Below are positions 1 to 34,793 of a stretch of 34,793 nucleotides of DNA, one piece after another. Within the stretch, counting starts at the first letter, position 1; every line of letters begins with the position of its first letter. A model generated the notes under the pieces. It had not been told where the DNA came from, ran no database searches, and was given only the letters and a program-made list of their open reading frames with translations. A program made the translations under genes and the position numbers. The stretch is from a virus, in IMG/VR virus record IMGVR_UViG_3300046516_001633, positions 1-34,793 of that record; one strand, given 5' to 3'.

Positions 1-499
1 CGCTGGGGGTGGGTAGGGCGGCAGGAGTCGCAGGACTCATAGAAGTTACTACCTGAGCGCTCAGGTTATCGTGGCCTGCGCTCCTGCCTTCAACTGGAGT
101 GAATAGGGAGGCAGCAGGCGGGGAATTACACCCCGCTAGAGGCAATTCACCCTCGGATGCCTCACCAGTACAGGCCCCATGCTCCCGAGGAGGAGTTAGA
201 CCTACGGACCGGGTGTCATTGTCCACGCCGCTGCTGCCAAAAGGGGGAGGCAAGCGATCAGGCCCGGAAGATTCCGTGGGGCCGCTGAGCGAACCAGCAA
301 GGGAATCATCATTAATAACATTGGCCTGATCGCCTGCCAAAACATTATTCGTTGCTTCTGCAAAGAGGCAGCTCACCACTTCACCATTGCCCTTCTCAGG
401 TATTAGCAACTGTTGTCCTGTTCTCATCGCCAATCGCTCCACCATTTCCCCGTGGGTTCGGATGGTGGGAGACCTGTCAAAGAATCCGGGCTTGGTCAT
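1..499 (-). CDS. Hypothetical protein, C-terminus cut by window edge
   Basis: This is an open frame without a stop that leaves the left edge; 166 codons are visible. The ATG at 499 overlaps the TGA of the upstream gene (ATGA), the junction used throughout this operon. The first 60 or so residues look globular, with start MTKPGFFDRSPTIRTHGEMV. The rest is rich in Ser, Pro, Gly and Glu and probably disordered. No family was recognised. It is the most distal leftward gene in the window; the missing C-terminus may hold the functional domain. Confidence 0.6.
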   Translation of the reverse strand, partial: MTKPGFFDRSPTIRTHGEMVERLAMRTGQQLLIPEKGNGEVVSCLFAEATNNVLAGDQANVINDDSLAGSLSGPTESSGPDRLPPPFGSSGVDNDTRSVGLTPPREHGACTGEASEGELPLAGCNSPPAASLFTPVEGRSAGHDNLSAQVVTSMSPATPAALPTPS

Positions 500-714
500 G
501 GGGATTCGGGGGCGCTGAGCGAAGCTCTCATCTTCACCAGCAGCTTTTCGATGATTCCGATGTCTTCGGGACAACAGACCGCCAGCGAGATGTCGAGGTT
601 GGGTCCATTGATGCGGACCTTGAATGCTGGCGCCTCGGGTATGACGTAAGTGAGGACTCCCGGCCTTAGATCCTCGGCGTCGATATCCTGCAGCACTTCA
701 GGGTTTAGGATCAT
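496..714 (-). CDS. Hypothetical small protein
   Basis: A 72-residue protein starting MILNPEVLQDIDAEDL, directly downstream of the PhaR-like gene. The start is uncertain: the ATG at 714 is used here, but a GTG at 753 in the same frame would overlap the upstream stop by 11 bases and add 13 residues. Neither has a clear Shine-Dalgarno. The composition is that of a small alpha/beta domain; no family was recognised. Its TGA overlaps the ATG at 499, so it is probably translated with both neighbours. Confidence 0.6.
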   Translation of the reverse strand: MILNPEVLQDIDAEDLRPGVLTYVIPEAPAFKVRINGPNLDISLAVCCPEDIGIIEKLLVKMRASLSAPESP

Positions 715-742
715 GGTTGCTGTAATCCATCGTCCGCAGCTC

Positions 743-991
743 TCACGGCGCACAGATCAGATTGCAGATCTGCTCCTGCGTCATCCGCGGGCGCTCCAAC
801 TCGCGCTCCTTGAGAATCTCCAACAACACCTCCTCGGTGATCAGGCGCCGACTGCCGTGAGGACGGACACACACTCGCTCACCTTCCTCAATGAGTTTGC
901 GGATGTCACCGAGCGTCAGGTAGCCACGCTTGCCCGTGAGCTTCTGCGGGCCATATAGCCGACGATTCGGGTACTTGATGATTTCGATCAT
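743..991 (-). CDS. PhaR-like polyhydroxyalkanoate regulator N-terminal domain protein
   Basis: An 82-residue protein whose first half matches the N-terminal DNA-binding domain of PHB/PHA accumulation regulators (PhaR). It has I-I-K-YPNRRLY (residues 7-13), then LTLGDIRKLIEEGE, then ITEEVLLEIL. In host PhaR the domain reads K-YPNRRLY-D...YITLEDI...DITRSILLQI, and PhaR binds promoters of phasin and PHA genes and represses them. The phage version has a short insertion after the NRRLY motif and lacks the host protein's C-terminal region, so it is essentially the DNA-binding domain alone. It begins a leftward subgroup with its own candidate promoter (1024-1051). The family call is firm from the motif. 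Action on host PHA genes is inference; it could equally regulate phage promoters. Confidence 0.8.
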   Translation of the reverse strand: MIEIIKYPNRRLYGPQKLTGKRGYLTLGDIRKLIEEGERVCVRPHGSRRLITEEVLLEILKERELERPRMTQEQICNLICAP

Positions 992-1023
992 GCCACGCTC
1001 GCGTTGTAGTTATTGCTAGGCAG

Positions 1024-1051
1024 TGTATACACCGCAATGGACGGAATGCAA
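1024..1051 (-). promoter_or_regulatory. Candidate leftward promoter for the PhaR-like gene group
   Basis: On the minus strand, TTGCAT (1051-1046) is followed after 16 bases by TATACA (1029-1024). Spacing and -10 type match the repressor promoter (TTGCAA, 16 bases, TATACT at 7754-7727). The predicted start lies about 25 bases before the ATG at 991. The about 105 bases between 992 and 1097 contain no other feature I can support. Confidence 0.4.
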
Positions 1052-1097
1052 TGGCTGCGGTACGATACTTGCGTGGACAATACCATGCACAGCCTAC

Positions 1098-1352
1098 TCA
1101 CACTCCTGGTTCAGTACCCACGGGCGTTTCATCGCTCCCAGGTACCGCCGTGCCTATGGGGTCACTGGACGGCTGCGCTGGAGGCGACAGAGCGGCGAGT
1201 CTCGCTCGCGCCTTGCGGCCAACCTCTTTGCACTCCCACTCGCAAGCAGGGCACCAGCCTCTGAACGAGAGGTTGACCGCATAGTTCTAGCAGGTATCGC
1301 ACAGCCGGTAGGCGCGCGGATTGCCATGCTTCAGCAGCAGCACTTCGCTCAT
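1098..1352 (-). pseudogene. Zinc-ribbon ORF interrupted by an in-frame amber codon
   Basis: The ATG at 1352 overlaps the TGA of the upstream gene (ATGA), so this is a normal operon gene start. After 21 codons ending in C-D-T-C there is a TAG at 1289-1287. The same frame then stays open for 62 more codons to a TGA at 1100-1098, and shortly after the TAG it encodes W-CPAC-EWEC. CDTC followed by CPAC is a two-knuckle zinc-ribbon pattern, so the halves belong together and the TAG sits between the knuckles. Either the gene is newly broken or the UAG is read through or suppressed. TAG is an ordinary stop elsewhere here (genes ending at 9386, 22651 and 31697), which argues against genome-wide recoding. 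Confidence 0.6.
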
Positions 1353-1729
1353 GATGAGGAAGCTTTCTGAGTGGGCGCATGCTCGAAGCAGGATGTCAGA
1401 CCCAGCTTGCGGACAGCATCACATTTAGGGCATGCCGAGGCTTTCTGAGCGGGTCTATCACTGACCAGAGCTCGGATGTTGCCGAGGATTTCGGCGACAG
1501 CGGTGGGCATCGTAAATTTCAGCGCGGCATCGCAGCCTGTGCGTATCTGCTCTCGTATATCGCTCGTCTCGGGAGCGAGTCGCGCGTAGCCTTTTCCAGA
1601 GACCCATCCAGCATGGAAACAATCTTTGTGTGTTGGCGCAGGTTCGCTGTTGGCGAAAGAATGCCAAGCTTCTTCGCGGGCGGCTGAGTCAGCGGGCCGA
1701 TCCTTTGAGGTGCGAATAACATCAGCCAC
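1349..1729 (-). CDS. Hypothetical protein with a CxxC pair
   Basis: A 126-residue protein starting MADVIRTSKDRPADSA. The middle has W-HSFANSEP and AGWVSGKGYARLAP, followed by a helical stretch and, near the C-terminus, ACPKCDAVRK with a further Cys about 10 residues on. This could be a partial zinc knuckle. It overlaps its upstream neighbour by 8 bases and hands over to the interrupted zinc-ribbon ORF through ATGA. No family was recognised. Confidence 0.65.
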   Translation of the reverse strand: MADVIRTSKDRPADSAAREEAWHSFANSEPAPTHKDCFHAGWVSGKGYARLAPETSDIREQIRTGCDAALKFTMPTAVAEILGNIRALVSDRPAQKASACPKCDAVRKLGLTSCFEHAPTQKASSS

Positions 1730-1955
1730 GGTCGAACCTCACTTTCGCATGCGGCGTAAAATTGATCTGACAATGGTTGATGATCTTGCGACAGTCGGCG
1801 CACGTGACAGAACAATGGAGAGAAGCGAACGCTGGCGGTTTGAAATAATCGTCGTGCGTACCTTCTACCGCGACGCCGCAGAGCGTGCGACCTTGCCCGT
1901 CAGCACCGCGCGCATGTTTGACGGTCTTCGCATCCGATGAGAGTGGCTCGCTCAT
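1722..1955 (-). CDS. Small Cys/His-rich phage protein
   Basis: A 77-residue protein with TLCGVAVEG, then CSVTCADCRKIINHC near residues 48-62. The arrangement CxxxCxxC followed by a final Cys resembles small zinc-binding phage proteins of unknown role. The ATG at 1955 overlaps the TGA of the 38-residue ORF upstream (ATGA). No catalytic signature was seen. Confidence 0.7.
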   Translation of the reverse strand: MSEPLSSDAKTVKHARGADGQGRTLCGVAVEGTHDDYFKPPAFASLHCSVTCADCRKIINHCQINFTPHAKVRFDRG

Positions 1956-2068
1956 GGGGAGGGGGCTTTCAGGGCGATTACTTCGGCTTCGACGAGTGTC
2001 GCAGCGCCTACAACTTGCCTGAGAGCCGTAAGCAGCCGTTCGATCTCGTCATCTTTCAGTTTGCCCAT
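1952..2068 (-). CDS. 38-residue hypothetical microprotein
   Basis: A short frame (MGKLKDDEIERLLTALRQVV...) predicted to form one amphipathic helix. Its TGA overlaps the ATG at 1955 and it fills the gap between two well-supported genes in the same direction. The Shine-Dalgarno is weak. Support comes from coupling and amino-acid composition rather than homology. Confidence 0.5.
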   Translation of the reverse strand: MGKLKDDEIERLLTALRQVVGAATLVEAEVIALKAPSP

Positions 2069-2074
2069 ATATTG

Positions 2075-2359
2075 TCATTCAAGTAAGGCTATCTGCATAC
2101 GACCTTCCATGCGTCGCATGGCCATGTAGATCGCACGTACATCGTCAGCAGTTGATTCGCGCACGTGTCGTTGCCATGCCCAAACACCTTGCCTGATCAT
2201 GTCCGGCGTTGGTTCAGCGTTCGTCTCGGACGGGGTCGCTTTGAGCGCGGCGATAGCTTCACACACCGTGACCGCCATCACGATCTCTTCCGCAGTGGCG
2301 CCAACTCGGTCCAGATATCCTGCAATGAACCGCAACCGATCCGCCAGCGGCTCGCTCAT
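2075..2359 (-). CDS. Hypothetical helical protein
   Basis: A 94-residue protein starting MSEPLADRLRFIAGYLDRVG, mostly helical, ending RMEGRMQIALLE. A central PTPDMIRQGVWAWQRHV segment resembles short segments common in phage early proteins. Its ATG at 2359 overlaps the upstream TGA by the ATGA junction. Function is unknown. Confidence 0.7.
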   Translation of the reverse strand: MSEPLADRLRFIAGYLDRVGATAEEIVMAVTVCEAIAALKATPSETNAEPTPDMIRQGVWAWQRHVRESTADDVRAIYMAMRRMEGRMQIALLE

Positions 2360-2544
2360 GGCTTCAACCGCTTCACCAGGCGCCGCACCCCGTCTGGATC
2401 CGAAGCCGTGCGTCCGAGTACCCGATAGCCTCCGGTGTCCAATGCCATCACGAAAACCTTCAGTTCACGGCTCAGCTCAAGAGCAATGCCGTCACCGATG
2501 TTGCGGCTGCTTACCCGCGCACCATTCACGAATCGTTCGCTCAT
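2356..2544 (-). CDS. Hypothetical 62-residue protein
   Basis: Starts MSERFVNGARVSSRNIGDGI and ends LVKRLKP. The frame is open further upstream, but the ATG at 2544 overlaps the TGA of the preceding gene (ATGA), which fixes the start. Alternating hydrophobic residues suggest a small beta-rich fold (LKVFVMALDTGGYRVLGRT). No family was recognised. Confidence 0.65.
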   Translation of the reverse strand: MSERFVNGARVSSRNIGDGIALELSRELKVFVMALDTGGYRVLGRTASDPDGVRRLVKRLKP

Positions 2545-2783
2545 GTCTGTGCCTCTACCCCGATAACGGGGATCACAGGTACGAATCGACCGCCCCGCTT
2601 CCAAAATCCCTTGGAGTCCTTCGCCCAGCCCTTGCCTACCATCCATATGCTGTCGTGGCAGCGGCGATCGGTCATGGGGCCGTACCTGTGGGCGGTAAAG
2701 GTCGAAGTCCGCCGAAACACCTCTCCACATGACCTGCATTGGCAGTTATCACCTTTGAGGGGAACGCTCGGATACGGAATCAC
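2541..2783 (-). CDS. Zinc-finger-like phage protein
   Basis: An 80-residue protein with C-Q-C-RSCGEVFRRTSTFTAHR at about residues 14-33, then RRC and MVGKGWAKDSKGFWKRG. CxxC followed by a spaced His and a late Cys, then a G-W/F motif, recurs in small phage proteins resembling C2H2 fingers. It probably binds zinc; its target is unknown. The start ATG at 2783 overlaps the upstream TGA. Confidence 0.75.
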   Translation of the reverse strand: MIPYPSVPLKGDNCQCRSCGEVFRRTSTFTAHRYGPMTDRRCHDSIWMVGKGWAKDSKGFWKRGGRFVPVIPVIGVEAQT

Positions 2784-2992
2784 GTCTGTGCCTCACCAGG
2801 AGACTCTAGGGGCATACATAGGCTCATGGGGGCATCCCAAGCCACCTTGCTCCTGATCGCCCAACCCAGAGCCTCTGCGGCCCATTCACGCTGCTGCTGG
2901 GCGCACTGCTCGTAGGTTACGGGAGGGAAGGGCGTGCATTGCTCACCGCTCCTGTGATCCAGCACCACGCATAGGAACCACAGAACGGTCAT
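2780..2992 (-). CDS. Small protein with N-terminal hydrophobic segment
   Basis: A 70-residue protein starting MTVLWFLCVVLDHRSGEQC. The first dozen residues are hydrophobic and could be a membrane anchor or poor signal peptide; the rest is soluble with several Cys. The start at 2992 is preferred over the longer frame because GGGAAGG lies just upstream and the ATG overlaps the TGA of the 40-residue ORF before it. Confidence 0.6.
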   Translation of the reverse strand: MTVLWFLCVVLDHRSGEQCTPFPPVTYEQCAQQQREWAAEALGWAIRSKVAWDAPMSLCMPLESPGEAQT

Positions 2993-3111
2993 CGCGGCCC
3001 TTCCCGCCAGCACCTGCGAGCCCAGCGATTACAAATCCTGCAGACGCAGATCTCTGTCGATCGTTTCGCTCGGTGGCGCCAAACGACATAAGCGAAGCCT
3101 TCACCGGTCAT
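2989..3111 (-). CDS. 40-residue Cys-rich microprotein
   Basis: A short frame that exactly bridges two neighbours. Its ATG at 3111 overlaps the TGA of the gene upstream, and its TGA overlaps the ATG at 2992, so there is an ATGA junction at both ends. It encodes MTGEGFAYVVWRHRAKRSTE followed by ICVCRICNRW and a basic tail. The CxCxxC cluster and many Arg residues suggest zinc and possibly nucleic-acid binding. No homology is claimed. Confidence 0.55.
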   Translation of the reverse strand: MTGEGFAYVVWRHRAKRSTEICVCRICNRWARRCWREGPR

Positions 3112-3272
3112 TTGGCCTCTCCCGCAGGCAAAACCTCGTTCAGCCAGTCGCGCAGAGCTAACGCTTCCTTCGAGTCGTACACCACGGTGTCCCAGCGGTC
3201 TTGCACGATCAGCATTCCGTTGCCCCGCAACTCGGCCGACAGCTCACCAAATTTGAAGGTCTTCTCGCTCAT
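3108..3272 (-). CDS. Hypothetical 54-residue protein
   Basis: Starts MSEKTFKFGELSAELRGNGM. A beta-hairpin-like first half is followed by a helix (SKEALALRDWLNEVL). The start at 3272 is fixed by the ATGA overlap with the membrane protein gene upstream, although the frame is open longer. Function is unknown. Confidence 0.65.
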   Translation of the reverse strand: MSEKTFKFGELSAELRGNGMLIVQDRWDTVVYDSKEALALRDWLNEVLPAGEAK

Positions 3273-3460
3273 CGCTGACCATGCCAGCCCCAACCTTGGG
3301 CAATATTGTTGCGAATCATCCAGATTCCGATGATCACCGCGGCACCAAAGATCACATACGACCACCAGTGCCAACCGTTGATGCAGGCGATGACGAGGAA
3401 TAGACACCCCATCGAAATGTTCACCAGCGGTGGCAGCAGCAAGCCCCAGTAAATTCTCAT
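3269..3460 (-). CDS. Small integral membrane protein, two TM segments
   Basis: A 63-residue protein with two hydrophobic stretches, about residues 5-28 (GLLLPPLVNISMGCLFLVIA) and 33-49 (WSYVIFGAAVIIGIWMI), and a short charged tail. It is predicted to span the inner membrane twice. A role such as superinfection exclusion is possible but unsupported. It is coupled on both sides by ATGA. Confidence 0.7.
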   Translation of the reverse strand: MRIYWGLLLPPLVNISMGCLFLVIACINGWHWWSYVIFGAAVIIGIWMIRNNIAQGWGWHGQR

Positions 3461-3603
3461 TTGGCCTTCCTCAGCTTCGCCCGCAGCGCCTTGAGCTCGG
3501 CACGTTGTTGGGTCACCCGGCCTGTCTTATAGACCGAATTGGCCTTGCGACACAGCGCGCACCTGCAGCCCCGTGTGTAGCTCGAATAGCGCCCGTGGAT
3601 CAC
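3457..3603 (-). CDS. 48-residue HGxxxxYxxGCRCxxC zinc microprotein
   Basis: A short gene with a GTG start at 3603 overlapping the TGA of the upstream gene (GTGA) and a TGA overlapping the ATG at 3460. It encodes MIHGRYSSYTRGCRCALCRK and then a basic helix ending LRAKLRKAK. The HG...Y..GCRC..CR pattern is widespread in tiny phage proteins of unknown role, probably binding one zinc ion. Motif plus coupling at both ends make it a confident gene despite its size. Confidence 0.75.
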   Translation of the reverse strand: MIHGRYSSYTRGCRCALCRKANSVYKTGRVTQQRAELKALRAKLRKAK

Positions 3604-4262
3604 GCAGACACCGGCGCTTGGCTCATCAGTTCGAGCAGTTTCTCGGCCATGCGCTTGTAAGCCGCTCGCCGTGCGGCGTCGGCGGCGGCGTCGGCGGCGG
3701 CGGCGGCGGCGGCGTCGGCGGCGTAGGCGGAGTCGGCGTCGGCGGCGTAGGCGGCGGCGTAGGCGGCGTCGGCGGCGTAGGCGTCGGCGGCGGCGTAGGC
3801 GGATCGTGCCTTACTCCGCGCTTTCAGTGCCGCCTCTCGGTCGACCGGTTCTGCCTTGATCAGCGGCACGAGCACATCAGCACAAGCCTTGATCTGTTTC
3901 GCGACGCGGGGATTATCTCGGCCAACCAATTCCTCGGTCAGCAGCCAATGAAGGAAAATCCAGGGTACCCGTGATAAGTCCGCTCCCACCGGGATAACCT
4001 CCAGAAACCGCGCCGGGAAGCGCTTGCTATCCCCATTCGCCTGCCCCTCGAACAGCGTGTCTTCGAGGCGGGCCAGCATGCGTGGAATACCCATCTCGGT
4101 CTCGAATGCCGCATGCTCGGAACTGTGCACGGAACAGCCCACGGCGCAACCCTTGCCATGTTCCCAGTACTTGCCGTGAACGATCTCGTCAGCCGCTTCG
4201 TGGGCTTTTACCCTGGTGAGGTACTTGGCTTTGATCTTCGGGTCTGAGTGAAAGGCGAGCAT
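3600..4262 (-). CDS. Conserved phage protein with Ala/Tyr/Asp repeat domain
   Basis: A 220-residue protein. Residues 1-140 are a conserved globular region (MLAFHSDPKIKAKYLTRVKA at the start, then WEHGKGCAVGC, PRMLARLEDTLFEG and RFLEVIPVGADL) seen in many prophage proteins of unknown function. Residues 151-202 are an Ala-rich array built on AYAADA/AYAAAD units, likely one long helix with periodic Tyr and Asp. The C-terminus is a short charged helix. GGAG lies 8 bases before the ATG. The array is encoded by GCC/GTC/GTA-type repeats prone to slippage, so its length probably varies between relatives. No enzymatic motif was seen. Confidence 0.8.
   Translation of the reverse strand: MLAFHSDPKIKAKYLTRVKAHEAADEIVHGKYWEHGKGCAVGCSVHSSEHAAFETEMGIPRMLARLEDTLFEGQANGDSKRFPARFLEVIPVGADLSRVPWIFLHWLLTEELVGRDNPRVAKQIKACADVLVPLIKAEPVDREAALKARSKARSAYAAADAYAADAAYAAAYAADADSAYAADAAAAAAADAAADAARRAAYKRMAEKLLELMSQAPVSA
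3669..3800. repeat. GGC/GTC/GTA trinucleotide-rich coding repeat
   Basis: About 130 bases of in-frame hexamer-like units (ggcggc, ggcgtc, ggcgta on the plus strand) encode the AYAADA array. Copies are imperfect but highly similar, consistent with repeated slippage or unequal exchange. All units keep the reading frame. Confidence 0.85.
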
Positions 4263-4345
4263 CAGTGTCTCCGTGGTGAGGTCGTAGCCTCTCAGGTATC
4301 AGCCGTCATGTCAACTGCCCTCATGCGCGCGGCACGGCCCCAGCA

Positions 4346-5026
4346 TCACGAGCGTGTCAGGTGAGCCGCAAGCTGATTAGTGAACAGGTTGGCTTTGCCA
4401 ATTTCGGCAAACATCAACTCCAATTCTTTTTTGACTTCCTCGACCGGCTCCTTGCAGAGCATCGACAGAGTGGAAGGCGCATCGCGGTACTGCGGGAATT
4501 TAACAATGTACTCGCGGATGACCTTCTTCCGGTTCTCGGTCGCCTCTTCCTCTGGAGAGGGACGCCGCACCTTTTTGGTGCTAGGCGTCTCCTCTCCATC
4601 TTTTGCCTCCGTAAGGAGGCAAGATGGAGATGGAGATGGATGCGCACGCTCACCGTCACGCACTGCGGGTCGGACTGCGTCACGCACTCCGTCACGCTGA
4701 GCGTTCACAGTCCGTGCGCCTTGAGCTCGTTTCTCGTAAAGGTCGTGAGACTTGGACCGATGCTCCTCCAGCTTGGAATTCTGCCGACTGGTCTCGACCA
4801 AGGGAAATTTAGACTCAATCTCGGGCCACGCGATGCTCCATTCTTCGTCACTGGCGCCGGCAATTGCCTGTAGTCGTTTGGGATCTGCAGGCAAACGACC
4901 GAGGTCCCATTGCGCATCGAGTAGTTCTCGGTAGACCGCACGGGCGATGAGCGGCCAGCCGCGGGTGGATGATGCAAAGTCACGTGGATACCACGGCATC
5001 ATCATGAGAGATTTCTTCTGTGACAA
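4346..5026 (-). CDS. DUF1376 (YdaU-type) replication-associated protein
   Basis: A 226-residue protein. Residues 8-75 carry the DUF1376 pattern: MPWYPRDFASSTRGWP, then ARAVYRELLDAQWDLGRLP and a WP-E-I-ESKFPL segment. The middle is a low-complexity RDGVRDAVRP stretch, and the C-terminal helices (about 160-226) end in LTRS. DUF1376 proteins are usually encoded next to phage replication initiators or helicase loaders; a role in replication initiation is inference. The start is TTG at 5026 with AGGGG upstream; an ATG at 5005 is an alternative. The 83 bases downstream, before the next gene, hold only frames of 10-12 codons. Confidence 0.75.
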   Translation of the reverse strand: MSQKKSLMMMPWYPRDFASSTRGWPLIARAVYRELLDAQWDLGRLPADPKRLQAIAGASDEEWSIAWPEIESKFPLVETSRQNSKLEEHRSKSHDLYEKRAQGARTVNAQRDGVRDAVRPAVRDGERAHPSPSPSCLLTEAKDGEETPSTKKVRRPSPEEEATENRKKVIREYIVKFPQYRDAPSTLSMLCKEPVEEVKKELELMFAEIGKANLFTNQLAAHLTRS

Positions 5027-5033
5027 TTCATAC

Positions 5034-5083
5034 CCCTAACACTCCCCCTAACGTGAAGAAACGGCGGCCCCCGGTTAGGGATC
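5034..5083. repeat. CCCCTAAC direct and inverted repeats upstream of the DUF1376 gene
   Basis: The leader of the DUF1376 gene has two CCCCTAAC direct copies a few bases apart and, further along, an inverted GGTTAGGG. They lie between a candidate -10 box and the start codon. They could be a regulator site or iterons, or shape the mRNA leader; the sequence does not decide. Confidence 0.4.
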
Positions 5084-5125
5084 GGGCTACCCGCGAGGAT
5101 CAGTCGCAGTTGGCCGCCAACATCA

Positions 5126-5131
5126 ATTATA
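5126..5131 (-). promoter_or_regulatory. Candidate -10 box (TATAAT) before the DUF1376 gene
   Basis: A perfect TATAAT on the minus strand lies about 100 bases before the DUF1376 start. No good -35 box is seen 16-18 bases upstream (CAACTT at best), so it would need an activator. It sits in the one clear intergenic gap of this operon half. Confidence 0.25.
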
Positions 5132-5135
5132 CTGC

Positions 5136-5456
5136 TCAAAGTTTCCAAAAGTTGCGATAATCACGCTCGTCCGCCTTCTCTGTATGGATGGAGTGAAACG
5201 GGCAATCGCGCTGGATGCCGAACACATCGCAACCATGTTCGCAGCCCACTTCGAGATTCACCAACACCTCGGCGGCAACTATCTGAGGCGCACGAATATC
5301 TTCTTCCTGCGCGTGCTTCCAAATCGCCCACTCATTCACCGTCTGCTGAGGCCATTTGATCATTGGGCCTTCGGGCCATTGACGAGGCTTTTTCAAGGGG
5401 CGCGTAACCTCGAACGGCTCAGGCCGGCTCACCGCAAAGCCTGAATTTCTGGCCAT
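5136..5456 (-). CDS. Hypothetical protein
   Basis: A 106-residue protein starting MARNSGFAVSRPEPFEV. It contains EGPMIKWPQQTVNEWAIW and later CEHGCDVFGIQRDCPFH, a Cys/His cluster that could bind a metal. It overlaps the upstream gene by 28 bases in another frame. No family was recognised. Confidence 0.65.
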   Translation of the reverse strand: MARNSGFAVSRPEPFEVTRPLKKPRQWPEGPMIKWPQQTVNEWAIWKHAQEEDIRAPQIVAAEVLVNLEVGCEHGCDVFGIQRDCPFHSIHTEKADERDYRNFWKL

Positions 5457-5725
5457 TCGGCTCGTGCTTGTTCAAAGACTGAGTCCAAGGTCGGACCGTA
5501 CCAGCTATAAGAGCCGATTGGCGTATCGGGGTAGATATGAAGCTGCCAAATTGAATTAGCGTTTTTCATCCCCTCAACTAAAGGCGCTGGAGTGCCTTTA
5601 AAATGGTCAGGCGAATACTGCTCGATCCACGCTTTGGCCGTGACATAGTTACAGGCATGATCGTTGTGTGTCAGATGTAAACTGTTGACCTTCAGTGCTG
5701 CCATCCATTCGTAATGCTCACTCAC
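5429..5725 (-). CDS. Hypothetical protein
   Basis: A 98-residue protein with a GTG start at 5725 overlapping the TGA upstream (GTGA). It begins MSEHYEWMAALKVNSLHLTH, has a central HACNYVTAKAWIEQYSPDHF, and ends EQARAEWPEIQALR. It appears to be a compact alpha/beta protein of unknown role. Confidence 0.7.
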   Translation of the reverse strand: MSEHYEWMAALKVNSLHLTHNDHACNYVTAKAWIEQYSPDHFKGTPAPLVEGMKNANSIWQLHIYPDTPIGSYSWYGPTLDSVFEQARAEWPEIQALR

Positions 5726-5958
5726 TTGCTCACCTCCGCTACACCTGGAGCCGTGCGCGCGGCATCATCCGCATGCATCAACATCCGTAGTCCAAATCGA
5801 GCATTGCGCAGATAATTGAGCGTGTGCCCCAGGTTGGCTCGGATAATTTTGTCCCGCTTATTGCTGTCATACAATCGTTCTATGCGCGAAATCACCCGAT
5901 ATAACTCGCAATCGGCCATATCAGCTTCACGCTCGATTTCAGTTCTTCGATGGGTCAC
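5722..5958 (-). CDS. Hypothetical helical protein
   Basis: A 78-residue, largely helical, Arg-rich protein (YRVISRIERLYDSNKRDKI...). The GTG at 5958 overlaps the TGA of the upstream gene and has GAGGTGA just before it; an ATG at 5919 is an alternative. Both this gene and its upstream neighbour end in E-V-S-K, because GAGGTGAGCAAGTGA serves as last codons, Shine-Dalgarno and next start at once. Confidence 0.65.
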   Translation of the reverse strand: MTHRRTEIEREADMADCELYRVISRIERLYDSNKRDKIIRANLGHTLNYLRNARFGLRMLMHADDAARTAPGVAEVSK

Positions 5959-6239
5959 TTGCTCACCTCTATGGGGGCGGACACTGCTTGTGGAATACAA
6001 TCGATAGCTCGATATCTGCGTACTTCGCGCTCACAGATGCTGCAACAGATCGCAGCGATGACTGGCACGACATCCCCATGAACCTTCTCAGTTAAACCAT
6101 TGGCTGCTGCATCAACAGGAACATCGACGTAAGCATTTGAATGCAACCGGCCGATCACTTTGTGAACATACATCTCGTTGGGTACGCCATACCGTTTCTG
6201 TTCGATGAGGCAGTAATCTCCGAAGTCCAGGTCACTCAT
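5955..6239 (-). CDS. Hypothetical protein
   Basis: A 94-residue protein starting MSDLDFGDYCLIEQKRYGVP. The first half looks beta-rich and the second has ICCSICEREVRRYRAIDCIP, a Cys cluster. GAGGTGA precedes the ATG at 6239. No family was recognised. Confidence 0.7.
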   Translation of the reverse strand: MSDLDFGDYCLIEQKRYGVPNEMYVHKVIGRLHSNAYVDVPVDAAANGLTEKVHGDVVPVIAAICCSICEREVRRYRAIDCIPQAVSAPIEVSK

Positions 6240-6268
6240 CGGTCACCTCTATGGGATCATTTCATGGG
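6240..6268. repeat. 13-base perfect tandem repeat at a gene junction
   Basis: On the minus strand GAAATGATCCCAT occurs twice in tandem across the stop codon of the gene ending at 6262. The duplication appears to have placed the present stop and may have lengthened the spacer before the next Shine-Dalgarno. Confidence 0.7.
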
Positions 6269-6465
6269 ATCATTTCCGGCTTGCGCAGCGCGTGCAATTC
6301 GTTCTTCAGCCGCTCGATCTCTTCATCGCGATCCACGATCGTCGCCCGTAATTCATCGCGATCCATACCGAGATATTCGCTTGAGCGAACGAGCCTCCGC
6401 ATGTCTTCGCACTTCGGGCATTGGACGGTTTCGATGTAGGTCCCATGTGAGCAACGGGACGTCAT
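6262..6465 (-). CDS. CxxC plus coiled-coil small protein
   Basis: A 67-residue protein starting MTSRCSHGTYIETVQCPKCE. The N-terminal Cys, His and CPKC suggest a zinc knuckle, followed by a heptad-like helix (RATIVDRDEEIERLKNELHAL) that may dimerise. The start is fixed by the ATGA overlap with the upstream gene. Confidence 0.7.
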   Translation of the reverse strand: MTSRCSHGTYIETVQCPKCEDMRRLVRSSEYLGMDRDELRATIVDRDEEIERLKNELHALRKPEMIP

Positions 6466-7070
6466 GACCGTTTCTCGAATGCAATTCCACCGCACTCGCA
6501 GGGCGCTGGAACCCGCACAGGCTGAGTGAACGTATGGACCTTGGCGCAGTTTGAGCAGAACCATGCGCGACTGACCATACCCTGACCTCGCAGCAGAATT
6601 CGGTCCGGTTTGCCCAATCGGGTCAGTAACTCACTCTTGTTCAAGTTATTCTCCTTTGTTGTTGGCTCTATGGAGTCATTCGAGCGCTCCGGGCGATCAG
6701 ACTTTTCGGCCGCAGGGGCTTGCTGGGCGCTCCCAGGGGCTTCGGCATCGACCACAGCGGCAGCCAACCCAACGAGACAATCATCGACTGCCCGACTATC
6801 TGGGAAGCTCGGCATGAAATGCGAGAGGACCGTATTGGCAGCCGTAAGCAGTGCATCCACTTCCCCCTGCAGCCTCTTGGCCTCATCAGCCCAGTGATGG
6901 ACGAGCTCGTAGACGCGCTTCAGTTCTGCCACGCGATCATCGTTCTCTTGGCTCAACCTCACCAATTCGGCAACGACCTCCAGATCGAACTGCCCACGCT
7001 CGGTTTTGTCCTCGTAGCCATCTGCGATATCGCTGTTCCCACGGACTCGCAGTCGGTCAATGATGCTCAT
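6462..7070 (-). CDS. Coiled-coil protein with C-terminal zinc ribbon
   Basis: A 202-residue protein. Residues 25-100 are helical and likely coiled coil (VAELKRVYELVHHWADEAKR). Residues 110-145 are a flexible Ala/Pro/Glu linker. The last 40 residues are a zinc-ribbon pattern, with CSNC, then CECG near the end. The architecture suggests an oligomerising adaptor with a metal-binding tail; the function is unknown. Overlaps at both ends tie it to its neighbours. Confidence 0.7.
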   Translation of the reverse strand: MSIIDRLRVRGNSDIADGYEDKTERGQFDLEVVAELVRLSQENDDRVAELKRVYELVHHWADEAKRLQGEVDALLTAANTVLSHFMPSFPDSRAVDDCLVGLAAAVVDAEAPGSAQQAPAAEKSDRPERSNDSIEPTTKENNLNKSELLTRLGKPDRILLRGQGMVSRAWFCSNCAKVHTFTQPVRVPAPCECGGIAFEKRS

Positions 7071-7270
7071 ACCTTGCTCCCGTCGCGTCCGGTCACGATT
7101 GCTCGCAACTCATCCACCTCTTGCTGCAGCCTCACGTTGATGGCGCGGGTGGCTTCGTAGTCCCGTTCCAGTTGGGCGATGTCATCGAAGTGCACGAAAT
7201 CGCCTCCTGAACTCTCCTCCATGTCGGCAGGGATTCCATCCACTGTATCTACGAACGAATATCGCTTCAT
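7067..7270 (-). CDS. Short coiled-coil protein
   Basis: A 67-residue protein starting MKRYSFVDTVDGIPADMEES. Residues 33-58 are a clear heptad helix (IAQLERDYEATRAINVRLQQ). The ATG at 7270 has GGGAG upstream and overlaps the TGA of the 29-residue ORF before it. Similar proteins are common in phage early regions; the role is unknown. Confidence 0.7.
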   Translation of the reverse strand: MKRYSFVDTVDGIPADMEESSGGDFVHFDDIAQLERDYEATRAINVRLQQEVDELRAIVTGRDGSKV

Positions 7271-7356
7271 CTGACGCACTCCCATATAACATAACCCCAC
7301 ACCATGAGATCAAACTCCACCAGCAGCCCCAGACGGATGGCGGCCCAGCAGGTCAC
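7267..7356 (-). CDS. 29-residue hydrophobic microprotein
   Basis: A very short frame bridging two genes: a GTG at 7356 overlaps the upstream TGA (GTGA) and its TGA overlaps the ATG at 7270. It encodes MTCWAAIRLGLLVEFDLMVW and then GYVIWECVR, mostly hydrophobic, possibly a membrane peptide. Perfect coupling at both ends is the main support; it may instead only keep ribosomes moving between neighbours. Confidence 0.45.
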   Translation of the reverse strand: MTCWAAIRLGLLVEFDLMVWGYVIWECVR

Positions 7357-7544
7357 AACTTACATCCGCACATTGGCTCTCCAGTATGCTGATGGAGTGT
7401 CAGGCGATGGCACTCAGGGCACTCCGAGGCGTCCGGGCCGGCCTGTTGCTCAGGTGTACAAGGATGGTCCTTGCGTTCCTCCAGAAGCTTGGTGTAATCG
7501 CCACCAAACTGGGAATCTGCCCAGCATTTCTCGCATGTACTCAT
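7353..7544 (-). CDS. Zinc-binding phage protein (CEKCW...CPEC)
   Basis: A 63-residue protein with CEKCWADS at the N-terminus, a central CTPEQQAGPDA, and CPECHRLTLHQHTGEPMCGC at the C-terminus. The combination is characteristic of a small, widespread phage protein family of unknown function, almost certainly metal-binding. The start is set by the ATGA overlap with the repressor stop; the longer open frame upstream is the repressor region read in another frame. Confidence 0.8.
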   Translation of the reverse strand: MSTCEKCWADSQFGGDYTKLLEERKDHPCTPEQQAGPDASECPECHRLTLHQHTGEPMCGCKL

Positions 7545-7720
7545 AGCAGATTCACCGTAGGTGTCTTGAGTACCCTCGCAATCTCCTTGAGACGCTTCAG
7601 GGGAGGTGATCGGTCTCCCTGCTCCCACTTCTGCACGATGCTCTCGCAGACCTTCAGGCGAGCCGCCAGCTCTTTCTGAGTGAGCCGAGCTTCTTTGCGG
7701 TACTTTCGTATTTGCGACAT
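7541..7720 (-). CDS. XRE-family helix-turn-helix regulator (Cro/CI-like)
   Basis: A 59-residue single-domain regulator starting MSQIRKYRKEARLTQKELAA. The HTH covers about residues 13-35, with the usual LTQKELA and W-E-Q-G-x-R-x-P elements. There is no C-terminal oligomerisation or autoprotease domain, so it is Cro-sized. Its promoter sits in the adjacent divergent control region, and the -10 box ends 6 bases before the ATG, so the mRNA should have little or no leader. It likely controls both divergent operons. Whether it acts as lysogenic repressor or early Cro-like switch cannot be told. Confidence 0.85.
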   Translation of the reverse strand: MSQIRKYRKEARLTQKELAARLKVCESIVQKWEQGDRSPPLKRLKEIARVLKTPTVNLL

Positions 7721-7726
7721 GCGCAC

Positions 7727-7754
7727 AGTATACACGTACAAATAGTGCTTGCAA
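7727..7754 (-). promoter_or_regulatory. Leftward promoter for the repressor operon (leaderless)
   Basis: On the minus strand, TTGCAA (7754-7749), a 16-base spacer and TATACT (7732-7727) form a good sigma-70-type promoter. Only six bases (GTGCGC) separate the -10 from the ATG at 7720, so transcription should start at or next to the A of the start codon. Confidence 0.7.
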
Positions 7755-7767
7755 TGACCACGTACAA
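7733..7767. promoter_or_regulatory. Candidate operator: two CACGTACAA direct repeats
   Basis: Identical 9-mers at 7733-7741 and 7759-7767, 26 bases apart, each inside the -35/-10 spacer of one of the two divergent promoters. The second is part of an imperfect dyad (GTAC, five bases, GTAC). The position suits repression of both promoters by the XRE protein encoded next door. Confidence 0.55.
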
Positions 7768-7777
7768 GGGGTACGCT
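7749..7777 (+). promoter_or_regulatory. Candidate rightward promoter for the csrA operon
   Basis: On the plus strand the same TTGCAA (7749-7754, its own reverse complement) is followed after 17 bases by TACGCT (7772-7777), a weak -10. The first gene starts at 7814, leaving a leader of about 30 bases. A weak -10 and shared -35 suggest the two promoters compete. Confidence 0.45.
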
Positions 7778-7813
7778 TCTCCCCAGTCGCAAACGGATTG
7801 AAGGAGCAGCACA

Positions 7814-8002
7814 GTGATCAGAAACAGCAAACAGGTGTGGGAAGTAGGCGAGACAGTCAAGGTCGGCTTCCTCTCGCTCATCGTGACTGCCAAAGAACCT
7901 ACCCCCGGTGATTACATGCCGGACGCCTACATCCTGTGCAACCAAGCTGGCACGCGCCGCTACCGCTTCGTTCCTCACAATGGTTTGGAGCGCTTGTCAT
8001 GA
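7814..8002 (+). CDS. Hypothetical first protein of the rightward operon
   Basis: A 62-residue protein with a GTG start preceded by AAGGAG at ideal spacing. It appears to be a small beta-rich domain (VWEVGETVKVGFLSLIVTAK, later YILCNQAGTRRYRF). The first gene behind a phage early promoter often targets the host, but nothing here identifies a target. Confidence 0.75.
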   Translation: MIRNSKQVWEVGETVKVGFLSLIVTAKEPTPGDYMPDAYILCNQAGTRRYRFVPHNGLERLS

Positions 8003-8160
8003 AGTCCCCGGACAACGATCTTTCCGCCCGCGCCAAGGCCTATGCCGCCTTCGTGGCTGCCTGTGAAGCTGATCCCTCGCACCAGCTGTTCATGGAACAG
8101 GTTCGCCGCGATGCGGATGCTGCTCACAAATGGCTTGCGAAGCAGGGGGAACAGCGATGA
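7999..8160 (+). CDS. Hypothetical helical microprotein
   Basis: A 53-residue helical protein starting MKSPDNDLSARAKAYAAFVA. The ATG at 7999 overlaps the TGA of the upstream gene; the open frame extends further but the coupled start is preferred. It is rich in Ala, Asp and Arg. No family was recognised. Confidence 0.65.
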   Translation: MKSPDNDLSARAKAYAAFVAACEADPSHQLFMEQVRRDADAAHKWLAKQGEQR

Positions 8161-8312
8161 GCGTCTGGGAAGATTACAACGAATTAGCGGATGTTCTTGC
8201 TGAACATCTGTTCAAAGATCGGGAAGACGCGCGGTGCGCATCGCGGGAAGTAGCCGATGCAATTCGTGATCTGATCGAATCCATGATCGAATCGAAAACC
8301 GGTGCGGTATGA
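8157..8312 (+). CDS. Hypothetical acidic microprotein
   Basis: A 51-residue protein starting MSVWEDYNELADVLAEHLFK, predicted to be two helices with net negative charge. It is coupled by ATGA on both sides. Small acidic proteins can be DNA mimics or inhibitors; there is no specific evidence for that here. Confidence 0.65.
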   Translation: MSVWEDYNELADVLAEHLFKDREDARCASREVADAIRDLIESMIESKTGAV

Positions 8313-8608
8313 AGCGCTTGCTCCTCCTAGCCCCACTACTGCTGCAAGGCTGTGCATTGGCGCCCAACAGCGTCCGCTTGCAGGGTGAGCACATCAGCCA
8401 TGCTTCCCAACACATCGATGGCAGCGGTGGCCACATGGGCGCCGAGCTGGTAGGCGTAGTCGCTCATTGGCAAACGCGCGGCTGGTTCTTGAACGTGGAG
8501 GAGTCCTACAACCTCTCGCCTGCGGATGGGCACTTTTGCGCGGGCGGCATCTGCGGGAATCGGGAAGTGTTCCAGTCGCAGGCCGGCTACGAATTCAAAC
8601 TCAAGTAA
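8309..8608 (+). CDS. Putative lipoprotein
   Basis: A 99-residue protein with a classic lipoprotein signal: [15 protein letters not shown], lipobox LLQGC with Cys15. The mature part is beta-rich with [20 protein letters not shown] and two Cys in [10 protein letters not shown] that could pair, and it ends GYEFKLK like a barrel or surface strand. It is expected in the periplasm, anchored to a membrane. In an early operon a lipoprotein may act in superinfection exclusion, which is inference. Its ATG overlaps the upstream TGA. Confidence 0.75.
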
Positions 8609-8628
8609 GTCAGTTAAGGAGAACGACC

Positions 8629-8814
8629 ATGTCAGGATCACTCATCCTCACCAGACGCTGCGATGAAAGTATTGTCATCGGCGATGACATCATTGTCACG
8701 GTGATCGGCATCAAGGGCGGCCAAGTACGCCTGGCCATCAATGCGCCGAAGATAGTGCCCGTCCATCGACACGAGGTTTGGTTGCGGATCAAAGCTGAAA
8801 GGGAGGCAGTATGA
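8629..8814 (+). CDS. csrA: CsrA-family RNA-binding translational regulator
   Basis: A 61-residue full-length CsrA homologue: [18 protein letters not shown], then [19 protein letters not shown], then [12 protein letters not shown]. Key RNA contacts of host CsrA are present: the LTRR pair (R9, R10; host R6, R7) and the V-H-R segment (H46, R47; host H43, R44). Host CsrA dimers bind GGA motifs near ribosome-binding sites and control glycogen, motility, biofilm and central carbon genes. The phage version has three extra N-terminal residues. AAGGAG lies 8 bases before the ATG. It sits mid-operon among early-type genes and is ATGA-coupled to the next gene, so it is probably made early. The family is certain; targets are not known. 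Confidence 0.95.
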
Positions 8815-9005
8815 GTGCGACCGACCTGCTGCGCGACGTGTTCGGTGATCGCGAGCGACTCGTGTGGGCTCTGCGGCGGGAGTTGTCCCGCCACACCTGC
8901 AACTGCATCATGCGCAGCATGAATCCGCCGCTAGCGAGCATTCCCGGTCACAGCCTGAGTTGCCCTTATCGCCTGAAGATGGAGGAGTTGCATTTCGATG
9001 TGTGA
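8811..9005 (+). CDS. Hypothetical protein translated with csrA
   Basis: A 64-residue protein, ATG overlapping the csrA TGA. It has an N-terminal helix ([20 protein letters not shown]), then C-N-C and a Cys/His/Pro-rich stretch, with [18 protein letters not shown] at the end. Possible metal binding. Tight coupling to csrA makes it a candidate partner or modulator, which is inference. Confidence 0.65.
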
Positions 9006-9180
9006 CGAACTACAGGATGACATCGACCAGGCCGCCCAGCACCAGCAGCAACAGGAGGAGCGACGTCGATCAGAGCCTAACAGCGGCGCCATGGACCCGG
9101 CGCTGTTCACCACCCCCATGGATTGGCCGGTGATCAGTTGGCCGCGGTATGACAGGGCTCGCAAGGTGTGGAAGGTATGA
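8998..9180 (+). CDS. Hypothetical Gln-rich microprotein
   Basis: A 60-residue protein overlapping the previous gene by 8 bases, with GGAGGAG upstream of its ATG. It has a Gln/Glu/Arg-rich helix near the start (QAAQHQQQQEERRRSEP) and a Trp/Pro C-terminus. No family was recognised. Confidence 0.55.
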   Translation: MCDELQDDIDQAAQHQQQQEERRRSEPNSGAMDPALFTTPMDWPVISWPRYDRARKVWKV

Positions 9181-9386
9181 ACAAGACGCGCTATCGAGGG
9201 CAAAGCCTCATCGACCTCACCTGCTCGCCGGCCGAGCTGCCCCAGGAGCCTGCCCGCGTACCGCTGGAGCCCAGAGCGAAGTATCACGGGGATGACTGTC
9301 CTTGCGAGGGTTGCTGCGATATCAGGGCATCGGTGGACATCTATCTGCGTCAGCGCGAGTTGTTCAGCCAGAACGGTTTTATCTAG
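9177..9386 (+). CDS. Small Cys-rich hypothetical protein
   Basis: A 69-residue protein starting MNKTRYRGQSLIDLTCSPAE. A CPCEGCCDI cluster near residues 42-50 suggests metal binding, then a helix. The ATG overlaps the upstream TGA. It ends with TAG, showing that amber is an ordinary stop in this genome. Confidence 0.65.
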   Translation: MNKTRYRGQSLIDLTCSPAELPQEPARVPLEPRAKYHGDDCPCEGCCDIRASVDIYLRQRELFSQNGFI

Positions 9387-9395
9387 GAGATCATC

Positions 9396-9872
9396 TTGAG
9401 CATAGGCATCGTCCAGGAAATGGCTCGCACCTCCAAAGGTGCACCCTACATCGTGGTCAATGGCACTCGGCTGTATGCCAGCCAGTGCAAGACTCCACCC
9501 ACTGGATTAGTCGTGGGGATGAAGATCGACTATGACGCTACGCCCTTCGGAGATACCGGCCGGGATGGCAAGCGGCCCATGGGCCTGAATAGCTGGAAAG
9601 CCGTCGTGGACGCACAGGGGAAGCCTGAGACGGAATCGACGGTCACGGATGCGGATATCCTGCGGTCGGTATCGAACGTGGTTGGCAACGCCTGTGCTGC
9701 GGGCACGATCAAGACTCCCGAGGAATTAAGCGCCTGGTTTGCCGCGGCCTTTGTGGGCTTCACTCGATTGGGAGAAGTAACCGCTGTGATTCCACACAAG
9801 ACAGCGCAGCATGACTTCGATGATTCCGATCAACTCAGCGGTCCTCCGGATGACAATATACCGCCATGGTGA
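9396..9872 (+). CDS. SSB-like single-stranded-DNA-binding protein
   Basis: A 158-residue protein with a TTG start preceded by AGGAGA. The N-terminal half looks like a small OB-type beta domain (GAPYIVVNGTRLYASQC, GLVVGMKIDYDATPFGD). The middle is helical. The C-terminus is an acidic flexible tail ending P-P-D-D-N-I-P-P-W, matching the acidic tip of bacterial SSB (D-D-D-I-P-F) that recruits repair and replication partners. The role is inferred from the tail and from neighbours (Ref-like HNH); sequence identity with classical SSB is not evident. Confidence 0.65.
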   Translation: MSIGIVQEMARTSKGAPYIVVNGTRLYASQCKTPPTGLVVGMKIDYDATPFGDTGRDGKRPMGLNSWKAVVDAQGKPETESTVTDADILRSVSNVVGNACAAGTIKTPEELSAWFAAAFVGFTRLGEVTAVIPHKTAQHDFDDSDQLSGPPDDNIPPW

Positions 9873-10186
9873 CCGAAGATGAAATGGAGCGGGCATTGCG
9901 ATGGATGGCGACAACAGACGTCGAGTTGGCAGACTGGCGCGTACAGGTATTGCGCACAGAATATCTGGCTGATGTGGCGGAGTCACTTGCTTACCGGCAC
10001 ATGGAAGGAACTGTCGAGGATCGAAAGAGAGCCTGTAAGGCCGCCCCTGAAGTGCAGACCGCGAAGGAGAATTGGTTCGTTGCCGTGCGTGGATACGAGA
10101 AGCTTCGAGCTCAGCGCAAGTCCGCGGAACTCCTGATCGAAACCTGGCGGTCGGTGAATGCTAATCAGCGAAAGGGTAATATCTAA
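9866..10186 (+). CDS. Hypothetical helical protein next to SSB-like gene
   Basis: A 106-residue, almost entirely helical protein starting MVTEDEMERALRWMATTDVE, with ETWRSVNANQRKGNI at the end. The pattern (helices, then E-x-WRS...R) matches small phage proteins often encoded beside SSB or recombinase genes; their function is unknown. It overlaps the SSB-like gene by 7 bases. Confidence 0.7.
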   Translation: MVTEDEMERALRWMATTDVELADWRVQVLRTEYLADVAESLAYRHMEGTVEDRKRACKAAPEVQTAKENWFVAVRGYEKLRAQRKSAELLIETWRSVNANQRKGNI

Positions 10187-10187
10187 C

Positions 10188-10490
10188 ATGGTCGCCTTTC
10201 GCGGGATGAAGCCAGCCACCGCTGCGGAACGCGCCCACATGGCGAGAGTGAAGGAATTACCCTGTTGTGTGTGCATAGCGGGCAAGCAAGTCGATCCCAC
10301 CGAAGTACATCACATCGTTGAGGGCAATAGACGATTAGGTCATTTTTATGTACTTCCATTGTGTACCTATCATCATGTCCGGGTGTATCTGCTTTCACAA
10401 AAGAAGCTGTGGCATAAGTTGATGCCAACTTTGGGCGTGACGGATGTTGAGTGGCCGGTATCGAAGTTGGTTTCCAGGAGAGTAGTATGA
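10188..10490 (+). CDS. Ref-like HNH-type recombination-associated protein
   Basis: A 100-residue protein with PCCVC at about residues 26-30, then EVHHIVEG and GHFYVLPLCTYHH. This C-x-C/H-H-I-x-x-G/LPLC-x-x-HH layout is that of the Ref family (phage P1 recombination enhancement function), a RecA-dependent HNH-type nuclease. It probably acts on DNA during repair or recombination together with the SSB-like protein. ATG 10188 is the likely start; an ATG six codons later is possible. Confidence 0.75.
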   Translation: MVAFRGMKPATAAERAHMARVKELPCCVCIAGKQVDPTEVHHIVEGNRRLGHFYVLPLCTYHHVRVYLLSQKKLWHKLMPTLGVTDVEWPVSKLVSRRVV

Positions 10491-10714
10491 GCGACGTTGC
10501 TCCCATGGCCGATGCGAATGATATTCGTCTCAGTCCGTGCCCTTTTTGTGGCGCCGAGGCCGAGTTAAATACGGCAACCAACGATCATACTTGGTGGACG
10601 CTAGGTTGCCCGAACATCGCCTGTGAGATATCACCTCAAACGCAGTCTCAGGATCGCGATGGAATGATCGGGGCGTGGAATAGGCGTGTCTATGTAACCG
10701 AGACGCAGTCATGA
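10487..10714 (+). CDS. Lar-family restriction alleviation-like protein
   Basis: A 75-residue protein with LSPCPFCGAEAEL near residue 15, a WTLGCPNIACE pair, and a C-terminal GAWNRRV. CPFCG-x-A...C-x-x-x-C...WN-x-R is the signature of Lar/Rac-type proteins. In Rac, Lar reduces type I restriction by affecting the modification activity; most phage members are annotated by the zinc motif only. Its ATG overlaps the HNH stop. Confidence 0.75.
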   Translation: MSDVAPMADANDIRLSPCPFCGAEAELNTATNDHTWWTLGCPNIACEISPQTQSQDRDGMIGAWNRRVYVTETQS

Positions 10715-10959
10715 CCACAGGAGCAGGGCTGCGCCTAGATCCATCCCCCTACGAACGCGAGGCCCGTCAGTATGCCGAGCGTGTCTATCGAACGTTGGTC
10801 GCGCTCGAACCGCTCTACGACGTTCACGACGCCATTGAGTGGCTGACATCCCAGCAGCCTTCTATAGCCCACATGCCAGCGAAGGCGCTTGGCATGCACT
10901 CCGGCACGGCAGCAGTACAACAAGCATTGGCCATCATTCTCGATGGAGCATTTTCATGA
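10711..10959 (+). CDS. Hypothetical protein
   Basis: An 82-residue helical protein starting MTTGAGLRLDPSPYEREARQ. Its first 12 bases (ATGACCACAGGA) are identical to those of the next gene, so both begin M-T-T-G. It is ATGA-coupled on both sides. No family was recognised. Confidence 0.65.
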   Translation: MTTGAGLRLDPSPYEREARQYAERVYRTLVALEPLYDVHDAIEWLTSQQPSIAHMPAKALGMHSGTAAVQQALAIILDGAFS

Positions 10960-11672
10960 CCACAGGAACAGAGCCAACGCTCAGCACGAATCCGATAGAT
11001 CGCGGTGAACTCTGGTCCTTCCTGAGATCCTGCCTTTCGCAAGGCGGCGATATATGGCTGGACCACAAAGAGAAGTCGTACGAGGAATACTCGATACGAT
11101 TGGATGCCGCGGCTCGTGAGCGCGTATCGAAGGCTATGCACCTTCTAGGTGACGAGATCACCCAGCTGCGCGGCAACCTGAGTCTGGCCGAGGAAGGGCT
11201 GGCAGCGGCAACGCAGGAGTTGGGTGATCGCAACGTAGAGTTTCGCGAGACCGCCCACAGCTATGAACTGGAGTGCAGGCGGTTAGTAGCCGAGATCGAG
11301 CAGCACAAACGCAATCTCGCCTGGCAGTCAAAGGAAACAGACGCTCAGGTGCAAGAGATCCAGCGGCAGCAACAGCAAGTAGTTGACCTGAAATCTGATT
11401 ACCTGCGCCGGCACAATGACGCCGTGGATCGCTTTGAAGCACTCACGGATATTCAGCGTGAAATCGCTGGGTGCGGGCCTGATTGTTCGAAAGATTTCCT
11501 ACGTCTCGCACTCAACAGTGTGATGCAAATCGCCACCAATGTGCTCAATCGTCCTTCGTCCAAACCGGGAGTATGCGCTTATATCGGTGCGCCGGATGGC
11601 AAGCCCGAGCCGTGCGTTCGTACCGCTGGGCACTCGGGGCCACACGAGCATGCGAAGAGAACCTCCGAATGA
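10956..11672 (+). CDS. Long coiled-coil protein with C-terminal GHxGPHxH motif
   Basis: A 238-residue protein. Residues 50-160 are a long heptad-rich helix (QLRGNLSLAEEGLAAATQEL and following), suggesting a dimeric rod. The last 35 residues carry Cys, then PCVRTAGHSGPHEH, a probable zinc site seen at the ends of many phage proteins. A scaffold or adaptor role is possible; no family was recognised. Confidence 0.7.
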   Translation: MTTGTEPTLSTNPIDRGELWSFLRSCLSQGGDIWLDHKEKSYEEYSIRLDAAARERVSKAMHLLGDEITQLRGNLSLAEEGLAAATQELGDRNVEFRETAHSYELECRRLVAEIEQHKRNLAWQSKETDAQVQEIQRQQQQVVDLKSDYLRRHNDAVDRFEALTDIQREIAGCGPDCSKDFLRLALNSVMQIATNVLNRPSSKPGVCAYIGAPDGKPEPCVRTAGHSGPHEHAKRTSE

Positions 11673-11995
11673 CTCCATTAGAAATTGGAATCGCCCTGCA
11701 CTACTGGGTTTCGCCCAAGCCTTACAAGGACGGCAAGAACAGTTGGACTGAGCTTGAAGCGAAAATCATCACCAAGATGCACGACCGGCATCTTCTGGAG
11801 TACCAGAACGGCCAGTTGAGCGGTAACACGCCAGCTATGCGCGCCTTTGTGGAGGCCCTGGAGGCAGTCCCGTGGCCTTCTATGAAGTGGGTTGTTGAGC
11901 CGTGCCCGGTGGCGCCCGATCTGTACCGCGAGCAGGTAAATGCATTGGCCTTGGAATGCGCGCGTGCCAGCCGACCGAATGAGTTGCGTCGATGA
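11669..11995 (+). CDS. Conserved prophage-type hypothetical protein
   Basis: A 108-residue protein starting MTPLEIGIALHYWVSPKPY. The order of a first helix, a charged loop, LEYQNGQLSGNTPAMRAFVE and then VPWPSMKWV is typical of a small phage and prophage family that looks like a winged-helix fold. DNA binding is possible but unproven. The ATG overlaps the upstream TGA. Confidence 0.7.
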   Translation: MTPLEIGIALHYWVSPKPYKDGKNSWTELEAKIITKMHDRHLLEYQNGQLSGNTPAMRAFVEALEAVPWPSMKWVVEPCPVAPDLYREQVNALALECARASRPNELRR

Positions 11996-12087
11996 GTGAT
12001 CACACCCTCGATCTTCTGATCCTGGCCGCCGCCTTCGCTTGCCTGCGGGCGGCCGTCGCATTGGCGGAGAGGTGGCTTAGGGAGTGA
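11992..12087 (+). CDS. 31-residue hydrophobic peptide at operon end
   Basis: The ATG overlaps the upstream TGA (ATGA). It encodes MSDHTLDLLILAAAFACLRA and then AVALAERWLRE, one likely transmembrane helix. It is the last rightward gene and overlaps the convergent late operon by 11 bases tail to tail. No intrinsic terminator is visible at this convergence. Confidence 0.45.
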   Translation: MSDHTLDLLILAAAFACLRAAVALAERWLRE

Positions 12088-12685
12088 GTTCGATGTTGTC
12101 GACGAAGTAGAGATTCTTGCCAACGCCAGTGCCGTCTGCGATGGTGAATTTCTGGATCAGCGGGTTGGTCAATCCGAAGTCCGCGAGCGGAACCACGCAG
12201 TCCGTCCACTGACCTGCGACCAATGCGGGCGCGTACTTCGTGCCACTGCCTGTAGCTACGATAACCCCGCCTTGGGGACCATCTGGCACGTCATTGATGG
12301 CTGCGAATCCCGTGGCGATGATCTGATTCGGCAGTGTCGGCTTGACGCTGTATTTGAGATACTTGAACGGCGTGGTGTCGAACTTCTTCCCCTGCGCGAA
12401 GGGTTGAAATCCGCCGTTAGCCGCGGTGATCGTGACGGCGATGCAGGTCGCGCCTGGCTTGCCGGCCTTGTTCTGGTAATCAATGGAGGCATTCCACGAG
12501 TAGTCCGATTCCCAGTTGAACTGGCCGTTCTGGTAGATCACAAAAGCCCCCGCGGCGGGAGGTGTGATCACCGGTGGCGTCACAACCGGGGGAGTGACCA
12601 CGGGCGGGACAACAGGCGTCAGCAGCGTGGCGACCTGCTGTGCGATGGCGTGGAGCTCGGAGGCGGTCAGAGTAATGGTGGCCAT
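12077..12685 (-). CDS. Pro/Val/Thr-linker protein with carbohydrate-binding-like domain
   Basis: A 202-residue protein in three parts: a short N-terminal helix (TASELHAIAQQVATLLTP); residues 24-45, a P-P-V-V-T repeat linker; and residues 47-202, a beta-sandwich-like domain (FVIYQNGQFNWESDYSW, ending NLYFVDNIELTP). The last part resembles carbohydrate-binding or galactose-binding domains that end in a FxDNIxL strand. A stiff linker joined to a binding domain suggests a surface-exposed virion or secreted protein. It is the last gene of the late operon, after lysis. The glycan target is unknown. Confidence 0.6.
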   Translation of the reverse strand: MATITLTASELHAIAQQVATLLTPVVPPVVTPPVVTPPVITPPAAGAFVIYQNGQFNWESDYSWNASIDYQNKAGKPGATCIAVTITAANGGFQPFAQGKKFDTTPFKYLKYSVKPTLPNQIIATGFAAINDVPDGPQGGVIVATGSGTKYAPALVAGQWTDCVVPLADFGLTNPLIQKFTIADGTGVGKNLYFVDNIELTP

Positions 12686-12690
12686 GGGGT

Positions 12691-13242
12691 TCAGCCTTTA
12701 TTGATTGTGGGGATGGTCGGATCGGCCTGCATGCGGCCGCGATACCAGCTGGCGATCCCCAGCACGGGCATGGCGCCTGCGCCCAATAGGGCCGCCACAG
12801 CGCCGATCATGCCAGGGATGTAGGCCAGGGCTGCGGGGTTCTTGTTCGCCAGGATGACGCCTCCATAGGCGATCAGAATGACGATAGCGACCAAGGTGAG
12901 GGTGAGGGCAGTGGCAAAACCAATAGCCGGCCGCCAGGAGTAAGTGGGCCAATGCTCGGCAGCGGCTTCGACCTGCAGAGACTTATTCACGTCCGCGGCG
13001 TTCTGCACCGCCAGCTGATTGAAGGTCGTCTCCTGGGCCAGCATGGCTTGCTGGAACTGCAGCACCAGGCTGGGATCGGCCTTCAGGGCGTCGAGCGCCT
13101 GGTCCCCGGAAGGTTTGCCGGTTACTTGCTGGGCGACCGAGATGACCTTCTGCGCCACCGCGCCGGCCTTATCGCCCCCGATCCATTGGACGATCTTCGG
13201 GACGAACTGGGCGAGCCCCAGGGCTATCGTGATCGGATCCAT
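12691..13242 (-). CDS. Holin-like 3-TM protein (GTA_holin-type)
   Basis: A 183-residue protein with an N-terminal amphipathic helix (MDPITIALGLAQFVPKIVQW), a helical middle (ADPSLVLQFQQAMLAQE), and C-terminal hydrophobic spans at about 115-137 and 145-168. The layout matches the 3-TM holin family of gene transfer agents and related phages. The ATG at 13242 shares its A with the lysozyme TAA (TAATG), so translation is coupled. It probably forms the inner-membrane lesion that releases the lysozyme. Confidence 0.75.
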   Translation of the reverse strand: MDPITIALGLAQFVPKIVQWIGGDKAGAVAQKVISVAQQVTGKPSGDQALDALKADPSLVLQFQQAMLAQETTFNQLAVQNAADVNKSLQVEAAAEHWPTYSWRPAIGFATALTLTLVAIVILIAYGGVILANKNPAALAYIPGMIGAVAALLGAGAMPVLGIASWYRGRMQADPTIPTINKG

Positions 13243-13673
13243 TATTTGGCCACCCATGTGTTCAGGTGTAGCATCTGCATTGCCCTCTCCGCCCTCTTCG
13301 GGGTCTGTTCTCGCCACCAGTCGGAGTCCCGGCCCGCCCCCGCGGCCGCGGTGTAATTCTTCGCTTCCAGGGCTGCCATGAAATCAGGCCAATGCAGTGG
13401 TCCGCTGCCCATTTGGAAGCACATGCTCACAAGCACTGCTTTGCGCACATCGCTGAGCTCGCTGTAATGGGGGAATCGAGCGGCCAGTGTTCGGGCTTCG
13501 AGAGAGTCGTGGGCGAATTGAGCATCGATTGCAGAATCACACAGGCCAGCGCCGGGTATCTTGGGATCAACCAGGCAACCAATTCCAATGGTGAGTAACC
13601 CGCGGGAATCGGGATACACATGTCTGACTCGCCCTTCCTCTTCGCCAATGAGAGCTTCGGCAAGATCGGTCAT
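13242..13673 (-). CDS. T4-type lysozyme (GH24) endolysin
   Basis: A 143-residue muramidase that hydrolyses the beta-1,4 bond between MurNAc and GlcNAc. The T4 catalytic triad spacing is exact: E13, D22 and T28 (E-x8-D-x5-T), inside EGRVRHVYPDSRGLLTIGIG. The length is close to T4 lysozyme. No signal peptide or SAR helix is seen, so export depends on the holin next to it. The start ATG overlaps the TGA of a 35-residue membrane peptide. Confidence 0.9.
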   Translation of the reverse strand: MTDLAEALIGEEEGRVRHVYPDSRGLLTIGIGCLVDPKIPGAGLCDSAIDAQFAHDSLEARTLAARFPHYSELSDVRKAVLVSMCFQMGSGPLHWPDFMAALEAKNYTAAAGAGRDSDWWREQTPKRAERAMQMLHLNTWVAK

Positions 13674-13777
13674 TTCTGACTCAGCCGCTTCTTATCGATC
13701 AAACACCTCACGCCAGTCCAAACCAGACTGGCGAAGATGCCGAGTGTATTCAACCACTCGTGGAAAGTGTCAGACAT
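13670..13777 (-). CDS. 35-residue membrane peptide in the lysis cassette
   Basis: A short frame coupled at both ends: its ATG at 13777 shares an A with the upstream TGA (TGATG), and its TGA overlaps the lysozyme ATG. It encodes MSDTFHEWLNTLGIFASLVW and then TGVRCLIDKKRLSQK, one transmembrane segment with a basic tail. Location and topology suit a lysis accessory (antiholin or pinholin-like), which is inference. Confidence 0.6.
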   Translation of the reverse strand: MSDTFHEWLNTLGIFASLVWTGVRCLIDKKRLSQK

Positions 13778-13968
13778 CAACAGTGCACGGCGACCTGCAG
13801 AGCACAGGTCAACATGACGCAATCATCCTGTGTGCGTAGACCTTCCGGCTTGCTTTCGATAGCATCCACGATGTCTTTCCAATGAGGCGACAGGCCGGCA
13901 TAGAAATCAGGGTCTGTGGCCAACGTGACCAGCTTCTTCGCTCGGTTGATGATGATGATTCCGCTCAC
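13777..13968 (-). CDS. Hypothetical protein in the lysis cassette
   Basis: A 63-residue protein with a GTG start and a strong AAGGAG 6 bases upstream. It starts MSGIIIINRAKKLVTLATDP and is soluble. It overlaps the 3-prime end of the preceding gene by 62 bases in another frame, an unusually long overlap here. Role unknown. Confidence 0.65.
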   Translation of the reverse strand: MSGIIIINRAKKLVTLATDPDFYAGLSPHWKDIVDAIESKPEGLRTQDDCVMLTCALQVAVHC

Positions 13969-14281
13969 TGAGCTCTCCTTTTAACGCATCCCTTTCCAGG
14001 GACATGACTCGTGCTTTGACGTCGGCAAAAGATCCTTGTTCAAACTTCGTCAGGCCATCGGCACACAACATCTGATAGGTCTGCCGGTCCTTCTCAGCGT
14101 TGAATGACTTCTCGAACAACCACAGATTAGTCAGCATAGATGCTGCCAATATGACAGCGACGATCAATTCGCGCGCATCTTTCGGCAGTGTGAATCGCAC
14201 GCTCTGCACGGGAGCGGTGTTGCTCTTGATGGACTCATCCTGTGAATTCGTAGGACAGTAAGTGGGCTCTTCAGCGGACAT
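13907..14281 (-). CDS. Single-TM protein of the lysis cassette
   Basis: A 124-residue protein with a cytoplasmic-looking N-terminus (about 38 residues), one TM helix near residues 39-57 (LIVAVILAASMLTNLWLF) and a charged helical C-terminal part (SFNAEKDRQTYQM...). The topology and lysis context resemble an i-spanin (Rz-like), but no Rz1-type lipoprotein was found, so the call stays generic. Confidence 0.6.
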   Translation of the reverse strand: MSAEEPTYCPTNSQDESIKSNTAPVQSVRFTLPKDARELIVAVILAASMLTNLWLFEKSFNAEKDRQTYQMLCADGLTKFEQGSFADVKARVMSLERDALKGELSERNHHHQPSEEAGHVGHRP

Positions 14282-14726
14282 GTGGAACCTGCAGCTGCCG
14301 GCAGGTTTCCGGGCTCAACTGACATTCGATGCGGGCTAACTGTGCGCTGTGGGCTTCGAGTGTTTTCCCATGATCGCCCAACGTGTCGCGAATCCACGCT
14401 GCAGCTGCAATCACGGTCGCAATCGTGAGCGCGTTCCAGGCATGATTGGCATTGCCGTTCTTGTGAATGCCACCGAAGTTTGAACCGGCGCGCCGGCCTT
14501 CCTGGAAGGCTTCTCCTCGCAGCAGGTTCACTTCCTGGCGGGTATAGCGTTCCTCATCGAGGTCCGGATCGGGTCCGCGCGTTTCCAGCGGTTTTCCGAT
14601 GTCGTGGACTGTCTTGGTCAAAGAGTCCAACTTGAGACTCAATTCCTGATACCACTGCTGCAGGAGTCGAATGCGTTTCCAGAGCGTTGATTCTTCAAGG
14701 GGTTCGTCCAAAACCGCACTCATCAT
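14271..14726 (-). CDS. Coiled-coil membrane protein upstream of lysis genes
   Basis: A 151-residue protein starting MMSAVLDEPLEESTLWKRIR. Residues 20-45 form a heptad helix, an acidic loop follows, then a hydrophobic segment near 97-112 (WNALTIATVIAAAAWI) and a helical tail. The longer frame upstream lies in the tailspike gene in another frame and is not used. Possible tail-lysis linker; no family was recognised. Confidence 0.6.
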   Translation of the reverse strand: MMSAVLDEPLEESTLWKRIRLLQQWYQELSLKLDSLTKTVHDIGKPLETRGPDPDLDEERYTRQEVNLLRGEAFQEGRRAGSNFGGIHKNGNANHAWNALTIATVIAAAAWIRDTLGDHGKTLEAHSAQLARIECQLSPETCRQLQVPHVR

Positions 14727-14776
14727 GCTACCGCCCAGCTGCCGTTTTACGAATCCTACGCTGGCTGCGGTCACGG

Positions 14777-16684
14777 TCAAGCACAGAAGTAGGTCGCGGT
14801 GATGCCGACGTTCACATTGGCGCCTACAGAGATCGCCGGCAGCAGCAGACTCGTGCCGTTGACCTGTCCTACCCCGATGACCGCATCGGTCGATCCATTG
14901 GCCACAATGACGTTGGCAGCGCCGATGGTCACTGCGATCGGCAGGCCGGTGATTGCGGTCCCGGCCGCGCATGAGAGGGACACGCTGTCGCTGATGATCA
15001 CAGTCACGGTGATCTGCTGACCGTGGTACTCGACCCGCTTGTTGCTGACCGTGAGCACGCCTCCGTGAGTCAGCGCGCCCGTTCCTGGCGTCCAAGTGTG
15101 AACACCCATGTCGACCCAATTGTCCCCATTGCGCGTGGTGACAGTGAGGTTGCCGGATGGCACCATCAACGTGTTGTTGATGCTGGTACCTACGAGCACG
15201 TTGTTCTCGGTCTCCTGAATCATCGAATTTTGCAGGGTTCCTACGAAATTGATGTTTCCCAGACTGTTGTCCGAAGAAGTACATCGGGTGAAGAACCCGT
15301 CGCAGACCACGCTCGTATTGGCAAAGATCTTGCTCGTCGACCCCGACAAGTCACATCCGTCGATTACCCATTCGGACAAGGTCTGGGCGGCATTGCCGAT
15401 GTAGAGGCCATAGGTTGATTGATGCGTCTGGGCTTCTGAGGAAACTCCCCGCAGACATACCGTGTTGGTAGGAGCAGTCGTCGTGTCAACGTAAATCAGT
15501 GATCGAATGGAGCTCGATGGCGGCGCTGAATCCAGGAAAGTGGCATCGATACTTACCTTGCTGCAGCCTTCGAAATACAGGATATCGGACGTCGCGCTGC
15601 CGCTAATATTCTGGCATTCGCCATCACGGATAGACAGAACCGTAGTGGATTGACCACTCGGTGCCACAGTCTGCAAGGTCGATGTTTGTGAAAACACGTT
15701 GTGACTGGTAAAGACGCAGGTTTTGCAACCTGCATCTGTTGCAACTTGAATGAACGTGCACGCAAACTGCAGGTAGTTTTCAGAGCCGAAGTTATAGACG
15801 ATGGCGATGCTGGCTTTGCCGTAAAAACGACAATCCTTCAAATGGATCGTCTGACTGCTCAGGTCCGTGCTGTTGCGCGCCAGGAACCAACAGGTTTTTG
15901 GATAGGTCGTGATGTCCGTACACACCACGACATTCTCGAAGATGAGGCCCACGGTCCCCGTGCAATCGAATACGTGGCCCGTGTGTTTGGCGATGATCGA
16001 TCCGGTGTTGGGCGGATTCATCGTGATCGCCAGGGGATTGCCTTCGTTGCGGATCGTGAATCCATTCGCGCTCGGCAACTGCCCTGGGCTCAAGGTGCAG
16101 TCGATGGGACCATCCAGCAGATAAGTTCCTGTGACACCGTAACGCACCAATCCACCAAAGGCGGCCGTTAGGCTTGCATACTTCGCAACCTTGACAGCGG
16201 CATTGAAGGCCGCGGTCATGGAGGTCGTGCCGGGAATCGAGTTGGTTCCGTACCGATCCACATACATCGGCGGATAGAAAAAATTGATTACGGTCACGCT
16301 CGCGGCCGTTTCCGCGGCCGTTTGCGGATACAACACCGTACCAATCAACACCTGAGTAATGAATCGAGTGAGCGTACGATTGGTTATTTCGCTCTCGACA
16401 TTGTCGACAGAACGGATCGGACTCGTCGGCGGGTCAGTGTCATTCGCAGGCGACAGCACGAACTTGTACAGCAATCCCGGATCGAGCCAGACGTTCGCTG
16501 CTCCGTTTGAATCCAGGATGATCGGGTTGTTGTTCTGTGTGACCTGTGTAGAGTCAGTCCAGGTCGGCTGTTTGGTCGAGGTGCCTGCGATGTAGGTAAA
16601 GAGTTTACCGCCCGCCAGGGGCGCTCCTGAGTTGTTCGGGTCGAGGAACTGCAGAAACATCGGCGGTGAGAGAGTGACGCTCAT
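14777..16684 (-). CDS. Tailspike / receptor-binding protein with shared N-terminal anchor
   Basis: A 635-residue protein. Residues 1-80 are a virion-anchor domain: FLDPNNSGAPLAGGKLFTYI, then PIILDSNGAANVWL and GLLYKFVL. The central part (about 150-480) is Asn/Thr/Ser-rich with repeated short strands, typical of a right-handed beta-helix spike. The C-terminal part is a trimerisation-like beta region. Such spikes bind or cleave surface polysaccharide; no catalytic residues can be assigned here. It is coupled by ATGA to the tail fibre gene upstream, which has the same anchor. Confidence 0.8.
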   Translation of the reverse strand: MSVTLSPPMFLQFLDPNNSGAPLAGGKLFTYIAGTSTKQPTWTDSTQVTQNNNPIILDSNGAANVWLDPGLLYKFVLSPANDTDPPTSPIRSVDNVESEITNRTLTRFITQVLIGTVLYPQTAAETAASVTVINFFYPPMYVDRYGTNSIPGTTSMTAAFNAAVKVAKYASLTAAFGGLVRYGVTGTYLLDGPIDCTLSPGQLPSANGFTIRNEGNPLAITMNPPNTGSIIAKHTGHVFDCTGTVGLIFENVVVCTDITTYPKTCWFLARNSTDLSSQTIHLKDCRFYGKASIAIVYNFGSENYLQFACTFIQVATDAGCKTCVFTSHNVFSQTSTLQTVAPSGQSTTVLSIRDGECQNISGSATSDILYFEGCSKVSIDATFLDSAPPSSSIRSLIYVDTTTAPTNTVCLRGVSSEAQTHQSTYGLYIGNAAQTLSEWVIDGCDLSGSTSKIFANTSVVCDGFFTRCTSSDNSLGNINFVGTLQNSMIQETENNVLVGTSINNTLMVPSGNLTVTTRNGDNWVDMGVHTWTPGTGALTHGGVLTVSNKRVEYHGQQITVTVIISDSVSLSCAAGTAITGLPIAVTIGAANVIVANGSTDAVIGVGQVNGTSLLLPAISVGANVNVGITATYFCA

Positions 16685-17754
16685 TTAGCCACCGACAATC
16701 GAATCCAGCTACCGGCCAGCATGTTGCATGCATTGCCACTAGAGGAATTTTGCGCCCAGGCAATCCCGAAGCTCCCCCCTTGGGCCTGACTGATCGCACC
16801 GCTGATGTACAGCGCGTCATTCCCTGAAGCAGCTGTCGTGATCGTAGCGGCGGTTATCTGTGCCGCTGGCGTCGTGGAAACAATCCATGCTGATTTCCCA
16901 GCAAAGGCCGCCCCATTCACCGTTCCTACAGCCAGATTTTGCGGATTGTTGACGAGCGATCCGCTTGGACTGTTTTGCAATGCAACCGAGATACCTCCCG
17001 CGCCGCTGCCCGTCCCATTGAACATCAGCAACGCTTCAAAAGCCCAACTGACCAGTGGTGCATTCGGGAAAGTGGTAAACACCAGATCCGGGTCCGTGGT
17101 CAATGTCGTTGTTGATGCACGCGCGGTGGTCGTGGTTTTGGCGATGTAGATGGCCGGCGCCCCACCGCGCAGCAGCAGGTACCGCCCTGCTCCCACAACA
17201 GCCGTCGGCTTGATGGCCGTCAAACCATCGTCGGTCGCATTACTGCTGGCATTCCAGTAGAACAAACCTCCGTATCCATCATTGACCCCCAGGAGCCCTT
17301 CAGAGCGGACAATGAGAGTCTGTCCGCCCGACAAAGGCGGGGAAACCCCTGCGCGCAGGTCCGTCAGAAGCCCGTAGGAACGCATGGCATTGGCTATCAG
17401 GTCGGCACCCGATCCGCCCGCAGGATTCGCATACGCGGTTTGTATGGTGGTCGGATCGTTGATGCCGGTGATCTGGTCAAACACCGGACCCAACTGGACA
17501 TTGTTCGCATCCGTGATGATGATCTTCAGTGCAATCCCTTGCGGTTGCCAGATCTGCACACCGACCAATCGCCCGTTGCTACCCAGGCTCAGTGGATTGG
17601 CATTCGGGGTAACGCCGGTCTGGTCTGTATAGGTAGCCGTGGGTGTTGTGGTGCCGGCCAAATACGTGTTGATCTTGCCGCCCGCGAGAACGATCCCGAT
17701 ATCCGTGAAATATTGGAATACTGCTGAGATCGGGCAGAGGAAAACGGTGGCCAT
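16681..17754 (-). CDS. Tail fibre protein with the same N-terminal anchor
   Basis: A 357-residue protein. Residues 1-85 repeat the anchor layout: VLAGGKINTYLAGTTTPTAT, Y-T-D-Q, NPLSLGSNGRLVG and ALKIIITD. The C-terminal half is beta-rich with many Ala/Thr/Ser residues and no clear enzymatic motif. It probably attaches to the virion or to the longer spike and contributes to adsorption. TGATG couples it to the ATP-grasp gene upstream. Confidence 0.75.
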   Translation of the reverse strand: MATVFLCPISAVFQYFTDIGIVLAGGKINTYLAGTTTPTATYTDQTGVTPNANPLSLGSNGRLVGVQIWQPQGIALKIIITDANNVQLGPVFDQITGINDPTTIQTAYANPAGGSGADLIANAMRSYGLLTDLRAGVSPPLSGGQTLIVRSEGLLGVNDGYGGLFYWNASSNATDDGLTAIKPTAVVGAGRYLLLRGGAPAIYIAKTTTTARASTTTLTTDPDLVFTTFPNAPLVSWAFEALLMFNGTGSGAGGISVALQNSPSGSLVNNPQNLAVGTVNGAAFAGKSAWIVSTTPAAQITAATITTAASGNDALYISGAISQAQGGSFGIAWAQNSSSGNACNMLAGSWIRLSVAK

Positions 17755-19073
17755 CAGTAAAAGAACTCCGTGGCGTATCCGAATTTCTTCAAGGTCGGAA
17801 TTTCTTCCTCCAACTTCTCCCCGATGTCATCGCGCACGATCAGGTCCGGAACGTGCAAGTCCTTCACCACATCATACGCACGCTTGCAGGCTTGTTTTAC
17901 AGTCTTGCCGACACCGGTCACGACCGCAAGATAATCTCCCGTGGATACCCAGGTCTTCTTCTCGACCAACTTGTCTCCGGCCATGTCGGGCATGGTGGAA
18001 ATCTTGACGGCCTGCGGGGCAATGAACTTGCGATTCGCGTTGCCAACACCATAGACCGGCACACCGTCCGTCTCAGCCTTGGTCATCTTCGAATACGGAT
18101 AGTCGGGCATCGAGAGCACGATCCCGCAGGCGTGGCGGGTGTCTACTTCGAGGGTATCCTTCCCCTCACAGGCGTCAAACATCCACTGCACCGGATCTCC
18201 CGTATGCGTGGCCCACATGATGTTGGCGGCGGGCCAGCCCAATCGACAGGTGAATTCCAACGGCCACGCCTGCCCTTCTTCATCCACGATGCAGTTGATA
18301 TCGACGTCTCCGAGATGGCCCAGCTTCACCAGTTCCTTTTCTAGCGGGGCGAGTACGTCTTTCCCGAGGGCGGAGTGATCGACATACTTCATGACCGTTC
18401 CGGCTTCCCCGCAGTTGGGGCCGTAGTTGCCGGAACAGAACTTCTTGTGTTCGAAGTTCTCGTTGTACTTACCGATAAACCCCTTTGCGCCCATCCAGCG
18501 GGAGACGCCAATCTCCACGCCGGGAATGAACTTCTGAAGCATCACCGGACCCTTGGGGTTCAACTTCAACTTCTGCCAGCGCTGCAGACGCGCGATCATG
18601 TCCGCGGGAGACTTCCCACAATATGACAGGCTCTTGTCGTCTTCGTCTCCCAGAGTCTTGAAGACATACCGTTCCTCGGTCTTGCGGACGTGAGCTTCCG
18701 CTTCCTGCAATGAGTTAAATTGCTTGTATTCGGGGACTTCGATGCCGACCTTCTTTAGCAGTTCCATCCCCTGGATTCGCTTGATTTCGAGGTCTGCGGA
18801 GGCCACCGAAGGACCAAACACCTTCACTCCTTTGGCCCTGAACATATCCAGTTTCTTCATGAAGTCGTGGTTGCCGGTGGGTAACACCAAGTCTGCCCAG
18901 CTCATGGACGACAGCCAGTTTGTGACCCGATCCACTCCCCTAAATCCCTCCCCGGTGGTAGGGTTGCACTCAGGTGAGAGCCACAGGCGCACCTGGTGGC
19001 CTGCCCGCTGGGCACGCACCGCGAATGCGAGGCCTTCGCCAACACTGTCCATGTTCAGAATTAGGACCTTCAA
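17754..19073 (-). CDS. ATP-grasp ligase, PurD (GAR synthetase)-like
   Basis: A 439-residue protein with a TTG start: KVLILNMDSVGEGLAFA (Rossmann-type pre-ATP-grasp), then VFGPSVASADLEIKRIQG (as PurD), KTLGDEDDK in the nucleotide-loop region, VMLQKFIPGVEIGVSRW, and DVDINCIVDEEGQAWPLEFT near the metal site. Glycinamide ribonucleotide synthetase joins an amine to glycine using ATP; relatives ligate other carboxylates and amines. No other purine genes are present and it lies between ejection and tail genes, so a virion or host-surface modification role is as plausible as nucleotide synthesis. That is inference; the ATP-grasp call is firm. Confidence 0.8.
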   Translation of the reverse strand: MKVLILNMDSVGEGLAFAVRAQRAGHQVRLWLSPECNPTTGEGFRGVDRVTNWLSSMSWADLVLPTGNHDFMKKLDMFRAKGVKVFGPSVASADLEIKRIQGMELLKKVGIEVPEYKQFNSLQEAEAHVRKTEERYVFKTLGDEDDKSLSYCGKSPADMIARLQRWQKLKLNPKGPVMLQKFIPGVEIGVSRWMGAKGFIGKYNENFEHKKFCSGNYGPNCGEAGTVMKYVDHSALGKDVLAPLEKELVKLGHLGDVDINCIVDEEGQAWPLEFTCRLGWPAANIMWATHTGDPVQWMFDACEGKDTLEVDTRHACGIVLSMPDYPYSKMTKAETDGVPVYGVGNANRKFIAPQAVKISTMPDMAGDKLVEKKTWVSTGDYLAVVTGVGKTVKQACKRAYDVVKDLHVPDLIVRDDIGEKLEEEIPTLKKFGYATEFFY

Positions 19074-19152
19074 ATGTTAGTCTTCTTGTGGATTCTGTCG
19101 GTTCTGCTCGCATACGGTGTAGGGGTCGCAGCGGCGAATGCAACACACGAGA

Positions 19153-21234
19153 TCAAGGTCGTTCATCCTGTTGATCTCCCAATGTGATCGTTCCAGCGCC
19201 ACCGACCTTACGAAGCGATTCGAGCGTATGCGAGCGAGTAGCGGCCCGCTTTTTCTGGGTCTTCGCCGTCTTCTCGGCAGCGCCTAAAGGCGTCTCCTGA
19301 GCTGCTCTGACGTTTCGACCTGCCTGACCCATCTCCCGGAGCTTAGCGACACCGCGGATGGCTCCTGTCGCCGTATCTCCCAGCACCGGGATCTTGCTCA
19401 GTCCCTTTTCCAGGAACGCGAGCACATTGGCAAATGTGGGGGAACCCTTGAACCCGGTAGGCGGCTCTGTTTTCACATCTCGAGTGGCTTCCATGATCTT
19501 CTTGATCTGTCGCACCGTACCCTTACCGAAAATCACTTCGAGTTTGTCTTCGCCAATAGATCGGATGGCCCGTTCCATGGAAGCAGGCGTTACGTTGGGA
19601 GATCCATCCTCGAACCGAGTGACAGACTTACTAGCTTCGTCTTTGATGTGTTGAATAGTCTGCGCCCGTATGTCCCGCCACGCCTTACGTCCGGCGATTC
19701 GGGTCGCACCTTCGGTTCCGGTTAACAGCGAACGCTGGACATTACGTAGATCCTCGATGGAACCGCCCAGCACAGTTTTGCGCCAGGTATCCTCCAATGC
19801 GACCGAACGATCGGTGCGCGACTTGTCAGTCACCAGACGCTCGACCGCGCCTTGCTCCTCGAACTGTGTCTTGTGCTCTTTGAATGCTTGCTGGGCCGCC
19901 TTCCATGCCTTGGCAGCGGCGGGAATCTGCTGCATCGATTGGTCGATTGCATCGACTACTCGGCCAGCGTAATAACCATCTGTGCCCCCGGCAGCCCGGA
20001 TGCCAGACGCTTTCTTGCGCAAGTCGTCGAGTTCAGCGAGCGAAATACCACGCCGAGTTGTGACCGTAGTGCCACCAGTCTTTTCAGTACTTTCAACCTT
20101 TGCCTTCTTCAGCCAGCTTTGCAGGAATCCCATGTGTTGAACTTCAGGATTATTATCGAGGAAGTCGTGTAATGGATCAGCTGAGACCTGAGCGGTTGGT
20201 TCGGTCGCACGCGCTTTCTTATACAGCGCATCGTAGTTGGCTTTGGAGGTCGCCGCCTTTGCACGCAGGGCAGTATCCTGCACGGACGCCCCGACTTGTT
20301 CAGGAGTCTCCGCTTCGCTACGAGTAGCTCCTTTACCGCGCACCTTGCCTTTGAGGACATCGAGGTTCTCAAGCAGAGCTTTGTTCTGCTCCTGGTAGAT
20401 CTCACGGATAGGTTTGCCAGCCTCAGTAGCTGAGACATTCCCTTCGTTGCGCAACTGAACCGGATCGCGGCTCAGTTGTCCGCGAGTGGCGGGGACTGGC
20501 TTAGGTAGCGAGGCCAGTCGGGCTTGACGCTCAACCGCACGAGGGTCGAGCTTGTCGAGATTCTTGGCGTCACCAGCAATCTCAGTGAGGGTCTTTTTCG
20601 CACCCTGAGCCAGTGAATCCCAATCCAAATTAGTATTGCGAGTGACATAGTCTCGCGCTGCCGCCTCTGGAGCCATCTTCACAGTCTGCGCAGCTTCGCC
20701 ACGTAGCCGACCAAGGCCTTTCCCCACGACAGCCGGGATCGCTTGAATTGCGGTGTTAACTGCCGCGCCAGCCGCAGGAGAGCCGGTTATGTCGGTAGTT
20801 TTTCGCCCCGCAACGTCGGCACCCTCAGCCAACTTTCGAAACGGATAGGAAATCGCTGATGTTGTCAGCTTGCCAGCGGTGGTCTTGGGCTGATATGTCA
20901 GCGCGCTTTGTACCCGTTCCACCACATCTGCAGCTGGCGTATCGGTGATGCCCAAAGCATGTGTAGCGCCCGCCGCCATGCCCGCCAAACCTGCTACCGG
21001 CGCAGCTATGGCGCCAGTCAGTATGTTACTGCCCGCTTCAGCACCGCCGATGAGTGGCGCCTTGTCGATGACGTTCTTCACGCCCTCAACGAGACGATTA
21101 GGCTTTTCCTTCGGGGTAAGCCACTCCTTCGGAACCTCACGTCCGCTGCTCTGGAGTTTCTGTGCGATCTGATCCTTGGTCGTCCCATCCGGTACGCCCT
21201 TCAAAATCGAGCCGTCCGGTAGTTGGACGTCCAT
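19153..21234 (-). CDS. Large ejection / internal virion protein
   Basis: A 693-residue protein starting MDVQLPDGSILKGVPDGTTK, a motif common at the N-terminus of phage internal virion proteins. Residues 60-95 are Gly/Ala-rich and hydrophobic (ILTGAIAAPVAGLAGMAAGA), as in membrane-inserting ejection proteins. The rest is long helices with conserved RRGISLAELDDLRKKASGIR. No lytic transglycosylase motif was found. It is the last and largest of three ejection-type genes in tandem. Confidence 0.7.
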   Translation of the reverse strand: MDVQLPDGSILKGVPDGTTKDQIAQKLQSSGREVPKEWLTPKEKPNRLVEGVKNVIDKAPLIGGAEAGSNILTGAIAAPVAGLAGMAAGATHALGITDTPAADVVERVQSALTYQPKTTAGKLTTSAISYPFRKLAEGADVAGRKTTDITGSPAAGAAVNTAIQAIPAVVGKGLGRLRGEAAQTVKMAPEAAARDYVTRNTNLDWDSLAQGAKKTLTEIAGDAKNLDKLDPRAVERQARLASLPKPVPATRGQLSRDPVQLRNEGNVSATEAGKPIREIYQEQNKALLENLDVLKGKVRGKGATRSEAETPEQVGASVQDTALRAKAATSKANYDALYKKARATEPTAQVSADPLHDFLDNNPEVQHMGFLQSWLKKAKVESTEKTGGTTVTTRRGISLAELDDLRKKASGIRAAGGTDGYYAGRVVDAIDQSMQQIPAAAKAWKAAQQAFKEHKTQFEEQGAVERLVTDKSRTDRSVALEDTWRKTVLGGSIEDLRNVQRSLLTGTEGATRIAGRKAWRDIRAQTIQHIKDEASKSVTRFEDGSPNVTPASMERAIRSIGEDKLEVIFGKGTVRQIKKIMEATRDVKTEPPTGFKGSPTFANVLAFLEKGLSKIPVLGDTATGAIRGVAKLREMGQAGRNVRAAQETPLGAAEKTAKTQKKRAATRSHTLESLRKVGGAGTITLGDQQDERP

Positions 21235-22647
21235 TTACTTCAAGTCATCCCAGTGCACCACCTCTCCCGACTTGGCACCAGGGACTGGGGCACTCGCTGG
21301 GGCTATAGGTTGTGGATCTCGGCCCGTAATACTCTCCCCGAGTCCTTGTCGGACTTCTCTCGGGGAGGCTTTGGCCGCGGCGATTTCCTTCTTCATGATG
21401 TCGGTCACGGCCTTGAAGCTGACCTGATCGGTGTAGATGGGTAGGCTGGCAATGGACTCTTCGCGATCCGCGACTCCAGACGCGCCGGGTACCACCGCAC
21501 GGGTGTACACGTTTGCAAGTGAACGGGCGGCCTGCGCGAAGGCATACAGATTCGGATCCGAATCGCCCTTCTCGGCGATCTGGAACAGCTTGTTCCACGG
21601 CACCATCTTGCCTCGGGGGACCTTCTCGGAGGCTTCCAAGGCAATCGGAATGAGCTTGTCAGCTTCGTTTGCAGCCGTATCGATCTGCGCCTGACGGGTA
21701 CCTAAAGCACGTTCACCGGCCTTGATACCGAAGAACTCGGCGTTCTTGGCCGCCACATCTCCGCCCTTCAAGCCGCGGATCTCGGCCACATCGGCCATGC
21801 GATTCCTGACGGAGGCTTTGTCCGCCTTGGACAGACCCACCAGAGCACCGGTATCCCCCGTCAGGGCCTGGTCGGCGAGCTCGTCGCGCGCCTTGTCCGT
21901 GAGTCCACCGGAGGAATCACGTTCGGCTTTCGCCTTGGTGAGGCCTGTTTTGGTGGTGGCGTTCGCCTCCATCGCACGGTCGTGCCGCTCTCGCTCGGTC
22001 TCTTGCGCTTCGCCCACCTGCTGGTGACGTTCTGCCAGGCGCTGCTTCAGCAGTTCCTGGCCTTTGTTGGACTGCATCTCAAGAGCTTTGATGCGATCGT
22101 AGGTGAGGGGACCTGCGGCCAGGGCCTTGTCGAGGGATGCATTCCATACCGGCTGCCCGTTGGGGAGCGTCTGCTTGGACAACTGCTCCTTTGCGCCCAG
22201 CACGGATTTAGTAATGGTCGCGTTCACCATGGCATCGGACGCACCCGACTTTCTCAGCTGGTCTGCTTCGGCCAGCACACTGTCCAAAGCCCCTGCGATG
22301 TGATCCTGTTGCACCACATAGATCTTCAGGTCCTGGTCCTGTTTCTCGTACTGTGCGGACTGGCGCTGCGCGAAATTCCTCTGCAGGTCCATGCCCAGCT
22401 TCGGATTGATGCGCGTCGCCGCTTCCGCCGCTTTGTTCTGGCCCTCGAAGGTGCTGATATCGGCTTTGTTCAACACAGCCTTGATCTTGCCCAAGTCCTC
22501 CTGCTCGGACTTCGCCTGATTCAGCTTCATCCGACCCAGTTGCTGATCATCGATCAGGGATGCGAGCGTATACGCATCCCCTTTGGCCTTGATCGGATTG
22601 CCGGCGCCATCAGGAATTGAGGAGATGACAGAAGGATCGAATGCCAT
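21235..22647 (-). CDS. Internal virion / DNA ejection protein
   Basis: A 470-residue, mostly helical protein, rich in Gln, Lys, Ala and Glu, with a long coiled-coil region (about 60-250). A segment near residues 345-420 (KMVPWNKLFQIAEKGDSDPN, then ARSLANVYTRAV) recurs in podovirus internal virion proteins. It directly abuts the larger ejection-type gene. It likely travels with DNA into the host to help form the trans-envelope channel. Confidence 0.7.
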   Translation of the reverse strand: MAFDPSVISSIPDGAGNPIKAKGDAYTLASLIDDQQLGRMKLNQAKSEQEDLGKIKAVLNKADISTFEGQNKAAEAATRINPKLGMDLQRNFAQRQSAQYEKQDQDLKIYVVQQDHIAGALDSVLAEADQLRKSGASDAMVNATITKSVLGAKEQLSKQTLPNGQPVWNASLDKALAAGPLTYDRIKALEMQSNKGQELLKQRLAERHQQVGEAQETERERHDRAMEANATTKTGLTKAKAERDSSGGLTDKARDELADQALTGDTGALVGLSKADKASVRNRMADVAEIRGLKGGDVAAKNAEFFGIKAGERALGTRQAQIDTAANEADKLIPIALEASEKVPRGKMVPWNKLFQIAEKGDSDPNLYAFAQAARSLANVYTRAVVPGASGVADREESIASLPIYTDQVSFKAVTDIMKKEIAAAKASPREVRQGLGESITGRDPQPIAPASAPVPGAKSGEVVHWDDLK

Positions 22648-22650
22648 GAC

Positions 22651-23388
22651 CTACCCCGTAATCGACGTAATGGGCTGATTGATAAAGGGGTCGTTGTTGA
22701 TCGTGTTATTGGCTTGACTGGAAATCCACCCTGTATCCACGCCTCCGCTGGGATTGTTCAATCCCGCGAGCGTGTTGGCAGTGATCAAGCCATTAGCCGT
22801 ATTCCCCGCACTCTTGGTGATACCCGCAATGGTGTTGGCGTCGATTCCGGCCAGGGTGTTTCCTTGGTTCACCAACGCATTGCCGACATTCGCGCCGGTC
22901 TGTAAAACACCCGCTCCGGTCCCTGCGGCCGCATTTTGACCGATGGTCACTGCATTCTGGGCGTTACCGACCGCTTGCTGGTAGGTCGTGTCCGCAAGGC
23001 CTGAATTGAACTTCGACAGCCCCTCCAGGGTGTTACCAGACAGCCCCAATCCCATGGCGCTGGCCTGATTCACGGTATTCTGGGTGCCCTGCTGTTGCTG
23101 GAATTGATACCCGGGCGTAGCCGCCAGGGTCTGCTCGATCCCAGCGGAGCCTTTCGGCCCCAATCCCAGCAGATCCTGGTATTGATCAATAGCTCCGCCG
23201 CTGCCGGTCGCCCCCGTACCGATAGCGGCATAAGGGGCATTTAAGGCCTGCTGCTTGGCTTGAGCAGAATTCTGGGCATTGATCGATGCATTGGTCGAAT
23301 CGCGGGTGGCACTGGCGGCCGAACTACCTGCCACACTGGAGCCGACTGCGCCAATGACACCAGCTCCGATGACCGCGGCGGCGACCAT
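22651..23388 (-). CDS. DNA transfer protein (p32-like)
   Basis: A 245-residue Gly/Ala/Asn/Gln-rich protein. The N-terminal hydrophobic Gly/Ala helix (MVAAAVIGAGVIGAVGSSVA) is followed by PGYQFQQQQGTQNTVNQASA and Gly/Asn-rich repeats. This composition is typical of p32-type DNA transfer proteins, small ejection proteins of podoviruses. ATG 23388 shares an A with the upstream TGA (TGATG) and has GGGAG before it, so it is preferred over the GTG at 23403. It ends in TAG. Confidence 0.75.
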   Translation of the reverse strand: MVAAAVIGAGVIGAVGSSVAGSSAASATRDSTNASINAQNSAQAKQQALNAPYAAIGTGATGSGGAIDQYQDLLGLGPKGSAGIEQTLAATPGYQFQQQQGTQNTVNQASAMGLGLSGNTLEGLSKFNSGLADTTYQQAVGNAQNAVTIGQNAAAGTGAGVLQTGANVGNALVNQGNTLAGIDANTIAGITKSAGNTANGLITANTLAGLNNPSGGVDTGWISSQANNTINNDPFINQPITSITG

Positions 23389-23840
23389 CAGACTCCCATC
23401 CACAACGAGTAGTACCGCTCAACCTCGGTGTAACCGAGCTTACTGAACAGCCAGGAAGCGTCTGCGTGCAATTTCGACCCGACGAACATGCGCTGAACTC
23501 CCCGCCGTTTGGCTTCTACTTCCACTGCCCGAAAGAGTTTCAGTCCCTGCCGCCCCCGGCACTCCGGCTTCACATAGAAGATGTCCATCGTCAAGGTCAG
23601 GCAGCCTCGATAGTGTAACCCCGGCGCCACGAAACCCACGAAATATCCCACCAGGATCCCGGAAGATCGACCCACAATCAGGAGAATCTCTCCCCGGCGA
23701 TCACGCTCGAGATAGATCTCGTACTGCGGGTCCAGAGGGACCTCATCCTTGTTGAGTGCCAGTTCTTGCCAGTGCGCGGGGAACAGCGCCTTGGCCTCTT
23801 CCAGGAAGGGCGCAAAAGGCTCGACACCCCAGGTGATCAC
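23388..23840 (-). CDS. GNAT-family acetyltransferase in the structural operon
   Basis: A 150-residue protein. The GNAT core is visible: strand GEILLIVGRSSGILVGYFVG, then MDIFYVKPECRGRQGLKLF (motif A, acetyl-CoA pyrophosphate loop CRGRQG) and SWLFSKLGYTEVERYYS. GNAT enzymes transfer acetyl from acetyl-CoA to amines. Sandwiched between hydroxylase and ejection genes with overlaps on both sides, it is made late and could modify a virion or host protein; the substrate is unknown. Confidence 0.8.
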   Translation of the reverse strand: MITWGVEPFAPFLEEAKALFPAHWQELALNKDEVPLDPQYEIYLERDRRGEILLIVGRSSGILVGYFVGFVAPGLHYRGCLTLTMDIFYVKPECRGRQGLKLFRAVEVEAKRRGVQRMFVGSKLHADASWLFSKLGYTEVERYYSLWMGV

Positions 23841-24424
23841 AGCGGGCTCGTGGGCAATTCACCCCGGAAGCCCAGGTGCTGGCAGCGGATGTCGATCACG
23901 AGATGGATCCGATCCTCGGCACTGTTGTTGAGCACCTCGTGCTCAATGAGGTTCTGGAACCAAAACACCTCTCCAGTCTGCATGTGCACCTGCTCATCGC
24001 CGACCCTGAATACGACCCCGGGAGCGGACTGCACCACGTAGTGGAAACGATCCCAGTACTCAGCATGAATCGGGGTATCGGCATGGGCAAAGATGCGTCC
24101 TCCGGGACGGATCTTGTTGAGCATCACCCGCCCCAGCCGTTCACCCTCCACCGTCCCCATCAAGGAGAAGATCAGGGGCCGAGCCGCGGGTAGATGAAGC
24201 GCACCGTCCATCCAAATGCATTCATGCGGATCCTTGGCGCTGCGTTCGAGTTCGGTGACGGACGACGGCGGGAAGCGCAGGAAGATTGTCTCAACGTCCT
24301 CGAACGGCCCCTGTGGGTAGTCGCGCAGGTACGTGTCAGCTTTCCACAGATCCCTCTGGCGGGCGATCTGCATCCGCAAGCCCGTCATATTGATCCCACT
24401 GGCTAACCGGTGCAGGTACCTCAT
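23837..24424 (-). CDS. Aspartyl/asparaginyl beta-hydroxylase-like dioxygenase
   Basis: A 195-residue double-stranded beta-helix enzyme. H114-A-D116 in IFAHADTPIH and H162 in EHEVLNNS are likely iron ligands, and R172 in DRIHLVID may bind 2-oxoglutarate. GEVFWFQNLIEH is typical of the Asp/Asn hydroxylase and proline-hydroxylase-like fold. These enzymes hydroxylate protein side chains using O2 and 2-oxoglutarate. It is coupled by ATGA on both sides within virion genes, suggesting hydroxylation of a structural or host surface protein, which is inference. Confidence 0.8.
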   Translation of the reverse strand: MRYLHRLASGINMTGLRMQIARQRDLWKADTYLRDYPQGPFEDVETIFLRFPPSSVTELERSAKDPHECIWMDGALHLPAARPLIFSLMGTVEGERLGRVMLNKIRPGGRIFAHADTPIHAEYWDRFHYVVQSAPGVVFRVGDEQVHMQTGEVFWFQNLIEHEVLNNSAEDRIHLVIDIRCQHLGFRGELPTSPL

Positions 24425-24693
24425 ACCGCCGCTCCGGCCCCGTTGTGCCAGATGATGCTAGGCGATACCTGATGCACCCACACCGGGTAACCGAGGGTCG
24501 TGTCATAAAAGACTTGCCCTACATACAACTGTTTGGTCGGGCGCTTCGCAGTCGGACCCGAAGTCCCCACTGGCGACAGCCAGTATTGCAATGACTGCAG
24601 CCAGGATTGGTATAACGGAGTGAGATAGCCGGCACGCTCTCCTTGGATCTCCACGATGTGCGGATCCGTCGGAATGGGTGATAAGCCACTCAT
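24421..24693 (-). CDS. Small virion-type protein
   Basis: A 90-residue protein starting MSGLSPIPTDPHIVEIQGER, with LYQSWLQSLQYWLSP and TKQLYVGQVFYDTTLGYPVW. The last segment resembles short beta motifs of phage tail or neck proteins (VGQVFYDTTLGYPVW followed by a W). It overlaps the gp10-like gene upstream and the hydroxylase gene downstream. Confidence 0.65.
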   Translation of the reverse strand: MSGLSPIPTDPHIVEIQGERAGYLTPLYQSWLQSLQYWLSPVGTSGPTAKRPTKQLYVGQVFYDTTLGYPVWVHQVSPSIIWHNGAGAAV

Positions 24694-26135
24694 TGTTTGG
24701 GACGCTCCCTAACCCTCATCGCCCCTTCGGTGATCACAAACTTGACCGGGTCACTCTGCGTAATCCGAAAGGTCGCATCCCGGGTCGAGCCGAACCGCCG
24801 CCACAGCACCCGCGTGAGGTATTGCCCCACCAGGCCCGAGGAGGCCCAGCGCTGCGCCGACCACGTACGTCCGTTGTCCTTGCTGTACTCCAGCATGATC
24901 TGTGGATTACTGCCCTGACCGCTTTGCAAACCCACCCCGGTTTCCATGTCCAGGTACAACAGACTGATGCGGATGCGGTTGAAATTCGACAGGATGTGCC
25001 GGGTGATCAACTGGCGAATGATGGTCGCCCCGTTATCCGTATAGGCGTTCGGGTCCAGGCGGTACACGAGGTTAGTCGCGTAGTCAGCCACCAAGGTTTG
25101 ACCGGCATAGTAGGTGCCGATGTTGCCGGTGTGCCGGGAGGGAATGACCGAGGGGCCGGTCTGTACTTCGCTCATGATTCCCGTCGATCCGTCGTAAATC
25201 CACGACCGATTGGTAGACGGAAAGTTGATCTGATACATCCGATGGGTGTCGACCTGATAGGTATACGCGGTCGCATCCGAGCTCACCGCGAAGCTGTTCC
25301 AGATCGATTCGGTGTCCGGATCGGAAATCACCTTCGGGGAAAATCCCACCACTTGCACCAACTGCTTGGTGCCCGCACGGGTTTCGCCCAGGAACACAAT
25401 TGAATCCTGATCATTCGCCGCCGTCATGTGACAGCGCGAGAAAATGGCTCCCAGACCCCACGGATTGGCGGCCGAGAGCACCGGCGCAAAGGGCTGCGGA
25501 GTCAGTCCTTGGTTCTGCCAGAACTCCATGCCCTGTTCCATGAAGATGATCAGGTTACCGTTCAGGTTGTCGACCGCGAGGATGTTGTCCGAGTCGGATG
25601 CCGCGGCGGCGAAGGCCAACGCGTTCCACGTGGAACCATCAAAGGCATTGCTCACCCAGAAATTCTGGGTTCCGGGCTGCTCTGCCACAAAGAATCCGGC
25701 AACGAATGTAGAGGTTTTGGCTCCTATCGCAGGGAAGCTGCTCACCAGAGCAAAGACCCCCGTCGCGCGGGTGAACAGATACGCCGTTGACCCATCCACA
25801 ATGAGGACTTGAGTGCTGCTGTAAGCGATGGACACCGGACCTGCGCTGGTGTTCAGCGTGCCCGTGAACAAGGGATTGCCCAGTGAATCTACCGACTGGA
25901 ACTGGTTATAGGCCACCAGGTACAGCGAGCTTTCCGTCCCCTGAAAGGCTCGCAGCGGCAGTCCCAACGAGGTCTGCGTGGTGAACTGGGCAATGAGTCC
26001 CGGCGTCCCATAAATGGCTACTTTGGTCTTGTCCCCGTCCCGACGATCTTCAAAGTAGACATTCAGCCGGCGCTGGCGGGTGACCGCAAAACTCTTAGAT
26101 CCGGTGCTCGCTCCAAAAAGGGCGGCGACCTTCAC
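24690..26135 (-). CDS. Packaged-DNA stabilisation protein (P22 gp10-like)
   Basis: A 481-residue, beta-propeller-like protein: Q-R-R-L-N-V-Y-F near the start, VAIYGTPGLIAQF, then repeated blades (LYLVAYNQFQSVDSLGNPLF, VSIAYSSTQVLIVDGSTAYL, IIFMEQGMEFWQNQGL, DSIVFLGE). This is the P22 gp10 layout, which plugs the portal channel after packaging and binds the tail needle. GTG 26135 overlaps the upstream TGA (GTGA) and is chosen over a longer frame that has no homology. Confidence 0.8.
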   Translation of the reverse strand: MKVAALFGASTGSKSFAVTRQRRLNVYFEDRRDGDKTKVAIYGTPGLIAQFTTQTSLGLPLRAFQGTESSLYLVAYNQFQSVDSLGNPLFTGTLNTSAGPVSIAYSSTQVLIVDGSTAYLFTRATGVFALVSSFPAIGAKTSTFVAGFFVAEQPGTQNFWVSNAFDGSTWNALAFAAAASDSDNILAVDNLNGNLIIFMEQGMEFWQNQGLTPQPFAPVLSAANPWGLGAIFSRCHMTAANDQDSIVFLGETRAGTKQLVQVVGFSPKVISDPDTESIWNSFAVSSDATAYTYQVDTHRMYQINFPSTNRSWIYDGSTGIMSEVQTGPSVIPSRHTGNIGTYYAGQTLVADYATNLVYRLDPNAYTDNGATIIRQLITRHILSNFNRIRISLLYLDMETGVGLQSGQGSNPQIMLEYSKDNGRTWSAQRWASSGLVGQYLTRVLWRRFGSTRDATFRITQSDPVKFVITEGAMRVRERPKQ

Positions 26136-27151
26136 GCTTGGTCCGCATCCGCCATGAAGAAGAAACTCGTGGTCTCCGGGTCCGCTTCCCGTGCCATGGC
26201 CATGGCCTCGCGATAGTTCAGGTCCATGTCTTTCGTCCAATCAGCATCGAACATGCCGCAGATCTCCCGCGACAGTCCCCAGCACAGGGGGCGATACCAC
26301 TGCTGTGGATACTCCGGATTGTCTCCCGGGTTCACGAAATCCATGATCGGGCGCAAGTACACGATGTGGATGTGCTTGGTCACATCCTGGGCGGCCCCGC
26401 AATCGGTGTATAGCTGACCCGGACCGTTCACGTTCGTGACGTTGGCGAACTGGCTTTCATAGTAGATCGCCGTGGGATCGGCCGGTGAACTCGTGCTCGC
26501 CTTGGTGGGCAAGATTTCATAGTCCTGCAAGGTCATGACATTCAGCGGCGTGTCGATGTTCGTCGTGTCGCGCAGCACCGCGGTCAGAATCTGCACCGGC
26601 CGTTGAGCCTGGGTGGTGTAGTTGAAGAGGTACGAGTTCGCCGCCGCGGCCGAGGGCAGGCCGGGAGCGGGAATCACGAACGTGCCTGCACCGGCATTGA
26701 TGGAGGTGATCGTGGCCTGGTACAGAGCGCCGGAGTTCAACTGGATCAGCACAATGTCCGCTGCCGTGTAATTGCCTGTGCTTCCCACACCGACGTTGAT
26801 AGTGGTTGCCCCCGCAATGGCATTGGCGATGGTCTGATCAGTACCGAAATTCTGCCCCGGTAAGGCTGCAACCCCACCAGCCCAGGCCGTGCCCCCGGGC
26901 CCAATTGCATACTGCCCAGTGGTCGAGGACAGGAACAGATCGCCTCGTTGCCGGCTCCACATCTTCAGTCCCGGAGCGAAGTCGAGCGACCCCATCCACT
27001 GCTTGACCAACATGTTGAGCTTGCGTGCGCAGTCGGTCACTTCCTGAGCCGTGGGGACTTCAGATTCACCAATGGCGCCGATGTTCAGCATGGACTCGCG
27101 GATGATGTCATCGCGTACGACCGTGAAGCTGAAACTGTTGGAGAGGGCCAT
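26132..27151 (-). CDS. Tail accessory / head-tail adaptor (P22 gp4-like)
   Basis: A 339-residue protein. N-terminal helices carry the gp4-type pattern VRDDIIRESMLNIGAIGESE, then AQEVTDCARKLNMLVKQWM. An inserted beta-rich region (about 90-200) follows, then a C-terminal helical part (SREICGMFDADWTKDMDLNY). P22 gp4 forms the ring below the portal. The extended middle is longer than in P22. Gene order portal-capsid-gp4-gp10 supports the call. Confidence 0.75.
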   Translation of the reverse strand: MALSNSFSFTVVRDDIIRESMLNIGAIGESEVPTAQEVTDCARKLNMLVKQWMGSLDFAPGLKMWSRQRGDLFLSSTTGQYAIGPGGTAWAGGVAALPGQNFGTDQTIANAIAGATTINVGVGSTGNYTAADIVLIQLNSGALYQATITSINAGAGTFVIPAPGLPSAAAANSYLFNYTTQAQRPVQILTAVLRDTTNIDTPLNVMTLQDYEILPTKASTSSPADPTAIYYESQFANVTNVNGPGQLYTDCGAAQDVTKHIHIVYLRPIMDFVNPGDNPEYPQQWYRPLCWGLSREICGMFDADWTKDMDLNYREAMAMAREADPETTSFFFMADADQA

Positions 27152-28771
27152 TTATCGCACCAAGGCCAGTTTCGGCCGCTCTTCTTTCGCCCAGGTGATA
27201 CAGTGCCAGAGCACCTTGAAGGTCTCCTCGGCACTGATGTCTTCCTGACATTGTGCAATCGCAGAATCGACTTTACCCTGATACTCCACTTGGGTTGCGG
27301 TGCCCTTTTTGCAGCGACTCCAATCATAGTGGAGTTGGTGACAGGCCGGAACCTCGTTGTTTCCTCTGCCGGGACAGACTGTATTCTTGGAGGCCAACAC
27401 GTGCGTGTTGGTCCAATCGCGGGTCAGGTTTTCGTGGGTGGAATGGCTCAAAAACACCACTTTCGGCATCGGTAGTTGAGCGGCCGCATTCAGCACGCCG
27501 GTTTCAGGCCCAATCACCAGGTCACAAGCTTCTACAAACGAGAGTGTTTGCCGGATGTTCCAGGCACCGGAGCGTCTGTGAATACGCGGCTCCTTCTCCC
27601 AGCCCTGTTCCAGAATCTTAGCGGCCTCTCCTCCGACCAACACGACATGAATGTCTGTAAATTCCAGCATGAGCGCGGCGAGCACGTTGTCCATCCACGG
27701 ATAAACCTTGTGGATGGAGGAGCCTGCAAGAGCCCACACGATACAGAAGGAGCCCATTTTCTGGCGCTCCGTGCGTGCCCACGTCTGCTCATCCGGTGTC
27801 GAGTAGAACCGCATGTTGAGTTCGTAGGGAACTCCCGCGAGTAGGTGCTGGTACTCGACATAGTTGCGATTCATCATCGAATGCCGAGCGACCGGGTTGG
27901 CGTTATCCAGCGGTCGCCCCGGCATGGCGAGCAAGGTGCCTTCGACCGACTCGCACAAGTTTACCCACTTGTCGTACTTCTTCTTCTGCCAGTCCCAGAA
28001 CTGCCCGAGGGCGGCATTGGGTACCTGATCTTTGTCCTGTAGGTAGAAATCATCGATGTTCGGGTCGTGCAGAATCACATCGTTGCCCGGGGGGCTCGTA
28101 TACAAGGTGATGTGCCAGACTTCTTTCTTGAGAGCAGCCAACACCGAGGAGACTTGCAGCAGGTCCCCGAATGCTCCGTATCTCACCACACCACAGGTCT
28201 TCGCGGGTTTGGGCTGCTTCCACGAATGCGTCTGGCCCTTGTGCTTCTTTTGGAACACGAAAAAGAGCGAATACTCATCGCCTTCGTTGCGCTTCTGGAA
28301 GTCGACCAAGTCCCACGGACCAGCCTTCTCCATGTAGGCAATGAGTCGGTCGCGATTCACGTTCCATTTGTGATCCGGGTTCGCACCGGCTTCTCCACAC
28401 TTAGGATACTCATCCTCATCCGGCAGATACAACACGAGGTAGCCGCCGATCTTGATCAGCCGCAGCCATTCCTTCAATGTTTTGACGACCCGTTCAGGAG
28501 CGATGTGCTCGAGCAGGTGGGAAGAGAACACGAAGTCCATGCTCTCAGAGCTAAAGACAGACAGATCCTCAGCGGTGTCCACTCGGATGTCCGGCTTGAT
28601 GTACTGCCCGAAAAGCCGTGCGTCCGTGAGATTGTCGACACGGATGAAATGCGCATAGGTCTGTTTGGGGCCGCAGCCCAAATCCAGCCCGCGCCCGCGC
28701 GTCCACTTCGGCAGCTCCCAGGCGATCTTGCCGGCTTCGTCCCCCTGGGGCCCGTCGATGCGCCAGGTCAC
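27152..28771 (-). CDS. Fused SAM methyltransferase and GT9-type glycosyltransferase
   Basis: A 539-residue two-domain protein. Residues 25-175 form a class I methyltransferase: motif I LDLGCGP (29-35), VDTAEDL, MDFVFSSHLLEHI (78-90) and GGYLVLYLPDED. Residues 193-530 form a GT9 (heptosyltransferase-like) enzyme: VVRYGAFGDLLQVSSVL (195-211), IVWALAGSSIHKVYPW and CDLVIGPETGVLNAAAQLP (416-434), a donor-binding signature. Fusion in one chain suggests a sugar is transferred and methylated, or its target is. It lies between virion genes and is GTGA-coupled downstream of none but adjacent to gp4-like. Targets could be capsid, tail or host LPS; this is inference. Confidence 0.85.
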   Translation of the reverse strand: MTWRIDGPQGDEAGKIAWELPKWTRGRGLDLGCGPKQTYAHFIRVDNLTDARLFGQYIKPDIRVDTAEDLSVFSSESMDFVFSSHLLEHIAPERVVKTLKEWLRLIKIGGYLVLYLPDEDEYPKCGEAGANPDHKWNVNRDRLIAYMEKAGPWDLVDFQKRNEGDEYSLFFVFQKKHKGQTHSWKQPKPAKTCGVVRYGAFGDLLQVSSVLAALKKEVWHITLYTSPPGNDVILHDPNIDDFYLQDKDQVPNAALGQFWDWQKKKYDKWVNLCESVEGTLLAMPGRPLDNANPVARHSMMNRNYVEYQHLLAGVPYELNMRFYSTPDEQTWARTERQKMGSFCIVWALAGSSIHKVYPWMDNVLAALMLEFTDIHVVLVGGEAAKILEQGWEKEPRIHRRSGAWNIRQTLSFVEACDLVIGPETGVLNAAAQLPMPKVVFLSHSTHENLTRDWTNTHVLASKNTVCPGRGNNEVPACHQLHYDWSRCKKGTATQVEYQGKVDSAIAQCQEDISAEETFKVLWHCITWAKEERPKLALVR

Positions 28772-29109
28772 TTCTTCGCCTTCTCAGGCTCCTTCGCGGC
28801 CAGGATCGCCAGGATTTGCGCAATGCCGGTTTGAAGGTCATCCACCTTGGCTTCGAGCTTGTCGACGCGCTTGGTCACCGCCACTTCTTCGGGTGTGGTC
28901 TCGATCACCTGCAGCTTCGGCGGATCGTTCTTCCTCTGGAGCATGCCCTCGATCGGAGTGCGATCGCCGCGGTAGTACTGATGATCCTGCAGGTACTTCG
29001 CTTCCGAATGGCCGTCTGAATAGATCAGGGCGTGCGGCTTGCTGGGATTGAACAGACGGGTCTTGCCGTCTTCGGCATATTCGTCTTTGAGTATTTTCTG
29101 TGGCTGCAT
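28768..29109 (-). CDS. Virion-region protein with C-terminal coiled coil
   Basis: A 113-residue protein starting MQPQKILKDEYAEDGKTRLF, with a compact N-terminus (NPSKPHALIYSDGHSEAKYL) and a C-terminal coiled coil (TKRVDKLEAKVDDLQTGIAQ) ending in a Lys-rich tail. The gene ends where the GTG start of the methyltransferase-GT9 gene begins (GTGA overlap). Function unknown. Confidence 0.7.
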   Translation of the reverse strand: MQPQKILKDEYAEDGKTRLFNPSKPHALIYSDGHSEAKYLQDHQYYRGDRTPIEGMLQRKNDPPKLQVIETTPEEVAVTKRVDKLEAKVDDLQTGIAQILAILAAKEPEKAKK

Positions 29110-29149
29110 ATCGGAAGCTCCGCAGTGGGGGCCTGCAGTCTAATCCGAA

Positions 29150-29260
29150 TCAGTCCCACAGTGCATTGACAGCGCCCGGGGTGCCTGCGGTGACCACCAC
29201 CAAAGACCCGCTGAATCGAATTCCCATTCCAGTCGGGCCGGCCGCAGGCGCGTAGATCAT
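29150..29260 (-). CDS. 36-residue small virion-region protein
   Basis: A short frame with ATG 29260 overlapping the upstream TGA (ATGA). It encodes MIYAPAAGPTGMGIRFSGSL and then VVVTAGTPGAVNALWD, beta-like and hydrophobic. It fills the gap between two structural-region genes. Support is coupling and composition only. Confidence 0.5.
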   Translation of the reverse strand: MIYAPAAGPTGMGIRFSGSLVVVTAGTPGAVNALWD

Positions 29261-29685
29261 AAACGGTCGAGCATGTTATTCCGCTCACAGAACGCCTCAA
29301 CTCCATCAACTTTCACGGAATCATAAAAGGCGTCTGTATGGGAGTTTGAATACTCATCATCCGTCGGACAGCACTTGTGCGCGGTGAAGCCGGTTTTCAT
29401 GGCCTTCTGACTGTAGTCCGGGGTGACGTCGCCCTCGCTCGCCATGCGCATCGGGAACTGACGCTGGTCGGTGAGTTCCTGGTCTTCAATGTCCGTGCCC
29501 GGCGGTGTGCTGCCGTAGAACACCGCGTTGTTCATGGTGCGCGAGCCCGGATCGCCGCCAGATCGCCCCTCGCGCCCCGGCAGCCCTTTTTTCACGCGTA
29601 CCGACTTGTCCGTCACCCAGCCGCGTTCCTCGTCGTTACGATTCTGCGGCGGGGTAACTTGGAACTTTTCCTGCACGATGCCCAT
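29257..29685 (-). CDS. Small virion-region protein with PPGxDIEDQELTDQR motif
   Basis: A 142-residue protein. Residues 61-75 contain PPGTDIEDQELTDQR, shared with the neighbouring gene upstream in transcription. The N-terminus is charged and probably disordered; the C-terminus has CCPTDDEYSNSHTDAFYDSV. Position between capsid-type and neck genes suggests a minor virion protein. No family recognised. Confidence 0.65.
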   Translation of the reverse strand: MGIVQEKFQVTPPQNRNDEERGWVTDKSVRVKKGLPGREGRSGGDPGSRTMNNAVFYGSTPPGTDIEDQELTDQRQFPMRMASEGDVTPDYSQKAMKTGFTAHKCCPTDDEYSNSHTDAFYDSVKVDGVEAFCERNNMLDRL

Positions 29686-29686
29686 G

Positions 29687-30055
29687 TCAGGTCCAGCCGT
29701 CGCCCGGATAGCCCAACGCGGTCACCGTCTTCAGCTCCATCTTCCTCTGATCGGTCAGCTCCTGATCCTCGATGTCCATGCCCGGCGGCAGGGAATTGAA
29801 CATCGCATTCACGCCCCACGGTGTGCCTTTCTTCACCAGGTACCCCTCGTTGTGGATGCCGGCCTTGTCGAGGGTTTCCCCGCCCGAGCTGGGCAACACG
29901 TTCATGTCGGCATACGCACTGCCGCGCACCTCGTGCCGCTTGCCTCCGCGCGCATTGGCAGACTTGACGACATCGTCCTTCGACGGAGCGTTGCCGCCCA
30001 TCTTCTTGGTTGCCATCTCGTCCGAGGACACCTGAGGACTTTCGTACATCTTCAT
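29687..30055 (-). CDS. Small virion-region protein, paralogous motif
   Basis: A 122-residue protein with PPGMDIEDQELTDQR at residues 90-104, nearly identical to the motif in the next gene. The first half is polar, with a Lys/Ser-rich stretch. The two genes probably arose by duplication of a segment. It may be a capsid accessory; the role is unknown. Confidence 0.65.
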   Translation of the reverse strand: MKMYESPQVSSDEMATKKMGGNAPSKDDVVKSANARGGKRHEVRGSAYADMNVLPSSGGETLDKAGIHNEGYLVKKGTPWGVNAMFNSLPPGMDIEDQELTDQRKMELKTVTALGYPGDGWT

Positions 30056-30064
30056 GGGAACTCC

Positions 30065-30610
30065 TTATGCGGTGACCGCAGCGCCCGGAACGATCTGGTA
30101 GTCGAGTGTGATGGCCTCGGATGCCGCCGTGTCGGTGCCGCCCTGAATATAGAACAGCGCCCCCTGGGGAATCGACACGCCGCCCAGACCCGCCGTGCCC
30201 GAAGAAGTCGCGAGCTGAATCTGCGAGATCTGACCCACCTGGTTGGTGTAAGTGCCGCCCGCCGAGCCGAACTGCCCATAAATCGCGTACGGACCATACG
30301 TGGTGGTCGCCAGCGCAACCGTCACACCGGGAGCGGCGGTGTTGACGATCACCACCAGCTGAACGGTGTCGGAAACCGCAGCCACTGTGCCGGACCCGTT
30401 CGGGCCGGTGAAGGTATAAACCGAGGTCGCATTGCCGATGACCAGCGTGTTGGCGGTCATCGAGAAGGCGAGCAGGTTGGCGTGCGCGACGTACTTGGCC
30501 GACACGCCGTTTGCACCCGCGGTGCGCAGTAAGAAAGCGGCCTGACGGGCCGTGTACGCCGGATGGTCGTAGCCCATCGACTTCGAGGTGCTATTGATCT
30601 GAGTTGCCAT
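30065..30610 (-). CDS. Decoration-like small capsid-region protein
   Basis: A 181-residue protein just after the major capsid gene. It has a helical start (YTARQAAFLLRTAGANGVSA) then a Gly/Thr/Val-rich beta region (TVQLVVIVNTAAPGVTVALA, IPQGALFYIQGGTDTAASEA). Size, composition and location suit a capsid decoration or stabilising protein. The call rests on context; no named family recognised. Confidence 0.65.
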   Translation of the reverse strand: MATQINSTSKSMGYDHPAYTARQAAFLLRTAGANGVSAKYVAHANLLAFSMTANTLVIGNATSVYTFTGPNGSGTVAAVSDTVQLVVIVNTAAPGVTVALATTTYGPYAIYGQFGSAGGTYTNQVGQISQIQLATSSGTAGLGGVSIPQGALFYIQGGTDTAASEAITLDYQIVPGAAVTA

Positions 30611-30654
30611 GATCGATCCTTAGTGGACCTCTCCCACCTTATTTGGCCGCAGCA

Positions 30655-30676
30655 CGCCGGGGAGAAGGTCCCGGCG
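30655..30676 (-). other. GC-rich hairpin between capsid and decoration-like genes
   Basis: CGCCGGG and CCCGGCG can pair over an 8-base loop. It lies in an 81-base gap just downstream of the capsid gene. No U-run follows, so it is not a standard terminator; it could mark an mRNA processing or stability site. Confidence 0.4.
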
Positions 30677-30691
30677 CCAACCTGTAAACCG

Positions 30692-31663
30692 TTAGGCCGC
30701 CGAGTCCCACTTCACGATGCGCACGTTCTGCGCCAGCGTGTGCACGATGCCGAAACCTCCGAGATAGTAGTACGCGATGCCCTTGCTGCGACCGTAGTCG
30801 GTGGGGATCTTGCCGCGCATCTCCTCCGGAACCACAATCGCTTCTGCGACGGTGTCATTGCCGAAGAAGAAGATCCAGTCCGACTGGCCGTTGACCCACG
30901 CGGTGGTGGTCACCCCATCGGTACCCGTGCCCTTGGCGATGTTGGTCTGTTCGATGTACCGGGTGTTCTCGTAGCGGCCGATCTCCCCATTCATGATGAG
31001 GTTGAAGCCGGTGTCCGAGTACTGATGGATCGTCTCCAGCGCGTTCTTGAACGTCCGCAGCGTCGTCGGCCAGGCCAGACTATAGTAGTCGTCCGCAATG
31101 TAGGCCGGAATGTTGCGCTCCTTCATCGCATCGCAGATCGCCTTCGCATGCGCGTTCGAATACGCAATCGAGTTCGTGCCCGTCACGGTGCCGTTGGTGA
31201 AGAGGGAGATGGCATTGACCGAGTTGCCGCCCACCGGAATCGCGCGCAGCAAAGTCTGGTTGAACTGCGTCCAGGCGAGGCGATCGAAGGTCTTCACTGC
31301 GTCGTTCTTCAGGACCTTCTTGATGATGTCCTCGACGGGGAACTTCGACAGGTTGTCCAACTTGCCGGAGTAGGGAATGCTGTTCGCCACTTCGGTGACG
31401 GTCAGAGTACCCTGGGTGATCGTGAACTGCGTCTCCGGGACCGTATTGGTCTCCGTCAGCACACCACCGGCGGTCTGCACGTCCGAGAACACATCCCAGG
31501 TGAACGTGTCGCCTTTCTTCTTACCCTGCTGGGAAATGTCGTGAACGTCGGCGAACTGCCGAAACTTCACCAGCGGTTGAACCGCGGCGCGCAGAACGTT
31601 TGAAAGCTGTCGTGCGTAGAGAAATCCGCCCTGGGAATTGACGGACCAGACTTGACCTGCCAT
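30692..31663 (-). CDS. Major capsid protein
   Basis: A 323-residue protein starting MAGQVWSVNSQGGFLYARQL. Segments QQGKKKGDTFTWDVFSD and GGVLTETNTVPETQFTITQG are typical of HK97-fold coat proteins of podoviruses (an N4-gp56-type or related coat group). The C-terminal half has ICDAMKERNIPAYIADDYYS and VVPEEMRGKIPTDYGRSKG. It follows portal and scaffold-like genes in canonical order. GGAG 7 bases upstream favours ATG 31663 over the frame start at 31684. Confidence 0.85.
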   Translation of the reverse strand: MAGQVWSVNSQGGFLYARQLSNVLRAAVQPLVKFRQFADVHDISQQGKKKGDTFTWDVFSDVQTAGGVLTETNTVPETQFTITQGTLTVTEVANSIPYSGKLDNLSKFPVEDIIKKVLKNDAVKTFDRLAWTQFNQTLLRAIPVGGNSVNAISLFTNGTVTGTNSIAYSNAHAKAICDAMKERNIPAYIADDYYSLAWPTTLRTFKNALETIHQYSDTGFNLIMNGEIGRYENTRYIEQTNIAKGTGTDGVTTTAWVNGQSDWIFFFGNDTVAEAIVVPEEMRGKIPTDYGRSKGIAYYYLGGFGIVHTLAQNVRIVKWDSAA

Positions 31664-31696
31664 CGAGTGACTCCGAGGAGCCACCCATGGTGACCC

Positions 31697-32695
31697 CTAG
31701 TGCTTGTGCGCTCCGGCCTGGCCGCGAGCCTTGGCCATCCTCTCGATGGCGGACTCGTAACCTTCCTCTTCGTCCTCGGGAGCCTGTCTCTGGCGGGACT
31801 GGGCAGCTTGAACGGGAGGAGCAGCCGACTCTTTGCGGGCCTGCTTGGCTGACTTCGGGGTCACTGAGCCACCCAGTTCCTGACGCATCTCTCGCACTTC
31901 ATCGCCTACCAGTTTCAGCCGTTCTTTGAAGGGCATCTCTGGATGTTCCGCGGCAACCTGAGAGTCTCGCGTCACGATGTACTGCTTGAGTCGCGGGGAC
32001 TTGAGTTCCTCGGCATACTCCTGATCGAACCAGGCTGCGGCCTGCCTGAACGTCATCCGCCCATCTACACGTTGATCCACGAGCTGAAGGACGTCCGGAG
32101 TCACCCTGGATGGCCCTTCATCAATGCTCTGTGCTAACGCATCGAGCGCTTCATCATCCCCCATGACTGCTCGGCTGAGGGTCTCCCGCAGGCGCGTGCG
32201 ACGTGCCTGAGCTTCCGCGTCCGTTCGAGCTTTCTCTTCGGATGGCGCAAGCTGCGCAGCCTTTGTAAAGGTTTCCTTCGCGGTGTGCAAGTACTCGTCC
32301 GCAGACTCCACTTTCTGCGCCGTTGCCCGAAGTTCGGCCAAGGATTGCCATCGCTCCTTGCCGTTCACGACCGTGCGGTATTGTGTCTTGCCGTCCGTGA
32401 CGCGAATGTCATCGGCGCCCGCATCGCGCGCCTCATCTAGCTCGCGGTCGACCTTTTGCGCTTCCGCAACGACTTTCTCTTCGGTCTCGGTTCCCGCATG
32501 CTCGGTTTCGTCCTTCGTTTCATCCGGGTTGAAGTCCTCGAAGTCCGCAGCCCGGACCTCATCGGCACTGTCGGCAATGGCGTTCCTGCGATCCAGCTGC
32601 TCCTTGTTGCGGTTGGCATTAGCCTCAGCAGCAAGGCGTTCGCGCTCGCGCCGGGTCTCCTCGCTGATGACGTCTTTCTTCTTCTCATCCGCCAT
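31697..32695 (-). CDS. Scaffolding-like protein
   Basis: A 332-residue, highly charged, helical protein starting MADEKKKDVISEETRRERER. It has long coiled-coil stretches, acidic clusters (DETKDETEHAGTETEEK) and a basic/polar C-terminus, with no enzymatic motif. Composition and position directly before the major capsid gene identify a scaffold-type assembly protein. It ends in TAG. Confidence 0.75.
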   Translation of the reverse strand: MADEKKKDVISEETRRERERLAAEANANRNKEQLDRRNAIADSADEVRAADFEDFNPDETKDETEHAGTETEEKVVAEAQKVDRELDEARDAGADDIRVTDGKTQYRTVVNGKERWQSLAELRATAQKVESADEYLHTAKETFTKAAQLAPSEEKARTDAEAQARRTRLRETLSRAVMGDDEALDALAQSIDEGPSRVTPDVLQLVDQRVDGRMTFRQAAAWFDQEYAEELKSPRLKQYIVTRDSQVAAEHPEMPFKERLKLVGDEVREMRQELGGSVTPKSAKQARKESAAPPVQAAQSRQRQAPEDEEEGYESAIERMAKARGQAGAHKH

Positions 32696-32984
32696 GGTCG
32701 TCTTCCTTCAGTAGCTCAATGGCTGCGTGGCCCTGCATCACCGCTTCGGTCAACCAGCCCTTGAAGCTGTCACCGAAGCCGATGAGCATCTGTAGATTAC
32801 GGATCTCATCGCGTTCCAACGTGTGCGCGTGCTTCACCAGTTGCGTGGTGGCATCCTCGGATACGGTCTGCGCCCGTTGCATCATGAATTGCCCGATGGC
32901 GGAGTCCAGGAAGATCTCCACCTCTTTGCCGAAGCGCGCCAACTCAACACGCTCGTCATTCGGATCGAGGTCGCGGGGCCTCAT
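32685..32984 (-). CDS. Small protein between portal and scaffold
   Basis: A 99-residue helical protein starting MRPRDLDPNDERVELARFGK. It overlaps the portal stop by ATGA and the scaffold-like start by 11 bases. Small genes at this position are common in P22-like and related podoviruses; their function is mostly unknown. Confidence 0.7.
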   Translation of the reverse strand: MRPRDLDPNDERVELARFGKEVEIFLDSAIGQFMMQRAQTVSEDATTQLVKHAHTLERDEIRNLQMLIGFGDSFKGWLTEAVMQGHAAIELLKEDDHGG

Positions 32985-34793
32985 TTCTGGGCTTTAGCCG
33001 GGGGCGGGGCCAACTTCGCCTGTTGTTCCGCAGCAGCCGAGGCTTCCCCCGCATCCTGTGTCGACAACGCAGCCTTCTGGTCGCCTTCCTTCTCAGTCTT
33101 TTCAAGGTCCATCAAGTGCTGTGCATACAGGTGCAGGTTCTCGTGCTTGTGCTGCAAAGCGGTCTTGGCCAGATCGCCATGGATCTTCTCCCGCGCGGTG
33201 ACGAGTTTGACCACGTTCGCTTCGTGCTTGTCCTGGGCGTGCATCTTCAGCTTCTGCACCATCTGACTCAAACCCTGGATAGTCTGCTGCAACTTGATCA
33301 TCTCCGGGTTCTGGCCCAGCGTGAACCGCTCACCATCCTGATAACCGGATAGCGCGCAGATCTCCTTCAACACTTCCTCCAGGTTCACTCCTGGCGGCGG
33401 TTTCACGGCAATCTGCGCAAAGGACTGCATGGCGAGGATGAACTTCTGCAGCTTCGTGACCGGGTCCGTAGCGCCCATACCGACGTTGATGTTCACCGTC
33501 AGCTCCCGATCCAGCATGTCATCGGTCACCCGGTCAATACCGAACTTCTGGAACGCCTTGGCCTTCTGGCCTGCAATCGCAAGGATGGTCTCATCGGTCT
33601 CGTAGTGCTGCTCCAACAGCACGAGTTGACGAAGAACAGGTTGCACGAAGGTGACGGCATAGGTCTTCAGCAGGTACTCGGTCAGGATGTTGGCCGGGGC
33701 CTGTAACAGGGTCATCGCACGGGCGGGTTCTCGCGCGCTTCGGGCCATCTGGATGCTGCTGGAACTGAAGTTGCCAATGAGATCGTCGAAGCTTTGGGTG
33801 TTGCGGTCTTCTTCCTGGTACGCGGACGCGGTGACATCGGGCCATGTAATTTCTCTGACGTCTCCCTCAGGGTCATCAAGAAGCGTGATGCCGCCTGGCG
33901 TGTTGCGAACGAGTGATGCCAGGTCCACGTTTTTACCACGCTTCGCGAACCATCTTTTGTTGAGGACAAATCGCACGTTATCGAAACGCTGATTTTTGAG
34001 CTCATTCACATCGTCCTGCAGACCCTTCACCAACTTAGGGACACTGGTGGGGATCGGCTTGTGGGTTTCCAGGATGGTAATACCCATGACGTACGGACGC
34101 TGGCCGTGAAATACCGTCTTCTCCAGCGGTTCTGGATCGGTCAGGAAGTGCTCGGACTCCAACATGTAGAATTCGTAGTCCGTCCCGTCCCAGCGATGGA
34201 TGTGACGATGCACCCACACGATGTCGTAATCGCTCACACTGCGCTTTTGCTGCGTCGGATCCTGTTGGTTTCCTAAGCGTGCCGTACGAGTCGAGTCGTC
34301 CGGGTTCTCAGGCCTGAAGTAGGTATTGTCGTAGTAGTACCAGCGCTGACCCTTGGGATTGGGTCCACTCATGCGCGCTTTCACATCCCCGACATACATG
34401 GGGATGAGTTGAATCACGTAAGGGGAGGTGTTGATCGGGTCCATCCAGTTACAGGACAGATCGATGCGCAGGTTCTCCAGTGCCAGAAGATCGACCTTCG
34501 GCTGATCACGCAGCTTCGTGAGCTCGCCCTTCGCATCCTTACGGGTGCTGTAGTCCCAATAGATGTGAGCGACACAGGCGCCCATGGTCTGCGCGTCCTG
34601 CAATCCTCCTTGCACGACCTGGAACCAGGGGATGGTCTTCGTCAGCCGGTGCTGCAACAGCTGCTGCATGATGTCCGCACTGACCACTTCCTCCTTGATC
34701 GACTGGTTCAGGGCTGAGACGCTGACCGTGTCCTGGTTGCTGAAGAACGCGGCGGCTCCAGCGGCTTCGTTCTTCCTGATGACCGCGCGGGTC
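32981..34793 (-). CDS. Portal protein (P22-like), N-terminus cut by window edge
   Basis: The frame stays open to the right edge, so the 5-prime end is missing; 603 residues are visible. It contains ALNQSIKEEVVSADIMQQLL, then HIYWDYST, VKGLQDDVNELKNQRFDNVR (the conserved portal segment), NTPGGITLLDD, and a C-terminal coiled coil (LQQTIQGLSQMVQKLKMHAQ). Portals form the dodecameric DNA channel. Size and gene order agree with P22 gp1-type portals. The terminase should lie just beyond the edge. Confidence 0.85.
   Translation of the reverse strand, partial: TRAVIRKNEAAGAAAFFSNQDTVSVSALNQSIKEEVVSADIMQQLLQHRLTKTIPWFQVVQGGLQDAQTMGACVAHIYWDYSTRKDAKGELTKLRDQPKVDLLALENLRIDLSCNWMDPINTSPYVIQLIPMYVGDVKARMSGPNPKGQRWYYYDNTYFRPENPDDSTRTARLGNQQDPTQQKRSVSDYDIVWVHRHIHRWDGTDYEFYMLESEHFLTDPEPLEKTVFHGQRPYVMGITILETHKPIPTSVPKLVKGLQDDVNELKNQRFDNVRFVLNKRWFAKRGKNVDLASLVRNTPGGITLLDDPEGDVREITWPDVTASAYQEEDRNTQSFDDLIGNFSSSSIQMARSAREPARAMTLLQAPANILTEYLLKTYAVTFVQPVLRQLVLLEQHYETDETILAIAGQKAKAFQKFGIDRVTDDMLDRELTVNINVGMGATDPVTKLQKFILAMQSFAQIAVKPPPGVNLEEVLKEICALSGYQDGERFTLGQNPEMIKLQQTIQGLSQMVQKLKMHAQDKHEANVVKLVTAREKIHGDLAKTALQHKHENLHLYAQHLMDLEKTEKEGDQKAALSTQDAGEASAAAEQQAKLAPPPAKAQK

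Follow-up and report, generated by a model that had tools for sequence, protein, structure and literature searches.

The window, by which we mean the whole 34,793-nt stretch of IMG/VR record IMGVR_UViG_3300046516_001633 that was analysed, comes from a short-tailed, P22-like phage in which four enzyme genes lie among the particle-building genes. A preliminary description had placed a methyltransferase-GT9 fusion, an Asp/Asn hydroxylase-like dioxygenase, a GNAT acetyltransferase and a PurD-like ATP-grasp ligase in the virion operon; all four were confirmed there at the expected coordinates, on the minus strand. The annotated part of the operon, with the basis for each assignment, is as follows:

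27152..28771, minus strand: methyltransferase-GT9 glycosyltransferase fusion (MT-GT9, 539 aa; module C), with capsid-side genes on one side and the neck adaptor on the other (Pfam, PDB profile, AF2/Foldseek, invariant residues)
26132..27151, minus strand: neck/adaptor-like protein, 339 aa (phrog_12985; position as P22 gene 4)
24690..26135, minus strand: head closure protein Hc3, counterpart of P22 gp10 (phrog_578, E 2.6e-79)
24421..24693, minus strand: 90-aa virion structural protein (phrog_20787, E 1.2e-5)
23837..24424, minus strand: 2-oxoglutarate (2OG)/Fe(II) dioxygenase, Asp/Asn beta-hydroxylase-like, 195 aa (module A; PF05118, profile, invariant residues)
23388..23840, minus strand: GNAT acyltransferase-like protein, 150 aa (module A; PF00583, adjacency to the dioxygenase)
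22651..23388, minus strand: P22 gp7-like DNA ejection protein (phrog_598, E 3e-17; P22 gp7 belongs to the same family)
21235..22647, minus strand: second ejection protein, in the position of P22 gp20 (synteny)
19153..21234, minus strand: third ejection protein, in the position of P22 gp16 (synteny)
17754..19073, minus strand: PurD-like ATP-grasp carboxylate-amine ligase, 439 aa, TTG start (module B; Pfam, PurD structure profile)
16681..17754, minus strand: tail fibre-type protein (phrog_26190), the start of which overlaps the ATP-grasp stop

Judged by start context, Hc3 likely begins at the GTG at 26135 (the listed open reading frame reaches 26240) and the gp7-like gene at the ATG at 23388 (listed to 23403). 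The family search gave no match for the second and third ejection proteins. The neighbours of the enzyme genes include a portal, an N4-gp56-type capsid protein, Hc3 and the gp7-like ejection protein. As had been noted, most of the enzyme genes are coupled by start/stop overlaps: GTGA, ATGA, ATGA and GTGA occur around MT-GT9, the 90-aa gene, the dioxygenase and the GNAT, and the junction between the ATP-grasp and fibre genes reads TGATG. The sole gap (about 80 nt) separates the third ejection gene from the ATP-grasp gene. Neither composition nor GC3 distinguished the enzyme genes from their structural neighbours. This layout supports the proposed location in a late operon, from which we infer late co-expression of the enzymes with the structural genes.

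The dioxygenase falls within the Asp/Asn beta-hydroxylase family (PF05118, E 6e-15, 55.9 bits against a cut-off of 22.6), and its profile matches AspH (5apa) and proline 4-hydroxylase (4p7w). Residues H114, D116, H162 and R172 are invariant in 27 sequences. The adjoining protein is a predicted member of the GNAT superfamily (PF00583, E 4e-5, 24.3 bits against a cut-off of 20.7); within its motif A, R95 is invariant and the following G-x-x-L/M-F is mostly kept. The two genes form a nearly obligate pair just before the gp7-like ejection gene, since the GNAT directly follows the dioxygenase in 75 of the 77 loci with room for it, and both exceptions have an HNH-type insertion. Pseudomonas phage PfAn1 is one of the relatives with this pair.

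The ATP-grasp protein is homologous to PurD over the ATP-grasp and C domains, which places it in the PurD-like ATP-grasp superfamily. Pfam matches to GARS_C (7e-8) and GARS_A (3e-5) both lie just under the Pfam cut-offs, and the family profile matches solved PurD structures (2yw2, E 7e-34, profile positions 75-424). PurD being the closest solved family, the gene could be read as an ordinary PurD that boosts purine synthesis. We find this hardly credible: the protein reaches 84.6 bits with NCBIfam purD TIGR00877 against a cut-off of 288, the PurD profile match begins only at residue 75, the metal-site motif EFNxRxGDPE reads E-x-T-x-R-x-G-W-P, and two genomes with the ATP-grasp have a separate, weaker match elsewhere. 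A role in purine metabolism was rejected on the score and on gene context. The gene lies after the third ejection gene and before the tail fibre gene, and its place directly behind the third ejection gene is shared by the window's clade and by diverged prophages on contigs from Rhodanobacteraceae, Glaciimonas, Nevskia and others. Among archaeal homologues, 9 of the 30 loci have a SET or GNAT gene as neighbour.

The methyltransferase part of MT-GT9 was recognised by Pfam (Methyltransf_11, E 1e-8). The GT9 domain PF01075 was found in 12 of 25 relatives (best 4e-5), the window protein itself scoring below the Pfam threshold. Its predicted structure (AF2, pLDDT 89) resembles in Foldseek the GT9 enzyme 3tov (E 1e-12) and WaaF (1psw, 6e-12), so that a GT-B fold together with the GT9 profile points to glycosyltransferase family 9. 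The model also matches other heptosyltransferases, including the protein glycosyltransferase TibC, and is no closer to TibC than to LPS heptosyltransferases. D203, K355, E423, C466, C477, C487 and C508 are invariant in 25 relatives. Cysteine clusters of this kind may also occur in other GT9 enzymes. Among the relatives, GT9-MT-GT9 and split forms occur, and two add a TylF sugar methyltransferase. MT-GT9 had no match in the annotated phage collection and was repeatedly found in IMG/VR. For all four proteins, relatives keep the key residues, in support of the enzyme assignments originally made.

The inheritance of these genes was analysed in a presence matrix of 45 related records. All four enzymes occur together in 6 of the 45; the dioxygenase and GNAT are found without MT-GT9 and ATP-grasp in 14, MT-GT9 without ATP-grasp in 4 and ATP-grasp without MT-GT9 in 1. 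The four genes are three separately inherited modules, A, B and C, each at its own fixed position, and their addresses inside the virion operon are kept over large divergence. Conservation and fixed gene order in the relatives exclude chance as the origin of the arrangement. The preliminary description had raised, as an inference, a coherent modification pathway of the four enzymes, and had named genes scattered or independently carried in relatives as evidence against it. Independent carriage was indeed found; scattering was not, each module keeping its address. The window and six relatives have all four enzymes, yet other records carry the modules apart in several combinations; a single pathway, with the four enzymes acting in turn on one virion protein, is therefore unsupported and very improbable.

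The enzymes might instead act on the host, with the GT9-methyltransferase modifying the LPS core or other envelope glycans and the other enzymes serving auxiliary metabolism or takeover. WaaC and WaaF, which assemble the LPS core, are GT9 relatives; some PF05118-type enzymes hydroxylate lipids (a weak OlsC match was seen); and in the phage literature GNATs and hydroxylases of this sort have been counted as auxiliary metabolic genes. However, the virion-operon addresses are fixed over large divergence, late-operon timing fits the virion better than early host takeover, and no transport or sugar-nucleotide genes were found nearby; we consider a host target unlikely, though conceivable for the GT9 enzyme acting on the envelope. 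DNA base hypermodification was discounted, as the scanned part of the early region showed no recognisable gene for it and the enzymes lie in the virion operon.

The position before the gp7-like ejection gene, here called the slot, was surveyed in 75 loci. In all 75 it held the dioxygenase-GNAT pair, a different GNAT-like gene, a cupin, or a cupin to which a SET methyltransferase is fused or joined (SET domain E 2e-5 to 2e-9), and the same was true of all 60 non-redundant loci, the representatives being taken from the slots themselves and 9 loci (GNAT-3, GNAT-4) having weak fold assignments. In P22, gene 14 occupies the same slot, between the head closure/tail genes and the first ejection gene. 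The modelled structure of P22 gp14 (pLDDT 66, pTM 0.65) has a predicted GNAT fold, all top 50 PDB matches being GNAT proteins (best E 3e-5, TM about 0.5); its acetyl-CoA motif A is degenerate. In view of this degenerate motif and of the pLDDT of 66, the GNAT-fold slot proteins may be non-catalytic.

Orthology of the window GNAT with P22 gp14 (DUF2824/phrog_651) was rejected, the hhalign probability being below 1%. No usable link emerged when the profile of the window GNAT family was compared with those of P22 gp14, T7 gp13 and the GNAT-3 slot family, and the only bridging slot protein was that of locus L020 (phrog_651, 1e-3; phrog_4470, 6e-5). T7 gp13 is a positional lead only, with a motif-like stretch (P 0.03). 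A comparison of residues with slot type in Hc3, the ejection proteins, the 90-aa protein and others revealed only phylogeny-like differences, none clearly co-varying in the ejection proteins.

Alternatively, the slot proteins (GNAT-like, cupin, dioxygenase) could resemble P22 gp14 in serving the ejection proteins as chaperones or assembly factors, with catalysis secondary or lost. That P22 gene 14 is annotated as head morphogenesis and modelled with a GNAT fold, that T7 gene 13 at the same position is named a probable scaffold protein, that the slot is never empty and that its cupin group is often annotated as short tail fibre protein would all agree with such a role. We nevertheless regard it as rather doubtful, as the dioxygenase has invariant metal and 2OG ligands and the SET domains and GNAT motif residues are kept, all of which a pure scaffold would not need.

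The explanation that we favour, with about an even chance of being correct, is that the virion operon retains three separately inherited enzyme modules because these most likely have virion proteins as their targets during assembly. This arrangement points to phages that chemically alter the proteins of their own virions, and supports the modification-type function first proposed for these virion-linked enzymes. In module A, the dioxygenase would hydroxylate, and the GNAT would acylate, a structural protein encoded nearby, with the gp7-like protein or another ejection protein as the likeliest target; in other phages, the slot's GNAT-like gene, cupin or cupin-SET lysine methyltransferase could serve an equivalent end. 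Module B would use ATP to make an amide bond and so attach an amino acid or a peptide to a protein of the ejection set or the tail fibre. In module C, the GT9 half would move a sugar, plausibly ADP-heptose from the Gram-negative host, onto a protein of the capsid or neck, with the fused methyltransferase methylating the glycan. The fusion predicts glycosylated virions in phages of Gram-negative bacteria.

As a tentative generalisation, short-tailed phages may possess an obligate ejection-protein modification slot before the gp7-type gene, filled by a hydroxylase with an acyltransferase, an acyltransferase, a cupin oxygenase or a SET lysine methyltransferase; P22 gene 14 would be a diverged GNAT example, and the PurD-like amide ligase, at the far side of the ejection genes, a further, optional enzyme for tagging. 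Folded ejection proteins are packaged in the head, cross the narrow tail and reassemble in the host envelope, and covalent modification could govern their packing, passage and reassembly. We know of no study on covalent modification of ejection proteins. Genes usually annotated as auxiliary metabolic or hypothetical would become testable virion-maturation enzymes, and P22 gene 14, a textbook gene with a Pfam family of unknown function, gains a predicted fold, which makes the idea open to testing in a phage of the laboratory.

Among known systems, AspH (PF05118) shares with the phage dioxygenase the fold family, two His and the 2OG-binding Arg; the phage protein differs in its length of 195 aa and in keeping an additional Asp (HxD). 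P22 gene 14 (DUF2824) and T7 gene 13 share with the window GNAT the slot and a length of about 150 aa, but no significant sequence similarity, and they have no dioxygenase partner. With PurD (glycinamide ribonucleotide synthetase) the ATP-grasp protein has in common A, B and C domain homology, the ATP-binding lysines and the catalytic Glu and Arg, whereas its sub-cut-off score, altered metal and substrate motifs, unrecognised N-domain and virion-operon location set it apart. Predicted protein-peptide ligases of the R2K ATP-grasp clade, linked to GNATs, have been interpreted as protein modification, also in phages (PMC4431377), in passages that do not describe the present slot; the same ATP-grasp/GNAT association is seen here, in a PurD-like clade and with a different gene order.

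TibC and other bacterial autotransporter heptosyltransferases (BAHT) share a GT-B heptosyltransferase-like fold with MT-GT9, and the iron finger of TibC consists of Cys339, 342, 358 and 370 (PMC4358343). The four invariant cysteines on the C-terminal side of MT-GT9 have a spacing reminiscent of this finger (C-x2-C-x9-C-x10-C in short phage forms). BAHT/TibC membership, defined by an N-terminal beta-barrel, a beta-hairpin thumb and a four-Cys iron finger, was rejected: MT-GT9 has a methyltransferase in front in place of the beta-barrel, and WaaF and 3tov score better. In mycobacteriophages Che8, Corndog and Myrna, phage glycosyltransferases are reported to modify capsid and tail proteins (PMC12363180); the system predicted here involves other glycosyltransferases and hosts and places a GT9-methyltransferase fusion inside the virion operon.

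The virion operon occupies the right two thirds of the linear IMG/VR virus record (34,793 bases) and has the following order on the minus strand:

minus strand, first part: portal, scaffold, N4-gp56-type capsid protein, small head proteins, methyltransferase-GT9 fusion (MT-GT9; 27152-28771) and neck adaptor
minus strand, second part: Hc3 head closure, 90-aa structural protein, dioxygenase (23837-24424), GNAT (23388-23840) and gp7-like ejection protein
minus strand, third part: two further ejection proteins, ATP-grasp (17754-19073), fibre and spike proteins

This order matches that of P22 (1-8-5-4-10-26-14-7-20-16-9). All four enzyme genes sit where the preliminary description had placed them, and the translational coupling it reported was seen at their junctions, with a sole uncoupled junction before ATP-grasp. 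GC and GC3 of the enzyme genes are the same as in neighbouring genes. Positions 14777-17754 encode the fibre (357 aa) and the spike (635 aa), which have an N-terminal phrog_26190 domain in common; it presumably attaches them to the virion. The early region contains a primosomal-protein-like gene (4346-5026, minus strand), and most other early-region ORFs tested gave no family match. A tyrosine integrase-like reading in L010, a close relative (17066-18208, minus strand), suggests that some members are temperate.

Scans with each of the four enzymes and Hc3 revealed about 110 viral loci. Whole-record searches of 45 records, gathered with the same queries and hence biased in their frequencies, detected ATP-grasp in 13, MT-GT9 in 16, the dioxygenase in 23 and the GNAT in 22 (plus 4 weak matches). 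Dioxygenase and GNAT occurred without the other two enzymes in 14 records, MT-GT9 without ATP-grasp in four and ATP-grasp without MT-GT9 in one. Despite the query bias, the modules are clearly separable. A single pathway of all four enzymes, as previously proposed, is not supported, given this separability and the presence of the complete set in only 6/45 records. The genes are thus carried independently in relatives; scattered copies were found in none of the 45 records, each module keeping its own address. These data support three modification modules at fixed addresses, with biochemical steps that are all inferred.

The proposed methyltransferase-GT9 fusion was confirmed by PF01075 matches in 12 of 25 relatives and by an AlphaFold model (pLDDT 89), the first half of which matches SAM methyltransferases and the second half GT9 3tov, WaaF, WaaC and the protein heptosyltransferase TibC. 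D203 (the putative catalytic Asp), K355, E423 and four cysteines are invariant. In relatives with both flanks readable, the gene has capsid-side genes on one side and the neck adaptor on the other. Split MT and GT9 genes (L010), a GT9-MT-GT9 arrangement (relative L040) and, in two further relatives, a TylF sugar O-methyltransferase next to MT-GT9 (L027:11509-12090, E 4e-13; L029:9459-10001, E 1e-19) support a putative glycan function. The cysteine spacing of the phage protein is similar to that of the four-cysteine iron finger employed by TibC (PMC4358343), whereas the TibC beta-barrel is missing; we therefore do not claim TibC-type membership. As hosts of the relatives are mostly Gram-negative, ADP-heptose should be available. 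Virion glycosylation by phage-encoded enzymes is known from mycobacteriophages (PMC12363180).

The ATP-grasp family matched only PurD structures (E 7e-34); however, the window protein scored 84.6 bits against a purD cut-off of 288, and the metal-site motif E-x-N-x-R-x-G-D-P of PurD reads E-x-T-x-R-x-G-W-P in the phage protein. In two genomes with a phage-type copy, another, weaker match lies at a different place, with identities of 24% and 22%. In the window's clade the gene lies between the third ejection gene and the fibre. Homologues with 38-53% identity have the same placement in contigs of Nevskia, Rhodanobacteraceae, Glaciimonas and others, most with ejection genes directly upstream; in one, L239, a GNAT and a dioxygenase-like ORF (read by eye, without Pfam match) again lie between Hc3 and the gp7-like gene. 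Archaeal homologues were found in 39 of 371 genomes sampled, with a SET, GNAT or Acetyltransf_6 gene at most two genes downstream at 9/30 loci. These lysine methyltransferase and acyltransferase neighbours suggest that the ligase acts in protein modification, which an account of another ATP-grasp clade argues from a comparable gene association (PMC4431377). DPANN archaeal PurD-like genes adjoin SET or GNAT genes at L324, L325, L341, L342, L347 and L348. The phage record L114 (MW202796.1) has GNAT and ATP-grasp in the window's order, and genes annotated ubiquitin (11988-12233) and chaperonin 10 kd (1618-1953).

Dioxygenase and GNAT belong to the families first assigned: they exceed the PF05118 and PF00583 cut-offs, and profile searches found AspH and proline 4-hydroxylase structures for the former and acetyltransferase structures for the latter. 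The HxD motif, distal His and 2OG-binding Arg of the dioxygenase do not vary in 27 relatives. In a separate scan with the dioxygenase profile, GNAT followed directly in 75 of the 77 loci with room for a next gene, both exceptions carrying HNH-type insertions. These homing-endonuclease-like ORFs (L282:3737-4198, L252:6589-7104) either separate dioxygenase and GNAT or immediately follow the dioxygenase; a similar ORF precedes ATP-grasp in L006 (9540-10004).

In loci lacking dioxygenase or GNAT, the slot from Hc3 to the gp7-like gene is occupied by cupin-type genes, cupins fused to or adjoining a SET domain (PF00856) or other GNAT-like proteins. Fusions of a cupin-like and a SET lysine-methyltransferase domain stand before the ejection proteins in L012 (4428-5291), L013 (4395-5249) and L059 (6683-7561). 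At least one dioxygenase, GNAT-like, cupin or SET gene filled the slot in 75/75 loci, or 60/60 without duplicates, in a post hoc survey with representatives taken from the slots themselves; nine of the loci count only through GNAT-3 or GNAT-4 proteins, whose assignment is weak. In the literature on related phages, GNATs and hydroxylases of this kind are classed as auxiliary metabolic genes; the fixed position seen in these sequences argues against this class.

Gene 14 of P22 (L116:8911-9366), annotated head morphogenesis (Pfam DUF2824), occupies the same slot. The AlphaFold model of its product is of modest quality (pLDDT 66, pTM 0.65), and the 50 best PDB matches are without exception GNAT acetyltransferases; P22 gp14 thus models as a GNAT fold. 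Given the filled slot in relatives and gene 14 in P22, the place held by the window GNAT is most likely an assembly position of long standing and not a random cargo site. The always-filled slot and the GNAT-fold model of gp14, both absent from the preliminary description, are the most surprising element of this analysis. In T7, the same position is held by gene 13, with the Pfam name probable scaffold protein.
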